Positions 1-64,000 of a DNA stretch of 64,000 bases are shown piece after piece. The notes beneath the pieces are model-generated. The model made no database searches. It was not told the DNA's origin and saw only the letters and a list, made by a program, of their open reading frames with translations. Both the position numbers and the translations under genes were made by a program. Every line of letters begins with the position of its first letter. The stretch's first letter is position 1. Source of the stretch: Microvirga mediterraneensis (GTDB lineage: Bacteria > Pseudomonadota > Alphaproteobacteria > Rhizobiales > Beijerinckiaceae); NCBI RefSeq assembly GCF_013520865.1, contig NZ_JACDXJ010000001.1, positions 2,657,001 to 2,721,000 of the forward strand. The letters run 5' to 3'.

Positions 1-1730
1 GATGTTGCGATCATGAAGGCCGAGATTCCCGCCAGGACGCCAAGAACCGTATGGGCCCGGTGGCGGCGGACAATGTCCTTGAACGGGATGGATCCGTCGT
101 CGCGGCGCTGGGGCTGCCAGCCCGTGTCGCGCCCGAGCAGGATCTGGAAGACCGAGCCCGATTGGATGAGCATCAGGATCGGCGCCAGGAGTGCCGAGAG
201 GATGATCTCGATCGTGGACGAGATGATGAGCCTGATGCCTCCTCCCGACGCCCGTCGGTCGCTGCCGCGGATGAGCATCAGCAGAAGACCGAAAATCTTC
301 GGCGCCAGCAGGATTCCCATGGTCAGCGCGAAGAGCGCCAGGGCTCGCTCGGGATCGAACCGGGGCCAGATCGGATAGAGGCGGAAGTCCCGGGCGAAAT
401 ATTCCGGCCGGATATAAGTGGTCTGCAGGACGAGCGCGATACCGACGATCAGCTGGAACAGCCAGAACGGCGAAGCCAGATAGGACATGATGCCGGTGGC
501 GAAATGCTGCCGGGTCGGCAGTTTCAGGCCTTTGGCCGTGATGACCCGCATGTGCTGCAGGTTGCCTTGGCACCAGCGCCTGTCGCGCGCCGACAGGTCG
601 ATCAGGGACGGCGGGCTTTCCTCATAGGAGCCCTGCAGGTCCGCCAGCATATAGACGGACCAGCCCGCACGGCGCAGGAGCGCCGCCTCGACGAAGTCAT
701 GGCTCAGGATATGGCCGCCGAAGGGAGGCTTACCCTTCAGGTCCGGCAGGCCGCCATGAGCCGCGAAAGCCCGGGTGCGGATAATCGCGTTGTGACCCCA
801 GTAATTGCCGTCGCGGCCCATCCAGACCGCCAGGCCCATGGCGATGACGGGGCCGGTGACCCTGGCAGCATATTGCTGGAGCCGGGCAAAGAGCGTGTTG
901 CGGTTGATGATGAGCGGCAGTGATTGAATGATGCCCGCATCGGGATCGGCTTCCATGGCGGCGGCCAGCCGCACGATGCACTCGCCGGTCATGAGGCTGT
1001 CGGCATCGAGCACGAGCATGTGCTCGTAATGTCCGCCCCACCGGGAGACGAAATCGGCAATGTTGCCGGCCTTGCGGTGATGGTTCTTCTGGCGATGGCG
1101 GTAATAGAACCGCGCTCCGGGGCCGAGACGCTCCCTTAGGGCAAGGAACGCCCGCTCCTCCGCCACCCAGGCATCCGGATTGGTGGTGTCGGACAGAATG
1201 AAATAATCGAAATGCTCGCCAAGCCCGGTCGCCTCGACCGATTCATAGATGGCTTCCAGGGCGGCATAAGTCCGGTCCGTCTGCTCGTTGTAGACGGGCA
1301 TGACGATCGCGGTGCGCTGCTGCAGCGAAGCAGGCAGGGGGCCTCTGTGTCCGGGACGCCGCAGCAGGGCCAGAAAACCCAGGAGGGCGCTGGTGAACGC
1401 GACTGCGATCCACGAGAAGTTCACCGTGAACAGCGCAACGAGGACCCACTGGAGCGCCGTCGTACGGCTCACCGACACGACTTGGTACATCTCGTAGGTG
1501 CCGTAGCCCGTCAGCAGCAATCCGCCTCCGAAGACGAACAGGCGGGCGAGCCAGGTTCCCAATCTGGGATGCTGGTGCAGCGGCCGGCGCTCCTCCTTGT
1601 CCGACCAGCGGCGAAGCGACTGGGTCGGCATGTCGAGGTGCTTTTCGGGCGGCATAGAGGGTGCAGGCCGTCCGAGGGCGGCCACATTCGGGTTTGAGTC
1701 GGGACCTATGGTGTCCAACGATAAAGCCAT
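1..1730 (-). CDS. opgH: Glucans biosynthesis glucosyltransferase H (partial, C-terminus beyond window start)
   Basis: This is an inner-membrane family-2 glucosyltransferase that builds the beta-glucan backbone of osmoregulated periplasmic glucans from UDP-glucose. About 576 codons are present from an ATG at 1728-1730, and the frame is open to base 1, so the C-terminal part lies outside. Translating the minus strand shows a hydrophobic N-terminal segment, the GT2 nucleotide-binding start (IVMPVYNEQ), the metal-binding LVLDADS motif, a GGHILSHDFVEAALLRRAGW acceptor region and the RRWCQGNLQH motif (QxxRW-like). Several membrane segments follow. It overlaps the end of opgG by 25 bp, which implies translational coupling in an opgG-opgH operon. 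Confidence 0.93.
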   Translation of the reverse strand, partial: MALSLDTIGPDSNPNVAALGRPAPSMPPEKHLDMPTQSLRRWSDKEERRPLHQHPRLGTWLARLFVFGGGLLLTGYGTYEMYQVVSVSRTTALQWVLVALFTVNFSWIAVAFTSALLGFLALLRRPGHRGPLPASLQQRTAIVMPVYNEQTDRTYAALEAIYESVEATGLGEHFDYFILSDTTNPDAWVAEERAFLALRERLGPGARFYYRHRQKNHHRKAGNIADFVSRWGGHYEHMLVLDADSLMTGECIVRLAAAMEADPDAGIIQSLPLIINRNTLFARLQQYAARVTGPVIAMGLAVWMGRDGNYWGHNAIIRTRAFAAHGGLPDLKGKPPFGGHILSHDFVEAALLRRAGWSVYMLADLQGSYEESPPSLIDLSARDRRWCQGNLQHMRVITAKGLKLPTRQHFATGIMSYLASPFWLFQLIVGIALVLQTTYIRPEYFARDFRLYPIWPRFDPERALALFALTMGILLAPKIFGLLLMLIRGSDRRASGGGIRLIISSTIEIILSALLAPILMLIQSGSVFQILLGRDTGWQPQRRDDGSIPFKDIVRRHRAHTVLGVLAGISAFMIAT

Positions 1731-3277
1731 GTCTCGCTAATCGGTTTCCCGCCTGCTTCAAGGATCAGGCGCATCTCACACGCGTTTTCGTTGCCCGGGT
1801 CAAGCTCGAACGCAACACGTACTGTCTTTCGTTCCGGATATGGCAAAAGTTTGAGGTTCTGAAACGTTCCAGGGCCAACGGTCAGAACCGATTTTAGGTC
1901 CGTCGGCAGATTGTCACCCAGTGCATCGGCCGTAAAGTCGACCGTGAACCGCCGTCTTCTGCCCCCGCTGCCCCGGCCTGAGCGCGTGGCCGATACGGTG
2001 GCGAGCGGCGGCCGTTCAGGCGCGTTCCATCCCCAGGATTGCCGGTATGCAATGGCAACTTCGGACCCGGCCGCCATCGGTGCCTTGGGGCGCCAATAGG
2101 TTAGGATGTTGTCATTGATTTCCGAGTCGGTTGGGATTTCGAGCAGCTGAACGCTGCCTTGGCCCCAATCGCCCAGTGGTTCGATCCAAAGGCTCGGCTT
2201 GCGCTCGAAACGCTGGTCGTCGTCCTGGAAGGCTTCATAGGACCGCTCCCGCTGCAGCAGGCCGAATCCCCGAGGGGAGCTGTCGACGAATGCCGAGATC
2301 TGGAGAGTCTCGGGATTATGCAATGGACGCCACAGCCATTCGCCCGAGCCATTCAGCATCTGAAGCCCGGAGGATTCGTAGACAGCCGGGCGTATGTCGT
2401 CCGAGTTGAGAAGATCGTTCGGCCCATAGAGATAGGTCGACGCAATGCCGCCGAGACCCACATGCTCTAAGTTGACGCGAGGGAAGAGGGTCATCTCCAC
2501 GTCGACGATGGTCATGTCGCCCGGACGGAACGTCATGCGCACCGCACCGGTGGTCGATTCCGAATCGAGGACGCCATGCACGGTGATGGCGTTACTCCCC
2601 ACAGCAGGGCGCTCGAGCCAGAATGCGCGGAAAACGGGAAATTCCTCACCGCGTGCCTCGGCAGGCCGCAAGGTCAGGGCACGGGCGATGGCGCCATAGG
2701 ACTGGCCGCGTGCGATGGCCCGAAAGAAGGTTCCGCCTTGAACGAAGGCGAAGTCGAACGGTTTTCCGTTTCCGAGCTGCGCGATCAGCTTGAAGCCCGA
2801 AAATCCGATATCCGGCAGATTGTTCGGCGGATTGATGCGGCCATAGTCGAACAGGGTGGGATTGAACCCGATCCGGCGGACGGCCCCATCCTCCACGAGG
2901 TACAAATCCACCGCATCCCTGAAGACGAAACCGCGATGGAGCGGCTCAACGGAGATGCCGCGGTTGTCCGTACTCCAGATGGCCGGCTGATTGTAGCGGA
3001 TGGTGGAGTATTGCTCCTGATTCAGGTTGCCGAACACATCCGGCAGATCGTTCGGGGCTGCCACATAAGGCTTTTTGGAGAGCTGCCGTGCGATATCGAT
3101 CACGACCGCCGGGTCGAAACGCTGATTCTCGCCCATCCTTGCCGAAATCGTCGCTTGGGGTGTTTGGGCTCGGACGGCTGGCGCGTATGCGAGCCCGGCG
3201 ACGGAGACGCCGATATAGGCCAGCATGTCGCGCCGGCGAAGATGGAAAGGGGAGGAGCCCCTTGGCGGAACCGGCAC
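1706..3277 (-). CDS. opgG: Glucan biosynthesis periplasmic protein G
   Basis: OpgG/MdoG is a periplasmic protein needed for osmoregulated periplasmic glucan synthesis, thought to act on branching or release of the backbone made by OpgH. The reading frame carries a Tat-type signal (HLRRRDMLAYIGVSVAGLAY, then AVRAQ) and the typical body (RFDPAVVIDIARQLSKKPY, a GFSGFKLIAQL segment, WIEPLGDWGQG). The frame is open to an ATG at 3388, but the residues before the Tat motif from there are Cys-rich and lack a Shine-Dalgarno. I prefer GTG at 3277, with AAGAG upstream, giving about 523 residues, a normal size. The gene is divergent from glmU and directly upstream of opgH. Confidence 0.9.
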   Translation of the reverse strand: MPVPPRGSSPFHLRRRDMLAYIGVSVAGLAYAPAVRAQTPQATISARMGENQRFDPAVVIDIARQLSKKPYVAAPNDLPDVFGNLNQEQYSTIRYNQPAIWSTDNRGISVEPLHRGFVFRDAVDLYLVEDGAVRRIGFNPTLFDYGRINPPNNLPDIGFSGFKLIAQLGNGKPFDFAFVQGGTFFRAIARGQSYGAIARALTLRPAEARGEEFPVFRAFWLERPAVGSNAITVHGVLDSESTTGAVRMTFRPGDMTIVDVEMTLFPRVNLEHVGLGGIASTYLYGPNDLLNSDDIRPAVYESSGLQMLNGSGEWLWRPLHNPETLQISAFVDSSPRGFGLLQRERSYEAFQDDDQRFERKPSLWIEPLGDWGQGSVQLLEIPTDSEINDNILTYWRPKAPMAAGSEVAIAYRQSWGWNAPERPPLATVSATRSGRGSGGRRRRFTVDFTADALGDNLPTDLKSVLTVGPGTFQNLKLLPYPERKTVRVAFELDPGNENACEMRLILEAGGKPISETWLYRWTP

Positions 3278-3461
3278 AGCGATACTCTTGTATGAACGAG
3301 GCTCTTCAGCCAGACAGTTGGAATGCCCTATACATATCGACAATCGTGAGCATGAAGTAAACGAGGCCGGTGGTGGAAACCGCCTCATTCACTATGAAAA
3401 GATTGCCGAAATACCCCTTCCGACTAAGCTCGATGCTAAAGTGCCACCGGATTGAAACTGT

Positions 3462-4838
3462 ATGACCTCGACTGATTCCTTCAAGACGCCATCACCCCGG
3501 AGCTGCCTCGCCGTCGTTCTGGCTGCGGGCGAAGGGACCCGGATGAAATCCGGGAAGCCCAAGGTTCTTCATCAGGTGGCCGGCCGCTCCATGGTCGGCC
3601 ATGTGCTTGCCACCCTCTCGAAAGCCGGTGCCACGAGTGTCGCGGCGGTGATCGGACCGGACCGTGAAGACGTGGCGAAAGAGGTGCGGAAGAGCTTTCC
3701 CGAGGCACGGATCTACATCCAGAAGGACCGGCTCGGCACGGCCCATGCGGTCCTGAGCGCTCGGGAATCTCTCGGTCACGGGGCCGATGACGTCATCATT
3801 GCCTTCGGCGATACGCCCCTCGTTCTGGCCGAGACCTTCGCCAAGCTCAGGGCCCCGCTTGCGCAAGGAGCCGGCGTGGTCGCGATGGGCTTTCATGCGA
3901 AGGATCCCACAGGCTATGGCCGCTTCATCACGGCGGGCAATGAGCTTCTGGCCATCCGCGAGCACAAGGACGCGAGCGAGGCCGAACGGGAGATCACGCT
4001 CTGCAATGGCGGATTGATGGCGATCCGCGGCGATTTGGCGCTCACGTTGCTCGACCGGGTCGGGAACGACAACACCAAGGGCGAATACTATCTCACCGAC
4101 ATCGTAGAGATTGCCCGAACCCTTGGGCATCAGACAGCCATCGTGGTCGTGCCCGAAGAAGAGGTTCACGGGGTCAATGACCGGGCACAGCTCGCAGCGG
4201 CCGAGAGGATCATCCAGGGCCGCCTGCGCCGGGAAGCCATGGCATCGGGTGTGACCCTCGTAGCTCCGGAGACGGTCTTCTTCAGCCATGATACGCGGCT
4301 TGGCCAGGATGTGGTCGTGGAACCCCATGTGGTCTTCGGGCCCGGCGTGGTCGTCGAGGAAGGCGCCGTCGTTCACAGCTTCAGCCACCTCGAGGGAACC
4401 CGGATCGCATCGGGAGCTGGCGTCGGGCCCTTCGCACGCCTGCGCCCCGGCGCTCTGATCGGCCCCAAGGCGAAGGTCGGCAATTTCGTCGAGATCAAGA
4501 ACACGGAACTCGGCGCCGGCGCCAAGGTGAGCCACCTGACCTATCTGGGCGATGCCAGCATCGGGGCCGAGGCGAATATCGGCGCAGGCACGATCACCTG
4601 CAATTACGACGGTTTCGGTAAATACCGGACCGAGATCGGCGAGGGAGCGTTCATCGGCTCCAATTCTTCGCTCGTGGCTCCCGTCACCATCGGCAAGGGA
4701 GCATTTGTCGGATCCGGATCGGTTATTACGGACAATATCCCTGATAACGCCTTGGGTCTCGGCCGCGGTCGACAGAGTGTAAAGGAAGGCTGGGCCCTGG
4801 AGTTCAGGGAGAAGGCCAAGGCCGCCAGGAAGACATAA
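3462..4838 (+). CDS. glmU: Bifunctional UDP-GlcNAc pyrophosphorylase / glucosamine-1-phosphate acetyltransferase
   Basis: GlmU makes UDP-N-acetylglucosamine in two steps: acetylation of glucosamine-1-phosphate, then uridylyl transfer. The product feeds peptidoglycan, lipid A and, in this window, the UDP-ManNAcA branch. The N-terminal nucleotidyltransferase domain starts [19 protein letters not shown] (residues about 15-35), with the GTAHAV and GEYYLTDI motifs. The C-terminal half is a left-handed beta-helix of hexapeptide repeats ending in the acetyltransferase site ([13 protein letters not shown]). The 458-residue length is normal. It lies about 110 bp upstream of glmS, so the two consecutive enzymes of the pathway are adjacent. 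Confidence 0.97.
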
Positions 4839-4949
4839 CGGCTGCTGTCACAATAGGTTACGCAAGTTGATTCCGCTCCAGAGCCGAGCTTCTGTAAGGA
4901 AAGCTCGAACCTTAGCGGCTGTCGGATTGGATCGGGGAAGTTTCAGGGC

Positions 4950-6776
4950 ATGTGCGGAATCGTTGGAATCGTTGGAAAGACTTCTGTCGCGCCACAGATC
5001 GTGGAGGCTCTCAAGCGGCTGGAGTATCGAGGTTACGATTCCGCCGGCGTCGCGACCCTGGAGGCGGGCCGGCTCGACCGTCGGCGAGCCGAAGGCAAGC
5101 TGCGCAACCTGGAGACCAAGCTCTCGCAGGCGCCCCTCTCCGGCGTCATCGGCATCGGCCATACCCGCTGGGCCACCCACGGCAAGCCCAACGAGACCAA
5201 TGCCCATCCGCACGCGACCGATAAGCTCGCGGTCGTCCATAACGGCATCATCGAGAACTTCCGGGAGCTGAAGACGGGGCTCGAGGCCAAGGGGATCCGC
5301 TTCGAGACGGAGACCGACACCGAAGTGGTGGCTCAGCTCGTGACCTACGAGATCCGCCAGGGACGCCCTCCCATCGAGGCCGTCGCCGTGACCCTGCCGC
5401 GCCTGCGTGGCGCCTTTGCATTGGGCTTCCTGTTCTCGGGCGAGGATGATCTCCTCATCGGCGCCCGCCACGGCGCGCCGCTCGCCATCGGCTATGGCGA
5501 GGGCGAGATGTATCTCGGCTCCGACGCGCTGGCGCTGGCGCCGTTCACCGACGAGGTGGTCTATCTGGACGATGGCGATTGGGCGATCCTGACCCGCCGG
5601 GGAGCCGATATCCGGGACGAGAGCGGCAAGCCGGTCCAGCGGGCCCGCCACAAGATCCCGGCAGGATCCTTCCTTGCCGATAAGGGCAACTACCGCCATT
5701 TCATGGCCAAGGAGATCCACGAGCAGGCGGAGGTCGTGGGCCGCACGCTCGCACATTATGTCAACTTCGCGTCCGAACGCGTTGAACTGCCTGTCGAATT
5801 GCCGTTCGATTTCAGGGAGCTGAGAAAGATCTCGATCTCCGCCTGCGGGACGGCTTATCTGGCGGGCCTGATCTCGAAATACTGGTTCGAGCGATTGGCG
5901 CGCATCCCGGTCGAGATCGATGTCGCGTCCGAATTCCGTTATCGGGAGGCTCCGCTGGAGCCCGGCGGGCTGGCGCTCTTCGTGTCCCAATCGGGCGAGA
6001 CGGCGGATACGTTGGCGTCGCTGCGCTATGCCACGGCCGAGAAGCAGCATACGCTCTCCGTGGTGAACGTTCCGACATCCACCATGGCGCGGGAGAGCAA
6101 CATCATCGCCCAGACGCTCGCGGGTGTCGAGGTGGGCGTGGCCTCGACCAAGGCCTTCACCTGCCAGCTCACGGTGCTCCTGTCTCTTGCCATCGCGGCC
6201 GGGCGGGCGCGGGGTACGCTCAGCGCCGAGGACGAGAAGGAGCTGGTGAACGCCCTCATGGCTATCCCCGGTCATATGACCGAGGCGATGAAGCGCGAGC
6301 ATCAGATCGAGATCCTCGCCCGGGAGCTCTCCAAGGCCAAGGATGTGCTCTATCTCGGGCGCGGCACGTCCTATCCGCTCGCCATGGAAGGAGCCCTGAA
6401 GCTCAAGGAAATCTCCTATATCCACGCGGAAGGCTATGCGGCCGGGGAGCTCAAGCACGGTCCCATCGCTCTCATCGACGAGACGATGCCCGTGATCGTG
6501 ATCGCTCCGCACGACAACGTCTTTGAGAAGACGGTGTCCAACATGCAGGAGGTGGCCGCCCGGGGCGGCCGCATCATCCTCATCACGGACGAGCGCGGGG
6601 CGCTGGAGGCCGGTCTCGACACCATGGCGACCATCGTCATGCCGTCCGTTCATCCCATCGTGGCGCCGATCGTGAACGCCGTTCCGATCCAGCTGCTCGC
6701 CTATCACACGGCCGTTTTCATGGGCAAAGACGTTGATCAGCCGCGCAATCTCGCGAAATCCGTGACGGTGGAGTGA
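4950..6776 (+). CDS. glmS: Glutamine-fructose-6-phosphate aminotransferase (isomerizing)
   Basis: GlmS converts fructose-6-phosphate and glutamine to glucosamine-6-phosphate, the committed step to UDP-GlcNAc. The N-terminal class II glutaminase domain begins MCGIVGIVG, so Cys2 is the nucleophile, with TRWATHGKPN and HNGIIENF following. Two SIS sugar-isomerase domains come next (SACGTAYLAGL near 290-300 and LYLGRGTSYPLAMEGALKLKE near 465-485), and the protein ends LAKSVTVE, the canonical C-terminal tail. At 608 residues it is full length. It shares a 4-bp GTGA overlap with the downstream GNAT gene. I see no glmS ribozyme upstream, as expected outside Gram-positives. Confidence 0.97.
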   Translation: MCGIVGIVGKTSVAPQIVEALKRLEYRGYDSAGVATLEAGRLDRRRAEGKLRNLETKLSQAPLSGVIGIGHTRWATHGKPNETNAHPHATDKLAVVHNGIIENFRELKTGLEAKGIRFETETDTEVVAQLVTYEIRQGRPPIEAVAVTLPRLRGAFALGFLFSGEDDLLIGARHGAPLAIGYGEGEMYLGSDALALAPFTDEVVYLDDGDWAILTRRGADIRDESGKPVQRARHKIPAGSFLADKGNYRHFMAKEIHEQAEVVGRTLAHYVNFASERVELPVELPFDFRELRKISISACGTAYLAGLISKYWFERLARIPVEIDVASEFRYREAPLEPGGLALFVSQSGETADTLASLRYATAEKQHTLSVVNVPTSTMARESNIIAQTLAGVEVGVASTKAFTCQLTVLLSLAIAAGRARGTLSAEDEKELVNALMAIPGHMTEAMKREHQIEILARELSKAKDVLYLGRGTSYPLAMEGALKLKEISYIHAEGYAAGELKHGPIALIDETMPVIVIAPHDNVFEKTVSNMQEVAARGGRIILITDERGALEAGLDTMATIVMPSVHPIVAPIVNAVPIQLLAYHTAVFMGKDVDQPRNLAKSVTVE

Positions 6777-7342
6777 ACCCAGCCGGTTTCTCCATCCGCC
6801 TAGCGCGTTCGGGCGACCTGGACCGCCTCGGTCCTGTCGAGCGTTCCGCCGCGTCCGTTTTTCGGGACGTCGGCCTCGTGTGGCTCGCCGACGGCGATAC
6901 CATGGATCCCGGCGTCCTGGCCGACCTGTGCCGGAGCGGAACCCTGTGGGTGGCGGCAGACGAGCGCGATGAGCCGGTCGGCTTCCTTGCCGGCCACGAG
7001 CTGGATGGATCGTTCTACATCGCGGAGGTCTCGGTGGCCGGATCGCACCAGCGCCGGGGCATTGGCATTCGGTTGGTAGAAGCTGCCATCAATCATGGCA
7101 GGCGACTGGGATTCGGTGCCATTACGCTCACGACCTATCGCGACCTGTCGTGGAACGGGCCGTTTTATGCCAGGCTGGGCTTCGCCGAGGTCGATCCGGA
7201 CGAGGTCGGACCCCGGCACCGGGAGAAGCTGCGGGAGGAGGCGGAGGCCGGACACGATCCGGCCCGGCGCTGCGTCATGGCTTTGCGTCTCGATCAGCCC
7301 GCCCTCAGCAGCCGGATCGCCGAGTCCCGCTCGAACAAGTAG
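6773..7342 (+). CDS. GNAT-family N-acetyltransferase
   Basis: This 189-residue protein is a single GNAT domain predicted to transfer an acetyl group from acetyl-CoA to an amine; the substrate is unknown. Motif A, the acetyl-CoA pyrophosphate loop, is visible as SVAGSHQRRGIGIRLV (Q/RxxGxG/A) near residues 85-100. The later YRDLSWNGPFYARLGF stretch is the usual motif B/C region. The start is a GTG that overlaps the glmS stop, so it is probably cotranscribed with glmS. Its last 49 bp overlap the 3' end of the convergent recG gene. Confidence 0.82.
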   Translation: MNPAGFSIRLARSGDLDRLGPVERSAASVFRDVGLVWLADGDTMDPGVLADLCRSGTLWVAADERDEPVGFLAGHELDGSFYIAEVSVAGSHQRRGIGIRLVEAAINHGRRLGFGAITLTTYRDLSWNGPFYARLGFAEVDPDEVGPRHREKLREEAEAGHDPARRCVMALRLDQPALSSRIAESRSNK

Positions 7343-9411
7343 AGCAGCACCCGCAGCGCCTGTCCCCGCCCGCTGACGAGATCGGGGTCGCGGTCGACGA
7401 TCAGGCGGGCGTCGTCCCGGGCGGCTCCGAGGAGATCGCCGTCCGTCTCCAGGCGGGCGAGCTTGAAGCCGGGCGTGCCGGATTGGCGCGTCCCCAGGAC
7501 CTCGCCCTCGCCGCGCAGGCGCAGGTCCTCCTCGGCGATGCGGAACCCATCCTCGGTCTGGCGCATCATCTCGAGCCGCGCCTGGGCGACCTGACCCAGC
7601 GGACCCTTGTAGACCAGGAGGCAGGTCGAGGATTTGGAGCCCCGGCCGATGCGGCCGCGCAGCTGGTGGAGCTGGGCGAGGCCGAAGCGTTCGGCGTGTT
7701 CGATCACCATGATCGTGGCGTTGGGCACGTCGACGCCGACCTCGATCACCGTGGTGGAGACCAGGATCTTGGTCTCGCCGCCGGAGAACCGCTCCATGGC
7801 GGCGTCCTTGTCCTTGCCGGCCATCTTGCCGTGGACGAGGCCGACCTGATCGCCGAAGAAGCTCTTGAGCATCTCGAAGCGCTCCTCGGCGGCCGCGAGG
7901 TCGATGGATTCGGATTCGCCCACGAGCGGGCAGACCCAATAGACCTGATCGCCGTTGGCGATGGCCCGGCCGATGCCGCCGACCACCTCGTCGAGACGGT
8001 CGATGGAGATGAGCTTCGTGGCGATGGGCTTGCGGCCGGCGGGCTTCTCGTTGAGCACCGACACGTCCATGTCGCCGAAATAGGTGAGCGCCAGGGTGCG
8101 CGGGATCGGAGTGGCGGTCAAGACGAGGATGTCGACCGCCTCGCCCTTGGAGCCGAGCGCGAGGCGCTGGTGCACGCCGAAGCGGTGCTGCTCGTCCACC
8201 ACGGCGACGCCGAGATCCTGGAACGCGACGCCTTCCTGGAAGAGGGCATGGGTACCGACCGCGATCTGGACGCTGCCGTCGGCGAGCCCCGCCAGGATGG
8301 TCCGGCGCGTGACGCCCTTCTCGCGCCCGGTGAGCAGGGCGATGGTCAGGCCCGCCTGTTCGGCCATGGGGGCGAGGCGCTCGTAATGCTGGCGGGCGAG
8401 GATCTCGGTCGGCGCCATCATGGCGGCCTGGCGGCCGGCCTCGATGGCGCTCGCCATGGTGAGCAGGCCGACCACGGTCTTGCCCGAGCCCACGTCGCCC
8501 TGGAGCAGGCGCAGCATCTTCTTGTCGGAGGTCAGGTCGTGCCGGATGTCCTCGATGGCCTGGGCCTGCGAGCCGGTCAGCCCGAAGGGCAGGGCGGCCT
8601 TCAGCCGTTCGACCAGACGCCCGTCTCCGGCATTCGTCCGGCCCGGCAACCGCCGCATGCGGCTCCTCACGAGCGCCAGGGCCAGCTGGGAGGCCAGCAG
8701 CTCGTCATAGGCGAGGCGACGGCGCGGGGCGGACTTGGCGATAGCCTCCTCGGAGAGCTGGGAGGCGCTGTCCGGCCGGTGCAGGGCAAGTAGCGCCTGC
8801 CGGAAATCGGGCAGGGCGTTCCGGTCGAGCCAGGCGGAATCCTGCCATTCCGGCAGCTGGGGAACGCGGTCGAGAGCGGTTGCGATGTACTTGCCGACCA
8901 TGCGGGACGAGAGCCCCTCGGTGAGGCCGTACACGGCCTCGACGGCGGGCAGGTCGGCGATGCCCTTCTCGTCCAGGATCCGGTCCGGGTGGACCATCTG
9001 GCGCCGTCCGTCCCACAGCTCGATCTTGCCCGACACGTAGCGGCGCTCACCCACCGGCAGGATCTTCTCCAGGCGCGCCTTCTGGCCGTTGAAGAAGACC
9101 AGCGTCACGTCCCCGGTCTCATCCTCCACAAGGATCCGGTACGGAGCGCGGCGGCCGGGCGGCGGGGGACGATGCCCTACGACGGTCACGGAGAGCGTCA
9201 CCGGCTCGCCCACGGGGGCATCGGCGACCGAGCCCTTCATCTCGCGGGAGATGCCGCTGGTCGGCACGTGGAACAGCAGGTCCACGACGCGCGTGGGCTT
9301 GCCCGGCTCGCCGAGGAGGCGGTCCAGCAGGGGGGCGATCTTCGGCCCGACGCCGGGCAGGGTGTTGGCGGGGGCGAAGAGCGGATCGAGAATGGACGGA
9401 CGCAAGGACAT
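7294..9411 (-). CDS. recG: ATP-dependent DNA helicase RecG
   Basis: RecG is a superfamily 2 helicase that remodels stalled replication forks and Holliday junctions. The 705-residue product has an N-terminal OB-fold wedge domain (PVTLSVTVVGHRPPPPGRRAPY), then helicase motif I LLQGDVGSGKTVVGLL, the DEQH box (AVVDEQHRFGVHQR), motif III LTATPIPRTLAL, and motif VI QLRGRIGRG. Length and domain order match the family. The 3' end overlaps the convergent GNAT gene by 49 bp. The gene is divergent from sdhE, an arrangement common in alphaproteobacteria. Confidence 0.96.
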   Translation of the reverse strand: MSLRPSILDPLFAPANTLPGVGPKIAPLLDRLLGEPGKPTRVVDLLFHVPTSGISREMKGSVADAPVGEPVTLSVTVVGHRPPPPGRRAPYRILVEDETGDVTLVFFNGQKARLEKILPVGERRYVSGKIELWDGRRQMVHPDRILDEKGIADLPAVEAVYGLTEGLSSRMVGKYIATALDRVPQLPEWQDSAWLDRNALPDFRQALLALHRPDSASQLSEEAIAKSAPRRRLAYDELLASQLALALVRSRMRRLPGRTNAGDGRLVERLKAALPFGLTGSQAQAIEDIRHDLTSDKKMLRLLQGDVGSGKTVVGLLTMASAIEAGRQAAMMAPTEILARQHYERLAPMAEQAGLTIALLTGREKGVTRRTILAGLADGSVQIAVGTHALFQEGVAFQDLGVAVVDEQHRFGVHQRLALGSKGEAVDILVLTATPIPRTLALTYFGDMDVSVLNEKPAGRKPIATKLISIDRLDEVVGGIGRAIANGDQVYWVCPLVGESESIDLAAAEERFEMLKSFFGDQVGLVHGKMAGKDKDAAMERFSGGETKILVSTTVIEVGVDVPNATIMVIEHAERFGLAQLHQLRGRIGRGSKSSTCLLVYKGPLGQVAQARLEMMRQTEDGFRIAEEDLRLRGEGEVLGTRQSGTPGFKLARLETDGDLLGAARDDARLIVDRDPDLVSGRGQALRVLLYLFERDSAIRLLRAG

Positions 9412-9500
9412 TCAAATGGGTGGCAACGGGAAGGGAGATGGTTATATAGCCGCCAAGCCGCCCGGATGCGACGGCATCTTTGATCGATCGGAGCAAAGCC

Positions 9501-9797
9501 ATGAGCGGAACGACACGCAGCAGCGCCGGCCTCGACACCCGCCGCAGGCAAATCCTGTATCGCTCCTGGCATCGCGGCATGCGGGAGATGGACCTGATCA
9601 TGGGCCGCTTCGCCGATGCGGAGATCGGCGAGCTGTCCGATGAGGATCTCGACGAATTCGAGCGGCTGATCGAGGTGACGGACCGCGATCTTCTCGGCTG
9701 GATCACGGGCGAGATCGAAACGCCCTCCAATTACGACACGCCCCTGTTCAAGAGGCTGAAGGCGTTCCACACTCACACGTCGCCGATTCACAGCTGA
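9501..9797 (+). CDS. sdhE: FAD assembly factor SdhE (succinate dehydrogenase assembly factor 2 family)
   Basis: This 98-residue acidic protein belongs to the SdhE/YgfY/Sdh5 family, which promotes covalent flavinylation of the succinate dehydrogenase flavoprotein subunit. The family signature is visible: RRRQILYRSWHRGMREMDLI (the RGxxE motif, here RGMRE), FADAEIGELSDEDLDEFERL, and a DRDLLGWITG segment. I use the ATG at 9501 because GGAG sits 8 bases upstream; an in-frame ATG at 9480 lacks this. It lies between recG (divergent) and mfd, a gene order seen widely in Hyphomicrobiales. Confidence 0.9.
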   Translation: MSGTTRSSAGLDTRRRQILYRSWHRGMREMDLIMGRFADAEIGELSDEDLDEFERLIEVTDRDLLGWITGEIETPSNYDTPLFKRLKAFHTHTSPIHS

Positions 9798-9806
9798 CGC
9801 CACCTT

Positions 9807-9902
9807 GTCATCCCCGGCGCACACAGTGCGGGAAGGGGATCCAAGGCGCTGAGCACGCGGGTGGATTCCCTTCCCCTCCGCTGCGCTCCGGCCGGGAATG
9901 AC
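9807..9902. repeat. Interspersed palindromic repeat, family A, copy 1
   Basis: A 96-bp unit begins GTCATCCCCGGCGCAC, continues GTGCGGGAAGGGGATCCA, and ends in the complementary GCCGGGAATGAC arm, with GGATTCCCTTCCCC in between pairing to the left arm. A copy of identical length is at 18724-18819. The arms would form a long RNA hairpin at the end of the sdhE transcript. Confidence 0.85.
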
Positions 9903-9920
9903 ACCAGGGGAGCCTTCCAG

Positions 9921-9952
9921 TCGAGATCACCGGCACAGGGCCGCTGATGACG
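9921..9952. repeat. Half-copy of interspersed repeat family B
   Basis: The sequence TCGAGATCACCGGCACAGGG through GCTGATGACG matches the right arm of the family B elements at 13613-13703 and 25737-25827, but the left arm is missing. It abuts a family A element, so the two families are found joined here. Confidence 0.65.
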
Positions 9953-10068
9953 TGGGAGGGATGACAGAAGCCCCGGCCTCGGACTAAACCACAATCCTCT
10001 TTACCTCGTTTCGACGAACCGGCCCCTCCGGCCCGCGTTCTTCTTGATCTCTGACCCGATACCTCATC

Positions 10069-13000
10069 ATGAAGCCAGCCCTGACCCGTGCTCTCGACGC
10101 CCTGAAAAAGGGGCAAAGCCTGACGCTGTCCAGCGTGCCGGACGGCTTCGACGCGCTTGCCGTCGCCGATCTCGCGCGGGGCCTGTCGGGGCAGGTGGAG
10201 GGGCCGGCTGTCCTGGTCCATGTGGCGCGGGACGGGCAGCGGCAGCAGAACTTCGCCAACAGCCTCGCCTTCATCGCGCCCGAGGTCGAGATCCTGACCT
10301 TCCCGGCCTGGGACTGCCAGCCCTATGACCGGGTGTCGCCCAACGCGGCGATCACGGCGCAGCGGATGACGACGCTCGCCCGCCTGGCCCGCTCCAGGAC
10401 TTCCGAGGACAAGCCGCGAATCCTCTCGACCACGGTGAACGCCCTGGTCCAGCGCGTGCCGCCGAAGGCGCGCATCGCGGCCGAGACCTTCTCGGCGGCG
10501 CCCGGCAACGTGGTCGACACGACGCAGCTCGTGAACTGGCTCGAGTCCAACGGCTTCCTGCGCACCGGCACCGTGCGAGACACGGGCGAATACGCGGTCC
10601 GGGGCGGCATCATCGACCTCTTCCCGGCGGGGCTTCCCAACCCGGTGCGCCTCGACTTCTTCGGCGATGCCCTGGAATCGATCCGCGCCTTCGACCCGGA
10701 AACCCAGCGCACGGTCGGGACCCTGCGCTCCCTCGATCTCGTGCCTATGAGCGAGGTCCAGCTCACCACGGAGAGCATCAAGCGCTTCCGGCAGGCCTAT
10801 GTGGCGGCCTTCGGCGCGCCGACGCGGGACGACCGGCTCTATGAGGCGATCAGCGAAGGACGGCGCTATCCCGGCCTCGAGCACTGGATGCCCTTGTTCC
10901 ACGACCATCTCGACACGCTGCTCGACTACCTGCCGGGGATCCCGGTGGTCTTCGATACCCTGGCCGACGATGCCGCCGCCGAGCGCCTGGCCCAGGTGAA
11001 GGATTATTACGACGCCCGTCGCGAAACCATGGGGCAGAACCAGCCCGGCGTGGCGCCTTATCGCCCGCTCCCGCCGGATGCGCTGTACTTCAAGCCGGAC
11101 GAATGGTCCGAGCGGACGGCCAAGCTGCCGCTCGCGCGCTTGACGCCCTTCGCCATGCCGGAATCCTCCGGCCGGCTCGTCATCGATTGCGAGGCCCGGC
11201 AGGGGCGCAACTTCATCGCCGAACGGGCGGACGAGAACGCCAACGTGTTCGAGGCCGTGGTCCGGCATATCCGCGAACTGCAGGCGGGCAAGAAACGGGT
11301 CATGCTCGGCGCGTGGACGGAGGGCTCAAGGGAGCGCCTCTCCCACGTGCTGAAGGATCACGACCTGCACCAGACGAAGCCCATCGCGCGCTTCTCGGAC
11401 GCGATGGCCTATCCGCGCAACGAGATCCCGGTCGGTATCTGGCCGCTGGAATCGGGCTTCGAGACGGCGGATCTCGCGGTCATCAGCGAGCAGGACATCC
11501 TGGGCGACCGTCTCGTGCGCCAGAAGCGCAAGTCGAAGCGGCCGCAGGACTTTTTGACCGAGGTGGCAGCGCTGACCCCAGGCGACCTCGTGGTCCACGT
11601 GGATCACGGAATCGGGCGCTTCGAGGGCCTGAAGACCATCGAGGCGGCGGGTGCGCCGCACGATTGCCTCGAACTGCATTATGCGGGTGGCGACCGCCTG
11701 TTCCTGCCGGTGGAGAACATCGAGCTTCTGACCCGCTACGGGTCGGAGGAGACGGAAGTCCAGCTCGACAAGCTCGGCGGCGGGGCCTGGCAGGCCCGCA
11801 AGGCCCGCATGAAGCAGCGCATCCGCGAGATGGCGGGCGCGCTCATGAAGATCGCCGCCGCGCGCATCCTCAAGGAGGCTCCGCGCCTGACGCCGCCGGA
11901 AGGGCTCTACGACGAGTTCGCTGCCCGCTTCCCCTATGACGAGACCGAAGACCAGCTCAACGCCATCGAGGCGGTGCTGGACGACATGGCCTCCGGCCGC
12001 CCCATGGATCGCCTCGTCTGCGGCGACGTGGGCTTCGGCAAGACGGAGGTCGCGCTGCGCGCCGCCTTCGTGGCCGCCATGAGCGGCAAGCAGGTGGCCG
12101 TGGTGGTGCCGACGACGCTGCTCGCCCGCCAGCATTACCGCACCTTCTGCGACCGCTTCCGCGGCCTGCCGCTCAACGTGGCGCAGGCTTCGCGCTTCGT
12201 GCCGGCCGCCGAGATGAAGAAGACCAAGGAGGGCCTCACGGACGGGTCGGTCGACATTGTCATCGGCACCCATGCGGTGCTCGGCAAGACCATCAAGTTC
12301 AAGGATCTCGGCCTCATCATCGTCGACGAGGAGCAGCATTTCGGCGTGTCCCACAAGGAGCGCCTGAAGGAGCTGCGCGCCGAGGTTCACGTGCTGACCC
12401 TCTCGGCCACGCCGATCCCGCGCACGCTGCAGCTGGCGCTGACGGGCGTGCGCGAGCTGTCCCTGATCACGACGCCGCCGGTGGACCGGCTGGCGGTGCG
12501 CACCTTCATCACGCCCTTCGATCCGCTGCTGATCCGCGAGGCGCTGCTGCGTGAACGCTACCGGGGTGGACAGGCGTTTTACGTTGTGCCGCGCCTCGAC
12601 GATCTCGGCGACGTGAAGGCCTTCCTCGACAAGGAGGTGCCGGAGGCCAAGGTGGCCGTGGCGCATGGCCAGATGGCAGCCGGGCAGCTCGAAGACGTGA
12701 TGACGGCGTTCTACGAGGGCAAGTACGACATCCTGCTCTCCACCACCATCGTGGAATCGGGCCTCGACATCCCGACCGCCAACACGCTCATCGTCCACCG
12801 GGCCGACATGTTCGGCCTGTCGCAGCTCTACCAGCTGCGCGGCCGCGTCGGGCGCTCCAAGACCCGCGCCTATGCTCTGTTCTCGGTTCCGGCCAACAAG
12901 ACCCTGACCGTGCAGGCCGAGCGGCGCCTGAAGGTGCTCCAGACCCTCGACACCCTGGGCGCGGGCTTCCAGCTTGCCTCGCACGATCTCGACATCCGGG

Positions 13001-13590
13001 GCGCGGGCAACCTGCTCGGCGAGGAGCAGTCGGGCCATATCAAGGAAGTGGGCTACGAGCTCTATCAGCAGATGCTCGAAGAGGCGGTGGCGCAGCTCAA
13101 GGCAGGCATCGAGGAGCCCACGGAGGATCAGTGGTCGCCCACCATCGCGGTCGGCGCGCCGGTGATGATCCCGGAGAGCTACATCGCCGACCTGCAATTG
13201 CGGCTCGGGCTCTACCGCCGCCTCTCGACCTTCGAGGCCGACCAGGAGATCGACGCGTTCCGGGCCGAACTGGTGGACCGGTTCGGGCCGGTGCCGTCCG
13301 AGGTCGACCAGCTTCTCAAGATCATGGCCATCAAGGTGCTCTGCCGCCGCGCCAACGTGGAGAAGGTGGACGGCGGCCCGAAGGGCATCATCATTTCCTT
13401 CCGGGACAATTCCTTCGCCAACCCGACCGGGCTCATCTCCTACGTCACCGAGCAGGCTTCCTTCGCGAAGGTCCGCCCCGACATGAAGATCGTGTTCGTC
13501 CGCGACACCGAAACCCCGGACGAGCGCATCAAGGCCGCAACCACGATCCTGCGCAGCCTCGTGCGCATCGCGGAGAAGAAGGCGGCGTAA
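10069..13590 (+). CDS. mfd: Transcription-repair coupling factor
   Basis: Mfd removes RNA polymerase stalled at DNA lesions and recruits UvrA. The 1173-residue protein shows the UvrB-like N-terminal module (AINSLAFI-type region, FPAWDCQPYDRVSP), the RNA-polymerase-interacting domain (PGDLVVHVDHGIGRFEGL near 500), and a RecG-like translocase: motif I RLVCGDVGFGKTEVALRAAF, DEEQ box (IIVDEEQHFGVSHKERL), LSATPIPRTL, and QLRGRVGRSKTRAY. The C-terminal TRCF domain follows. The size is standard. It stands alone between repeat-bearing gaps. Confidence 0.97.
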   Translation: MKPALTRALDALKKGQSLTLSSVPDGFDALAVADLARGLSGQVEGPAVLVHVARDGQRQQNFANSLAFIAPEVEILTFPAWDCQPYDRVSPNAAITAQRMTTLARLARSRTSEDKPRILSTTVNALVQRVPPKARIAAETFSAAPGNVVDTTQLVNWLESNGFLRTGTVRDTGEYAVRGGIIDLFPAGLPNPVRLDFFGDALESIRAFDPETQRTVGTLRSLDLVPMSEVQLTTESIKRFRQAYVAAFGAPTRDDRLYEAISEGRRYPGLEHWMPLFHDHLDTLLDYLPGIPVVFDTLADDAAAERLAQVKDYYDARRETMGQNQPGVAPYRPLPPDALYFKPDEWSERTAKLPLARLTPFAMPESSGRLVIDCEARQGRNFIAERADENANVFEAVVRHIRELQAGKKRVMLGAWTEGSRERLSHVLKDHDLHQTKPIARFSDAMAYPRNEIPVGIWPLESGFETADLAVISEQDILGDRLVRQKRKSKRPQDFLTEVAALTPGDLVVHVDHGIGRFEGLKTIEAAGAPHDCLELHYAGGDRLFLPVENIELLTRYGSEETEVQLDKLGGGAWQARKARMKQRIREMAGALMKIAAARILKEAPRLTPPEGLYDEFAARFPYDETEDQLNAIEAVLDDMASGRPMDRLVCGDVGFGKTEVALRAAFVAAMSGKQVAVVVPTTLLARQHYRTFCDRFRGLPLNVAQASRFVPAAEMKKTKEGLTDGSVDIVIGTHAVLGKTIKFKDLGLIIVDEEQHFGVSHKERLKELRAEVHVLTLSATPIPRTLQLALTGVRELSLITTPPVDRLAVRTFITPFDPLLIREALLRERYRGGQAFYVVPRLDDLGDVKAFLDKEVPEAKVAVAHGQMAAGQLEDVMTAFYEGKYDILLSTTIVESGLDIPTANTLIVHRADMFGLSQLYQLRGRVGRSKTRAYALFSVPANKTLTVQAERRLKVLQTLDTLGAGFQLASHDLDIRGAGNLLGEEQSGHIKEVGYELYQQMLEEAVAQLKAGIEEPTEDQWSPTIAVGAPVMIPESYIADLQLRLGLYRRLSTFEADQEIDAFRAELVDRFGPVPSEVDQLLKIMAIKVLCRRANVEKVDGGPKGIIISFRDNSFANPTGLISYVTEQASFAKVRPDMKIVFVRDTETPDERIKAATTILRSLVRIAEKKAA

Positions 13591-13729
13591 TGAACCTCGA
13601 AATTGCCCACCACGTCATGGCCGGGCTTGTCCCGGCCATCCCGACGATGTGAAGCACTGCGCTCTTCGGAAGCGAGATCGCCGGCACAAGGCCGGTGATG
13701 ACGTGGAGGGTTATGGCGCTCTTGAGTGC
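13591..13729. other. mfd downstream gap
   Basis: This gap between mfd and the convergent receiver-like gene is mostly occupied by a family B palindromic repeat (13613-13703), which could serve as the transcript end for both genes. I see nothing else. Confidence 0.5.
13613..13703. repeat. Interspersed palindromic repeat, family B, copy 1
   Basis: A 91-bp unit runs from CGTCATGGCCGGGCTTGTCC to GCCGGTGATGACG. The left half contains the nested hairpin GGCCGGG-CTTGT-CCCGGCC. A second full copy of the same length is at 25737-25827 and a half copy at 9921-9952. Confidence 0.85.
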
Positions 13730-14065
13730 TCACATGTCCTGCGCCGCGACGGCCTGCATGCCGAGCCGGCTCTGGAGCATCGTGGCGGCTCCGCTGACGC
13801 CGCCCGTGAGGATGACCGGGGTGCCGCTCTCGGCGAGGTTCTTGCGCAGGCGGCTGGCGAGTTCCAGGAAACGCCTCCGCTCGGCCCAGCCCGCCTGGCG
13901 GGGCATCTGCAGCACCACGGCGGCCGGGCTCGGAATCAGGGCCAGAACATCGTCGGCGGCCTCGAAGGGGGTCGTGACGCTCGCATATCCCATGCCGGCC
14001 AGTTCCATCGACAGAGCACTGTCGGGATCACGGTCGCCGTCGTCGACGACGAGAACCTTCGGCAT
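13730..14065 (-). CDS. Degenerate response-regulator receiver-like protein
   Basis: This is a stand-alone protein of 111 residues from the ATG at 14065 (a second in-frame ATG is 9 bp upstream). It begins KVLVVDDGDRDPDSALSMEL, the usual start of a CheY-like receiver, with the acidic pair in place. The expected phospho-acceptor Asp at the end of the third strand is replaced: the strand reads AAVVLQMPRQ. The conserved Lys after strand 5 is also not evident (TPVILTGGVSG). It therefore probably cannot be phosphorylated in the usual way. No histidine kinase is nearby. The function is unknown; the receiver assignment is moderately sure. Confidence 0.6.
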   Translation of the reverse strand: MPKVLVVDDGDRDPDSALSMELAGMGYASVTTPFEAADDVLALIPSPAAVVLQMPRQAGWAERRRFLELASRLRKNLAESGTPVILTGGVSGAATMLQSRLGMQAVAAQDM

Positions 14066-14201
14066 TGCGTTCATGACGATACCCTGCAGTTGGACGCGAC
14101 AGATGGACAGGAGGTGCTCACCTAACGTCGAAGCAGAGCATTTGTTTCATCTTCTACATGAATGGAAGCTCAACAATAGGGTGTAGCGCCATTCATCCGG
14201 G

Positions 14202-16016
14202 CTAGTTCGGCTGGCGCCACCAGGTATCGATATTGGTCCCCATGAGCGGCGTCCTGTCAGGCCGCCTGAGGTCGCTCTTGTAGGCAAGCCACTGATCCTT
14301 CACGTAAAACAGAGGGACCACATAGAAGCCGGACAGGAGGGCACGGTCGAGCGCCCGCACGGATGAGACGAAGTCCTCCCGGCTCCTGGCCTCCAGCAGG
14401 CCGTCGATCAGGCGGTCGACCGCCGGCGAGGCGACCCCCGCGTGGTTCTGAGACCCGCCCCTCTGGGCCGCCGCCGAGCCCCAGCGGTTGCGCTGCTCGT
14501 TGCCCGGGGAGGGCGTTCCTGGCCAGAGCCACTGGACCATGTCGAAATCGAACCGGGCGAGGCGGCGCCAGGATTGCACGTCGTCGACGAGGCGCACGCG
14601 GGCCTGGACGCCGATGCGGCTCAGGGATTGCGAGAAGTTGAGGGCGAGCCGCTCCTGCGAGCGGGAATTGACCAGCATCTCGAAGGCGAAGGGCTCGCCC
14701 GTTCCCTTCTTCCGCAGGACATCGTTCTCCAGCGTCCAGCCGGCATCGGCCAGGAGCGCGAGCGCGCGCCGCGCCATCTCCCGGTCCCTGCCCGAGCCGT
14801 CGCCGGCGGGCGGCGCCCACCGGCCTTCGAGGACGTCCGCGCGCACGGCGCCGGGGAACGCCGCCAGCAGCGAGCGCTCCCGCTCGTCGGCGGGCCTGCC
14901 CGTCGAGGCGAGGTCGGAGCCGGCGAAATAGCTGTCCGAACGGGTCAGCTGGCCGAAATAGAGGTTGCGGTTCCCCCAGTCGAAGTCGAACAGGTAGCCC
15001 AGGGCCTCCCGGACCCGGACATCGGCGAAGAGGGGCTTCCGGGTGTTGAACACGAAGCCGTTCATGCCCTTGGGCAGCCGGGTCGTCAGGGTCTCGCGGA
15101 CGATGCGGCCGTCCCGGACGGCCGGGATGTCGTAGCCCGTGGCCCATTGGCCCGGATCGCCCTCGATTCGGAAGTCGTAGAGCCCCGCCTTGAAGGCCTC
15201 GAACAGGGTGTTGGCGTCGCGGTAAAAATCGTACCGGATCTCGTCGAAGTTATAGAGCCCGCGGGTGACGGCCAGGTCCTCGCCCCAGTAATCCTTGCGG
15301 CGGGTCAGCACGACCCGCTCGCCGGGCCTGACCTCGGTCAAGGCATAGGGACCGGACCCGATGGGCGGCCTCAGCGAGGTCCTGTCGAAGGTCTCCAGGT
15401 TCGTGGCATGGGCCGGGAAGATCGGCATCGTCATGCCGATGAGGAGCGGCAGCTCCCGGTCGCTGGAGCCGGACAGGTCGAACCGGATCCGGTGCGGGTC
15501 CAGGATCTCGACCGCCTTCACCTGCCCGAAGCTGGAGCGGTGGAACGGCTTCCCGTATTTCTTCAGGGCCTCGAACGAGAACCGCACGTCCTCGGCCGTC
15601 AGGGGATGGCCGTCGGAGAACCGGGCCCTGGGATCGAGGTTGAAGGTAATGGAGCTCCGGTCCTCCGGCATCTCGGCAGTGCGGGCGACGAGGCCGTAGA
15701 TCGTGAACGGCTCGTCGGTCGAGCGCATCATCAGGCTCTGGAGCACGTAGCGCGGAACTACATCCGGGGCGACGCCGAGGACGATCAGCGGGTTGAGGCT
15801 GTCGAAGGTGCCCTGGAGGGCCAGCGTGATTCGGCCGCCCCTCGGTGCCTGCGGGTTCGCATAGGGCAGGTGCTCGAAACCCGGCGCGAGGGCAGGCTCC
15901 CCGTGCATCGCGATGCCATGCCGCAGAACTTCCTGCTCGGACCCGGCGGCAGGGCCCAAGGACGGAAGGAGAAAGGCGGCGGCAATCAGCAGATTCCGTA
16001 GAAGCCTGAGGCCCAT
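14202..16016 (-). CDS. Extracellular solute-binding protein, family 5 (peptide ABC transporter)
   Basis: This is a periplasmic binding protein of the oligopeptide/dipeptide SBP_bac_5 family, nearest in appearance to the YejA type. From ATG 16016 it has a signal peptide (LRLLRNLLIAAAFLLPSLGP, cleavage near AAGS). The body shows GGRITLALQGTFDSLNPL, then the family signature RARFSDGHPLTAEDVRFSFE. Its length is about 604 residues. No permease or ATPase genes are next to it, so it is an orphan binding protein here and its ligand cannot be deduced. The frame extends 8 codons upstream, but ATG 16016 gives a clean signal peptide. Confidence 0.88.
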   Translation of the reverse strand: MGLRLLRNLLIAAAFLLPSLGPAAGSEQEVLRHGIAMHGEPALAPGFEHLPYANPQAPRGGRITLALQGTFDSLNPLIVLGVAPDVVPRYVLQSLMMRSTDEPFTIYGLVARTAEMPEDRSSITFNLDPRARFSDGHPLTAEDVRFSFEALKKYGKPFHRSSFGQVKAVEILDPHRIRFDLSGSSDRELPLLIGMTMPIFPAHATNLETFDRTSLRPPIGSGPYALTEVRPGERVVLTRRKDYWGEDLAVTRGLYNFDEIRYDFYRDANTLFEAFKAGLYDFRIEGDPGQWATGYDIPAVRDGRIVRETLTTRLPKGMNGFVFNTRKPLFADVRVREALGYLFDFDWGNRNLYFGQLTRSDSYFAGSDLASTGRPADERERSLLAAFPGAVRADVLEGRWAPPAGDGSGRDREMARRALALLADAGWTLENDVLRKKGTGEPFAFEMLVNSRSQERLALNFSQSLSRIGVQARVRLVDDVQSWRRLARFDFDMVQWLWPGTPSPGNEQRNRWGSAAAQRGGSQNHAGVASPAVDRLIDGLLEARSREDFVSSVRALDRALLSGFYVVPLFYVKDQWLAYKSDLRRPDRTPLMGTNIDTWWRQPN

Positions 16017-16234
16017 GACGCTCCCGGTGCAAGACGGCAATCAACCTGAGCAATGTTGTACAGAAATTTGCCCGAGGTGACTGGAAACCTATCACATGAA
16101 AGGTTAAAGGAGCCCCACACGTCTTGTCTTCGCCACATTCGGCAAGGATTTGGACCCCGTCATTGCAGGTTAAGAACACGCCGGGTAAACGGCCTATTCG
16201 AAAGCCGACCTTTCGACTGAAGAGGATCACAAAC

Positions 16235-17023
16235 ATGTCTTTCGCGACACGCTTCGCGAGCCTGGGGGGGACCCGTGGCCTGGCGACCGCCTTGGCTCTT
16301 CTGGTGAGCGCACCCGTTCTGGCTCAGACCGCCCCGGCCCAGAAGCCCGCCGCTCCGGCGACCCGGCCGGCCGCTCCGGCCCAGCAGCCCGCTCAGGGCG
16401 GCGCCCAGCAGCAGAACGCCGGCCCGACGGTCGTGCAGGTGAAGGCCGAGCCGTCCCAGCCGGAATGGACCAAGGTCTGCGGCAAGGACCAGAACACCAA
16501 CACCGAGATCTGCTACACGACCCGCGACTTCGTGTCGGACCAGGGCCAGCCGGTTCTCGCTCTCGCCGTCTATGACGTGAAGGGCCAGCAGCCGCAGAAG
16601 GTCGTCCGCTTCGTGATGCCGCTCGGCCTGCTCCTGCAGCCCGGCCTGCGCTTCGCCGTCGACCAGGGCCAGGCGATCGCCGGCCGCTACGTCATGTGTC
16701 TGCCCAACGGCTGCTTCGCCGAGGCGCAGGTGAAGGACGACTTCATCGCCGCCATCAAGAAGGGCAGCAACCTGAACGTCAGCGTCCAGAACCAGATGGG
16801 CCGCGAGCTCACCTTCGCCGTTCCGGCCGCAGGCTTCGGCAAGGCCTTCGACGGTCCTCCGATCGACCCGAAGGTGCTCGAGGAGCAGCAGAAGAAGCTC
16901 CAGGAAGAGCTGCAGAAGAAGAGCGAAGAGATGCGCCAGCGCATGCTCCAGAGCCAGGGTCAGGGCGGCGCGGCCGCTCCCGGGGCTGCCGCCCCCGCCG
17001 CTCCGGCTGCCCCCAAGCCGTAA
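16235..17023 (+). CDS. Invasion-associated locus B (IalB) family protein
   Basis: This is an exported IalB-family protein of 262 residues from ATG 16235. IalB was named in Bartonella, where it is linked to red-cell invasion; in free-living relatives its role is unclear. A signal peptide (GLATALALLVSAPVLAQ) is followed by an Ala/Pro/Gln-rich linker. The globular domain then shows SQPEWTKVCGKDQNTNTEIC, YTTRDFVSDQGQPVLALAVY and YVMCLPNGCFAEAQ. Paired Cys in these segments suggest disulfides. The C-terminal part (VLEEQQKKLQEELQKKSEEM) is a predicted coiled coil, ending in an Ala/Pro tail. A strong terminator follows at 17050-17080. Confidence 0.87.
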   Translation: MSFATRFASLGGTRGLATALALLVSAPVLAQTAPAQKPAAPATRPAAPAQQPAQGGAQQQNAGPTVVQVKAEPSQPEWTKVCGKDQNTNTEICYTTRDFVSDQGQPVLALAVYDVKGQQPQKVVRFVMPLGLLLQPGLRFAVDQGQAIAGRYVMCLPNGCFAEAQVKDDFIAAIKKGSNLNVSVQNQMGRELTFAVPAAGFGKAFDGPPIDPKVLEEQQKKLQEELQKKSEEMRQRMLQSQGQGGAAAPGAAAPAAPAAPKP

Positions 17024-17045
17024 GGCTCGAAAGCATCCAACAAAC

Positions 17046-17080
17046 AAAAAACGCCGGGCCAAGCCCGGCGTTTTCTTTTG
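17046..17080. terminator. Bidirectional rho-independent terminator
   Basis: A 10-bp perfect stem (AACGCCGGGC at 17050-17059, GCCCGGCGTT at 17063-17072) with a CAA loop is preceded by an A run and followed by TTTTCTTTT. It can therefore end the rightward IalB-like transcript and the leftward hspQ transcript. Confidence 0.9.
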
Positions 17081-17096
17081 CCTCGATTGAAAAATC

Positions 17097-17426
17097 TCAG
17101 TGGGCCAGGATCGGCTTGGCCTTGTAGATGCCGTTCTTCTCCAAGGTGAACATCTCGGCGATCATCGGATTGCGCAGAGGCTCGTCGGAATGATCGGGCA
17201 GGAGGTTCTGCTCGGAAACGTAGGCAATGTACTCGGTTTCCGCGTTCTCGGCGAAGAGGTGGTAGAACGGCTGGTCTTTGCGGGGCCGGACATCCTCCGG
17301 GATCGACAGCCACCATTCCTCGGTGTTGTCGAATTCCGGGTCGACGTCGAAGATGAGCCCCCTGAAATCGAAGACCCGATGCCGAACCACTTGGCCGATC
17401 GCGAATTTTGCTGAACTCGCTTTCAT
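17097..17426 (-). CDS. hspQ: Heat shock protein HspQ
   Basis: This 109-residue protein is of the HspQ/YccV family, which binds hemimethylated DNA in some reports and acts as an adaptor or specificity enhancer for Lon protease in enterobacteria. Family features are the start AKFAIGQVVRHRVFDFRGLI, the FDNTEEWWLSIP segment, the RPRKDQPFYHLFAE motif and the YVSEQNLLPD region. An AAGGAG Shine-Dalgarno lies 8 bases before the ATG. I could not place a convincing sigma-32 promoter. Confidence 0.93.
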   Translation of the reverse strand: MKASSAKFAIGQVVRHRVFDFRGLIFDVDPEFDNTEEWWLSIPEDVRPRKDQPFYHLFAENAETEYIAYVSEQNLLPDHSDEPLRNPMIAEMFTLEKNGIYKAKPILAH

Positions 17427-17646
17427 GGTCTTAACTCCTTGATCTTCATATAGAGATCCCCGCCGGATTCTCCAAATCGGCCTCCTGTCACAATCGAGAG
17501 AGCATCGGCTCTCCAGGCCGGAGCCTTGCGTTCCGGGACTGCCGCCCTCGCGAAAGGGAGGATTGTGGCAAGGTTGGAACCTTGCCAGAAGAGGCTTCCA
17601 CCTCCGGCCTGCCGTTCCTTCCCTCGCTGTTCATTCGGAGCCGCCG

Positions 17647-18618
17647 ATGTCCGACCTGATCGGGCTGTTCAATCTTCTTGCCCCGTTCTTCGGCCTCATC
17701 GGCCTCGGTTTCTTCTGCGGCAGGGTGGTGAAGCAGCCCGAGGCCGGGCTCGCCTGGATGCAGTTCTTCCTCATCTACGTGGCGCTGCCCTGCCTGTTCT
17801 ACCGGCTCATCGCCGACAAGCCCCTGGACGAGCTGGCCAACTGGCCGTTCATCGCGGCCACCACCTTCTCGACTGCCTGCGCGTTCGTGCTCTCGTTCGC
17901 GACCGGCTGGCGCTACACGAAGGACCTGCCGCAATCCGTCATGCAGGGCGTGGCCGGGTCTTACTCCAACATCGGCTATATGGGGCCGCCGCTCATCCTC
18001 GCGGCCATCGGCACCGCGGCCAGCGCCCCGGTGGTCCTGATCTTCGTCTTCGACAACCTGTTCCTGTTCTCCGTGGTCCCGCTGCTGATGTCGATGGCGG
18101 GCCTCGACAAGCTCAGCCTGTCCGCAACGATCCGCCGGATCGTCTGGCGCGTAGTGACCCATCCCTTCAACGTCGCCACGGCCGTCGGCATCGCGGCGAG
18201 CTACCTGCATGTCCGGCTCCCCGGACCGGCCGAGCAGATTGTCTCATGGCTCTCCGGAGCGGCCGCGCCCTGCGCCCTGTTCATCCTGGGCGTTACCGTG
18301 GCCCTGCGACCCCTGAGGCAGATGCCGGGGGAGGTTCCGGCGCTGGTCTTCATCAAGCTGATTCTGCACCCGCTCCTGGTCTGGGTCGTGCTCTCCGCAA
18401 TGGGCGATTTCGGCCCGGCCTGGACCTACGCGGCGATGATCATGGCGGCCCTGCCGCCCGCCCTCAACATCTTCGTCATCTCGACCCAGTACAATGTAGG
18501 CGTCGAGCGCGCCTCGGCCTGCGTCCTCGTCGGCACGCTGGTGTCGATGTTCACCCTGACCGGCGTTCTCTACCTCACCACGAAGACGGGAGTGCTGCCT
18601 TACGATCTGTTTCCGTGA
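17647..18618 (+). CDS. AEC family auxin-efflux-carrier-like transporter
   Basis: This is an integral membrane carrier of about 323 residues with roughly ten hydrophobic segments in two halves, typical of the AEC family (malonate, malate or other organic anion carriers; substrate not predictable). It begins MSDLIGLFNLLAPFFGLIGL. The family's broken-helix motif is visible as QGVAGSYSNIGYMGPPLILA, and the last helices include LPPALNIFVISTQYNVGVERAS. I start at ATG 17647 because the extra 28 codons upstream are not membrane-like. It stands as a single gene divergent from hspQ. Confidence 0.87.
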   Translation: MSDLIGLFNLLAPFFGLIGLGFFCGRVVKQPEAGLAWMQFFLIYVALPCLFYRLIADKPLDELANWPFIAATTFSTACAFVLSFATGWRYTKDLPQSVMQGVAGSYSNIGYMGPPLILAAIGTAASAPVVLIFVFDNLFLFSVVPLLMSMAGLDKLSLSATIRRIVWRVVTHPFNVATAVGIAASYLHVRLPGPAEQIVSWLSGAAAPCALFILGVTVALRPLRQMPGEVPALVFIKLILHPLLVWVVLSAMGDFGPAWTYAAMIMAALPPALNIFVISTQYNVGVERASACVLVGTLVSMFTLTGVLYLTTKTGVLPYDLFP

Positions 18619-18636
18619 GGGGACGTGCTACCAGTC

Positions 18637-18714
18637 GTCATCCCTGGACTTGACCCGGGGATCCACGTCTTCTTTGGCCTAAAGGCGTCGGTCGCCGGAA
18701 CATCCGGCCATGAC
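18637..18714. repeat. Related palindromic repeat, degenerate
   Basis: The unit runs from GTCATCCCTGGACTTGACCC to CCGGCCATGAC. It resembles family A at its left end (GTCATCC, then GGGGATCCA) but family B at its right end, so it looks like a hybrid or degenerate member. Confidence 0.6.
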
Positions 18715-18723
18715 CGCGAGGGT

Positions 18724-18819
18724 GTCATCCCCGGCGCACGAAGTGCGGGAAGGGGATCCACGATCACCCTTGGCGCCATGGATTCCCTTCCCCTCCGCTG
18801 CGCTGCGGCCGGGAATGAC
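18724..18819. repeat. Interspersed palindromic repeat, family A, copy 2
   Basis: A 96-bp unit, the same length as the copy at 9807-9902, and nearly identical in both arms (GTCATCCCCGGCGCAC at one end, GCGGCCGGGAATGAC at the other). The central 20 bp differ. Confidence 0.85.
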
Positions 18820-18851
18820 AGTGGACGGTACGATCCTCTTTCAACCCGGCC

Positions 18852-20063
18852 CTAACCCTGCATCAGCCGGGGCACGCCGACCCGGGGGAGAACGCCTTCG
18901 CGCATGACGATCCGGCGCAGGGGGCCGATGTTGCTCAGAGCCAGAAGCCCGGCGCCGCGCAGGAAATCGGTCGGAATCATGCCGGTGAGAAGCGTCCGGT
19001 TGAGGCCGTCCACGGCGGCCGTGCGCAGGCGGACGTCGAGATCCCGGCTGCGCTGGTAACCCTTCAGGGTCTCATCCGATCCGGGGGAATGGCCCGCGTC
19101 GTGGCCATCGATGACCGCGTCCCGAAGCGAGGCGACATCGCGGAAACCGAGATTGAGGCCCTGGGCGCCGATGGGCGGGAACACGTGGGCTGCCTCTCCC
19201 ACGAGGGCGAGATGAGGCGACCAGTAGCGATCGACCGAGAGGCCGCTCATGGGCACGAGCCCGCGCGGTCCATCGACGCGCATGGCGCCGAGATGCGACT
19301 GCGCCTGCCGCTCGATGGCCAGGGCGAGAGCCGCATCGTCGAGCTTCGAGAGGCGCTCCGCCTCGTCCTTGCTGGTGACCCAGACCAGGCTCGAACGGCG
19401 CCCGGGCAGGGGCACCAGGGTGAAGGGTCCGTGGCGGGTGTGGAACTCCGTCGAGGTGTCCCGGTGCTCCCGGTCATGGGCCAGGATGACCGTCACGGCG
19501 GATTGCGGGTAGGACCATGTCTTCGCATCGATCCCTGCAATCTGGCGCAGCCTGGAGTTCCGCCCGTCGGCCGCGACGACGAGGCCGGCGCGGATCGTCG
19601 CGCCGCCAGCCAGGGTAAGGGCTGCGCCGTTGTCGTCCGTCGTGAAGCCCGTGGCGAATTCCGGGACGAGGGTCAGGTGCTCGGCGTTCCGCGCGGCCTC
19701 CGCGAGGGTCTCGACGAGGGCGACGTTCTCGATGTTCCAGCCGAAGGCGTCGAGCCCGATCTCTCCGGCCCGGAACGACGCCGGGGGCGGACGGAACAGG
19801 CTGCCCGTGTCGTCGATGATGCGCATGGTTTCCAGCGGCGACGCCACGGAGGCCACCGCTGGCCAGACGCCGAGGGCTTCGAGGAAGCGGACGGAGCCGT
19901 TGAGCATGGCGACGGTCCGCCCGTCCCGGCGGACATCGAGTCCACCGACGAGAACGGTTTCGTACCCATCGCGGGCAAAGGCCAGCGCGGCACTCAGGCC
20001 CACGGCTCCGGCGCCGACCACGGCGATGTCATAGGTCTTCTCGGTCACGGGCACTCTCACCAT
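18852..20063 (-). CDS. UbiH/UbiF/COQ6-family FAD-dependent monooxygenase
   Basis: This class A flavoprotein hydroxylase of the UbiH family probably hydroxylates the ubiquinone ring precursor. From ATG 20063 it is 403 residues. The FAD-binding GxGxxG motif is DIAVVGAGAVGLSAALAFAR near the N-terminus. The second FAD motif is LALVGEAAHVFPPIGAQGLN (the GD-like GEAAH, then PIGAQGLN). RDVASLRDAV follows. Which ring position it acts on (UbiH, UbiF or UbiL) cannot be decided from sequence alone. The frame is open to 20228, but the added 55 residues look non-coding. Confidence 0.87.
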   Translation of the reverse strand: MVRVPVTEKTYDIAVVGAGAVGLSAALAFARDGYETVLVGGLDVRRDGRTVAMLNGSVRFLEALGVWPAVASVASPLETMRIIDDTGSLFRPPPASFRAGEIGLDAFGWNIENVALVETLAEAARNAEHLTLVPEFATGFTTDDNGAALTLAGGATIRAGLVVAADGRNSRLRQIAGIDAKTWSYPQSAVTVILAHDREHRDTSTEFHTRHGPFTLVPLPGRRSSLVWVTSKDEAERLSKLDDAALALAIERQAQSHLGAMRVDGPRGLVPMSGLSVDRYWSPHLALVGEAAHVFPPIGAQGLNLGFRDVASLRDAVIDGHDAGHSPGSDETLKGYQRSRDLDVRLRTAAVDGLNRTLLTGMIPTDFLRGAGLLALSNIGPLRRIVMREGVLPRVGVPRLMQG

Positions 20064-20250
20064 CGGGTTGTGGACGGTTCGCGGACTCACAATAAACCAC
20101 GGATTCGGCATTGCCGACCGGCGCGGCGCTTCCCTATGATTGTTCCATAACGGAAGCTCGCCCCCGTTCGGCCCTTGCCAAGAGCCGCGCGGGCCGTCAT
20201 CCATGTGCAAATTCCTAACCCGCTGCAACCCTTAAGTCAGAGTCGCTTGT

Positions 20251-21798
20251 GTGAAGGCAGACGTATCATCATCGGGGCCGCCCCTCGTCGAGCTTCAAGG
20301 GATCAGCAAGCGCTATGGCGACCTTCTCGCCAATGACGGGATCAATCTGGCCATCCAGCCCGGCGAGATCCACGCCCTGCTGGGCGAGAACGGCGCGGGC
20401 AAGTCCACGCTGGTCAAGATCCTCTACGGGGTCATCGAGCCGAGCGCCGGCGAGATCCGGTGGGAGGGCCGTCCGGTCACCATCGGGTCCCCGGTCGAGG
20501 CGCGCAATCTCGGCCTCGGCATGGTGTTTCAGCATTTCTCGCTGTTCGACGAGCTGACCGTCGCGGAGAACATCGCTGTCGCGTTGTCGCATGAGTGGAG
20601 CCTGTCCACCGTCCGCAGTAAGCTCGGCGAGATCAGCCGGACCTACGGCCTTGCGCTCGATGCCGACCGGGCGGTCTGGACCCTGTCGGCCGGCGAGCGC
20701 CAGCGCATCGAGATCGTGCGCTGCCTGCTCCAGAATCCCAGACTCCTGATTTTGGACGAGCCGACCTCTGTTCTGACCCCGCAGGAGGCCGAGCATCTCT
20801 TCACGACCCTGGACCGTCTCTCGGCCGAGGGCTGCTCCATTCTCTACATCTCGCACAAGCTGGAAGAGGTGCGCCGCCTCTGCCGCAGCGCCACGATCCT
20901 GCGCGCCGGGCGGGTGGTCGCCACCATCGATCCCAGGGCCAGGAGCGCCCGCGAGATCGCCGCCTTGATGGTCGGCAACGAAGTCGGCGAGGTCCGCACC
21001 GATGCGCCGCATCATGTCCTGGGCGAGGTGCTCAAGGTCTCGCATCTGTCCATGCCGCCGGCCGGTCTCCACGGTCAGGCCCTACGCGACATCGATCTCG
21101 TGGCCCGGGCCGGCGAGGTCGTGGGCATCGCCGGCGTTGCGGGCAACGGGCAAAGCGAGTTGTTTGCCGCCTTGTCGGGCGAGCGCCTGGCCGACCGGCC
21201 GGATGCCATCGTCATCGCCGGGCAGCCCTCGGGAACCATGGGCATCGATGCCCGCCGCCGCCTGGGCGCGGCCTTCGTGCCGGAGGAACGCCTCGGCCAT
21301 GCAGCGGCCCCGACGCACCGCCTGAGCGAGAACACCCTGATCTCCCACGCGACATCGGAGGTGAGCCGCTCCGGCTTCATCCTGCTGAATGCCGCCAGGC
21401 GGCTCGCCCGCTCGATCATCCAGAGCTTCGACGTGCGCACCCCCGAGGGCGATCCGCAGGCGCGCAAGCTGTCCGGCGGCAACCTGCAGAAATTCGTCAT
21501 CGGCCGCGAGATCATCCGCAAGCCCAAGCTCATCATCGTCGACCAGCCCACCTGGGGCGTCGACGCGGGCGCGGCGCGGCTCATCCGTCAGGCGCTCGTC
21601 GATCTCGCCCGCGCGGGCAGTGCCGTCGTCGTCGTCAGCCAGGATCTCGACGAATTGTTCGAAGTGGCCGACCGGATGGCCGTCATTCATCAGGGGCAGT
21701 TGAGCCCGCTGAAGCCGGTCGGCGAATGGACCAAGGAAGCCATCGGCCTGGAAATGCTCGGTGTTGCACAAACCCAGGGGGGCGCTCATGCGCTTTGA
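20251..21798 (+). CDS. Nucleoside-type ABC importer, ATP-binding protein (two ABC domains)
   Basis: This 515-residue cytoplasmic ATPase powers the importer formed with the next three genes. The N-terminal ABC domain has Walker A LGENGAGKSTLVKIL, signature LSAGERQRIEIVRCL and Walker B LLILDEPTSVL. The C-terminal domain has the degenerate P-loop GVAGNGQSELFAAL, lacking the usual Lys, and signature LSGGNLQKFVIGREI. Such asymmetry is typical of the RbsA/YufO class. It starts at a GTG at 20251 and overlaps the first permease by 11 bp. Two-domain ATPases with BMP-type binding proteins usually import purine or pyrimidine nucleosides. Confidence 0.92.
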   Translation: MKADVSSSGPPLVELQGISKRYGDLLANDGINLAIQPGEIHALLGENGAGKSTLVKILYGVIEPSAGEIRWEGRPVTIGSPVEARNLGLGMVFQHFSLFDELTVAENIAVALSHEWSLSTVRSKLGEISRTYGLALDADRAVWTLSAGERQRIEIVRCLLQNPRLLILDEPTSVLTPQEAEHLFTTLDRLSAEGCSILYISHKLEEVRRLCRSATILRAGRVVATIDPRARSAREIAALMVGNEVGEVRTDAPHHVLGEVLKVSHLSMPPAGLHGQALRDIDLVARAGEVVGIAGVAGNGQSELFAALSGERLADRPDAIVIAGQPSGTMGIDARRRLGAAFVPEERLGHAAAPTHRLSENTLISHATSEVSRSGFILLNAARRLARSIIQSFDVRTPEGDPQARKLSGGNLQKFVIGREIIRKPKLIIVDQPTWGVDAGAARLIRQALVDLARAGSAVVVVSQDLDELFEVADRMAVIHQGQLSPLKPVGEWTKEAIGLEMLGVAQTQGGAHAL

Positions 21799-22864
21799 GC
21801 TGACGCCCCGTCCCAATGTGTCTCCCGTCATGCGGGCGCTCGCCCCGGCGGCGGCCTTCGTCACCGCTTTTCTCATCGCGGGATTCGTCATCTGGCTGAT
21901 GGGCCGCTCTCCCATCGCGGCCTTCGATGTCTACGTGCTCCAGCCCCTGAGCGACTCCTGGTCCCTGCAGGAGCTTCTGGTCAAGGCGACGCCGCTGGCG
22001 CTCATCGCTATCGGCCTGTCCTACTGCTTCCGCGCCAATCTCTGGAATATCGGGGCGGAGGGCCAATACGTGATCGGCGCGGTGCTCGGCAGCTGGCTCG
22101 CGCTCAAGACGCACGGTACCGAGGCTGGAGCGTGGGTGCTGCCCCTCATGCTCATCCTCGGCATCATCGGCGGCGCCCTCTACGGCTTGATTCCGGCCTT
22201 CCTGAAGACGCGCTTCGGCGTCAACGAGATCCTGACAAGCCTCATGCTCGTCTATGTGGCGCAGCTGATCCTCGATTATCTGGTGCGCGGTCCCTGGCGC
22301 GACCCGAAGGGCTTCAACTTCCCGCAATCGGTGACCTTCGACCCGTCGGCGACGCTGCATCCGATCCTGGAGGGCGGCCGCGTCCATTTCGGAGCCGTGT
22401 TCGCGCTGATCGCCGTCCTGCTCACCGCCGTGATCCTGGGGCGGACCCTGTTCGGCTACCGGCTGAAGCTGACCGGCGACGCGCCGCGCGCGGCGCGGTT
22501 CGCGGGCTTCAGCTCCAAGGCGACCACGATGGCGGTCTTCGCCATCTCGGGCGGGCTGGCCGGGCTCGCGGGCATTTCCGAGGTTTCCGGCCAGATCGGG
22601 CAGCTGCAGCCGTCGATCTCGCCGGGTTACGGCTTCACGGCCATCACGGTGGCGTTCCTCGGGCGCCTCAACCCCATCGGCATCCTGATCGCGGCGCTCG
22701 TCGTCGCCCTGACCTTCATCGGCGGCGAGAGCGCCCAGATCATGCTGAAGCTGCCGCTCGATCTCACGCAGGCCTTCCAGGGCATCCTGCTGCTCTGCGT
22801 GCTCGCAGCCGACGCGCTCGTGAGCTACCGCATTCGTTTCGTCTCACGGGGAGGGGGCAAATGA
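21788..22864 (+). CDS. ABC importer permease 1 (YufP/BPL_transp_2-like)
   Basis: This inner-membrane permease of 358 residues has about nine hydrophobic segments. The BMP-importer permease signature lies around GIGLSYCFRANLWNIGAEGQ-like residues (ALIAIGLSYCFRANLWNIGA) and FGVNEILTSLMLVYVAQLI. It overlaps the upstream ATPase by 11 bp and the downstream permease by 4 bp (ATGA), so the complex is translationally coupled. The start at 21788 gives MRFELTPRPN; nine extra codons upstream in frame fall inside the ATPase gene. Confidence 0.92.
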   Translation: MRFELTPRPNVSPVMRALAPAAAFVTAFLIAGFVIWLMGRSPIAAFDVYVLQPLSDSWSLQELLVKATPLALIAIGLSYCFRANLWNIGAEGQYVIGAVLGSWLALKTHGTEAGAWVLPLMLILGIIGGALYGLIPAFLKTRFGVNEILTSLMLVYVAQLILDYLVRGPWRDPKGFNFPQSVTFDPSATLHPILEGGRVHFGAVFALIAVLLTAVILGRTLFGYRLKLTGDAPRAARFAGFSSKATTMAVFAISGGLAGLAGISEVSGQIGQLQPSISPGYGFTAITVAFLGRLNPIGILIAALVVALTFIGGESAQIMLKLPLDLTQAFQGILLLCVLAADALVSYRIRFVSRGGGK

Positions 22865-23778
22865 CCACTTTCGAGGCGATTCTGCTTACCATCGTGACCG
22901 CATCCACGCCGCTCCTGATCGCCGCCCTGGGCGAGCTGGTGGCGGAGCGTTCCGGCGTGCTCAACCTCGGCGTCGAAGGCATGATGGCGATGGGGGCGGC
23001 GTGCAGCTTCGCCGCCGCCGTGACCTTCGACTCGACCCTGCTCGGCGTCGCCGCCGGGATGCTCGCGGGCGTCCTGATGGCCGCGCTGTTCGCTCTCGTG
23101 GTGCTGGGCTTCGCGGCGAACCAGGTCGGCTCGGGGCTGGCGCTCACGATCTTCGGCCTCGGATTGTCGGGTCTGATCGGTGCTCCCTTCGTGGGCGCGC
23201 GGCGCGATCCGGTCGCGCATATCGACATTCCGGTGCTGAGCGACATTCCCGTGGTCGGACGCCTGTTTTTTGAGCAGGATCTGTTCGTCTACGCGTCCAT
23301 CGCGCTCACGATCCTGGTCGCGATCTACCTCACCCGGACCCGCTCCGGCCTGACCCTGCGCTCCATCGGCGAGAACCACACCTCCGCCAATGCGCTGGGC
23401 CTGCCGGTCTGGCGGGTGCGGTTCTGGGCCATCCTGTTCGGGGGCGCCTGCGCAGGGCTCGCCGGGGCCTATCTCGCCCTGGTCTATACCCGCTTCTGGT
23501 CGCCCGGCATGACGGCGGGACGGGGCTGGATCGCCCTGGCGCTCGTGGTCTTCGCGGCCTGGCGGCCGGGCTGGCTCCTGGTCGGCGCCTACATTTTCGG
23601 CGCCGCGACGGTGCTGCAGCTCCACGCCCAGGCGGCCCAGTTCGGCGTGCCGCCTCAGCTGTTGTCTGCCGTGCCGTATCTGGCCACGATCATCGCCCTT
23701 CTGCTCCTCTCCCTGCGGCATGGCAGGGCCGTCGGGGCGCCGGGTTCCCTGGGCGTGCCCTTCGTGCCTGACCGGTGA
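22861..23778 (+). CDS. ABC importer permease 2 (YufQ-like)
   Basis: The second permease of the same importer is 305 residues and starts at the ATG that overlaps the previous stop. Visible features are TASTPLLIAALGELVAERSG, then VLNLGVEGMMAMGAA, which is the family signature, and GLALTIFGLGLSGLIGAPFV. About eight to ten membrane helices are expected. The same frame is open far upstream inside permease 1, but that extension is not a gene. Confidence 0.92.
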   Translation: MTTFEAILLTIVTASTPLLIAALGELVAERSGVLNLGVEGMMAMGAACSFAAAVTFDSTLLGVAAGMLAGVLMAALFALVVLGFAANQVGSGLALTIFGLGLSGLIGAPFVGARRDPVAHIDIPVLSDIPVVGRLFFEQDLFVYASIALTILVAIYLTRTRSGLTLRSIGENHTSANALGLPVWRVRFWAILFGGACAGLAGAYLALVYTRFWSPGMTAGRGWIALALVVFAAWRPGWLLVGAYIFGAATVLQLHAQAAQFGVPPQLLSAVPYLATIIALLLLSLRHGRAVGAPGSLGVPFVPDR

Positions 23779-23881
23779 GCAAACTGGTGTTAATCTGACC
23801 AAAGTGTAGGCAGAGGAATTCTTGCCAGAAGCCTTCAGACCTGCGACGGAATGTTTGGAATTCAACCTCGAGGGAACGAGC

Positions 23882-24964
23882 ATGTTTTCAGGGAAAGTCT
23901 TCGGAGCCGTTGCGGGGGCAGCGATCCTGGCGCTGTCCGCGACCGGCGCACTCGCGCAGGCCAAGGACAAGATCAAGGTCGGCTTCATCTATGTGGGCCC
24001 CGTGGGTGACTTCGGCTGGAGCCACCAGCACGACCAGGGGCGCCAGGCCATCGAGAAGGCCTTCCCGGGCAAGGTGACCACCACCTTCGTGGAGAGCGTG
24101 CCGGAGGCCGATTCCGAGCGCGCCATCGAGCAGCTCGCCCGCACCGGCCACGACCTGATCTTCACGACCTCCTTCGGCTTCATGGAGCCGACCCTGAAGG
24201 TCGCCAAGAAGTACCCGAACATCAAGTTCGAGCACGCCACCGGCTTCAAGCGCGCCCCGAACCTCTCGACCTATGCGGCGAAGTTCCACGAAGGCCGCTA
24301 CATCACCGGCGTGATCGCCGGGAAGATGACCAAGACCAACACCATCGGCTATGTGGGCGCCTTCCCGATTCCGGAAGTGATCGCGGGCATAAACGCCTAT
24401 TATCTCGGCGCCAAGTCCGTGAACCCGGACGTCAAGATCAAGATCGTGTTCGCCAACACCTGGTTCGATCCGGCGAAGGAAGGCGATGCCGCCAAGGCGC
24501 TGCTCGACCAGGGCGTGGACATCCTGGCTCAGCACACGGATAGCCCGGCGCCGATCCAGGCGGCCGAGGCCCGGGGCAAGTTCGGCTTCGGCCAAGCCTC
24601 CGACATGGAGCGCTTCGCTCCGAAGGCGCAGCTCACCGCCATCACCGACAATTGGGACGACTACTACGTCGCGCGCGCCAAGGCGGTTCTCGACGGCACC
24701 TGGAAGTCCCAGGACACCTGGGGCGGCATCGATGCCCACATGGTCGTGATGACGCCCTACAAGAACATGCCCGACGACGTGAAGAAGATGGCCGAGGAGA
24801 CCGAGGCCGCGATCAAGACGCACAAGCTCAACCCCTTCAAGTGCCCGGTCATCGGCCAGGACGGCAAGGAGATCGAGTGCAAGGGCAACGGCGCCCTGTC
24901 CGACGAGCAGGTGCTCGGCATGAACTTCTACGTGAAGGGCATCGAGGACAAGATCCCGCAATAA
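23882..24964 (+). CDS. BMP family (PnrA-like) substrate-binding protein
   Basis: This periplasmic binding protein of the basic membrane protein family was first recognised in spirochaetes and binds purine nucleosides in PnrA. It is 360 residues from ATG 23882, with the signal peptide KVFGAVAGAAILALSATGAL ending ALAQ. The family core is KVGFIYVGPVGDFGWSHQHD, LIFTTSFGFMEPTLKVAKKY, and DILAQHTDSPAPIQAAEARG. A rho-independent terminator follows, ending the four-gene operon. The ligand is inferred to be a nucleoside or related ribosyl compound. Confidence 0.92.
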   Translation: MFSGKVFGAVAGAAILALSATGALAQAKDKIKVGFIYVGPVGDFGWSHQHDQGRQAIEKAFPGKVTTTFVESVPEADSERAIEQLARTGHDLIFTTSFGFMEPTLKVAKKYPNIKFEHATGFKRAPNLSTYAAKFHEGRYITGVIAGKMTKTNTIGYVGAFPIPEVIAGINAYYLGAKSVNPDVKIKIVFANTWFDPAKEGDAAKALLDQGVDILAQHTDSPAPIQAAEARGKFGFGQASDMERFAPKAQLTAITDNWDDYYVARAKAVLDGTWKSQDTWGGIDAHMVVMTPYKNMPDDVKKMAEETEAAIKTHKLNPFKCPVIGQDGKEIECKGNGALSDEQVLGMNFYVKGIEDKIPQ

Positions 24965-24990
24965 GCGGAACTGGTTTCGCAACAGGGAAG

Positions 24991-25017
24991 GGCAGCCGGG
25001 AGACCGGCTGCCTTTTT
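24991..25017 (+). terminator. Rho-independent terminator of the BMP importer operon
   Basis: A 9-bp perfect stem (GGCAGCCGG / CCGGCTGCC) with a GAGA tetraloop is followed by TTTTT. It lies 27 bp after the binding-protein stop, so nicotinamidase is probably transcribed separately. Confidence 0.88.
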
Positions 25018-25062
25018 CGTTGCGGCTGCTATATCCACGGTCGGAATCGAAGGGGATGACGC

Positions 25063-25716
25063 ATGACCGAACGGGCGACGATCAAAGCGGGTGAGCACGA
25101 CGTCCTCATCGTCGTGGACGTGCAGCTCGACTTCCTGCCCGGCGGGGCGCTCGCCGTGCCGGAGGGCGATGCCGTGATCGCGCCGATCAACCGGCTCGCG
25201 AAGCTGTTTCGCCATGTGGTGCTGACGCAGGACTGGCACCCGGAAGGGCACGCTTCCTTCGCGTCGAGCCATCCGGAGAAGCAGCCATTCGAGGTCACCG
25301 AGCTGCATTACGGCCCGCAGGTGCTCTGGCCCAATCATTGCGTGCAGGGAACGCCAGGCGCCGAGATTTCCCCTGACCTCGACATCCCGCATGCCCAACT
25401 CGTCATCCGCAAGGGCTACAATGCCCGGATCGACAGCTACTCGGGCTTCAAGGAGGCGGACCGGCGGACCTCGACCGGGCTCGCTGGCTACCTGAAGGAG
25501 CGGGGCTTCAGCCGGGTCTTCTGCGTTGGGCTCGCCCTGGATTTCTGTGTGGCCTGGACGGCCCTCGACGCCGTGGAGGCCGGGTTCGACACCTACCTGA
25601 TCGAGGACGCATCGCGGGCCATCGACACGGACGGATCACTCGCCAGGGCCCGGCGTGACATGGAGGCGGCGGGCGTTCATGTAATCAGGAGCGAGCAGAT
25701 CCTGGGTGCTCGATAA
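25063..25716 (+). CDS. pncA: Nicotinamidase / pyrazinamidase
   Basis: PncA deaminates nicotinamide to nicotinate in NAD salvage. The 217-residue isochorismatase-fold protein shows the catalytic Asp in VVDVQLDFLPGGALAV, the metal-binding DWHPEGHASFASSHP (Asp-His-His), the active-site Lys in VIRKGYNARIDSYSGF, and the Cys nucleophile in VFCVGLALDFCVAWTALDA. All catalytic residues are present. It is the first gene after the nucleoside-type importer and is separated from it by a terminator. Confidence 0.95.
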   Translation: MTERATIKAGEHDVLIVVDVQLDFLPGGALAVPEGDAVIAPINRLAKLFRHVVLTQDWHPEGHASFASSHPEKQPFEVTELHYGPQVLWPNHCVQGTPGAEISPDLDIPHAQLVIRKGYNARIDSYSGFKEADRRTSTGLAGYLKERGFSRVFCVGLALDFCVAWTALDAVEAGFDTYLIEDASRAIDTDGSLARARRDMEAAGVHVIRSEQILGAR

Positions 25717-25736
25717 ATTCGTGTTCGGATCCACGA

Positions 25737-25827
25737 CGTCATGGCCGGGCTTGTCCCGGCCATCTCGATTGGAAAAGCGATGCGCTTGACAGGGTCGGGA
25801 TCACCGGCACGAGGCCGGTGATGGCGC
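25737..25827. repeat. Interspersed palindromic repeat, family B, copy 2
   Basis: This 91-bp unit, starting CGTCATGGCCGGGCTTGTCC and ending GCCGGTGATGGCG, matches the copy at 13613-13703 in both arms. It sits between the convergent pncA and rimO genes, where its hairpin could act as the transcript end. Confidence 0.85.
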
Positions 25828-25851
25828 GGAGTATGTTGAACGGCTTGCGCT

Positions 25852-27168
25852 TTAAACCACCGTCCCGTGCAGGTCGTACTCGTCCGAGCTTTCGATCTTC
25901 ACGTTGACGATCTCGCCCGGCTTCAGCGGCGTCTTGGAGGCCACATAGACGACGCCGTCGATCTCGGGGGCGTCGTACTTGGTGCGGCCGGTCGCGACCG
26001 TGGCGCCCTGGTCGTCGATGATGACCGGCAGGGTCCTGCCGACCTTGCTCTTGAGGATCTTGGCGCTGACCTTCTGCTGGGTCTGCATGAAGCGGTGCCA
26101 GCGCTCTTCCTTCACCTCGGGCGGGACAGCGCCGTCGATGTCGTTGGCGGGCGCGCCCTGGACCGGCTCGTACTGGAAGCAGCCGGCGCGGTCGATCCTG
26201 GCCTCCTTCAGCCACTGCATCAGGACGTCCACATCCTCGTCCGTCTCGCCCGGGAAGCCGACGATGAAGGTCGAGCGAATGGCGAGATCGGGGCAGATCT
26301 CGCGCCATTTGTGGATGCGCTCCAGGGTCTTCTCCTGGTTGCCGGGACGGCGCATGGCTTTCAGGACGCGCGGCGAGGCGTGCTGGAAGGGAATGTCCAG
26401 ATAGGGAAGGATCTTGCCCTCTGCCATCAGCGGGATGACCTCGTCCACATGCGGGTAGGGGTAGACGTAGTGCATGCGCACCCACATGCCGAGATCGCCG
26501 AGTTCCCTGGCGAGTTCGAAGAAGCGCGTGCGGACCTCGCGGTCCTTCCACAGGCTGGGCTGATACTTGATGTCGAGGCCGTAGGCGCTGGTGTCCTGCG
26601 AAATGACCAGGAGTTCCTTGACGCCCGCCTTGGCGAGCTTTTCAGCCTCCCGCAGCACGTCGGCGATGGGGCGGCTGACCAAGTCGCCGCGCAGTTTCGG
26701 GATGATGCAGAAGGAGCAGCGGTTGTTGCAGCCCTCCGAAATTTTCAGGTAGGCGTAGTGGCGCGGCGTCAGCTTCACGCCCTGGGGCGGGACGAGATCG
26801 ACGAACGGGTCGTGGGCCGGCGGCACGGCCTGATGCACGGCCGAGACCACGGATTCGTAGGCCTGGGGACCTGTGATCGCCAGGACGTTCGGGAACTGGT
26901 CGCGGATCTGCTCGGGCTCGGCGCCCATGCAGCCGGTGACGATGACCTTGCCGTTCTCGGCCATGGCCTCGCCGATGGCCTCCAGGGACTCGGCCTTGGC
27001 GCTGTCGAGGAAGCCGCAGGTGTTGACGATCACCACGTCGGCCCCATCATGCTCCTTGGTCAGCTGGTAACCCTGGGCGCGAAGCTGGGTGATGATGCGC
27101 TCGGAATCCACCAGGGCCTTCGGGCAGCCCAGGGACACGAACGAGACTTTCGGCGCGGGAGCATTCAT
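25852..27168 (-). CDS. rimO: Ribosomal protein S12 methylthiotransferase RimO
   Basis: RimO is a radical-SAM enzyme that adds a methylthio group to an Asp of ribosomal protein S12. The 438-residue protein begins with the UPF0004 domain ([18 protein letters not shown], with further Cys in [13 protein letters not shown] and [12 protein letters not shown] for the second 4Fe-4S cluster). The radical-SAM CxxxCxxC is [21 protein letters not shown] domain closes the protein (GTVV end). I start at ATG 27168 ([10 protein letters not shown]); an ATG at 27177 is also possible. The frame is open to 27456, but the extension is not family-like. Confidence 0.95.
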
Positions 27169-27177
27169 CCGCAACAT

Positions 27178-27571
27178 CCACTTATCTAATCGAAACTGAC
27201 ATCCGCGCGGCACCCGCCCGGAGCGGCGCAGCGTGACGGAATCGCGACGGAAAACCTGTCGATCGAGGGCAGGAACACTCGGCACGTCCGGCAGGATTGC
27301 ACTGAAAGACCTGCCGACGATGGCGCCTGGATCGATCCAGCGTCTCGCGCAGGCGTTCCAGCACATCAGGACCGCGCGACTTAAGACGCGATGTGCCTTT
27401 ACAACACCGGGTTGGCCTTTACAACATCCGGTTTGACGCGGGCTCCGGAGCGGCATTCTGGGACGGCATGGCTCTTGTGGGTCCGGGAGCCGGTGGCTGG
27501 AGCCTCAGAGCCAGGCTTGTTCACGCGGAGCCTAATCGCAGGGCCGTTGTACCCCGGCGCGGCGTTGCCGT
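27178..27571. other. rimO upstream region
   Basis: These 394 bp lie between rimO and the end of the lyase gene, both leftward. I see no convincing gene. A tandem 20-bp-period repeat is at 27395-27431; otherwise nothing stands out. Confidence 0.5.
27395..27431. repeat. Two tandem direct repeats, 20-bp period
   Basis: GCCTTTACAACACCGG (27395-27410) is repeated as GCCTTTACAACATCCGG (27415-27431). The spacing is about two helical turns, compatible with a two-site operator for rimO, but no promoter boxes were assigned. Confidence 0.45.
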
Positions 27572-29545
27572 TTACGGAGCGACGGAAATCCTCGTCGTGA
27601 AGGCGATGCCGGTTCTGACCTGGCCGCGGATCTGAATGCAGGTCGTTTCGCCGAAATGGCCAAAGCAGGCCGAATAGGGGGCCCGGACAAGCGACGGATC
27701 GAAATCTGCCCCCGGGACAGAGGGGGGAAGCACGGATGCAACCGGCGACGAGCCCTTGAGGATCAGGATCCGCTCGTCGTCCATGACCACGCGCAAGGCG
27801 GGGTTCACGAGAAACGAGATGTCGATCTCCGTCTCCTTTTCGGCGCCGATCAGGCAGTCGGTCACGAAGATGCCGCCATCCTGGATCTCGACCGTCCTCT
27901 CGTGCATGAGGCCGAAGGCCTTGAGGTAGCCGTCGTGGCGGGCACGGACCATGAACGACCCATCCATCCTCGTGTCCATCAGGCGACAGGAAGCCTTGTT
28001 CCGCCAGTTGAACGCTCCCGCTGGAGTACTCTGGTTCTCTCCGGCGACGCGGAGCGTGTTGTGGGCCTCGCTCGACCTGAAATAGTCCCGGCGTTCGCGG
28101 CCTGCATGATACAGGTAGGTGCCGGCATCGACGAAGACCGGAATGCCCTCGATCGTCAGCCAGAGCGCGAGCGCATCGGCATGGCCATGGGCGGCCAGGG
28201 GGGCAAGACCGAGTGGGCCGTGATCGAACGTGAGATGCGTCCGATGCCCAGCGATCTCGCCATGGAAGATGGAATAGCCGCCTTGAGGAAACTGCACCGC
28301 TCCGGGCGGGCGGCCCCGGTCATAGCCGATTCCGCCGAACACCAGGCTGCGGAGCTGAAGGTCCGACGTGGGCGGGGCGATGTCAGGATTCTCGACCAGT
28401 CCGGCAACGGCGCCCGCGACCGAGGCGACATATCGCGGCTCCCGCGTGATCGGCCCGACGATCACACGCCCCTCGTCGTTGTCGCCGATGTTCGGGGCTT
28501 GGCCGTCATCGTCCAGGAAGGCCCTGAGGGCAAAGCCGGCCTTCGAAAGCGCGTCCTTCGGCAGAGGCTGCGCTGTCGGTGAGTTCACGAGCGCAAGCAG
28601 GCCATAGGCGATCATTTCGAGCGTGAAGCTCGAATAGGTGGGGGATTGCTCGACGCCGATGCCATCGGGGTGGAACTGGGTCCGTAGCGCCCATTCGAGG
28701 ACTTTCCGGCCCTCGGCCAGATCGGACGCGGCGTGCTCCAGGTCAGGCGCGAGCAGGGCCCCGATCACGAGGCCCAAACCCTCCGCGACACGATGATTAT
28801 TGGCGGAAGAGTAGAGCGAAGGGTGCTGGCGCAGCCAGAAGGTGTGGGCCGCTATGAAGGACCTCAGCGTCCGGCGATCTTCTGCGCCTAGATATTCCGA
28901 AAGGCCGCTAACCACCACCGAGATGGAGACGAGGCGCAGCGCGATCTCGATTCCCGACGCCCAGTTGACGCCACGAAAGGGCGGATTGGCCCTAATCCAG
29001 GACGAGATGGCCCGCATGATCCAGTCCTTGCGCGCCGGAGACGGTTCCGCGACATGCAGGGCTGCTGCGGCCTGCAGGAACTGGAGCCGGTTGATTTCCC
29101 AGACGAACTTGACGTCGGCGAACCGGTCGCTGTGACGATATTCGATGTCGAAGCAGTAGGTCTGCGCTCCCGGCCAGGGATTTCCGGTCACCGGATCGAC
29201 GAGCCACAGGTCCTCCGACAGGCTGGACACCAAGGCGGGCGGCCAAGCCGTGCCGAGGAGATCGAGCTGTCCGGCCTCGACTTGAAGCACGGAGACCCTG
29301 ATCGCCTCCAGCAGACCCGGGGGCATGGGGCCGGACAACGCGCGGGCAACATTGGCGAGAGGCCTCAGCGTCCCGTCGGGCCGGTCGAACTTGTCCCATC
29401 CGGCCTGATCGAGCCGCCATCTCGCCCGCTTCGCCTGTTGGGCGCCGCGATAGACGATTTCCGCCGGCTCCATAGAGCGGATACGCTGGAAGTACCAGGC
29501 ATATTGCCTGAATCTGGTGCCGACAGGATGAGAAAAGAGCTGCAA
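27572..29545 (-). CDS. Heparinase II/III-family polysaccharide lyase
   Basis: This is a predicted lyase or accessory protein of the heparinase II/III family, often found in exopolysaccharide loci. The 657-residue frame starts at a TTG at 29545. Family features are RFRQYAWYFQRIRSMEPAEI at the N-terminus, an alpha/alpha-toroid region (FRGVNWASGIEIALRLVSIS; HTFWLRQHPSLYSSANNHRV), and the C-terminal beta-sandwich start LAAHGHADALALWLTIEG with FVDAGTYLYHAG and SSEAHNTLRV. No signal peptide is evident, so its cell location is unclear. It is divergent from the flippase gene across 530 bp. Confidence 0.85.
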   Translation of the reverse strand: MQLFSHPVGTRFRQYAWYFQRIRSMEPAEIVYRGAQQAKRARWRLDQAGWDKFDRPDGTLRPLANVARALSGPMPPGLLEAIRVSVLQVEAGQLDLLGTAWPPALVSSLSEDLWLVDPVTGNPWPGAQTYCFDIEYRHSDRFADVKFVWEINRLQFLQAAAALHVAEPSPARKDWIMRAISSWIRANPPFRGVNWASGIEIALRLVSISVVVSGLSEYLGAEDRRTLRSFIAAHTFWLRQHPSLYSSANNHRVAEGLGLVIGALLAPDLEHAASDLAEGRKVLEWALRTQFHPDGIGVEQSPTYSSFTLEMIAYGLLALVNSPTAQPLPKDALSKAGFALRAFLDDDGQAPNIGDNDEGRVIVGPITREPRYVASVAGAVAGLVENPDIAPPTSDLQLRSLVFGGIGYDRGRPPGAVQFPQGGYSIFHGEIAGHRTHLTFDHGPLGLAPLAAHGHADALALWLTIEGIPVFVDAGTYLYHAGRERRDYFRSSEAHNTLRVAGENQSTPAGAFNWRNKASCRLMDTRMDGSFMVRARHDGYLKAFGLMHERTVEIQDGGIFVTDCLIGAEKETEIDISFLVNPALRVVMDDERILILKGSSPVASVLPPSVPGADFDPSLVRAPYSACFGHFGETTCIQIRGQVRTGIAFTTRISVAP

Positions 29546-30075
29546 ATTCTTAATCCGGCAGTTCGTTGGGATAGACCGATGAGGCCCGCAAAGATGGCCT
29601 TCCGCGCAGTGCCCTCATTTCCTCAGGCCTCATGCCCACGTCCGAACCGTCATTCATCGAGCGCATGAGAATTCGACCCGACCAGAAACCAAGACCGATA
29701 GATAAAACGAGGCCGTTCGATCGCAATATGCCCTGGTAGCTTGTTTCACGTTCATCGGGATTAACTCAGCAGAGCGCTTACTCGCGGCAGGGCGAGAGGT
29801 TATGCTTCGTCCCTCTAGAGCGGCGACGGCTGGCCGGATCGTGCTGGTGGAAGGATGCGGCGCCTCCTGGCTGTCCGCAGGTACGGCTAGCGGGATTGTC
29901 GCAATGAAACCAATATCGGACGTTTCTCTCTTCACATGCTTCGTGACTTCTTGGAGATCGTAAGTGTTAGGCTCACTCCAGTGGCATCATGCATCCGCAT
30001 CCAGGGCGTAGCACGAAACGCATGTCCTCTGCCCGGCAGTACAGATCTCAGCTTCGGTGGCTGAAAGTTGACAAG
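29546..30075. promoter_or_regulatory. Divergent control region of lyase and flippase genes
   Basis: About 530 bp without a supported gene separate two divergent polysaccharide genes, so promoters for both must lie here. I could not assign -35/-10 boxes. The AT content is higher than in neighbouring coding DNA. Confidence 0.35.
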
Positions 30076-31644
30076 ATGAAGGGGCGGGGTCGGATGGCGC
30101 CTGGAGCAAGACTGGTCAAGGATCTGACCGCGGCTGCCGTCGTCAGGCTTGGCGTTCTGCTGCTGGGCCTGACGTTTCAAATTCTCGTAGCCAAGGCGAT
30201 GCAGCCGGCGGAATACGCGGTCTTCTCCGTGGCTCTCGCGGGATCCGTCCTTTTCGTATCCGTCGCCTCTCTCGGGATTTCCCGCGCCATATCGCGGTTC
30301 ATGCCCGAGCTGGTTGCGTCGGGAAACAGAAGGATCATGGCGGATGCGGCGATCCGGTATGTGCTGTACCGGTTCGCGAGCCTGGTGTCCGTTTCGGTCC
30401 TGCTGCTGGCGATCCTGGGGGCCTACCCATTGATCGAGGACGTTCTGCAGGGGCACAACAAATATGTGGTGGTTCTCTGGTTCGCGACCATCATGCTGCA
30501 GACCGATGCCGAGGCGCTTTCACAGGGCCTTATGGAGTACAACCTATGGTCTGCGGTAAGCCTTGGAGAGATGATGCTCAGGATAGGCCTGACCACCGGG
30601 CTTTTCCTGGCGGACCGCCTTGAGGCTGAAACTCTGATCCTGTGCTGGCTTGTCAGCTCGGGTATCTCGGTGATCGCCATCATTTCGCTGGTGGTCCTGC
30701 GCCGCGACTCCTATTGCCGCGCAAAGCCTTCCGTCCAGGAGGTGCATTCGAAATCCAGCCTCAACCCCGATGTGCAGCGTTCCTTCGCGCTCGGGGTTTA
30801 TATATCGTCTTCCGGCTGGCTTGCGACGAGCCCGTCGGCAGTCCGTCTCGCGGGCGCCGCGGCCCTTCCCGTGGTTCCGCCCGCGGCGATCTCCTTCGTG
30901 CACGGCATCATCTCGTCGGCGCAACGGGCCCTGCCGATCCATCTGCTGGCCATAGCCATCGAGCCTGTGCTGATCACGAAGAGCAGGGTCGACGGCAAGA
31001 TGGCCGAGTCGCAGAAGATTCTCGGCCTGCTGACGAAAGCGGAAACGGTTCTGGTGCTGTTCGGCATCGTCTTCATTGCGCCGATCAGCTCCGTCATTCT
31101 CGGCGTCGTGGCCAGGCACGAATTCGCCGAGTACGGCTACATCATTCCCGTCATCATGGCACAGGCTCTGGGCACCAGTTATTACAGGGTCCTGGAAATC
31201 GTCGCCGGCATCAAGCTCAAGCATCAGGTGTTTGCCCTGATCACGCCGATCAGCATTGCCTGCCTTGTGCTGGTGTTCTTCACGACGCCTCAACTGGGCC
31301 TCGTGGCGGCCCTGCTGTGGCCAAGCGTCGATGTCGTCGTCCGACTGGCGATCCTGCGGCATATGCTTGACCTTCGCGGCGCTCAGCGGGCCCTCGATTT
31401 TCGACGTCTGGTACCCTTGTATGCGGCGGCGATGGCGATCCTGCTCGTATCCTATCTGACGGCATCCAGCCTCGAGCTCGAAGGCGGCGGACGCTTCCTG
31501 TTGAGTCTCCTGAGCAGTGTCGGCTTCATCGTCCTGCTCTTCATTCTCAGGCCTGTCCGACAGGCCGAGTACCGCCTTGCCATGACGGCTTTCCCGAAGC
31601 TGGGACCCTACATGTTCAAGATGCTGCGCTACGTGACACGCTAG
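30076..31644 (+). CDS. Polysaccharide flippase (Wzx/RfbX-like, MOP superfamily)
   Basis: This is an inner-membrane protein of about 522 residues with roughly 12-14 hydrophobic segments, predicted to flip an undecaprenyl-linked oligosaccharide across the membrane. The N-terminal half shows the MOP arrangement: LTAAAVVRLGVLLLGLTFQI, MQPAEYAVFSVALAGSVLFV, SLGISRAISRFMPELV. I chose ATG 30076, with ATG 30094 as an alternative preceded by GGGGCGGGG; the open frame reaches 29989. The glycosyltransferase gene follows after 72 bp on the same strand. Confidence 0.82.
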   Translation: MKGRGRMAPGARLVKDLTAAAVVRLGVLLLGLTFQILVAKAMQPAEYAVFSVALAGSVLFVSVASLGISRAISRFMPELVASGNRRIMADAAIRYVLYRFASLVSVSVLLLAILGAYPLIEDVLQGHNKYVVVLWFATIMLQTDAEALSQGLMEYNLWSAVSLGEMMLRIGLTTGLFLADRLEAETLILCWLVSSGISVIAIISLVVLRRDSYCRAKPSVQEVHSKSSLNPDVQRSFALGVYISSSGWLATSPSAVRLAGAAALPVVPPAAISFVHGIISSAQRALPIHLLAIAIEPVLITKSRVDGKMAESQKILGLLTKAETVLVLFGIVFIAPISSVILGVVARHEFAEYGYIIPVIMAQALGTSYYRVLEIVAGIKLKHQVFALITPISIACLVLVFFTTPQLGLVAALLWPSVDVVVRLAILRHMLDLRGAQRALDFRRLVPLYAAAMAILLVSYLTASSLELEGGGRFLLSLLSSVGFIVLLFILRPVRQAEYRLAMTAFPKLGPYMFKMLRYVTR

Positions 31645-31716
31645 CGCGCCACATAGGGATTTTGGATCGGCCAGGGGGCATCAACCGATGAATTTCTCAG
31701 GGGTGGAGGTCTGCTT

Positions 31717-32754
31717 GTGAACGTCAGTGTCATCATAAAGGCCCTGAACGAAGAGACGAACATTGCGCGCGCGATCGAAAGCAGTCTGGAAGCGGTCAAG
31801 ATCGTCGGGGGCGAGGTCATCCTCGCAGACAGCCTGTCGAGTGACAGGACCGTGGAGATCGCATCGGCCTATCCGATAAAGATCGTTCAGTTGACCGATG
31901 CCGCAGATCGCTGCTGCGGCGCCGCACCCCAACTCGGCTTCCAGTATTGTTCGGGGGAGTTCATCTATCTGCTCGACGGCGACATGGCCATCGACCTCTC
32001 CTTCCTGCCGGCAGCCCTGAAAGCCCTTCAGGACGATAAGGGACTGGCGGGTGTCGGAGGCATCGTCCAGGACATGAATCTCGACAGCCTTGAATTTGCC
32101 TCGAGAGCCGCCCGGGCGAAGGCCGACTTGAAGCCCGGGGAGGTCGATCGCCTGGACGGGGGAGGGCTGTACCGACGCTCGGCCCTCGAGAGCGTATCCT
32201 ACTTCACGGACCGCAACCTTCATGCTTTCGAGGAGTTCGAGCTTGCGACCCGGTTGCGCGAGAAAGGATGGCGGCTGTCTCGGATCGACAGGCTGGCTGT
32301 CGAACATTACGGCTATGAGATCGGCGCCTATCAGCTCCTCTGGCGCCGGGTCACGGGCGGGTATGCCTTAGGCTCGGGGGAGTTGTTGCGGGCCATGATC
32401 GGGCGCTCCTCGTTCCTTGAAACGGTACGCAAGATCAGGACGCTTTGGACCTCGGCGGTGGTCATCGCATGGCTGGCTTCGCTCATCCTGGTCTGGGTCG
32501 CCGTGGACGGCATGCTGCAGAGGGCCGTCATCTCAGGGCTTCTGTTCGTAGCTCCTTTCGCTTTGATGTCTCTGCGCAGGCTCTCCGTTTCCCTTGGGGT
32601 CTATGCGGTTACGGCATGGATCGTCCTGACGTTCACCGCCATTCGCGGTCTGCTGCGTCGGCGCGTCGATCCTCGCGCATGGATTCCCAGCCGCATCGTC
32701 CATGACTCTACTCGGTCCACGAGTTCCGAAAGCATCGGCCGGATCAGCGCTTGA
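31717..32754 (+). CDS. Family 2 glycosyltransferase with C-terminal membrane segments
   Basis: This is a 345-residue glycosyltransferase that probably adds one sugar to the lipid-linked repeat unit. The GT-A domain starts VSVIIKALNEETNIARAIES, with the diverged DXD-like metal site in YLLDGDMAIDLSFL and the acceptor loop HAFEEFELATRLREKGWRL. Two or three C-terminal hydrophobic segments (SAVVIAWLASLILVWVAV; GVYAVTAWIVLTFTAI) anchor it. The start is GTG 31717 with GGTGGAGGT upstream. It follows the flippase, likely in one transcript. Confidence 0.85.
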   Translation: MNVSVIIKALNEETNIARAIESSLEAVKIVGGEVILADSLSSDRTVEIASAYPIKIVQLTDAADRCCGAAPQLGFQYCSGEFIYLLDGDMAIDLSFLPAALKALQDDKGLAGVGGIVQDMNLDSLEFASRAARAKADLKPGEVDRLDGGGLYRRSALESVSYFTDRNLHAFEEFELATRLREKGWRLSRIDRLAVEHYGYEIGAYQLLWRRVTGGYALGSGELLRAMIGRSSFLETVRKIRTLWTSAVVIAWLASLILVWVAVDGMLQRAVISGLLFVAPFALMSLRRLSVSLGVYAVTAWIVLTFTAIRGLLRRRVDPRAWIPSRIVHDSTRSTSSESIGRISA

Positions 32755-32847
32755 TCCCCTCCTGCGCCCCCAACGAGGATGAGTGAGGCGATCGGAGGAC
32801 GCTCCTGTTAAGTCCGGTCAGATTTCATGTAGCCGGTCAAACGGCTT

Positions 32848-32938
32848 GAGCATCTCTCGACGAAGTGAATCCGGTCCACCGTCAAGAAATTCGGCAAAGG
32901 AAAGCAGGGAGATGATTGCACGCAAGTGGGAGCATCTC
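32848..32938 (+). repeat. Rhizobial-type palindromic repeat, family C, copy 1
   Basis: A 91-bp unit starts GAGCATCTCTCGACGAAGTG and ends GTGGGAGCATCTC. It aligns along its whole length with the reverse complement of 59449-59540 (GAGCATTTCTCGGTGATGTG and onward, with CCGTCAA, GGTGATT/GATGATT, CCACG/GCACG and AGTGG shared). Its outer arms are complementary. Confidence 0.75.
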
Positions 32939-33009
32939 TGGCGCGAGACCGGCCTCACCGCATGAAAGACTATGTTGCGATTTCGTCCGGAACTCCGCCA
33001 AAATGCACG

Positions 33010-33051
33010 GCAAGAGAAAAGAAAACTGGCTCCACATGGGTGGAGCCAGTT
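33010..33051 (-). terminator. Rho-independent terminator of the RTX gene
   Basis: On the minus strand a perfect 11-bp stem (AACTGGCTCCA / TGGAGCCAGTT, positions 33024-33034 and 33041-33051) with a 6-base loop is followed by TTTTCTTTTCTCTTG. It lies about 40 bp past the RTX stop codon. Confidence 0.9.
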
Positions 33052-33089
33052 CGAACGGCTGAATTCCAGATATCTGAAGATTCTCGCTA

Positions 33090-33962
33090 TCAGACGACGA
33101 AGAAGTTAATCGGCGCGAGATCGATGTTGGGCGTCACATGCGCGAACTTGACGGCGGCTGCCGCGCCGGATCCATCGGCATCGAAGTAGAGCGAGCCCGT
33201 GGCTTTGTCGTAGATGATCCTGTCATCCGCATCGAGCGCAGCCGTTCCGATCCTGAACGCGTCGGGGTTGAGAATTCCAGGTGTAAGGTTGAAGAAGGGG
33301 CCGCGGTCCAGATTGATCGTATCGTTCGCCTCGAAATCGACGATCGTGTCAATGTTGCCCGCATGCGGCGTCGTGTTGAACACGAAGGAATCGCGGCCCG
33401 CGCCACCGGTAAGGAGATCGTTTCCTTCGCCGCCGATGATGTAATCCTCGCCGTTGCCGCCGACAATGGTGTCGTCCCCAGTTCCGCCGTCGAGATAATC
33501 ATCGCCATCCTGGCCATAGAGCAGATCATTCCCGCTCCCGCCGTAAAGACGGTCGTTCCCGATTCCACCGTCCAGCCTGTCATGGCCGTTGTCACCATAG
33601 AGCCGGTCGTTGCCGCTCTGACCGGAAAGCAAATCGTTGCCGTTGCCGCCGCTCAGGTAATCATGGTCATTGCCGCCATAGAGCTTATCGTTGCCGTTGT
33701 TGCCGTAAAGCTTGTCGTTGCCGGAATCGCCGAACAAACGGTCATCGCCGTTGCCGCCGCTCAGATAGTCCTTGCCGCTCCCGCCGTAAAGCCGATCGTT
33801 GCCGTCGCCGCCATAGAGCTTGTCGTTTCCCGTCCCGCCATCCAGAAGATCGTTCTTGCCAAGACCCCAGAGCTTATCGTTGCCGGAGCGCCCCAGAATC
33901 CAATCGATGCTGCTTGTGCCCTTCAAGTAATCATTGCGCGCCGTGCCGATGTACTTACTCAT
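33090..33962 (-). CDS. RTX (hemolysin-type calcium-binding repeat) protein
   Basis: This 290-residue protein is almost wholly made of glycine-rich nonapeptide repeats of the GGxGxDxLx type (for example GGTGNDKLYGGDGNDRLYGG), which fold into a calcium-binding parallel beta-roll. The last third (GRDSFVFNTTPHAGNIDTIV, then DFEANDTINLD) is the C-terminal block found in type I secreted RTX proteins and M10 peptidases, and probably carries the uncleaved secretion signal. No enzyme domain is present. The start at ATG 33962 has an AGGAG site 8 bases upstream. No type I secretion genes are in the window. It may be a surface or matrix protein tied to the polysaccharide. Confidence 0.88.
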   Translation of the reverse strand: MSKYIGTARNDYLKGTSSIDWILGRSGNDKLWGLGKNDLLDGGTGNDKLYGGDGNDRLYGGSGKDYLSGGNGDDRLFGDSGNDKLYGNNGNDKLYGGNDHDYLSGGNGNDLLSGQSGNDRLYGDNGHDRLDGGIGNDRLYGGSGNDLLYGQDGDDYLDGGTGDDTIVGGNGEDYIIGGEGNDLLTGGAGRDSFVFNTTPHAGNIDTIVDFEANDTINLDRGPFFNLTPGILNPDAFRIGTAALDADDRIIYDKATGSLYFDADGSGAAAAVKFAHVTPNIDLAPINFFVV

Positions 33963-34030
33963 CTTGGGAAGCTCCTGGTTAAACTTATAAAAGCCTTCGA
34001 GTAGATGATATGGGAAGAAAATGTTCCGCG

Positions 34031-34876
34031 TCATGCCCCCAAATGGGTATTTGAGGCGCGGCAGAGGTAGTAAATCCATGGATCTAACGATGTTGAAGAC
34101 CGATAATCTGCTTGCTGTCCATCGAGGCCATAGACATGGGTTACCTTAAATCCAGCTTCTTCCACCTGCTCGATCTGCTTCGGAACGGAGATGTAGTAGG
34201 TCATCAGCGAGTACTCGTGGCATTCATCGTTCATCAGGGCATATGTCTCGTTCTGCTCCTCATTCCTGGTGTTCTTCAAACTGTTCATGATCCCCAGGCT
34301 GTAGAGGATGGCTCTCTTGGTAAAGCGCAACGGCGTGATGACCGGGTGCGTGCCGACGAAGTGGGATAGTTCCCAAGATCTTCGGACCCTCGTATCCCGA
34401 TTATGGGATGAGAACACGAAGACGCCGTCATCGGCGAGAACGCGTCTGATCTCAGCAAGAATCTTCAGCCGGCCGGCATGATCGACGTAATCGATGCCAT
34501 TGAAGCTGAACATGACGAAGTCGAATGAAGCGGACGGGAATGCAGAGAGGTCGCGCGCATCGCATTCCTTGAATCGGACGTTCGGATAAATCTGGCGACA
34601 GCGTTGGATCATCCGCGGCGAGTAGTCGATGCCGATATAGTCCCTGCTCAAGCCCGTGAGATAACGAGTGGTCCTTCCGCCTCCGACGCCGATGTCGAGA
34701 ATTCTCTTGCCGGCAATCTCCGGTTCCAGGATCGACAGGATCGCAGCCTCTGGAGGCTGCAGCTTGTCCATCCGCCTGTAGCCCTCGATAACACGGCTTC
34801 TACTCCAGACCGGGCGGTTCTTCCTGTCCGCATGCAACGCCTGATTCACGCGCGTTCTCCTGCCTACGATCTTCAT
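34031..34876 (-). CDS. Class I SAM-dependent methyltransferase
   Basis: This is a predicted methyltransferase of about 281 residues. Motif I is GKRILDIGVGGGRTTRYLTG, followed by IGIDYSPRMIQRCRQIYPNV and the post-I acidic residue, then FVMFSFNGIDYVDHAGRLKI and LAEIRRVLADDGVFVFSSHN. Its closeness to wecC suggests it methylates a sugar or lipid-linked glycan, but this is inference. I use ATG 34876; a GTG at 34918 would overlap wecC by 17 bp, and neither has a strong Shine-Dalgarno. Confidence 0.8.
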   Translation of the reverse strand: MKIVGRRTRVNQALHADRKNRPVWSRSRVIEGYRRMDKLQPPEAAILSILEPEIAGKRILDIGVGGGRTTRYLTGLSRDYIGIDYSPRMIQRCRQIYPNVRFKECDARDLSAFPSASFDFVMFSFNGIDYVDHAGRLKILAEIRRVLADDGVFVFSSHNRDTRVRRSWELSHFVGTHPVITPLRFTKRAILYSLGIMNSLKNTRNEEQNETYALMNDECHEYSLMTYYISVPKQIEQVEEAGFKVTHVYGLDGQQADYRSSTSLDPWIYYLCRASNTHLGA

Positions 34877-34901
34877 GGTTGGAAGGTGAGATCCGCAGAT
34901 C

Positions 34902-36176
34902 CTATCGTGCGGAAACACCTGGTAAATCGGCAGGTTTGGACATCAGTCCCGCGGCATCGACAACGACCTTGTGCAGGTACCTGTTGAACTCGAGACGCTT
35001 GAAAGGTTTGTGTCCCACGAGAAATGCCACGATGTCGGCCTCCTGCCTCGCCGTGTCGGCATCGACAAGATGAAGATCGCCATGGCTCGTGAGTTCGGAT
35101 GGGAGATGCTTGACGAGCGGATCGCAGACCAGCACACGAATGCCGCCATGCTGGATGAGGCGCCGGACAATCTCGAGGGAGGGACTTTCCCGCAGGTCGT
35201 CCACGTCAGGCTTGTATGTGATGCCGTAGCAGGAGACGACGGGATTCTTGAATCGATCTGCCAAAGAAATGACTCTTTGGAAGACATAATCGGGTTTCCT
35301 CTCGTTCACTTCGCGCGCTGTCTTGATAAGGCGCGCGTCGTCCGGCGCCGCATCCACAATGAACCAGGGATCGACCGCGATGCAATGCCCGCCGACGCCG
35401 GTACCAGGTTGAAGAATCGAGACCCGCGGGTGCTTGTTGGCAAGCTCGATTGCACGCCATACATCGACGCCGATCCGGTCGCAGATCATGGACAGTTCGT
35501 TGGCGAAGGCAATATTCACGTCGCGGTAGGCATTCTCGATGAGTTTCACAAACTCCGCCGTGCGCGCGTCGGTCGTGAAGATGCGTCCGGTCACGAAGCT
35601 CTCATAGAGCGCACATGCCCGCTGGGAGCAGTTTTCCGTAATTCCGCCGATAATGCGGTCGTTGGACACCAGCTCGCGCAGCATCTGCCCTGGTAGGATT
35701 CGCTCGGGGCAGTGAGCCACTGCGATCTGAGCGTCGCTTGCCTCCTTGTAGCGAGGAAAGATGAGATCGGGCCTTGCATCCGCAAGTCGCGATGCCACCA
35801 TCTCGGTGGTTCCCACGGGCGAGGTCGATTCCAGAATGATTGTCGATCCGGCCTGCAGGTACGGCGCTATAGCGTCACAGGCCGCTTCCACATAGGACAA
35901 GTCCGGCTTCTTGCCGTCCCGGAAAGGTGTCGGGACGGCAATGATGAAATAGTCGGCCTCCGAGGGGCGCGTATAAGCTCTTAAACGCCCCGTACTGACC
36001 GCGGCCGACAGAAGCATTTGAAGATCGGGCTCGTAGAAATGCGGTTTCCCGGCATTGATGGATTCCACGGCACGCTCGTTGACGTCATAGCCGATGACAT
36101 CAAAGCCGCGGCTTGCAAGCATTGCCGCTGTTGGAAGACCGATGTAACCTAAACCGACGACGCAAATGGTGCTCAT
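34902..36176 (-). CDS. wecC: UDP-N-acetyl-D-mannosamine dehydrogenase
   Basis: WecC oxidises UDP-ManNAc to UDP-ManNAcA using NAD. The 424-residue protein starts STICVVGLGYIGLPTAAMLA (NAD-binding GxGxxG), with the family motifs FIIAVPTPF, STSPVGTTE and FVKLIENAYRDVNIAFANEL. The catalytic Cys lies in GGHCIAVDPWFIV-type sequence (GVGGHCIAVDPW; Cys is in HCIAVDP). The C-terminal UDP-binding domain has CYGITYKPDVDDLRESPSLE. Its start overlaps the wecB stop by 4 bp (ATGA), so the pair is coupled. Confidence 0.93.
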   Translation of the reverse strand: MSTICVVGLGYIGLPTAAMLASRGFDVIGYDVNERAVESINAGKPHFYEPDLQMLLSAAVSTGRLRAYTRPSEADYFIIAVPTPFRDGKKPDLSYVEAACDAIAPYLQAGSTIILESTSPVGTTEMVASRLADARPDLIFPRYKEASDAQIAVAHCPERILPGQMLRELVSNDRIIGGITENCSQRACALYESFVTGRIFTTDARTAEFVKLIENAYRDVNIAFANELSMICDRIGVDVWRAIELANKHPRVSILQPGTGVGGHCIAVDPWFIVDAAPDDARLIKTAREVNERKPDYVFQRVISLADRFKNPVVSCYGITYKPDVDDLRESPSLEIVRRLIQHGGIRVLVCDPLVKHLPSELTSHGDLHLVDADTARQEADIVAFLVGHKPFKRLEFNRYLHKVVVDAAGLMSKPADLPGVSAR

Positions 36177-37300
36177 GCGCTCAGTGACTCCGTAATGATG
36201 CCTGCGATCTTGATGGATGCGGTTCCATCCCCGTAAGGGAAGACCGCTTTCGCCCGATGCTGATAGTATTCCTCGTCGTCCAGTAAGGAGGACGCGACAT
36301 TGTAGATCTCATCGGGATCCGTCCCCACCAGGCTGACGGCTCCCGTGGCCAGAGCTTCCGGACGCTCGGTCGTTTCGCGCATGACGAGGACAGGACGTCC
36401 GAGGGCCGGACCCTCCTCCTGGATGCCTCCGGAGTCGGTCAGAATGATCTTCGACTTCTTCATGAGCCGAACCATGTCCACGTAGGGGACGGGTGGAACC
36501 AGATGAACGTTCGGATGTGATCCGAGGCGCGTCTGCACGACATCCCTCACATTCGGGTTGAGATGAACCGGATAGACGACCTGCACGTCATTCCGGCCGG
36601 CGAGGCGGGAAATGCCTTGGCAGATGCCTTCGAAGCCCGCTCCGAAGTTCTCTCTCCGGTGCCCTGTCACGAGAATGAGTGAACGGTCCGGATCAATCCC
36701 GTCCAGGGCCTCGATGGGTGACGACGCCCCCATCTCCTCAGCGTCGATCCTGTTGGAAACATGAAGGAGCGCGTCGATACCCGTGTTGCCGGTCACGTAG
36801 ATCTGGCCGCGGCGGCTGTATTCTCGTCCGAGGTTGTCAGCCGCGACTGTCGTCGGGGCGAAAAGATAATCAGCGATTGCATCGATCGTAACCCGATTGA
36901 ACTCTTCAGGCCATGGCTGGGATAGGTCGAACGATCGCAGACCCGCCTCGACGTGACCGATGCGCACCTTGCTGTAGAGGGCCGCCATGGCCGTTGCGAG
37001 TGCGGTCGTCGTGTCCCCGTGCACAAGGACGAGATCGGGCCTGTCGGCTTCCAGTACAGCGCTCATCTGGCTGATGATCGCACCCGTCAGCTCCGGAAGG
37101 CGCTGATTGGGCTTCATGACGTTGAGATCGATGTCCGGCTTTTCCCCGAAGACATCAAAGACTTGGTTCAGCATCTCACGGTGCTGACCCGTGACGACAA
37201 CGCCGACGCTGCATGTATTGCGCTCGCGTAGTGCTTTGACGACAGGAAGCATCTTTATGGCTTCTGGCCGGGTTCCGAATACGACAAGGATGCGCAGCAT
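36173..37300 (-). CDS. wecB: UDP-N-acetylglucosamine 2-epimerase (non-hydrolysing)
   Basis: WecB interconverts UDP-GlcNAc and UDP-ManNAc. The 375-residue protein begins RILVVFGTRPEAIKMLPVVK, the hallmark GTRPE motif, and continues with VVTGQHREMLNQVF, LVHGDTTTALATAMAAL, HVEAGLRSFDLSQPWPEEFN, and TDSGGIQEEGPALGRPVLVM. All of these are canonical. It feeds wecC, which overlaps its stop codon. With glmS-glmU at 3.4-6.8 kb, the whole route from fructose-6-phosphate to UDP-ManNAcA, apart from GlmM, is encoded in this window. Confidence 0.95.
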   Translation of the reverse strand: MLRILVVFGTRPEAIKMLPVVKALRERNTCSVGVVVTGQHREMLNQVFDVFGEKPDIDLNVMKPNQRLPELTGAIISQMSAVLEADRPDLVLVHGDTTTALATAMAALYSKVRIGHVEAGLRSFDLSQPWPEEFNRVTIDAIADYLFAPTTVAADNLGREYSRRGQIYVTGNTGIDALLHVSNRIDAEEMGASSPIEALDGIDPDRSLILVTGHRRENFGAGFEGICQGISRLAGRNDVQVVYPVHLNPNVRDVVQTRLGSHPNVHLVPPVPYVDMVRLMKKSKIILTDSGGIQEEGPALGRPVLVMRETTERPEALATGAVSLVGTDPDEIYNVASSLLDDEEYYQHRAKAVFPYGDGTASIKIAGIITESLSA

Positions 37301-37362
37301 TCACTTCGTCCTGATTAATAGATGATAGTTCTTTTGAGGTGGGTGCCCGGCCGGTGCTCCGC

Positions 37363-38142
37363 TCAATGGCCGCGCACCAGGCTTGAGAGCGCCAGCTTCG
37401 TGCTCTTCGCGAAATTGGCAAACATCGCGCGTGAGAGAAGAATGGCAAACGCGTAATTCGTGCTGGCATATCGCCAGAACATTCGGCGTGGCTCCTGAAG
37501 CAAGCGGTGCATCCATTCCAGGCCGAGCTTCTGCATCGGAGCCGGAGCGCGCGAAACTTTTCCGGCCAGAACGTCAAACGATCCGCCGACCCCCATCAAG
37601 AATGGCACGTTCAAGTGCGGAGCATGGGCGGCCAGGAAGTTTTCCTTGCGTGGCGTCGGCATGCCGATGAACAGACAATCGGCTCCGGATCGGTTGATCT
37701 CTTCGACGATGTCTCGTTCTTCGGATGTGGTGAAGTACCCGTTTCTCACACCTGCAAAGCTGAGACCGCTATAGCGGTTTCTCGCTACGGATGCCGCTCT
37801 TTGTACGATCTCCTCAGTGGCTCCGAGAAAGTAGGGGCGGAACCCTTGCTTCGAGCATTCTTTCAGGACCTCCTCCATGAGGTCGATCCCGGCCACGCGT
37901 TCCGGAACAGGAATGCCTTGAAGCCGGGCTCCGATAACGATCCCTGCGCCGTCGATCCCGATGATGTCGCTGTTGATCACGTCCGCCCTTAGAGCGGGGT
38001 CTGATTGCATTTTAACGAGCTTCGCAACGTTGATGGCGACATGCCTGATGCGCTTCCCATGGCGCATCGAATCGATGGCGCATTGAACCGTCTCTTCGGT
38101 GCTCAGGACATCAATGGGCGTGTCGAGGAACGTGACTCTCAT
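37363..38142 (-). CDS. WecG/TagA/CpsF-family glycosyltransferase (GT26)
   Basis: This 259-residue enzyme belongs to the family that transfers N-acetylmannosamine or its uronic acid to undecaprenyl-PP-GlcNAc. Features are the start VTFLDTPIDVLSTEETVQCA, VAKLVKMQSDPALRADVINS, DGAGIVIGARLQGIPVPERV, AGIDLMEEVLKECSKQGF, and CLFIGMPTPRKENFLAAHAP. Family members act at the inner face of the membrane. A UDP-ManNAcA donor is consistent with the adjacent wecB-wecC. A C-terminal extension (GLEWMHRLLQEPRRMFWRYA) is the usual membrane-associated tail. Confidence 0.9.
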   Translation of the reverse strand: MRVTFLDTPIDVLSTEETVQCAIDSMRHGKRIRHVAINVAKLVKMQSDPALRADVINSDIIGIDGAGIVIGARLQGIPVPERVAGIDLMEEVLKECSKQGFRPYFLGATEEIVQRAASVARNRYSGLSFAGVRNGYFTTSEERDIVEEINRSGADCLFIGMPTPRKENFLAAHAPHLNVPFLMGVGGSFDVLAGKVSRAPAPMQKLGLEWMHRLLQEPRRMFWRYASTNYAFAILLSRAMFANFAKSTKLALSSLVRGH

Positions 38143-38178
38143 GTAAACATCCTGAAGGTTATCCGGGTCGTATCGATG

Positions 38179-38913
38179 TTAGAATGCGTTGGTACGCCCG
38201 GTGAGCTCGGTGATCGCAGTGAGCAACAGAATCTTGCAGTCCAGGGCTAGGGACGCAGTACGGATGTATTCCAGATCGTACTGAACGCGGCGTTGCATGT
38301 CGCTTAGCTTAGGCGTCGCTCCGCGTGCGCCACTGACTTGCGCCAGTCCGGTTATGCCGGCACGAGCAAGGAAGCGATGCACATAAGTTGGAATTTCCCT
38401 CATATACTTTTCGTCGTGCGCGATAGCATGCGGGCGAGGCCCAATGAGGGACATCTCGCCCCGGATCACATTGATAAGTTGGGGAAGCTCATCCATGCTC
38501 GTTCTCCGGATGAGCCGCCCGATCGCAGTTACGCGACCATCGCCTTTGACGGCCTGCGGTACGAGCGGGTCGGCACCACAATCGACGTGCATGGAGCGGA
38601 ACTTCAGGATCTCGAAGGTCGTCTTCTCGGAGCTGTGCCGTTTCTGTCGAAAGATAACCGGCCCCTCGCTCGTCGCTTTGATCGCCAGGGCAATCATCAA
38701 GAGCAGCGGAGATGCCGCAATCAGAAGGAGGGTGGCTATGACGATGTCAAAAATTCGTTTCGTCGACGAGTGTAGATAGGGACTTACGCTCGGACGGTAA
38801 TCGTTGGAGTAATCGACCGTGATGACATCCCGCAGATGTTCGATCGGTCCGGCGGGAGAGAAGTCAACACTCTCAGCACTGTCTTTCCAATAGATGCCGT
38901 GACGCAGATCCAT
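38179..38913 (-). CDS. Initiating sugar-1-phosphate transferase (PHPT/bacterial sugar transferase family)
   Basis: This enzyme transfers a sugar-1-phosphate to undecaprenyl phosphate to start the repeat unit. The 244-residue form has one N-terminal hydrophobic segment (DIVIATLLLIAASPLLLMIA) and the catalytic module: FRQKRHSSEKTTFEILKFRS, TSMDELPQLINVIRGEMSLI, GPRPHAIAHDEKY, ARAGITGLAQVSGARG. It therefore represents the minimal C-terminal half of WbaP-like proteins, like WcaJ without the four-helix N-terminal part. The start at ATG 38913 has AGAAGGA 8 bases upstream. It is the first gene of the leftward operon. Confidence 0.9.
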   Translation of the reverse strand: MDLRHGIYWKDSAESVDFSPAGPIEHLRDVITVDYSNDYRPSVSPYLHSSTKRIFDIVIATLLLIAASPLLLMIALAIKATSEGPVIFRQKRHSSEKTTFEILKFRSMHVDCGADPLVPQAVKGDGRVTAIGRLIRRTSMDELPQLINVIRGEMSLIGPRPHAIAHDEKYMREIPTYVHRFLARAGITGLAQVSGARGATPKLSDMQRRVQYDLEYIRTASLALDCKILLLTAITELTGRTNAF

Positions 38914-39517
38914 GAAGCAAATCCTTCTCGGGATTATGCGCGATATCGCTCTTGCTCGCTCGTAACGAACTATCAAGTTTCATGCGTGTTTGGGTCAATT
39001 GAGAATAACGGTATCGCATATGAGCTTTTAGGTCGGATTATGATCATAAGGACTAAGTAATCGGGATTACGATGCGCCACCCGATCCTGTACTTGTGCCT
39101 TGTCGAGACCGCGTCAGGTTTCAGACGCGCTTCTGATCTACGCTCCCTGTCTTCACTGGATCAATGCAATGAAGACCCCGTTGGGCACGGTGGATCATGG
39201 ATACCGGCATTCTTCGGCCATGGTCCGCCACCCGGTTGCGGCGTAGTGCCGCCATAAAAAGAATCGAATAAAAATGCGCACAATCTGTGTCGAAGGACGA
39301 TCTCTTACCGGATGATGCAACCTACCCCGTCCGAGGTGTGAGAGGCCGATAAGCAGACTTAGTGGGTACACCTTCGTGGAGGCTACTTTCGCCAAGCGTG
39401 AAGGGGCATGTTTAAGGCGACTGCGTCTTCCATCGACGCAATCGCAGGGACCGGCTCGTTGATCAGCCGTGTCGAAACACCTGATCGAGACTTCGTCCCC
39501 TTGAGAGAAGAAGAAAC
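38914..39517. promoter_or_regulatory. Divergent control region between the two polysaccharide operons
   Basis: About 600 bp separate the leftward wec operon from the rightward lyase/export genes, and no ORF here has family-like sequence. A perfect 12-bp palindrome TTATGATCATAA (39038-39049) lies about 130 bp upstream of the sugar transferase start and is a candidate operator. Promoter boxes were not assigned. Confidence 0.4.
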
Positions 39518-40210
39518 ATGCTCGTGCCATTTGTAAAGCTTGGCGTCATCGGCATCTCCTTGGTGAATTGCCTGGATCCTGAATCCTTCAATCTTCATAA
39601 TGCAGGGCGCTCCTACAGCTATGCGTATGACGCGTCGGCGGACACGATGCGGTTCGAGGTGCGGGGCGGCGACCCGGCGGTGTTCGCGGCCTCGGGCACG
39701 CAGCGCTCGGAGGTGTCGAGCGGCAAGCACTTCGAGTTCGGCCAGACCTACACGATCAGCTACAAGTTCATGATCGAGCCGGGGGCGACGAACACCGCCG
39801 ACTGGCTGGTGATGGGCCAGACCCACGCGTCGGAGGACGCGGGCGACTATTCCGGCCCGCCGCCCTTCGCGGTCGAGCTGGTCGGCGAGAAGATGCGCGT
39901 CGTCGGGCGCTATTCGAAGGAGGCGGTGACCACCGCCGGCAACACGACCTTCATGAACCTGTACCAGGACAGCGCCGACATCCAGCGCGGCAAGTGGTAC
40001 GACATGCAGATCACCCTGCGCTTCGATCCGGGCGGCAACGGCCAGCTCGACGTGTGGCGCGACGGCGTGCAGATCGTCGATTACAACGGCTCCCTGGGCT
40101 ATAACGACCAGGTCGGCCCGTACTGGAAGAACGGCGTCTACCGCGAGGATGCCCCCGAAAGCATGGCCATCAAATACGGCGCCATCAAATGCGAAGAGAG
40201 CAGGAAGTAA
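39518..40210 (+). CDS. Heparin-lyase-I-like / polysaccharide lyase family protein
   Basis: This 230-residue protein has the beta-jelly-roll features of the heparin lyase I/PL20-like group: QRSEVSSGKHFEFGQTYTIS, YKFMIEPGATNTADWLVMGQ, RGKWYDMQITLRFDPGGNGQ, LDVWRDGVQIVDYNGSLGYN and YWKNGVYRED. The fold is thought to cleave or bind uronic-acid polymers. The N-terminus (MLVPFVKLGVIGISLVNC) is short and hydrophobic but not a good signal peptide. Base use is oddly mixed: the first about 90 bp resemble the AT-richer gap upstream, while the remainder is strongly GC-rich in third positions. The Shine-Dalgarno GAGAAGAAG supports ATG 39518. Confidence 0.68.
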   Translation: MLVPFVKLGVIGISLVNCLDPESFNLHNAGRSYSYAYDASADTMRFEVRGGDPAVFAASGTQRSEVSSGKHFEFGQTYTISYKFMIEPGATNTADWLVMGQTHASEDAGDYSGPPPFAVELVGEKMRVVGRYSKEAVTTAGNTTFMNLYQDSADIQRGKWYDMQITLRFDPGGNGQLDVWRDGVQIVDYNGSLGYNDQVGPYWKNGVYREDAPESMAIKYGAIKCEESRK

Positions 40211-40354
40211 GTGATCCCGGACATTCCCTTAGGGGTTACTCCTTCTGTGTCTTTCGGTTCGCACAATGAACCTCCAAGTCCCCATAGTTGAACTCGACAA
40301 CGCTGATGGCGACTTATTTATTGTTAGGGCGAAGAGTTAAGGGCAGGCGGGCGC

Positions 40355-41359
40355 ATGCTAGATAGGCCAGAGCGGATCAAATTCGAGACTACGACATATG
40401 GGCCTGAGCAACAATCATCCAATGACTTGGCTGATCTGCTGCGGCCCCTGATGAGCCACTGGCTCCTTGTTGCGATTGCGACAGCAATCTGCATGGTGAT
40501 TGCAGTCATCTATCTCATGATTGCGCCCGTCCGTTACGCGGCGACGGCTCAGATGATCGTCGATACGAACCGGCCGCAAAGCTCGCAGCCATCCGGGGGA
40601 CTGGATAATCCACTGAATGCTGCCGATATTGAAAGCCAGATCGCCATCATCCGTTCTGGCAGCGTCGCCAAGGCCGTGGTCCAAAGTCTGGACCTGACGA
40701 GAGACAAAGATTTCTCGAAGCCCGAGTTCGGCCTCAAAAGCTTTGTGCCATCCTTCGTAAGTTCGATCCTCAGCTCGAACCGCACCGAGGATGCGGAGGC
40801 GGCCGCTGAGCGCACGCTTCAACTCGCGATCATCAAGCTTCAGCGCTCTCTGGACGTCCGCCGGATCGGGATAAGTCACGCGATCGACATCGAGTTTAGG
40901 GACGCGAGCCCTACTAAGGCCGCTCAAATCGCCAATACCGTGGCCGAAACCTATCGCTCCAGCCAGATCGAAGCGCGAAGCCAGATGATGCGGAACGCCA
41001 ACGCCTGGCTTGAGGATCGTCTATCCGTCATTCGTGCTGAGATGCTGGCAGCCGAGCGGGCAGCGCAGGACTTCAAGGCACAAAGTAAGAACCTGAATTC
41101 CAGCGCGACCTTGCTTGAGCTCGAAAGCAATGCGCAATCGCAAAGAAGGCTGTATGAACGATTCATGGAACAGCATCTGGAAACAAGCCAGCAGCTCTCG
41201 TTCCCCTCGCCCGAGGCAAGAATCATCACATTCGCGTCTCCGCCGCTGAACAAAAGCGAGCCCAAGTCGCTCATCGTACTTGCACTGGGGGCATTGGTGG
41301 GGTTCGCCTGCGGGGCAAGCATAGCATTCTACCGGGATCGTACGGATCGATACTCTTAA
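40355..41359 (+). CDS. Wzz/chain-length-determinant-family protein
   Basis: This is a polysaccharide co-polymerase-like inner-membrane protein of 334 residues. A cytoplasmic N-terminus leads to a first membrane helix (WLLVAIATAICMVIAVIYLM) and the Wzz domain (APVRYAATAQMIVDTNRPQS). A periplasmic coiled-coil region follows (IEARSQMMRNANAWLEDRLS; LESNAQSQRRLYERFMEQHL). The second helix is SLIVLALGALVGFACGASIA. The protein stops 11 residues later, without the Walker motifs and tyrosine cluster of BY-kinases. A GGCAGGCGGG site precedes ATG 40355. It likely sets chain length together with the export protein downstream. Confidence 0.87.
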   Translation: MLDRPERIKFETTTYGPEQQSSNDLADLLRPLMSHWLLVAIATAICMVIAVIYLMIAPVRYAATAQMIVDTNRPQSSQPSGGLDNPLNAADIESQIAIIRSGSVAKAVVQSLDLTRDKDFSKPEFGLKSFVPSFVSSILSSNRTEDAEAAAERTLQLAIIKLQRSLDVRRIGISHAIDIEFRDASPTKAAQIANTVAETYRSSQIEARSQMMRNANAWLEDRLSVIRAEMLAAERAAQDFKAQSKNLNSSATLLELESNAQSQRRLYERFMEQHLETSQQLSFPSPEARIITFASPPLNKSEPKSLIVLALGALVGFACGASIAFYRDRTDRYS

Positions 41360-41422
41360 TGTTCTCGTCCGTGGTGAAGTTTCAGTAGCGATAGATGCCA
41401 CTCATTGATGGATGGTTTGAGG

Positions 41423-42700
41423 ATGACGATCGGCGTTAGATGGATGTGCCTGTCACGTTCGCATCAGGTTTTCCAAACCGGAGTCCTGAGACATTGTGCC
41501 TTCGCCGCGCTCGCCACGGTTTTCACGCTCGGGTTCTCGGCTGAAGGCAAGGCGGATTTTCTTTTGGGCGTGGGAGATGTCGTTGAGGTCTCGATCGCCG
41601 GCATTCCGGACCTGAGGGCCCGGGCGATGGTCAACACCGATGGAAACGTCATCATTCCGATCATCGGTAGCGTTTCCGCCGCTGGACTCGATATCGCCTC
41701 CCTGCGGAAGAAGCTCCAGGATGAGTTTTCAACCCGCGCCATTAGCGTTCGGTCCGCCGATGGGCGGACTGTGATCACCCCCGTGTCTCCCGAGGAAGTC
41801 TCCCTCACCATTGCGGAATATAGGCCGGTTTACATGTCCGGTGATCTTGCCAGGGCCGGGGAGGTTGCCTATCGCCCGGGCATGACGGTCAGGCAGGCGG
41901 TATCGGTGGCCGGCGGCTATGATGTTGTTCGGTTTCGCGTGAACAATCCGCAGCTGGAAGCGGTCACTTTCAGCGCCGAGTACACGACTCTTGAAGGAGA
42001 GCTCGCCCAGGCCTTGGAGAAGAAGAAGCAGCTTCAGCTGGAGCTTGGTATCAAGCCCGAGGAAGGGGAGGATTCCGAGCTTCCCAGGACACCCGCGGCG
42101 CAGGCCGCCGCATCGCTCGTGGCGCAACAATTCCAGACACAGCGCGAGGACTTTGACCGCGAGGTGAAGCACCTCCAGGATACCTACAAGCGCGTTTCCG
42201 TTCGCACCGCTTTTCTCAATCAACAGAAGGACAGGGAAGAGGAGGGCATGAAGGCCGATGTGGAAGAGCTGGATAGGGCAAAGGCCCTGCTCGAGCGAGG
42301 AACCACATCGACCCAAAGGGTATCCGAGGCCCGTCGAGCCATGTTGGCATCTGCAACGCGAGCTCTCCAAACCGGCGCAGAGGCGGCTCAAGCATCTCTG
42401 GTGCAATACGAGGCCGATCGCGCTGTCGAAAAGCTCCAGGAGCAACGGCACTTACGGTTGCTCGAGGACCTTCAGGAGACCAATACGCGCTTGATCAGGA
42501 TCCGGGCGCAGCTGAATGCCGCCAAGCAGAAGCTGGCTTTCGTCGGCGCAATGAAGTCGACGTGGTCGACCGCGAGCGGACCGAATGCTCGAATTATGAT
42601 TCATCGTAATGTCAACGGCGAAAGCAAGTCGTTTCTGGGAACTGGGGCGACTCTTCTAATGCCGGGTGACGCCGTGGAAGTTGCTCTTCAGGGCGATTGA
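41423..42700 (+). CDS. Polysaccharide export protein (ExoF/Wza-like, poly_export and coiled coil)
   Basis: This is an exported protein of about 425 residues. A signal peptide (HCAFAALATVFTLGFSAEGK) precedes the poly_export domain: LGVGDVVEVSIAGIPDLRAR, VNTDGNVIIPIIGSVSAAGL and VSLTIAEYRPVYMSGDLARA, then an SLBB-type stretch GEVAYRPGMTVRQAVSVAGG. Residues about 190-370 are a long charged coiled coil (for example FDREVKHLQDTYKRVSVRTA), more like rhizobial ExoF than enteric Wza. No lipobox is seen. It may bridge the inner-membrane Wzz protein and an outer-membrane pore. In-frame starts also exist at 41405 and 41408. Confidence 0.85.
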   Translation: MTIGVRWMCLSRSHQVFQTGVLRHCAFAALATVFTLGFSAEGKADFLLGVGDVVEVSIAGIPDLRARAMVNTDGNVIIPIIGSVSAAGLDIASLRKKLQDEFSTRAISVRSADGRTVITPVSPEEVSLTIAEYRPVYMSGDLARAGEVAYRPGMTVRQAVSVAGGYDVVRFRVNNPQLEAVTFSAEYTTLEGELAQALEKKKQLQLELGIKPEEGEDSELPRTPAAQAAASLVAQQFQTQREDFDREVKHLQDTYKRVSVRTAFLNQQKDREEEGMKADVEELDRAKALLERGTTSTQRVSEARRAMLASATRALQTGAEAAQASLVQYEADRAVEKLQEQRHLRLLEDLQETNTRLIRIRAQLNAAKQKLAFVGAMKSTWSTASGPNARIMIHRNVNGESKSFLGTGATLLMPGDAVEVALQGD

Positions 42701-43203
42701 TCCGGCAGGTCGTTGAACTTCCACAGGGCGAATAGCCCTGTGCTTGATGACACATCGGTCTGTTCAAGGCGGTCCATAGGGTCGGAATCGGCTCCGAGAC
42801 GAAGCCAGAGATCCGTCATGTCGCTAGCCGCAATGCTACCTGGGCACGACGGGGTTTCAGGATTGCCTTGCGATAGCGGGTCTTTCATCCCACAATGCTG
42901 AACTGGCGATTGGGAACCTCTCAAGGAACTCTGAACTGTTGTTCAAGATTCACGAGGAAGAGAGCGAGTCCTGATGACTTGATTCAATTGCTTCAGGTTT
43001 TAGCGTGCTCGGTCTCAACCTATCGCTTTGCGTCACTGATGGTTTGGTCTTGAAGTGGATCTTTCCATCAAGAAGACACGATTGTCGCTCAGAAAGAATC
43101 TGCTTTGCACTGACGCGGCTCCTCGAAATTGTCTGGCGCGCTAAGATTCCAGTTTCGCGCACCTTTGCGTGCGAAACGGGTCGCTAGCTTTGCGTTCGAT
43201 GCG
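42701..43203. other. Gap between export gene and convergent deacetylase gene
   Basis: These 500 bp hold no supported gene. A hairpin CACAGGGC-GAATA-GCCCTGTG lies at 42722-42742 just after the export gene but lacks a T run. A second, imperfect hairpin GTTTCGC...GCGAAAC is at 43152-43177 near the deacetylase stop. Either could be a weak terminator. Confidence 0.4.
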
Positions 43204-43962
43204 TTAGCCGGCCGTGACCTCCCTGAGTGTCTTGACAGCGAGACCGGCCTGCTTGGCTTTGATCAGAAGCTCCTCAAGCCCATGCGTTCTGCAACCGTGC
43301 ATGGAGGGCGTATCGGCGAGATCATGAGTGTACACCACCAGCCACTTCCGTTGTAAGGCTGCTTGCTCGATCAGTTCGTTGATATCGAGAAAGCCAGGCT
43401 TGTTAGGAGAGTATCCTGCCGCTTGTGTGAGAGAGAGGTTGACTCCAGCAACTTCAGAAAGGTCGATCCAGTTTAAATTGACACCCGTGCCGACACCACG
43501 GGCAGTTTTGAACTGGCGAGCGACAGCCAATTTGCTCTGCAGGCTGACATGGTTATAGGGGAAGGCAAAACTGTCCGGCGCCTCACCATTCAACCGTTCG
43601 CACAGAAATTCACGGTTCTTCTCGATGGATCTTTCGAACTCTCCAGTGGATACTTCCAAGGCACTATAATGATCGTAGGTATGGCAGCCGATCTCGTGCC
43701 CTGCCTCCTGCGCCTCCAAAAGATCCGTCTCTGTAAACTGCTCCATTCCCATATAGGTCTTGTCGCAGAACGCGCCGCTCGCGAAGTATGTTGCGTGAAC
43801 ACCGTACTGAGCGAGGATTGCTCCTCCGATTGTCCAGGCCGTGCGCGGGAAGTCGTCGAAGCAAATGCTCAGGACGCCACAATCAAGGCGCAGGAAACGT
43901 GGCTTGATAAAGAATTTATGCCCAATCTTTCTGTTCAAACGCTGGTATACAGTAAGATCCAC
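43204..43962 (-). CDS. Polysaccharide deacetylase (NodB/CE4 family)
   Basis: This is a predicted metal-dependent deacetylase of N-acetylated sugars, 252 residues from GTG 43962, which has GAGG 7 bases upstream. NodB motif 1 is diverged but keeps the Asp pair (LSICFDDFPRTAW), motif 2 supplies the metal-binding His pair (GHEIGCHTYDHYSALEV), and later segments are FAFPYNHVSLQSKLA and KWLVVYTHDLADTPSMHGC. No signal peptide is evident from this start, so it may act in the cytoplasm or be exported in another way. A plausible substrate is a GlcNAc/ManNAc-containing unit from this locus. The open frame extends to 44088. Confidence 0.85.
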   Translation of the reverse strand: MDLTVYQRLNRKIGHKFFIKPRFLRLDCGVLSICFDDFPRTAWTIGGAILAQYGVHATYFASGAFCDKTYMGMEQFTETDLLEAQEAGHEIGCHTYDHYSALEVSTGEFERSIEKNREFLCERLNGEAPDSFAFPYNHVSLQSKLAVARQFKTARGVGTGVNLNWIDLSEVAGVNLSLTQAAGYSPNKPGFLDINELIEQAALQRKWLVVYTHDLADTPSMHGCRTHGLEELLIKAKQAGLAVKTLREVTAG

Positions 43963-44297
43963 TTTATGACCTCGGTGGTTTGAGCCTTGTCCTATGGGCC
44001 GCCTGATCAAAATAGCCCTTGCTGAGCAATAAAGGTCTTGGATTTTGGAGTTAGTCGAATGCGCATTCGGTCGATAGGTGCCATCCAACGGCTCAGTTTT
44101 GCACGATGAGATGCCTTTCGGCCGCGATCAAGGCCCGAGAGAGCGGGGTTGGGAGCAACCTGCTCCGGTTTGAGGCCAAAAATAGCGCCTCGCAGCTCCA
44201 TGATTCGCTTATACCGAATGGCCAGAAGAGTTACTGTTCACGATCATGGCGGTGAGCTAAACTTCGCAGGTCCCGTATAGCTCAGGGGAATTTGCGG
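43963..44297. other. Divergent gap between deacetylase and the six-gene cassette
   Basis: This 335-bp gap probably carries the promoter of the rightward cassette. A 64-codon leftward frame (44007-44201) exists but has no recognisable features and no good start signal, so I do not call it a gene. Confidence 0.4.
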
Positions 44298-44966
44298 ATG
44301 ATCTCAGGTGGTACGTTATCCTCTGCCGCTCGTTTCATGGGGATTGATCTTGAGACTTCGCCAGGTGTGCTCGTCCCTCGGGAGGAGACGGTTCTCCTCG
44401 CAAAGGCGGCAATCAATATCCTGAAAGAGCGGGGAGGCGCCGCTCGTGTCATCGACATGTGCTGCGGCTCCGGCAATCTCGCGTGTGCAGTTGCCATTGC
44501 GCAGGAGCATGCGACCGTGTGGGCGAGTGATCTAACCGACGAAACCGTTTCTCTCGCGAAGCGCAATGTAGAAAGGCTGGGCTTGGCGCCCCGGGTTTAC
44601 GTGCGACAGGGAGACCTGTTCGAAGGTTTAGCAGCCGATCAACTGCATGAGAAAATCGATCTGGTCGTATGCAATCCCCCCTATATCTCGACATCGCGTC
44701 TTTCGGGCGAGAAGTCTTATCTGCTCGCCACTGAGCCGAAAGAGGCATTCGACGGCGGGCCTTACGGTCTCTCCATTCATCAGCGCGTCATCAGGGACGC
44801 GTTGATTTATCTAAAGCCTGGCGGCTGGATTGCACTTGAGTTCGGGCAGAGCCAGGAGAAGCAAGTTCACTCCCTTATCGTTAGAACTCGTCACTACGGC
44901 AGCATTCAATTGATGAGTGACACTCACGGCGTTCCACGTGTGATAATTGCGCAGAAGATGCAATAG
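44298..44966 (+). CDS. PrmC/HemK-like N-methyltransferase lacking the N-terminal domain
   Basis: This 222-residue class I methyltransferase carries the NPPY motif of enzymes that methylate planar amide or exocyclic amine nitrogens: VDLVVCNPPYISTSRLSGEK near residues 115-130. The SAM-binding motif I is VIDMCCGSGNLACAVAI, and TSPGVLVPREETVLLAKAAI matches the RPETE-like segment of PrmC. The helical N-terminal domain with which PrmC grips release factors is absent, so the target is probably something else. AGGGG lies 9 bases before ATG 44298. It is the first gene of a rightward cassette, 346 bp ahead of the acyltransferase-like gene. Confidence 0.78.
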   Translation: MISGGTLSSAARFMGIDLETSPGVLVPREETVLLAKAAINILKERGGAARVIDMCCGSGNLACAVAIAQEHATVWASDLTDETVSLAKRNVERLGLAPRVYVRQGDLFEGLAADQLHEKIDLVVCNPPYISTSRLSGEKSYLLATEPKEAFDGGPYGLSIHQRVIRDALIYLKPGGWIALEFGQSQEKQVHSLIVRTRHYGSIQLMSDTHGVPRVIIAQKMQ

Positions 44967-45312
44967 TATCGGTGTTCGGCCAGCTCTAAAATTCGAGCTC
45001 CTCATTTCCATCTCTGTTGCGGCAGAAGGCTTGGATCGAGGCCGAGAGGCCTCCCGTAACATTTCGTTCTCGAACCGAACGGTCTTGGCAATTTTCCTAA
45101 AGCGGTAGAAGTCGGGTTTTAGTAATTGCTCACCTAATACCTTTCACTATTTCGAACAGGACCCGTTGGAAAGTCCCAATCGTACTCCCTCGAAGGAGGT
45201 ATCGTCCGGAATAGAGCATTGCAGTGCTGGCGTTCACGGCAAACAATGCTTGGCATTAGTCGGTCCGGCAGGGTCATGAAAGCAGTCGAAATCTTTGGAT
45301 TATTTCCGGAAG
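44967..45312. other. Gap between methyltransferase and acyltransferase-like gene
   Basis: No gene is visible in these 346 bp. The sequence is AT-richer than the flanking genes and could hold a separate promoter for the following five genes. A small imperfect palindrome CCCTCGAAGGAGG occurs near 45188. Confidence 0.4.
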
Positions 45313-46443
45313 ATGAGTGAAATTCGTCACCTTGCAGGAGAAGATCTGCCCCAAGTCGCGGACTTGTTTCAGCGTGTTCTGCTGAAAAGGTCCGTAACGG
45401 CGCGGGATTCGCTCATCACATATCTGAAAGAGCTATTCGTCGATCCCGTCGAAGCGAGGTCTGGATTTTGCTCGCACGTCTATGTCAAGCCTGATGGGGA
45501 GATTGCGGGTTTTATCGGGGTTCTCGCACTTCCAATGCGTCTCCATGGGGCTCCCGTCATGGCTGCCGTCGCGTCTTGCCTGATGGTCGATAACCATGCG
45601 GAGAATCCACTCGTCGGCGCGCGGCTTCTCCGCACTTTTCTGGCCGGGCCGCAGGATATTTCCTTGAGCGAGACAGCAAGCGATACCGCAGTTGCCATGT
45701 GGAGGGCACTTCGCGGCATTACTGTTCCTTCCTATAGCCTGGACTGGGTTCGTGTCATCAATCCGGCAGGTTTCCTCGTTGAGCTGTTTGCAGGCCGGTT
45801 GAGATTCGCTCGGAGTCTGATGCCGCTCTCGCGCTGCATCGATGCATGGGCTCGGCACAGAGCGAATGGGGCAGCTCTTCGTTGGTCAAGTGTTGCCGCA
45901 GGATCCCATACGCCGGGCTCGGGCAATTACAGCGATATACCGGTCGATGCGGAGAAGATGGCGGAACTCGTAGCGCAATTCGCCTCGCGGTTTTCGCTTC
46001 ACCCAAATTGGCCGAGCAGTGATCTCTCCCGTGTCCTGATCGATTCAGAGAGAAAGGACCTGTACGGTAAGGCCCAGTACAGAATGGTCATATCTCATGA
46101 CGAGACGCCTGTAGGCGCCTTTATCTATTACGGCCGCGAGCGACGGATAGGGCACGTCCTGCAAGTCCTGTCAGCTCCTGGTCGATCGGGAGTTGTCATC
46201 GATCGATTGATCGATCATGCGGCCAGATCCGGTGTGGTTGCGCTTCAAGGTCGCACTCAGCCTGAATTGCTGGACGCTATGCTGACGCGCCGATGTGCCT
46301 TTGCGCATCGATCGGCTACAGTTGTCCATGCTCGCAATCCCATCTTCCTGAAGCCCTTCCTGAGCGGTGAGGCATTCTTTAACGGGCTAGCCGGGGAGAC
46401 ATGGACCCGATTGATCGGAAATAGCTGGAGCGCCGAGCAGTGA
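45313..46443 (+). CDS. GNAT-like acyltransferase of unknown substrate
   Basis: This protein of about 376 residues has acyltransferase-like features: an N-terminal block IRHLAGEDLPQVADLFQRVL and a strand-loop region GEIAGFIGVLALPMRLHGAP with MAAVASCLMVDNHAENPLVG. These are typical of a GNAT acyl-CoA site, in which a pyrophosphate loop would follow. A second, C-terminal block (LYGKAQYRMVISHDETPVGA, FIYYGRERRIGHVLQVLSAP) looks like another GNAT-type half, so the protein may be a tandem GNAT. The acyl donor could be the acyl carrier protein encoded two genes downstream. The start is uncertain; a TTG at 45295 is also in frame. Confidence 0.6.
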   Translation: MSEIRHLAGEDLPQVADLFQRVLLKRSVTARDSLITYLKELFVDPVEARSGFCSHVYVKPDGEIAGFIGVLALPMRLHGAPVMAAVASCLMVDNHAENPLVGARLLRTFLAGPQDISLSETASDTAVAMWRALRGITVPSYSLDWVRVINPAGFLVELFAGRLRFARSLMPLSRCIDAWARHRANGAALRWSSVAAGSHTPGSGNYSDIPVDAEKMAELVAQFASRFSLHPNWPSSDLSRVLIDSERKDLYGKAQYRMVISHDETPVGAFIYYGRERRIGHVLQVLSAPGRSGVVIDRLIDHAARSGVVALQGRTQPELLDAMLTRRCAFAHRSATVVHARNPIFLKPFLSGEAFFNGLAGETWTRLIGNSWSAEQ

Positions 46444-46502
46444 GAGACCGTAGGCGATCACGTTGATTTATTCATCTTCCGGTATCATGGGAGCGCTTCG
46501 AC

Positions 46503-48452
46503 ATGTGCGGTATAGGGGGCTTTTTCGGAACTGGCGTTGCTCCGGAAAGGTCGCGATCGATACTCCAGGGAATGGTCAATGCCGTCGAACATCGTGGCCC
46601 GGATGATCGGGGCATCTTTGTTGGCGATGGGGTGGGGCTTGGACATACGAGGCTGTCGATTGTCGATATTTCCGACGGACATCAGCCGATGTCGAGCGGG
46701 AGCGGGCGGTTCTGGATCAGTTTCAACGGCGAAATCTTCAATCACGTTGAACTCCGCCAAGAACTCATGGAGCGTGGGCGCCGCTTCCGGACGAACTCCG
46801 ATACCGAAGTCATCCTGCACCTATTCGAAGAGCATGGAGCAGACTGCGTTTCCCTTTTGAATGGCGATTTCGCTTTTGCGATCTGGGACGGTCACGAGCG
46901 CCGTATGACTCTTGCGCGGGATCGCATGGGCGTTCGTCCGCTCTATTACGCAAGTCACAGGGATACGGTATTCTTCGCGTCGGAGGTTAAGGCAATCCTG
47001 CGCGTTCCCGGAATCGACGCAGAAATCGATCCGTTCGCTCTTGATCAGATCTTCACCCTGTGGGCTCCGGTCGCGCCAAGAACCATATTCAAGAACATAT
47101 CGGAACTTCCGCCGGCGCACATCATGGCGATCGACGCGAATGGGCTGCGCTCCAGGCCCTATTGGCAACTGTCGTTTCCTGACCGGCAAACGACAAGCCG
47201 TACCGTCTCGATGAAGGACAGGTCGGAAGAGCTTCTCGATCTCTTGGATGACGCCACACGCATAAGATTGAGAGCTGATGTACCGGTGGGAGCCTATTTA
47301 TCGGGTGGTTTGGATTCATCGATCGTCAGTGCGCTTGCAGCACGCACGATATCGAGCCGTCTGCGGACGTACTCGGTGACATTCGCCTCCGCCGAACATG
47401 ATGAAAGCTCATATCAGGACGAAGTCGTGCGTGCTCTTGGAACTGAGCACAGTTCGGTAGAATGCCTTCCGCAAGACATCGCTCGGATATTTCCCGATGT
47501 TGTGCGGCATATGGAGACGCCTGTTGTCAGGACCGCTCCGGCGCCGCTCTTCATGTTGTCGGGTCTGGTGCGCGATCACGGGTTTAAAGTCGTCCTGACA
47601 GGCGAGGGGGCTGACGAGGTTTTCGCGGGCTATGATATCTTCAAGGAGGCGGCAGTCCGTCGCTTCTGCGCCCGCCAGCCACGCTCCCGCTTCCGGAGCC
47701 ACTTGTTCAGGCGGCTCTATCCCTACCTGCCGAACCTGAGCCAGCAGACTCCGGAATATCTGACTTCGTTCTTCTGCGGCGGTGACGATGCATCGGATAG
47801 TCCCCTGTTCTCTCATCTGCCTCGTTTCCGCAGTACATCTGCCGCCAAGATCTTCTTCTCCGGAGATTTCCGCGCAACGCTGGGAGGATTCGATGCCGCT
47901 CAGACCTTGATCGACCGGCTGCCGGCGGATTTCAAGCGCTGGGCCCCCTTGCACCAGGCGCAGTATATTGAAACCACGTTCCTCCTGCCTGGGTACATCC
48001 TCTCCAGCCAGGGAGATCGCGTCGCGATGGCTCATGGGGTGGAAGGGCGCTTCCCATTTCTCGATCATCGTGTCGTGGAGTTTGCCGCCAAGCTGCCGCC
48101 CGGGGCGAAGCTCAAGGGGCTTAGCGAGAAGCATATCCTGCGCGAGGCAACCAAGAACTTGCTGCCTCCGTCGATAGCTTGGCGCACCAAGCAGCCGTAT
48201 CGTGCACCGGACTGCGATCCCTTCAGCATGGAAGGTGCGCCCGACTATGTTGCGGAAATGCTTTCACCGCGCGCTGTTGCCCAGGTCGGCATTTTCAGCC
48301 CACAGGCGGTTGAGAAGCTTCATGCAAAGTGCCGGCGGCAGAACTCCGCCGGATTCCGCGACAGCACGGCGTTCGTCAGCATCCTGTCGACGCAACTATG
48401 GCAACAGGCTTTCGGTGCATCGACCAAGTACCAGAGTACGTATGCCGCCTAG
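46503..48452 (+). CDS. asnB: Asparagine synthase (glutamine-hydrolysing) family amidotransferase
   Basis: This 649-residue protein has both AsnB domains. The class II glutaminase starts MCGIGGFFGTG with Cys2 as nucleophile, followed by VEHRGPDDRGIFVGDGVGLG, HTRLSIVDISDGHQPM and FNGEIFNHVELRQ. The synthetase domain has the ATP pyrophosphatase loop VGAYLSGGLDSSIVSALAAR and VVLTGEGADEVFAGYDIFKE. In polysaccharide and natural-product clusters such homologues often amidate a carboxylate other than aspartate. GGGAG precedes the ATG. It is followed by the ACP gene after 20 bp. The symbol is for the family; the in vivo substrate is not known. Confidence 0.9.
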   Translation: MCGIGGFFGTGVAPERSRSILQGMVNAVEHRGPDDRGIFVGDGVGLGHTRLSIVDISDGHQPMSSGSGRFWISFNGEIFNHVELRQELMERGRRFRTNSDTEVILHLFEEHGADCVSLLNGDFAFAIWDGHERRMTLARDRMGVRPLYYASHRDTVFFASEVKAILRVPGIDAEIDPFALDQIFTLWAPVAPRTIFKNISELPPAHIMAIDANGLRSRPYWQLSFPDRQTTSRTVSMKDRSEELLDLLDDATRIRLRADVPVGAYLSGGLDSSIVSALAARTISSRLRTYSVTFASAEHDESSYQDEVVRALGTEHSSVECLPQDIARIFPDVVRHMETPVVRTAPAPLFMLSGLVRDHGFKVVLTGEGADEVFAGYDIFKEAAVRRFCARQPRSRFRSHLFRRLYPYLPNLSQQTPEYLTSFFCGGDDASDSPLFSHLPRFRSTSAAKIFFSGDFRATLGGFDAAQTLIDRLPADFKRWAPLHQAQYIETTFLLPGYILSSQGDRVAMAHGVEGRFPFLDHRVVEFAAKLPPGAKLKGLSEKHILREATKNLLPPSIAWRTKQPYRAPDCDPFSMEGAPDYVAEMLSPRAVAQVGIFSPQAVEKLHAKCRRQNSAGFRDSTAFVSILSTQLWQQAFGASTKYQSTYAA

Positions 48453-48472
48453 AGTTTGAATGGAGAGAGAAG

Positions 48473-48742
48473 ATGCCTGCTACTATTGCAAATGAACTTC
48501 GCAGCTTCATCGTCGATAACTTCCTTTTTGGCGATACGAGCCGCCCGGTTTCCGATGACGTGTCATTGATCGAAAGTGGAATCGTCGATTCAACCGGGAT
48601 CCTGGAGCTCGTGGCCTTTCTGGAGGAGAGGTACGGGATCGCAGTTGCCGACGCGGAAATCATCCCTGCCAATCTCGATACGATCAGCAGCTTGTGCGCC
48701 TACATAGACCGCAAAACCACCGCGGGAGTACGGGCTGCGTGA
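48473..48742 (+). CDS. Acyl carrier protein
   Basis: This 89-residue protein has the ACP four-helix pattern. The phosphopantetheine attachment serine lies in SLIESGIVDSTGILELVAFL (DST in place of the usual DSL), followed by EERYGIAVADAEIIPANLDT and SSLCAYIDRK. The start at ATG 48473 has GGAGAGAGA upstream; a longer frame upstream is inside asnB. It sits between asnB and an AMP-dependent ligase that could load it, so it probably carries the acyl or aminoacyl intermediate of this cassette rather than serving fatty acid synthesis. Confidence 0.88.
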   Translation: MPATIANELRSFIVDNFLFGDTSRPVSDDVSLIESGIVDSTGILELVAFLEERYGIAVADAEIIPANLDTISSLCAYIDRKTTAGVRAA

Positions 48743-48751
48743 TCGGAAGAT

Positions 48752-50314
48752 ATGAGTGGAGAAGATTATATGCGCGTCGAGGAATTTCTGCGCGAGAGTG
48801 CGCGCAAGCACGGCCGCAAGGAGGCCTTGATTACCAACAGTCGAAGGCTCACTTATGATGAACTCGACGACCTCTCTGAGCGGATGGCATGGTCTCTTGC
48901 GCAGAATGGCGTAGGACGCGATGATCGTGTGGTCATATTCATGGAGAATATCTGGGAGGCGGTGGTTTCGATCTTCGCCGCCCTCAAGGTTGGAGCCACA
49001 TTCAGTCCCATCAATGCAACGACAAAGACCGACAAGCTGGCGTACATTCTCCAGAACTGTCGGGCGAAGGCTGTCATAACACAGTCTAAGTTGAGTGGTG
49101 TTGCTGCTGCCGCAGTGGAAATGTCGCCTACCGTTGAGCTCACCGTCGTCGCCGGAGACGGGGAGAACAAGCTACCGTTCGCCCTGTCCTTCTCGGATTG
49201 CGTTTCGCATCGGTTCTCGGCGCCCTTGCGCCATGGCGGGATCGATATGGATCTTGCCATGCTGATCTATACATCCGGATCGACGGGGCGGCCCAAAGGC
49301 GTGATGATGACGCATCGCAATATGGAAGCTGCCGCGACATCGATCTCGACGTATATCCAGAATGTGTCATCCGACATCATCCTCAACGTGCTCCCGATCG
49401 CATTCGATTATGGTCTTTACCAACTCATCATGTCGATCAAGCTCGGAGCTACCCTCGTGCTTGAGAAGTCCTTCGCTTTTCCTCAGGCAATTTTCGCTGT
49501 CATGCGGCGGGAACACGTGACCGGGCTGCCGCTCGTCCCTACCATGGCGGCGCTGATCCTTCAGATGAAGGATCTGGTGCCGGGTTCGTTTCCTGATCTC
49601 CGCTATATTACCAACACGGCCGCGGCCCTGCCGCCGTCTCATATCGCGCAGTTAAGGAAGCTTTTCCCCGACGTTCGGATCTATTCGATGTACGGTCTGA
49701 CGGAATGCAAGCGTTGCACCTATCTTCCGCCGGAGAAGCTGGACGTTAAGCCCGACTCTGTGGGAATTGCCATTCCCAACACCGAGGCCTTCGTCGTGGA
49801 TGATGACGGTAAGAAGGTGCCCTCAGGTGTGATCGGGGAACTCGTCATCCGCGGGCCACACGTCATGCAGGGATATTGGGAGGACGATGAGGCTACAAGA
49901 AAAGCACTCAGGCCTGGCCCGCACCCCTGGGAGAGGGTTCTTTACACGGGAGACCTGTTTAGAGCCGACGAGGATGGATATCTCTACTTCGTGGGACGTA
50001 AGGACGACATCATCAAGACCCGCGGTGAGAAGGTTGCACCCAAGGAGGTTGAAGCCGTCATCCATGCCTGCCCAGGTGTCATCGAGGCCGTTGTCGTGGG
50101 TGTTCACGACCCCATCCTAGGACAGGCCCTCCATGCCATCGTCGTCGCACAAAGTGAGACCCTTACGGAGCAGAGTATCATTCGTCACTGTGCAGCCCAT
50201 CTGGAAGACTACATGGTTCCCAAATCGGTAGTATTCCGCATGGAGTTGCCTAAAACCGACACCGGCAAGGTCAGCCGCAGACTTGCTGCGGAGACACTGG
50301 AGCAAGTTCAATGA
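48752..50314 (+). CDS. AMP-dependent acyl/aminoacyl ligase
   Basis: This 520-residue adenylate-forming enzyme activates a carboxylic acid with ATP and probably loads it on the adjacent ACP. Motif A3 is AMLIYTSGSTGRPKGVMMTH, A5 is IYSMYGLTECKRCTYLPPEK, A7 is LYTGDLFRADEDGYLYFVGR, A8 is KDDIIKTRGEKVAPKEVEAV, and A10 carries the catalytic Lys in LPKTDTGKVSRRLAAETL. An alternative start at ATG 48770 has GGAGAAG at good spacing and may be the true one. It resembles ligases annotated near exosortase-linked polysaccharide loci, but no exosortase is visible here. The stop overlaps the next gene by 4 bp. Confidence 0.88.
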   Translation: MSGEDYMRVEEFLRESARKHGRKEALITNSRRLTYDELDDLSERMAWSLAQNGVGRDDRVVIFMENIWEAVVSIFAALKVGATFSPINATTKTDKLAYILQNCRAKAVITQSKLSGVAAAAVEMSPTVELTVVAGDGENKLPFALSFSDCVSHRFSAPLRHGGIDMDLAMLIYTSGSTGRPKGVMMTHRNMEAAATSISTYIQNVSSDIILNVLPIAFDYGLYQLIMSIKLGATLVLEKSFAFPQAIFAVMRREHVTGLPLVPTMAALILQMKDLVPGSFPDLRYITNTAAALPPSHIAQLRKLFPDVRIYSMYGLTECKRCTYLPPEKLDVKPDSVGIAIPNTEAFVVDDDGKKVPSGVIGELVIRGPHVMQGYWEDDEATRKALRPGPHPWERVLYTGDLFRADEDGYLYFVGRKDDIIKTRGEKVAPKEVEAVIHACPGVIEAVVVGVHDPILGQALHAIVVAQSETLTEQSIIRHCAAHLEDYMVPKSVVFRMELPKTDTGKVSRRLAAETLEQVQ

Positions 50315-51315
50315 GTCTGACCACAGCGGCCAAGAAAAGAGATATGTCGGATCCGATGCTTGCGATTGATCCGGCCGTTGAAGCGGACCGCATCGCTTCC
50401 CTGCTTCGGACGCAGGTTCAGACGACCTTGAGGAAGCGCGGTCTGGTGTTGGGCTTATCGGGCGGGATCGATTCCAGCCTGTGCGCCGCACTCGCGGTGC
50501 GGGCTGTCGGTCCAAAGAATGTATTCTGCCTCCTGATGCCGGAAAACGACTCCGATCCGGACAGCCTGAGGCTTGGAAAGCTTGTGGCAGAGACTTATGG
50601 AATCCGGAGCAAGGTCGAGGATATCGGTTCGTCCCTTGACGCCATGGGCTGTTACACGCGGCGAAATGAGCTCATTCGCGACATTGTTCCGGAATACGGT
50701 GAAGACTGGTCGTGCAAGGTCGTCATCGCCAACGGCGCAGAGGGAAGCGGCTACAATTTCTTCTCGTTGGTGGTGGAGAGCCCGGAGGGAGAGACGCGTC
50801 GAGTGCGGATGCCGCCGGCGGCCTATCTCGGCATCGTTGCCGCTACGAATATGAAGCAGCGGACGCGGAAGATGATGGAATATTTCCATGCGGAACGCCT
50901 GAACTATGCTGTCATAGGAACGCCAAACCGGCTGGAATACGATCAGGGCTTCTTCGTCAAGTATGGCGATGGGGCTGCCGATGTGAAGCCGATTGCCCAT
51001 CTCTATAAAACCCAGGTTTATGAATTGGCCGCTTATCTGGGCGTCCCGGATGAGATCCTCCGTCGCCCTCCGACCACGGATACCTGGTCCTTGGCACAGA
51101 CCCAGGAGGAATTCTATTTTGCCCTTCCTTATGATCAGATGGATCTCTGCCTCTACGGATTGAACCATTCCATCCCGGCAGCGAAAGTGGCGGCTGCTGC
51201 AGGATTGTCCGCCGCCGTCGTCGAGAATGTCTGGAGAGACATCATCGCCAAGCGGAAGGCGACGCAGTACTTGCATATGAAGCCGCTCTTGGCCGGGGAG
51301 GTGGGCGAAATATAG
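50311..51315 (+). CDS. NadE-like ammonia/amide ligase (NAD+ synthase family)
   Basis: This 334-residue protein of the N-type ATP pyrophosphatase superfamily shows the PP-loop LVLGLSGGIDSSLCAALAVR and NadE motifs GTPNRLEYDQGFFVKYGDGA and DVKPIAHLYKTQVYELAAYL. Classical ammonia-dependent NAD synthetases are about 275 residues; this one carries roughly 60 extra residues between the PP-loop domain and the NMKQRTRKMMEYFHAERLNY helix (including CKVVIANGAEGSGYNFFSLV and VESPEGETRRVRM). It starts inside the ligase stop (ATGA overlap), so it is coupled to the ACP/ligase genes. Either it is a true NAD synthetase in an odd place, or it forms an amide on a pathway intermediate, which I favour. Confidence 0.78.
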   Translation: MSLTTAAKKRDMSDPMLAIDPAVEADRIASLLRTQVQTTLRKRGLVLGLSGGIDSSLCAALAVRAVGPKNVFCLLMPENDSDPDSLRLGKLVAETYGIRSKVEDIGSSLDAMGCYTRRNELIRDIVPEYGEDWSCKVVIANGAEGSGYNFFSLVVESPEGETRRVRMPPAAYLGIVAATNMKQRTRKMMEYFHAERLNYAVIGTPNRLEYDQGFFVKYGDGAADVKPIAHLYKTQVYELAAYLGVPDEILRRPPTTDTWSLAQTQEEFYFALPYDQMDLCLYGLNHSIPAAKVAAAAGLSAAVVENVWRDIIAKRKATQYLHMKPLLAGEVGEI

Positions 51316-51460
51316 TCTCCTGCCACGCCAGCCCGATTGAATGAGCCTCTCGTTTCCATCCGGGTTGCTCCTGACCGTGACGGCATGTGTCGAATGTCCG
51401 TGAACAGGAGCATGATGTGGCTTGAGAGCGTCTCTGCACGAGAGAAGGGGGGAGGGATTC

Positions 51461-51904
51461 ATGATTGGATTCAGACGCGCATTCCGCTGTGGTTTGGCGG
51501 CCCTTGCCGTAACGCTCGCGCCGGCTTCGGTGACGCCAGTTTGGGCGGCGACCGGGACGGTTCGCATCGAGGTCGTTAAGGCCGGGTTCATCGTGGGCGT
51601 CGGCGGTGGTCGGGGGACGCTCGTCTTCCAGGGGCGGCGTTATCCGCTGCGCGTCGGTGGCTTGAGCCTCGGCGCGACCATTGGAGCCTCGAAGGCCGAT
51701 CTGGTCGGACGCGCCTACAACCTGCGCCGGGCTTCCGATATCGCCGGCACCTACACGGCAGTCGGGGCGGGCGGCGCGGTCGGAGGCGGGGCATCCGGCA
51801 TTCGGTTGCAGAATGCAAGGGGTGTCGTGCTCGACCTGCGTGGCCGCAACGTCGGACTGGAGTTGAACGCCAGCGTGAGCGGAGTGGAGATCGGCCTGCG
51901 CTGA
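51461..51904 (+). CDS. Small exported protein of unknown function
   Basis: This protein of 147 residues has a signal peptide (FRCGLAALAVTLAPASVTPV, cleavage after VWA) and a small Gly/Val-rich beta domain: TGTVRIEVVKAGFIVGVGGG, RGTLVFQGRRYPLRVGGLSL, GATIGASKADLVGRAYNLRR, then NVGLELNASVSGVEIGLR at the C-terminus. I do not recognise a characterised family with confidence. The start at ATG 51461 follows GGGGGAGGG. A decayed relative of its C-terminal end is seen at about 61690-61806. Confidence 0.75.
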   Translation: MIGFRRAFRCGLAALAVTLAPASVTPVWAATGTVRIEVVKAGFIVGVGGGRGTLVFQGRRYPLRVGGLSLGATIGASKADLVGRAYNLRRASDIAGTYTAVGAGGAVGGGASGIRLQNARGVVLDLRGRNVGLELNASVSGVEIGLR

Positions 51905-51975
51905 GGCGGGACGCTGCTCTCATCAAAGAAGGAAGTATCGAACCTAAAAGTGGAGTCCCTTTTGGGGTCGATGCT

Positions 51976-52170
51976 TTAACGGTCTGACGCCGTTTCCCTG
52001 ATGTGGACGATCCTGTCGAGCTTGGGTTGTTCGACGCCGAGCTGGCCTGCCCATTCCGCCAGCGCGGAGTCATAGAGCATGGCTCGAAAGCGCCTCGGGC
52101 CCTCCGCGCTTCTTTTCAGCCTGACGAGTTCATCCAAAGCGCGCCGCAGAGATCTCCGGTCCACAGGCAT
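51976..52170 (-). CDS. Small hypothetical protein
   Basis: This is a predicted 64-residue basic protein starting MPVDRRSLRRALDELVRLKR, with a helical N-terminal half and no Cys or signal peptide. Support comes mainly from a strong Shine-Dalgarno (GGGAGG, 7 bases before ATG 52170) and coherent codon use. No function can be assigned. Confidence 0.5.
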   Translation of the reverse strand: MPVDRRSLRRALDELVRLKRSAEGPRRFRAMLYDSALAEWAGQLGVEQPKLDRIVHIRETASDR

Positions 52171-52367
52171 CGTTGCACCTCCCGCGAAATCGCCACCCTG
52201 CATCCTTACGACCATGTCGTCAAAAACTCAAAAGTCGTATGGTCCGACGTCAAGGAACGTACCTTTCATCGATCACGCTTCTCGTCGGTTCGCCTATAAG
52301 ATGGTGGTACATTCCGCTTTCACGCAGGGCAGGATTGAAATCGAACCTGATCAGTCTGTCCGCAGCG

Positions 52368-52796
52368 TCAGCGCGAACAGCGCTCATATCGGGTTCCGAG
52401 CGTGTCCTGCTCATTGGAAAAGCGTTTGAGCGAGCCGTCCGGCTGAGGAGCCATGAGAACCCGCAACTCGTTGCCCGCGACGGCATTGGCGCAGTCGAGG
52501 GTGAGAAGCTGTCGATCGCTGGCGGGCCGGACCGATTTGATGCGACACGATGCGCTCGGCGTTTTCAAGCGGTTGCCCGAGACGATCATGGCCGGCACGA
52601 AGATATCGACTGGTTTCTTGAACGAGGTGCCTTTCCCGGCATCCGAGAAAACCTCCGCGCATTCGGGACCTCGCTCGAGCCAGCTTCCCTGATAGGCCGA
52701 GAGATTTCCTTGCGCCCTTGCGCCTGTCCCTGTAGCCAACACGGCAATGCACAGACCAAGCCCCACGCGCGCCAGATATCCCGCGAGATCCATCAT
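52368..52796 (-). CDS. Small exported Cys-containing protein of unknown function
   Basis: This 142-residue protein has a signal peptide (YLARVGLGLCIAVLATGTGA, cleavage after ARA) and a mature domain with four Cys (PECAEVF, SASCRIK, TLDCANA, YERCSR), suggesting two disulfides. The mature region starts QGNLSAYQGSWLERGPECAE, reminiscent of small periplasmic lipocalin-like or inhibitor-like proteins, but I cannot name a family. The start at ATG 52796 has AAGGGAAA upstream. It is divergent from the SH3-domain gene across a region holding an inverted-repeat element. Confidence 0.7.
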   Translation of the reverse strand: MMDLAGYLARVGLGLCIAVLATGTGARAQGNLSAYQGSWLERGPECAEVFSDAGKGTSFKKPVDIFVPAMIVSGNRLKTPSASCRIKSVRPASDRQLLTLDCANAVAGNELRVLMAPQPDGSLKRFSNEQDTLGTRYERCSR

Positions 52797-53429
52797 AATT
52801 TCCCTTCGTCCCTCCATTGTCGTCCTCCTCTTCCCCAGTCTTCTCCCCCGGTCTTCGCGAACTGCAAAGCTTTCTAGAGACTTGAACATCGAGATCCGTG
52901 ACTGCGAGCAAACGCAGATACGATGCGCCGATATGACGTCCTTGCAGTCTAACGCTCGGGCCGGGCCCTGCATCGCTCGAACTCAAGGTCGCGAGTAAAC
53001 TACTCGAGACGGAGCGTTCGGCTTGACCGATAGGGACAGTCTCTTGACAGTTTGGGCCCTACGTCTGCTCCGAGGGCGCTCGAATACCTGCCCCGGTAGT
53101 ATCGCCGGAGCACATCCGCGGAGAGGCCGTTCAGCCACCGATTGGGTTGGCCCCAAGTGTCAAGCGCCTGTCCAGATCGGTCAAGCAGCTCTTCCAGCTG
53201 AACTATAGTGTGCTTTGTCGATGGTGGTATGCGCCAGAGGGGACGTTGGGGGGACGCTCTTGGCGCGATGCGCGTTTTGGTGAGACTCTTCGCAAGGACC
53301 TCTGCGTGCCGATGAGCCGCTGTAGGGAAGAGATGTGTGCTCGACCTGTCGGCCACCGCAGGAGCCGAACCGGAGAGGCAGCCGGCAGCTGGAACTTCCC
53401 ATTGCCGGAACATGCAGGAGTGATGTCCG
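52797..53429. other. Divergent gap with inverted-repeat element
   Basis: No gene is supported in this 630-bp gap. It contains a 166-bp element with terminal inverted repeats (53021-53186). Promoters for the SH3 gene (right) and the exported-protein gene (left) must lie here but were not assigned. Confidence 0.5.
53021..53186 (+). repeat. MITE-like element with terminal inverted repeats, copy 1
   Basis: The left end GCTTGACCGATAGGGACAG (53021-53039) is complementary to the right end CTGTCCAGATCGGTCAAGC (53168-53186) with 2 mismatches in 19. The pairing continues inward to about 38 bp per arm (CTTGACAGTTTGGGCC against GGCCCCAAGTGTCAAG). The copy at 61463-61617 has the same left end, including TTGACAGTTTG. 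No ORF is inside. Confidence 0.7.
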
Positions 53430-56219
53430 ATGCGTCAGCTGATCGTGTTCGCGCTCGTTCCGATCCTTGCCACCACGACGGTGCTCGCCGCCCCGGGCGT
53501 GACCACCACTAACGTGAATTTCCGCTCAGGTCCCGGAACCAGCTTCTCCTCCATCCGGACCCTGCCTGCCGGCACGGCGGTCGAGATCGGCGAGTGTGAG
53601 GAATCCGGAAGCTGGTGCGCTGTCACGGTGAAGGGGCAGAGCGGGTTCATCAGCGGGCGCTTTCTGGAGGAGAAAAAGGACTCCGAGGGCTGGCCTCGCT
53701 CCTATGAAATCGGCGAAGGCCTGATGGTGCTTTTCCAGCCGCAATTCACCGACTGGACCGATTTCAAGACCATCGAGGCCCTGGTTGCGGCTGAATATGT
53801 GAAAGCGCCCGACGTCAACCCGGTCTTCGGCGTAATACGGCTCAAGGGCACAACATACTACGATGAGGATGCGGGCGAGATTGTCATCAGCGACATCACC
53901 GTCTCCGAACTCAACTTCTCAGGCCTTGATCGCGATGCCCTGAAAGGGCTCTCGGTGGAGACCGGCAAGCTCCTGCCGACAGGACCGATCACGGTCCCGG
54001 AGGCGCGGGTGACGGCAAGCCTCGCCGAACAGAAGCGCATGACCGACGTGATGGGGCTCAAGGCGGATCCGCCGAGGATCCTCGTCTCGAACACTCCGGC
54101 GATCCTAGTGCAGACCGATGGGGAGCCTGCTTATGCGCCCGTGAAGGGCAAGACGGGGCTCTCGTTCGTAGTCAATACAAACTGGGATCTCTTTCGGATC
54201 GACGACACCGGCGCTTTCTACCTGCGCGACGATACCCATTGGCTGACCGCACCCGCGATCCACGGCCCCTGGACGGCTCTGACGGAACTGCCCGCGCTGC
54301 TAACGGAGCTGCCCGATGACGGCAATTGGGCCGATGCCCGTGGAGCCGTTCCGCCGGAGCGGTATCAGGACGGCAAGGCGCCCAAGGTCCTGTCCACGGA
54401 CGGCCTGGCCGAGATGATCCTGTTCCAAGGCGAGCCCAAGCTCCAGGACGTGCCGAAGACTTCGTTGCAATGGGCTTCCAATACCGAGTCCGACGTCTTC
54501 TTCGACAAGGCCGGGAAGCAGTGGTACGTGCTTCTGTCAGGGCGATGGTTCCGCGCGCCGTCGTTGGAAGGCCCCTGGAGCTTCGCCACGCCCGATCTGC
54601 CTGCCGATTTCAGGAACATTCCCGAGGACGCGCCGTATTATGCCGTGCGCGCGACCGTGCCCGGAACGTCGGAGGCCGCCGAGGCGCGGCTCAAGGCCAG
54701 CATCCCCACGACGGCGCGGGTCGAGACCGGATCGATCACGCCGACGGTCGCCTACGCTGGCGACGCTCAATTCGCTCCCATCGAGACGACCGATCTTGCT
54801 TACGCGACGAACACGACGGACACAGTAATCAAGGTGGGCGGGCAGTATTTCCTGCTCCAGGACGGTGTCTGGTTCGTGTCCGACAGCCCGAATGGCCCAT
54901 GGCAGCTCGCCCGCGAGGTGCCTGACGCGATTTACGCGATCCCGCCTTCGTCGCCCGTTTACGACGCAACCTATGTTCGCGTGTACGACACGGAGCCGGA
55001 TGCGGTCTGGTACGGTTACACCATGGGGTATCTGTCGGGCTTCCTGGCCTGGGGCACCTATGTCTACGGCTCCGGCTGGTATTACCCTCCATACTGGTAC
55101 AACTGGCCGGGTTCGGCATACCCGATCTACTACCCACGACCAGCCACCTGGGGAATTGGGGCCTATTACAACCCTGTCCGCGGCATGTATGGCCGCTATG
55201 GCTATGCGTATGGGCCCTATCGCGGGATCGCTGGAGCACGGACCTGGAACCCGGCGACCGGCACCTATGGCCGAGCGGGCGCGGCCTGGGGGCCCCGCGG
55301 AACAGCCGGCTTCGTCGGGGCCTACAATCCGCGCGGGGATGCGGGCGGCTACCTTGCAGGTGGGCGCAACGTCTATGGAGCGTGGACATCGGCTGGGGTC
55401 AAGCGAGGTTCCGAATGGGCGCGGGCGACGGCGCGTGATACCGCCGGTGGCGGTTCGGCGCTTCGGTGGAATACATCGAACGGGCAGGGCTTCATCCGCG
55501 AGGGCCGGCGCGGTGACATCTACGCAGGCCGGGACGGCAATGTTTACCGCAATACCGGTGAGGGTTGGCAGCGTTTCGATGGCGGCTGGCAGGATGTGGG
55601 TCGACCGGAGCAACGTGATCTGCTCCAGCGTGGCGAAGGGCGCGAGGGCTTGTCGCCGGAAGCCCGGCAGCGGTTCCAGGAGCGCGGCGGCGGCGAAGCG
55701 CTCAAGGGGCTTGCCGGAGCCGGTGCTGCCGGGGCTGCGGGTGCTGCGCTCGGCCAGCGCCTGAGCGGGGGTGGGCCGCCCCGGAGGGATATGGCAAACA
55801 GCGAAGCCGTTCGTGAACGGCCGCAGCAGCGCCAAGTGCCTCAGCAGCGTCCGGCAACGCAACAACGTCAGGCTTCGCAGCAACGCGAGGCGGCCCCGCA
55901 GCGCCGTACGGCGGTAGACCGACCGGCCGCCCAGCAACGATCGGCCTCACAGCAGAGACAGGCGCAGCCGCAACGTCCAGCGCAACGGCCTGCCGCGCAA
56001 CGTCCGGCCCCTCGTCAGCCGCTTCCGTCAAACGTCATGCGCGATGCCCAGGTGCGGCAGCTCGGCAATCAGCGGCAGATGGCGAGCCGACAGTTCAACC
56101 GGCCTCCGCCCCAGTTCTCCCGCTCGGGATCCTTTGGGCCTTCTCGCAGCATGGGCGCGCGCGGCGGCTTCGGCGGTGGCGGGCGTGGTGGAGGCTTCAG
56201 AGGAGGGGGGCGGCGTTAA
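53430..56219 (+). CDS. Large exported SH3-domain protein with three internal repeats and RGG tail
   Basis: This 929-residue protein begins with a signal peptide (LIVFALVPILATTTVLAA) and a bacterial SH3 domain at about 22-80 (TTNVNFRSGPGTSFSSIRTL; GQSGFISGRFL). Three related repeats of roughly 100 residues follow, near 245, 345 and 460, each with a beta-hairpin core ending in a GPW motif (THWLTAPAIHGPW; GRWFRAPSLEGPW; GVWFVSDSPNGPW). Residues about 540-700 are rich in Tyr, Gly, Trp and Ala. The last about 130 residues are Gln/Arg/Pro-rich, ending in an RGG-type tail (RGGFGGGGRGGGFRGGGRR). Location is probably the cell envelope or surface. The biochemical role is unknown. Confidence 0.85.
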   Translation: MRQLIVFALVPILATTTVLAAPGVTTTNVNFRSGPGTSFSSIRTLPAGTAVEIGECEESGSWCAVTVKGQSGFISGRFLEEKKDSEGWPRSYEIGEGLMVLFQPQFTDWTDFKTIEALVAAEYVKAPDVNPVFGVIRLKGTTYYDEDAGEIVISDITVSELNFSGLDRDALKGLSVETGKLLPTGPITVPEARVTASLAEQKRMTDVMGLKADPPRILVSNTPAILVQTDGEPAYAPVKGKTGLSFVVNTNWDLFRIDDTGAFYLRDDTHWLTAPAIHGPWTALTELPALLTELPDDGNWADARGAVPPERYQDGKAPKVLSTDGLAEMILFQGEPKLQDVPKTSLQWASNTESDVFFDKAGKQWYVLLSGRWFRAPSLEGPWSFATPDLPADFRNIPEDAPYYAVRATVPGTSEAAEARLKASIPTTARVETGSITPTVAYAGDAQFAPIETTDLAYATNTTDTVIKVGGQYFLLQDGVWFVSDSPNGPWQLAREVPDAIYAIPPSSPVYDATYVRVYDTEPDAVWYGYTMGYLSGFLAWGTYVYGSGWYYPPYWYNWPGSAYPIYYPRPATWGIGAYYNPVRGMYGRYGYAYGPYRGIAGARTWNPATGTYGRAGAAWGPRGTAGFVGAYNPRGDAGGYLAGGRNVYGAWTSAGVKRGSEWARATARDTAGGGSALRWNTSNGQGFIREGRRGDIYAGRDGNVYRNTGEGWQRFDGGWQDVGRPEQRDLLQRGEGREGLSPEARQRFQERGGGEALKGLAGAGAAGAAGAALGQRLSGGGPPRRDMANSEAVRERPQQRQVPQQRPATQQRQASQQREAAPQRRTAVDRPAAQQRSASQQRQAQPQRPAQRPAAQRPAPRQPLPSNVMRDAQVRQLGNQRQMASRQFNRPPPQFSRSGSFGPSRSMGARGGFGGGGRGGGFRGGGRR

Positions 56220-56244
56220 CGCTTCAGCGGCTCCCTCCGACCGC

Positions 56245-57687
56245 TCAGAAGTCGCGCTGGATGCGCAGTCGGCCTGCCCAAGTGCTTTCCGACCCTGTCG
56301 GCCGGAAGGCGCCGGTGGGATCGCCGGATGCCGTCTCGATCGGAACGGCGACGCGCTCACGCGGTTCGACCCTGATGTAGAGCGCCTCGACCCCGATCAG
56401 GAAATCCTTCACCGGTGTCCAAATCACATTGGCGCCGACGCGAATCTCATCGAAGTCGACGAGGCCCGTGGTCGTCCCCGCCGTCCCGGCCGCAATCGTC
56501 GCGGCCGTTGCGGGGACCGTGTACTGGGCAATGCCTGGAGCATCGAAGCGCATCCAGGACCCGAAGACGTTCGTCTGCCAGGTCGGACTCCAGTTGTGAT
56601 TGAAGCCGCCCGCGATGGAATAGGCCTTGTTGGTCTTGAACTCGCCGGTCAACGGATCGACGAAGGCATCCGTGAAGGGCATGGAGAGCGCGCCGGCGCC
56701 GATGAACCCGTTGCTGATCGGGTCCGTCTGACCGGCATTGAGGTAGCCGATCGCGCCGTCCGTATACGTCGCCATCATCCATACGGTATCGCCGACCCCG
56801 AGAGCCGGCACATTGGCATAGCCCAGAGCGGCAACGGCAAAGCCGTAATCCGTATCCGCATGGGTCGGATTGGGCAGGCCGGTGATCGGGTTGAGCACCG
56901 GGACGTCTACGCCGTTGACGGTCGTGATGCCAGCCGCCACGTCACGGATCTGGTGCAGGGCGCCGGACAACTGCACCTCGCCCCAGGTGCCCTTGTAGCG
57001 GAGGTTTGCGACCACGTCCGGCACGCGCTCACCGCCATAGGTCGAGGCGATCGGAGCGAAAACCGGAAATGGACTGCCGGCTCCGAAGAACGGGAAGTCG
57101 AGCTCATTGTTGACGCTGCGCTGGGTTCCGTCCTCGAACGACAGAGTCGCGGAGAGGCCGTTGCCGAACGAGAAGGTATAGGCGAACAGGTTCACTTCGG
57201 CGTTCGAGGGATCATCGAAGCGCAGGTCACCGAAGTTCGGGACCGGCAAGTCCGGGCTCGTGAAGAAGGATACCGCGCGACCGGCGGTCAGTCCGCCGAA
57301 CTGGACGAAGGCCTGAGAGATCTTCGGGCTCGTGGAACTGAAGCCGTATGCCCCGGTGTTCCGGGTCATTTCCATGCGGATGTAGGTGCGCAGCAGGCCG
57401 TATGCGGTGGCGGTCCGCGCGTCGAGGTTGATGCGCCCACGCCCGCGGAAGCCGATCGTGTCCTGCGAGCGCTCGAATGGTTCGAGATAGAGGAATTCGG
57501 CGCGAGCGCGGCCACTGACCCGCAGGCAGGTTTCTGTGCCGGGAATGAAGAAGAAGCCGTTTCCGTGCGTGGAGCAGATCCGGACGTAATCGACGGGGCT
57601 TGCGGTCTTGGCGGGCAGGTCGGCGGCCTGTGCTCCACCGGTGATGATCGCCGCGCATCCAAGCAGCAGAGTTCGGACAGACGCCAT
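56245..57687 (-). CDS. Porin (Omp2 family, Hyphomicrobiales type)
   Basis: This is an outer-membrane beta-barrel porin of 480 residues with a signal peptide ending GGAQAADLPAK. The start of the mature protein is the family hallmark: ASPVDYVRICSTHGNGFFFI, then PGTETCLRVSGRARAEFLYL, with a conserved Cys pair. The barrel continues with ATAYGLLRTYIRMEMTRNTG and FVQFGGLTAGRAVSFF, and closes in TWAGRLRIQRDF with a C-terminal Phe for BAM recognition. It lies 145 bp downstream of the exchanger gene on the same strand, and its stop is 25 bp from the convergent SH3-protein gene. Confidence 0.93.
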   Translation of the reverse strand: MASVRTLLLGCAAIITGGAQAADLPAKTASPVDYVRICSTHGNGFFFIPGTETCLRVSGRARAEFLYLEPFERSQDTIGFRGRGRINLDARTATAYGLLRTYIRMEMTRNTGAYGFSSTSPKISQAFVQFGGLTAGRAVSFFTSPDLPVPNFGDLRFDDPSNAEVNLFAYTFSFGNGLSATLSFEDGTQRSVNNELDFPFFGAGSPFPVFAPIASTYGGERVPDVVANLRYKGTWGEVQLSGALHQIRDVAAGITTVNGVDVPVLNPITGLPNPTHADTDYGFAVAALGYANVPALGVGDTVWMMATYTDGAIGYLNAGQTDPISNGFIGAGALSMPFTDAFVDPLTGEFKTNKAYSIAGGFNHNWSPTWQTNVFGSWMRFDAPGIAQYTVPATAATIAAGTAGTTTGLVDFDEIRVGANVIWTPVKDFLIGVEALYIRVEPRERVAVPIETASGDPTGAFRPTGSESTWAGRLRIQRDF

Positions 57688-57832
57688 GGTACAAACTCCA
57701 AGACAAAGCCCAGCCGTATCATGGAGGATTGTGCAGACCTGAGAATAACCGTCAAGAAGACCCTAACAGACGGATGACGGGTTTCATTGAATTCTTACAG
57801 GGTGTTGCCGGCCAGCACCATGTAGAGGATTC

Positions 57833-59401
57833 TCAGCTCAGCAGAACCTGAACGGCGATGATTTTGACGACGGTCATGCTTGGGAAACAAATCGCATAGC
57901 CAAGATCAGTCCTCTCTGTCGGGGCCAGACGTCCGGCGGCGAAAAGGATGGCAGGATTGCCGGTCGAACCAGCACAGACACCGAGCAGGTCGTCGAAGGG
58001 GATGCGCAGCAAATACCCGGCGACCAGCACGACCAGGACCAGGGTGAGCAGAACGGCGGCGCCGCCGAGTAGGATCTGTATCCCGTTGCTGGCGACGGTT
58101 TGAACGAAGGGGCTGCCCGCCCCGATGGCGACCGAGCCTATGAACACCGCCAAGCCGAGGTTTCGCAGAACCAGGTTGGCCACCACCGGGATACGCCAGC
58201 CCAGCGGGCCGGTTCGACCGAGCCAGCCCAGGACGAGGGCCATGACGAGTGGACCGCCGCCAACGCCCAGGCTGAAGCTGCCGCCTCCCGGCAGAGGAAC
58301 CGGGATCATGCCGATCAGAAGGCCAAATGCGATCCCGACGCCGATTGAGACAAAGGACAACTCGGCGTTGCCTTTGATGCTGTCGCCGAAATGTCGTTGG
58401 AGTTCAGCCTTCCGGTCCGATGGCACTGCCGCCACCAGCAAATCGCCGAATTCGATCGTCAGGTCCGCCGATGCGATGATCTCGGCGTCTCCCCGCCGGA
58501 TGTGCGATATGACGACAGGAAAATCGGGAAGCGGGATTTCCTGAATGGTCTTGCCGACGAACGCAGCCTTGGAAACGTAGACACGCACCACGTCGAAATT
58601 GGAGCGGTCACGGCTGATGCGCCCGGGCTCCTCGTGGCCCACGGCGATCTTGGCTTTCTCGATGCTGGTTGGGCTGCCGACCAGCAGCAATCCATCACCT
58701 TCGTGCAATCGTGTTCCTGCCAGGGGCGGCGCATTCACATGGTGCTGGCGAATGGCAACGATCTTGATGTCCGCCGGCAGGATCTCAGCGACTTGCTCAA
58801 CCGTCCGATCCTCGCAGTTCGACTCGAGCGTCAACTCCGCCACTCGCACGTTCTGGGACGGCGTCTTGAACGTCGGTTTGATCAGCGCAGTCATGATCGT
58901 CATCAGGACGATCGGGCCAATGACGCCGAAGGGATAGGATACGGAGTAGCCAATGGCCGGATCCTGATTTCCCGCCGCAGCCAGTGCCGCCTGCAAGGTC
59001 GGCGTGCTCGTGCCGGAGCCTGCGAACAATCCTGCCGCTGTCGCCATCGAGATCCTGAGGGGAGAAGCAAGCGCCATCGCGACGAAGAGCGAAGCGACCA
59101 CGGCCACGGTTGAAAGGGCGATATACTTGAGGCCAGGCCCTTTCAGGCTCATGAAGAACTGCGGTCCATATTGGATGCCGACGCCATAGACGAACATCAC
59201 GAGGCCGAGCGTGCCGACCAGTCCGGGCGGTGCCGCCTTCGGCGCAATGGCGCCGATGATCAGGCCGGTGAACAGCACGGCACCGGCCCCGAAGGAAACT
59301 CCGGCAATCGAAATCTGTCCGACCGCATAGCCGGTGGCGATGGCAAGGAACAGCGCCAGCAGGGGCGAGGCTTCGAGCAACGTACGGACGATATCGAGCA
59401 T
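57833..59401 (-). CDS. AspT/YidE-family exchanger with RCK_C domains
   Basis: This 522-residue inner-membrane protein belongs to the aspartate:alanine exchanger family. Two membrane halves (ASPLLALFLAIATGYAVGQI onward; FVSIGVGIAFGLLIGMIPVP onward) flank a cytoplasmic region with TrkA-C/RCK_C-type domains (DIKIVAIRQHHVNAPPLAGT, RLHEGDGLLLVGSPTSIEKA; FPVVISHIRRGDAEIIASAD). The repeated GAGTGTSTP-like signature is seen as AGLFAGSGTSTPTLQAALAA and GVCAGSTGNPAILFAAGRLA. Its substrate is unknown; amino acids or dicarboxylates are likely. The neighbouring exported serine dehydratase makes a serine, pyruvate or alanine link conceivable. Confidence 0.88.
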   Translation of the reverse strand: MLDIVRTLLEASPLLALFLAIATGYAVGQISIAGVSFGAGAVLFTGLIIGAIAPKAAPPGLVGTLGLVMFVYGVGIQYGPQFFMSLKGPGLKYIALSTVAVVASLFVAMALASPLRISMATAAGLFAGSGTSTPTLQAALAAAGNQDPAIGYSVSYPFGVIGPIVLMTIMTALIKPTFKTPSQNVRVAELTLESNCEDRTVEQVAEILPADIKIVAIRQHHVNAPPLAGTRLHEGDGLLLVGSPTSIEKAKIAVGHEEPGRISRDRSNFDVVRVYVSKAAFVGKTIQEIPLPDFPVVISHIRRGDAEIIASADLTIEFGDLLVAAVPSDRKAELQRHFGDSIKGNAELSFVSIGVGIAFGLLIGMIPVPLPGGGSFSLGVGGGPLVMALVLGWLGRTGPLGWRIPVVANLVLRNLGLAVFIGSVAIGAGSPFVQTVASNGIQILLGGAAVLLTLVLVVLVAGYLLRIPFDDLLGVCAGSTGNPAILFAAGRLAPTERTDLGYAICFPSMTVVKIIAVQVLLS

Positions 59402-59692
59402 GGGTCCCTCTCATCTTGCGCGACAGCCAGCGTCATGAAATTGACCTAGAGCTGTTTCCACTGACGTGGAATCACCTCGCTTCTTTGTTTGACCGCATCT
59501 GTTTGACGGCGAATCGGATCCACATCACCGAGAAATGCTCCAACACCCACGCCACAAGGTCAGGCGAGGGGCGGGGGTCTTTGAAAGCTCGTAGTTGAGG
59601 CCCAACGCCTTCAAGTGGAAGGCAACCATCTGGTGGAACGGCAGAACTTCGACTCATTCCACCTGGCATGCATGCGATCTCTCGTCAGACGC
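59402..59692. other. Gap between serine dehydratase and exchanger genes
   Basis: No gene is visible in this 290-bp gap. It holds a family C palindromic repeat (59449-59540). Because the repeat lies between two leftward genes, it may end the dehydratase transcript. Confidence 0.5.
59449..59540 (-). repeat. Rhizobial-type palindromic repeat, family C, copy 2 (inverted)
   Basis: This 92-bp unit runs from GAGCTGTTTCCACTGACGTG to CGAGAAATGCTC on the plus strand. Its reverse complement aligns end to end with 32848-32938. Its outer arms are partly complementary, allowing a hairpin in RNA. Confidence 0.75.
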
Positions 59693-61339
59693 TCAGCAGA
59701 GCACCAGGTTTTGAGCAAGGCCGGCCTCGCTCGTTTCCTTGTATTTCGGGTTCATGTCCCGGGCGGTGTCGGCGAGCGTCTGGATCGTCGTATCGAGGTC
59801 GACCCGATGCCTGCTCGCGATCTCGTTGGTGGCGATCATCGCGGCCACCCAGGCCTTCACCGCTCCGAACGCGCAACGCTCGATGCAGGGAACCTGCACA
59901 TAACCCGCAACGGGATCGCAGGTCATGCCGAGGTGATGCTCCAGAGCTGACTCGGCCGCGTTCTCGATGACGCGCGGCGGGCTGCCCAGGATCTGCGTGA
60001 TCAGCGCGGCGGCCATTGCGGAGGCGACACCGATCTCGGCCTGGCATCCGCCTTCGGCGGCAGCCAGGGTCGCGTTGTGCTTACACAGGTAGCCGACGGC
60101 GGCACCGGCCAGCAGACCTTCTCGGATCTTGTCCATCGGAATGGCGCGGTCGCTCTGCGTCAGCGCATAGACGATAGCCGGCATCACGCCCGCCGATCCG
60201 CCGGTCGGCGCCGTGATGACCAGATGGCCGCGGGCATTCTCCTCGGAGGCGGCCAGAGCAAAGGCCGAAACCAGCCCGATGGCGCGGTCTGTCATGTAGG
60301 TATCGTCGTTCGCACGCTCGAACACCGTCGCGGCCTTGGAGTGGAGCTTGATCGGCCCAGGCAATACGTCGTCCTTGTAGGACAGGCCGGTCTTCACCGT
60401 GGCGATCATTGCATTGGCGATCTTGTCGAGAAAGGCGTTGACCTGCTCCTCGTTCTTGCCGGATACGGCAATTTCGTTCGCCATCACGACGTCGGCAATC
60501 GAGAGATTGTTGCTCTCCGCGTGCTGCCGCAGCTCCTTCATCGTCGCGTAAGGATACTTCGGCTGCCCTTTCTTGGGCGGCTCGTAGCCTTTCCATTCGA
60601 TGAAGCCGCCGCCGACCGAATAATACTCCTGCTCATAAAGGACCTTGTCGCCCGCCAAAAGCTGGCAGGTCATGGTGTTCGGGTGCGGGAAGTCGCCCTT
60701 CGTCGCATCGTAGACGATGTCGGCCAAAGACAGGTTGAACGTCTTAGTGCCCAGCTTTACCGGATAGATCTGCTGGGGCTTCGCGATCATCTCGTCGAGG
60801 AACCGCGGGTCCACGGTGGCCGGTTCCTTGCCGACCAGGCCGGCGAGCGCGGCGCGCTCGGTGCCGTGGCCCTTGCCTGTGGCGCTCAGGCTGCCGAAGA
60901 GATGAACCTTGAGGCCGCTCGCCTGCGTGAGCTGATCCGCAGGAAGCTTCGTGCAGCGCTGGTAGAAATCATAGGTGATCCGCATCGGCCCGATCGTGTG
61001 CGAGCTCGAAGGGCCGGGACCGACCTTGTAGAACTCGTCAGCGACCGTCATGACCGGCCCCCTCGACGACTTGACGACGTCGAGATCCGGGGAAAGGGCT
61101 GAACTCATCTTGAGACCCGCATCGCCTCCTGCTGCCTCTCTTTTCGCCTGTTGCACGGCCGCTTCCGTTTCCGCCTGCTGCGCGCGCGCTTCGGGAGACC
61201 AAGTCGTACCGGTCATCACGGCCGCCGCCCCTATAGCGGCGTTGCGCATCAGAAAACTCCGGCGGTCAATGCCCGTGGGTGGGTTAGCCGGTTCTGACGA
61301 TGGGGGAAACAGATCGCTGTCCGTCGTGGAGTGAGTCAT
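59693..61339 (-). CDS. sdaA: L-serine ammonia-lyase with an N-terminal Tat signal
   Basis: This is a single-chain iron-sulfur L-serine dehydratase (serine to pyruvate and ammonia). The beta domain has VGPGPSSSHTIGPMRITYDF, the alpha domain APTGGSAGVMPAIVYALTQS, and the 4Fe-4S Cys lie in EGGCQAEIGVASAMA, GMTCDPVAGYVQVPC and ERCAFGAVKAW. Unlike the usual cytoplasmic enzyme (about 455 residues), it carries about 90 extra N-terminal residues with a twin-arginine signal: GIDRRSFLMRNAAIGAAAVM, then a cleavage-like EARAQ. It should thus be exported folded. ATG 61339 has GGAGGA 8 bases upstream, placing the signal firmly in the protein. Confidence 0.88.
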   Translation of the reverse strand: MTHSTTDSDLFPPSSEPANPPTGIDRRSFLMRNAAIGAAAVMTGTTWSPEARAQQAETEAAVQQAKREAAGGDAGLKMSSALSPDLDVVKSSRGPVMTVADEFYKVGPGPSSSHTIGPMRITYDFYQRCTKLPADQLTQASGLKVHLFGSLSATGKGHGTERAALAGLVGKEPATVDPRFLDEMIAKPQQIYPVKLGTKTFNLSLADIVYDATKGDFPHPNTMTCQLLAGDKVLYEQEYYSVGGGFIEWKGYEPPKKGQPKYPYATMKELRQHAESNNLSIADVVMANEIAVSGKNEEQVNAFLDKIANAMIATVKTGLSYKDDVLPGPIKLHSKAATVFERANDDTYMTDRAIGLVSAFALAASEENARGHLVITAPTGGSAGVMPAIVYALTQSDRAIPMDKIREGLLAGAAVGYLCKHNATLAAAEGGCQAEIGVASAMAAALITQILGSPPRVIENAAESALEHHLGMTCDPVAGYVQVPCIERCAFGAVKAWVAAMIATNEIASRHRVDLDTTIQTLADTARDMNPKYKETSEAGLAQNLVLC

Positions 61340-61462
61340 GAGCGCGTCCTCCTGGTCGAGGTCCGGAGACACGACATGCGTTTGAAGCAGCTCCGGCCTC
61401 TTTCTGTGCGGAAGAATATTTCCTCCGATTGAGCATCATCTTAGGTGGTGACAGAAGAGCGT

Positions 61463-61617
61463 GCTTGATCGAAAGGGACAATCGATTGACAGTTTGCGCC
61501 GCTCCGCTCCAGATTGCCGTCACAGAAGGACTGCGGCTCCCTGGGGAGGACCAACCGGCCTGCGAAAGAGACCCTGGACGGGACTAAATGCCAAGTACTT
61601 GTCCCAAACGATCAAGC
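61463..61617 (+). repeat. MITE-like element with terminal inverted repeats, copy 2
   Basis: The left end GCTTGATCGAAAGGGACAA (61463-61481) pairs with the right end TTGTCCCAAACGATCAAGC (61599-61617) with 3 mismatches in 19. The inner part of the left arm (ATTGACAGTTTG) matches copy 1 at 53021-53186. The central 90 bp differ from copy 1. Confidence 0.7.
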
Positions 61618-61689
61618 AGGCTCCTCAAGCCAAGCACATCGTATTCGACACATGGCAGCATGTTCCGCCTAATGCAGTGGTTGGGCAGC

Positions 61690-61806
61690 GGCGGGAGGAT
61701 GCCCATGAACACGATGCTCTTGGCTCTTTTAGGGTCTCGGGTTGGTTACGTCATCGGGCTGAAATTCAGTGCAAAGCTGAGCGGATCGGAGGTTGGCCTG
61801 CACTGA
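61690..61806 (+). pseudogene. Relic of a small exported-protein gene (related to 51461-51904)
   Basis: A frame ending LGSRVGYVIGLKFSAKLSGS-EVGLH-stop resembles the C-terminal end of the protein at 51461-51904 (LRGRNVGLELNASVSGVEIG-LR-stop). The DNA also aligns over the last about 60 bp (GCGGA..GGAG.T.GGCCTGC.CTGA). The start, signal peptide and N-terminal half are absent. I read it as a truncated remnant, with limited certainty. Confidence 0.45.
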
Positions 61807-61880
61807 GACCGACCGGGGCTTCGGAGGTCCATCCGGCTGCCGCTTGTCGGCTTGCGGCGACTCAGAATGGGGATATTCAG

Positions 61881-62870
61881 ATGCGGATCGCAATATTCAG
61901 CGCGAAGAACTACGAACGCACGCTGCTCGACGAATTGAACGCAACTCACCACCACGACATTGTCTACTTCGAAACTCTCCTCGAGCCCGACACGGCGTCG
62001 CTCTCAGCGGGGTTTCCAGCCGTCAGCGTGTTCGTCAACGATATTGTTGATGGCGACGTTCTCGGACAACTCGCCGCCGGTGGCACGAAACTGGTCGCGA
62101 CCCGCTCGACGGGCTTCAATCATATCGACCTGGAAGCGGCCAAGAAGCTCGGGGTGACGGTTGTGCGGGTCGCCAACTACTCTCCGAATTCAGTCGCCGA
62201 ATTCGCGGTCGGGCTGATCCTCGTGCTCAATCGCAAGATTCACCGGGCCTATAATCGTACGCGTGAAGGTAACTTCGAGCTCGATGGTCTCATGGGCTTC
62301 GATCTCGTCGGCCGTACCGTGGCGGTCATCGGCACCGGCAAGATCGGGACCATCTTTGCCCGGATCATGGCTGGTTTTGGTTGTAAAGTGATTGGATTCG
62401 ATAAGTATCGTTCGCCCGAATTCGAACGTATCGGCGGGCGTTACGTCGAGGCCGAGGAAATCGAGGACGCCGACATTATCTCGCTGCATTGCCCTTTGAC
62501 GCCTGAAACATATCACATCGTCAGTGCCCGTACGCTTAACCGTTTGAAGAGGGGGGCTCTGTTGATCAACACGAGTCGCGGCGGTCTCGTCGATACCGAA
62601 GCGGCGATAGAAGCGCTCAAGTCCGGCCAGCTTGGCGGGATGGCCATCGATGTCTACGAGCAGGAGGCCGGTCTCTTCTTCAAGGACCTGTCGAGCACGG
62701 TGATCCCGGACGATGTGATCCAGCGTCTAGTCTCGTTCCCGAACGTGATCGTTACAGGCCATCAGGCGTTCTTCACGCGCGAGGCCTTAGGCACGATCCT
62801 CGAGACGACGCTTGCAAGCGTCTCGGATTTCGCAGAGGGCCGGCCGCTGACGAACGAGATCACGATGTGA
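61881..62870 (+). CDS. ldhA: 2-hydroxyacid dehydrogenase, D-lactate dehydrogenase (LdhA)-like
   Basis: This 329-residue NAD-dependent D-2-hydroxyacid dehydrogenase is closest in appearance to fermentative D-lactate dehydrogenase (pyruvate to D-lactate). It starts MRIAIFSAKNYERTLLDELN. The substrate domain has VATRSTGFNHIDLEAAKKLG and VANYSPNSVAEFAVGLIL, and the Rossmann loop is TVAVIGTGKIGTIFARIMAG. The catalytic Arg lies in LLINTSRGGLVDTEA and the catalytic His in NVIVTGHQAFFTREAL. The frame is open to 61461, but only the ATG at 61881 gives a family-like N-terminus. Divergent from serine dehydratase, whose product is pyruvate. Confidence 0.9.
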   Translation: MRIAIFSAKNYERTLLDELNATHHHDIVYFETLLEPDTASLSAGFPAVSVFVNDIVDGDVLGQLAAGGTKLVATRSTGFNHIDLEAAKKLGVTVVRVANYSPNSVAEFAVGLILVLNRKIHRAYNRTREGNFELDGLMGFDLVGRTVAVIGTGKIGTIFARIMAGFGCKVIGFDKYRSPEFERIGGRYVEAEEIEDADIISLHCPLTPETYHIVSARTLNRLKRGALLINTSRGGLVDTEAAIEALKSGQLGGMAIDVYEQEAGLFFKDLSSTVIPDDVIQRLVSFPNVIVTGHQAFFTREALGTILETTLASVSDFAEGRPLTNEITM

Positions 62871-62928
62871 TCGCCGCATGTGATCTCGATCCGCGCGGGC
62901 AACCGGGCACGTTCCCGCAATGCGTATG

Positions 62929-63189
62929 TCAGCGCCGACCGACGCGGTTGACCGGACCGCCGCGATTCATCGGAGTGCCAGGGCGTATGCCGACGCCCGG
63001 GGCGCCTACGCCGGGCGTCACCACTGCACGGCGGGCCACGGGCGCGACCGGGCGCGCTACGCAGCCTTTAGGCACGCCGACCGTCTTGCAGTAGACGACG
63101 GCGTTGGCGGGCACCGGAGCGGCCAGGGAGACCATAGTGAACGCGGCCAGCGCCAATCCGGCATGGTGCAGTGGCTTCGTGAGCAGCAT
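62929..63189 (-). CDS. Small exported Pro/Gly/Val-rich protein
   Basis: This 86-residue protein has a signal peptide (GLALAAFTMVSLAAPVPANA), then a short Cys-pair segment VVYCKTVGVPKGCVARP and a low-complexity basic tail rich in Pro, Gly, Val and Arg. GGAGA 6 bases upstream supports ATG 63189. Proteins of this type are common and uncharacterised in Hyphomicrobiales. It lies 63 bp downstream of the Spy/CpxP-like gene. Confidence 0.68.
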   Translation of the reverse strand: MLLTKPLHHAGLALAAFTMVSLAAPVPANAVVYCKTVGVPKGCVARPVAPVARRAVVTPGVGAPGVGIRPGTPMNRGGPVNRVGRR

Positions 63190-63252
63190 GACCATTCTCC
63201 ATTGCTGTAGTCCCTGCGCCCGCCATCAGGCGCAGGCCGTTCCGGGTCAGCC

Positions 63253-63783
63253 TTAATGAGGGAGGTCCCAGACATCGACGTCGTCCTCGTCGTCCATTTC
63301 CATGCGGCGGTTCTCCACGCCGGCTCGTAGACCTTCGATGGCATATACCGTCACGAGACGCAGCCGCGTCTTCTGATCGGGCGTGAGGCTCTGGTAAAGC
63401 GGCTGCCAGGCATCAGCGAGCTTTCTCAGATTTGCGGCGCGTTCCGCCAGTACGTCGGAACGCTGACGAACGAGTTGCACTGGATCGACGTCACGCGACT
63501 GATCCATGCGCTCTCTCAATACGGTCAACCGGCGATAGCGTGTCTCGGCCCTTGCGCGGATTGCGTCCTCCACGGCTGGCCAGAGCTTCTCCTGTTCCGG
63601 TGTGAGTTGCAACGCGGCCTTGATCACCCCGACCCGAATGTCGGTCAACATTTTGAAATCAGCCTGGCTCATCCGCCCGTTTTCCGGCGCGCCGGATGGG
63701 CTCGAGGTGGCTTGCTGAGCATAGGCCATTGGTGCGCCGACGACGAAGAGGGCCGTCACGATGCCGATCATTCCATTTCGCAT
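63253..63783 (-). CDS. Spy/CpxP-like LTxxQ-motif periplasmic protein
   Basis: This 176-residue protein has a signal peptide (GIVTALFVVGAPMAYAQ) and an all-helical mature domain with two LTxxQ motifs, the Spy/CpxP hallmark: ALQLTPEQEKLWPAVEDAIR and LYQSLTPDQKTRLRLVTVYA. Family members act as periplasmic chaperones or stress sensors. The C-terminal tail is highly acidic (MEMDDEDDVDVWDLPH). It probably shares a transcript with the small exported protein downstream. No envelope-stress two-component system is in view. Confidence 0.85.
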   Translation of the reverse strand: MRNGMIGIVTALFVVGAPMAYAQQATSSPSGAPENGRMSQADFKMLTDIRVGVIKAALQLTPEQEKLWPAVEDAIRARAETRYRRLTVLRERMDQSRDVDPVQLVRQRSDVLAERAANLRKLADAWQPLYQSLTPDQKTRLRLVTVYAIEGLRAGVENRRMEMDDEDDVDVWDLPH

Positions 63784-64000
63784 CTTGGTCTCCTACTGAT
63801 TCCAGCAGACGTCAGACTACAGAATCGATTGAGGGTCGCTTGATGGCTTGGGACTTCATCTTGGCACTTTGAGACAATGCCGAAGCTGTGGCCAATGCCC
63901 GATTCCGGCCATTCGGATGGCTTCGAGGGTTGCTGCCATACGCAAGGATCTGGAGGTTAGGGTCCCGAAATGTAAAGCGGATTGTCCAAAGTGGACAAGC
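63784..64000. other. Right edge of window, upstream of Spy-like gene
   Basis: No gene is visible. The last 155 bp (63846-64000) start GCTTGGGAC and end TTGTCCAAAGTGGACAAGC, which resembles the ends of the inverted-repeat elements at 53021 and 61463. The reverse complement of the end shares GCTTG, then GGACAATC, with the left arm of copy 2. It may be a third, diverged copy. Confidence 0.35.

Follow-up and report, generated by a model that had tools for sequence, protein, structure and literature searches.

A recurring gene cassette beside a Microvirga polysaccharide locus and its possible role in building an aspartate-derived amide on a carrier protein

The six genes at 44298-51315 of the window, a 64,000-nucleotide stretch of the Microvirga mediterraneensis genome, are a real, recurring set; its presence across many genera shows that it is more than chance. 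The set is apparently undescribed so far. Literature searches found no paper on it, which is congruent with the initial annotation, where no system with exactly these genes was known. We tentatively propose, at somewhat less than an even chance, that the cassette products assemble an aspartate-derived acyl group on an acyl carrier protein (ACP) of their own, amidate it there and pass it to an amine.

In the window, all six open reading frames lie on the + strand in the order originally claimed. The PrmC-like methyltransferase (44298-44966, +) is followed by a two-domain GNAT-fold protein that is a presumed acyltransferase from the ACP (45313-46443, +), an AsnB-type glutamine-dependent amide synthetase (46503-48452, +), an acyl/peptidyl carrier protein with a DS(T) attachment site (48473-48742, +), an adenylate-forming ligase (48752-50314, +) and a NadE-like ATP-dependent amide synthetase (50311-51315, +). 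The intergenic gaps are 346, 59, 20, 9 and -4 bp. The first of these sets the PrmC-like gene apart from the other five, and the last three agree with the tight spacing described earlier; the gap between the ACP and the ligase is 27 bp instead of 9 if the ligase starts at 48770. Family scans (Pfam, NCBIfam) name five of the genes (methyltransferase/HemK type, Asn_synthase with a glutaminase domain, PP-binding, AMP-binding and NAD_synthase). The GNAT-like protein has no match to Pfam or NCBIfam models, and its AlphaFold2 model (pLDDT 91.1) has a tandem (two-domain, Eis/NMT-like) GNAT fold. These results uphold the gene identities first assigned.

The AsnB, ACP, ligase and NadE genes are contiguous and in order, meaning that all four fit within 6 kb inside the stretch examined, in 71 of 80 named loci; the search with the GNAT-like protein gave 248 loci, of which these are the best 80. 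In eight of the remaining nine of these best 80 the block lies elsewhere in the genome, and in one the contig ends too soon. The distance from the GNAT gene to the block is 13 to 4239 bp (median 61). A second survey, independent of the first and covering 397 genomes of the order, took the NadE-like gene as its starting point: the ligase and ACP genes adjoin the NadE-like gene in 31 of 31 loci and AsnB does so in 29; the genomes behind the different counts may overlap. The PrmC-like gene is present in 49 of the best 80 of 248 loci and is therefore optional. No GNAT homologue is seen in 11 of the 31 NadE-ascertained loci. In four GNAT-less loci with called genes (calling by codon-scored models was done at five loci), a thioesterase or adenylation-thioesterase protein is directly upstream of NadE. 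The neighbourhood check proposed in the initial annotation thus finds co-occurrence well beyond close relatives. The idea of one six-gene set holds for the four-gene block and fails for the PrmC-like and GNAT-like members, which are not obligate.

The best solved match of the ligase pocket segment is VinN, with 97 bits against 44 for the next match, and the TECKR motif of this segment is identical in the two. The Asp at the VinN D230 position is D219 in the window ligase and is kept in 92 of 112 places. The VinN F231 position is occupied by the bulky Y220 (112 of 112) and the S299 position by T289, which retains a hydroxyl (92 of 112); both are conservative and not identical. K330-R331 of VinN, in the shortened beta13-beta14 loop, align without gaps to K320-R321. 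K320 is kept in 92 of 112 places and the carboxylate-binding R321 is invariant (112 of 112), so that all 20 ligases without D219 still have it. The window ligase contains the full VinN-type set of Asp, aromatic, hydroxyl and Lys-Arg residues. This pocket match is a new observation here. The ACP is most closely related to type II peptidyl carriers. In the available part of its published description, VinN attaches acids of the aspartate type to an ACP by their beta-carboxyl and itself prefers 3-methylaspartate. The pocket and the carrier type fit ligase-to-carrier logic, in line with the earlier suggestion that the ligase loads the ACP. At loci with a ligase, the PrmC-like gene accompanies 41 of 57 D-type ligases versus 0 of 15 non-D ligases, a split in which L150 and L151 are counted twice (as L170 and L171), as they are in the motif rows; the duplicates are removed from the 112. 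L150 and L151 keep NadE, ligase, ACP and GNAT and have no AsnB nearby, and both ligases are non-D; these two loci count against the proposed pathway.

Catalytic motifs are kept in all four core enzymes. Cys2 of the AsnB glutaminase domain is present in 98 of 110 rows, with a gap at that place in the other 12, and the ATP motif SGG.DSS is present in 110 rows, one with T as the last S; the window protein has Cys2 and SGGLDSS. AsnB also exceeds the cut-off of the ordinary asparagine synthase (516.9 versus 267.1 bits), which counts against the proposed pathway. The NadE-like protein resembles the NAD synthetase PRK00876/NF002048 subfamily, in that it passes the NF002048 cut-off (518.6 versus 313 bits) and keeps the ATP-pyrophosphatase motif GLSGGIDSS. 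It differs in having approximately 53 extra residues between its two matched parts and in its position beside the ligase and ACP at every one of the 31 loci. A housekeeping NadE is disfavoured by two further genes in this genome with a predicted NAD_synthase domain. The context, the insertion and these other copies argue against nicotinate adenine dinucleotide amidation as its main role.

The PrmC-like protein scores 175.9 bits against TIGR03534, under the cut-off of 199.1, with a match that begins at model position 52, and passes the HemK subfamily cut-off. The NPPY amide-methylase motif is kept in 61 of 61 rows, including the window protein. With a score under this equivalog cut-off and most of the N-terminal domain missing, the protein does not qualify as PrmC itself, and a housekeeping role is disfavoured by a full PrmC elsewhere in the genome (G000:C1:406339-407094, 268.1 bits). 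The PDB relatives of the GNAT-like protein use CoA donors, by their descriptions, a point against the proposed pathway, for which an ACP donor is assumed.

The sequences show which genes are present, how far they are conserved, the match to the VinN pocket and the catalytic motifs; from these we infer the substrates, a possible order of steps, the roles of NadE and PrmC, and the acceptor. The ligase would adenylate L-aspartate or a near relative of it at the beta-carboxyl and load the ACP, with D219 holding the alpha-amine and R321 the alpha-carboxylate. AsnB would amidate the remaining free carboxylate with glutamine nitrogen. The NadE-like enzyme would carry out a putative second carboxylate-to-amide conversion; two amide synthetases are more than the number needed, which counts against the scheme. 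The PrmC-like enzyme, where present, may methylate an amide nitrogen, the reaction that PrmC performs on glutamine. The two-domain GNAT would take the group off the ACP and attach it to an amine, here most likely that of an amino sugar in the neighbouring polysaccharide's precursor. A bolder version, which we regard as unlikely, is a new carrier pathway that decorates polysaccharides with N-methylated beta-linked aspartate amides (isoasparagine type). The NadE fold would be a dedicated amide synthetase, the PrmC fold a small-molecule amide N-methylase, and the D219-less sister clade would make an amino-free diacid version. The main scheme makes of a gene set found across rhizobia and related bacteria a pathway that can be tested and whose proposed first substrate has a name; if this scheme is right, two housekeeping folds (NAD synthetase and release-factor methylase) have been recruited to surface or metabolite chemistry.

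The neighbouring polysaccharide locus (27572-44088) is context and not part of the cassette. It encodes a flippase-like protein, glycosyltransferases, WecB, WecC, proteins of the WecG/TagA and WcaJ types, lyase-like enzymes, Wzz, Wza and an HfsH-like deacetylase. Among the best 80 of 248 loci, 44 have at least three polysaccharide markers and 36 have none, within flanks of up to 10 kb (less at some loci). Because the markers were defined by homology to genes chosen from the window and some of the same loci, this count is in part circular, and glycan genes unrelated to them escape it. By the same markers and the same ligase split, at least three occur at 36 of 57 D-type loci versus 0 of 15 non-D loci, and 21 of the 57 have none. 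A glycan acceptor fits the window and is not universal, given the 44 loci with markers; the 36 without count against it.

That same group of 36 loci is consistent with a free small molecule as the product of the same carrier chemistry, for example a peptide-like amide comparable to N-acetylglutaminylglutamine amide, with the polysaccharide genes as mere neighbours. The thioesterase in place of GNAT at four loci with called genes in the second layout points the same way, as does the third NCBIfam match of AsnB, TIGR03104 (N-acetylglutaminylglutamine amidotransferase), although its score is under the cut-off (390.2 versus 570.1). We consider a free product somewhat unlikely, because 32 of 35 convergent PrmC-bearing loci have at least three polysaccharide markers and the window cassette sits at the end of a polysaccharide locus. 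Uronate amidation, in which NadE and/or AsnB turn UDP-ManNAcA into an amide, with a separate acyl group contributed by the ligase, ACP and GNAT, is improbable. AsnB-type uronamide enzymes are known from O-antigen loci, and WecB and WecC occur together in the window locus, L056 and L066, with WecB at the edge of L010. Only these last three of the best 80 of 248 loci have WecB and/or WecC homologues in flanks of up to 10 kb, however, and both synthetases persist at loci with no polysaccharide marker nearby. ManNAcA, initially put forward as a natural amidation target, is thus unlikely in a general role; amidation of a uronic acid could still apply in this genome.

If the ligase instead loaded a different dicarboxylic acid, namely glutamate, an aspartate substituted at position 3 or, for the D219-less clade, an amino-free diacid, another amide would result; this reading receives slightly more weight from us than uronate amidation and is still improbable. 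The 20 ligases that lack D219 and retain R321 favour it, as does the described preference of VinN, whereas the full VinN-type set in the window ligase does not. That PrmC, NadE and AsnB are housekeeping genes brought together by chance, without a common pathway, is extremely improbable: each gene alone belongs to a common family, but the co-occurrence counts, the true PrmC and the two further NAD_synthase-domain genes speak against it. It is very improbable that these genes represent an offshoot of the XrtA/PEP-CTERM-associated ligase-amidotransferase cassette, even though the nearest NCBIfam models are TIGR03098 for the ligase (best match) and TIGR03108 for AsnB (second match), and the D and R pocket positions common to both are kept in 27 of 27 ligases of the XrtA type or close to it, 17 of which exceed the cut-off. 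Membership was rejected on cut-offs (463.8 versus 592.35 bits for TIGR03098, 445.9 versus 816.9 for TIGR03108), the missing exosortase (0 matches to PF09721 in the genome at E <= 0.001) and gene content. NadE, GNAT and PrmC homologues occur in 0 of 20 regions around TIGR03098 matches, which were hand-picked from 40 rows with cassette members excluded; eight (L210-L217) are over the cut-off, and L218 and L229 are shorter. The TIGR03098-type ligases fall in a clade of their own (7 rows; quick-method tree with long branches). The first reaction may nevertheless be shared. Literature searches found no assigned role for the XrtA/PEP-CTERM-associated ligases, and the shared pocket provides a first substrate guess for them.

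In the D-alanyl (Dlt) and glycyl (AlmEFG) systems, an amino acid is activated, held on a small carrier protein and moved to a surface molecule. These differ from the cassette in lacking amide synthetases and in their transferase folds. DltC-type carriers are among the PDB matches of the ACP. The glutarimide antibiotics (cycloheximide and kin) share an AsnB-like enzyme beside a discrete ACP, and the available part of the published account proposes that AsnB-type enzymes amidate the free carboxylate of ACP-bound malonate. There, an acyltransferase loads the malonyl group, which then goes to a polyketide synthase, and that part of the account does not mention a VinN-type ligase, NadE or GNAT. VinN/VinL (vicenistatin), BolO, AfcQ and FlvN have the same pocket residues and load an acid onto a stand-alone carrier, as the cassette ligase would by analogy. 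None of the 20 window proteins scanned is a PLP decarboxylase of the VinN-system kind. In those systems, as far as the available accounts describe, a PLP enzyme decarboxylates the acid once it is loaded, whereas AsnB and NadE are present here.

The cassette genes (44298–51315, + strand) form one unit. In the loci found by scanning named genomes with the GNAT alignment (the best 80 of 248), the AsnB, ACP, ligase and NadE genes are contiguous and in the same order in 71 of 80. Relative to this four-gene block, the GNAT gene is convergent in 50 loci, colinear in 16 and divergent in five, at a median distance of 61 bp (range 13 to 4239 bp). More than one match to the GNAT-like protein is present in 37 of the 80 loci; one locus, L045, has a second, diverged GNAT-like protein within its polysaccharide locus (6594–7838, − strand). 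In locus L076, AsnB, ACP and ligase are present and the contig stops right after them. The full block is absent from the locus stretch of the remaining eight. All eight of these genomes contain a NadE-like gene elsewhere, adjoined by ligase, ACP and AsnB in every case (L159–L166).

Because this sample had been selected by GNAT, a NadE-based survey was chosen. Among 397 genomes of the order, the NadE-like gene occurs in 31 copies in 30 genomes and 18 genera. Ligase and ACP adjoin all 31 copies (window included), and the co-occurrence that the initial annotation proposed to check is borne out by this count and by that of the four-gene block. AsnB adjoins 29 copies. The exceptions, L150 and L151 (two genomes of one genus), have no AsnB within about 10 kb, and AsnB is therefore not strictly needed. 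Both retain NadE, ACP, GNAT and a ligase without D219 (window ligase numbering). The NadE-like gene is rare in the class-level survey (3 of 385 genomes). Among the control genomes of the order-level survey, Methanosarcina acetivorans contains a match to this NadE subfamily model that exceeds its cut-off.

A second layout, NadE-AsnB-ligase-ACP, is found at eight loci (L132, L136, L143, L144, L145, L149, L153 and L158). No GNAT homologue is detected at these eight, and PrmC is present in seven. Gene calling covered four of them: directly upstream of NadE is a thioesterase in L144 and L158 and an adenylation-thioesterase protein in L132 and L145. Across these variants the constant core is thus NadE, ACP and ligase, joined by AsnB in almost every case. 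The six-gene set as first described stands for this core but not for the outer genes, with PrmC in 49 of the 80 GNAT-found loci and GNAT and PrmC homologues at 20 and 12 of the 31 NadE-found loci. The transferase seems to be exchangeable between cassette variants.

At full length, the best solved matches of the ligase are VinN (3wvn, 254 bits) and NRPS chains, of which the top one contains two adenylation domains. For the pocket segment, VinN is alone on top with 97 bits, and the next match has 44 bits. The window segments AFDYGLYQ, TNTAAALP and MYGLTECKR align with SWDFGLYK, TNSAAALP and MYGQTECKR of VinN, and D219, Y220, T289, K320 and R321 are the counterparts of D230, F231, S299, K330 and R331. 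A review places D230 in contact with the beta-amino group, and K330 and R331 on a loop that F231 and S299 face (PMC11253843). An excerpt on VinN with beta-methyl-aspartate assigns Asp230 to the alpha-amino group and Ser299 and Arg331 to the alpha-carboxyl group, the beta-carboxyl being activated (PMC7756342). A third source describes a VinN-type enzyme that activates L-Asp, with the orientation ascribed to this Arg (PMC12186527).

R321 and Y220 are invariant (112 of 112 distinct places); D219, K320 and T289 are each present at 92 of 112. The 20 places without D219 form one group of 19 in the tree, plus L134. The invariance of R321 and the distribution of D219 suggest that a second carboxylate on the substrate is apparently required by all members and an amine by most. 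Among the 72 of 80 loci with a ligase, 57 are D-type and 15 are non-D. The non-D loci all have the colinear arrangement and lack both PrmC and polysaccharide markers. PrmC is present in 41 of the 57 D-type loci, and at least three polysaccharide markers in 36.

AsnB Cys2 is kept in 98 of 110 rows, with a gap in the other 12, and the synthetase motif is also kept. The nearest solved chain is the hydroxyamidotransferase 7ylz; the protein is also above the asparagine synthase model cut-off. For glutarimide antibiotics, the proposed role of AsnB-type enzymes is to turn the free carboxylate of malonate held on an ACP into an amide (PMC4853412, PMC10574677), and hydroxamate warhead clusters contain enzymes of this type (PMC5719088). 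The nearest solved relatives of the ACP are peptidyl carriers. The NadE-like protein retains the ATP motif and GT.N..E...GDG.AD...LYK, but the stretch that separates its two matching parts is some 53 residues longer than in 2e18 (68 profile positions versus 15 residues). The C-terminal HKR of 2e18, a motif that binds the NAD precursor, is without a match in the alignment. Two further NAD_synthase-domain genes are present in the genome (581- and 692-aa frames). Most of the N-terminal domain is missing from the PrmC-like protein, which scores below the PrmC cut-off; a full-length PrmC is encoded elsewhere in the same genome. NPPY is kept in 61 of 61 PrmC-like rows.

In the simplest scheme, drawn from these sequence comparisons, the ligase would load aspartate onto the ACP via its side chain and AsnB would amidate the exposed alpha-carboxylate. 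Where the gene is present, the PrmC-like enzyme would N-methylate an amide, and the GNAT would hand the acyl group to an amine. In Microvirga mediterraneensis, an amino sugar from the adjoining polysaccharide would probably serve as acceptor. By a marker set that is incomplete and partly taken from the same loci, at least three polysaccharide markers are near 44 of the 80 loci. None are near the other 36, and 21 of the 57 D-type loci are without a polysaccharide neighbourhood; because of these many loci, a free product rather than a glycan decoration is a serious rival. Amidation of uronates by the cassette synthetases is a weaker one: WecB/WecC homologues are near just 3 of 80 loci, which argues against ManNAcA carboxylates as the natural amidation target named initially. 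The polysaccharide locus of the window also encodes a protein of RTX calcium-binding repeats (33090–34079, − strand) and heparinase II/III-like and polysaccharide-lyase-like proteins (27572–29545 and 39518–40210).

The literature searched, with subscription papers mostly outside its scope, gave no description of the cassette gene set, in agreement with the earlier view that no system with exactly this set is known to have been described. Membership in the XrtA/PEP-CTERM set was considered and rejected: the ligase and AsnB score below the TIGR03098 and TIGR03108 cut-offs, and an exosortase search of the genome gives no match. NadE, GNAT and PrmC homologues are absent from 20 of 20 selected regions around TIGR03098 hits. 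XrtA-type or near-XrtA ligases (L172–L198; 17 above the cut-off) keep the VinN-type Asp and Arg positions in 27 of 27, and this points to an amino diacid as their probable substrate as well. They contain TEAFRS or TESFRS, with FRS where cassette ligases mostly have KRC. In L226, a region from the window's family, an ACP, a ligase and a PLP-dependent decarboxylase (Orn/DAP/Arg type) are consecutive, with the ligase in the middle (7683–10803, − strand). This ligase is near-XrtA and below the TIGR03098 cut-off. VinN, in the excerpts available, is partnered by a PLP decarboxylase, and the L226 row resembles VinL, VinN and VinO. The cassette would work like VinN/VinL coupled to an AsnB-type amidotransferase, and it may share a common first step with the XrtA/PEP-CTERM set before the two diverge.
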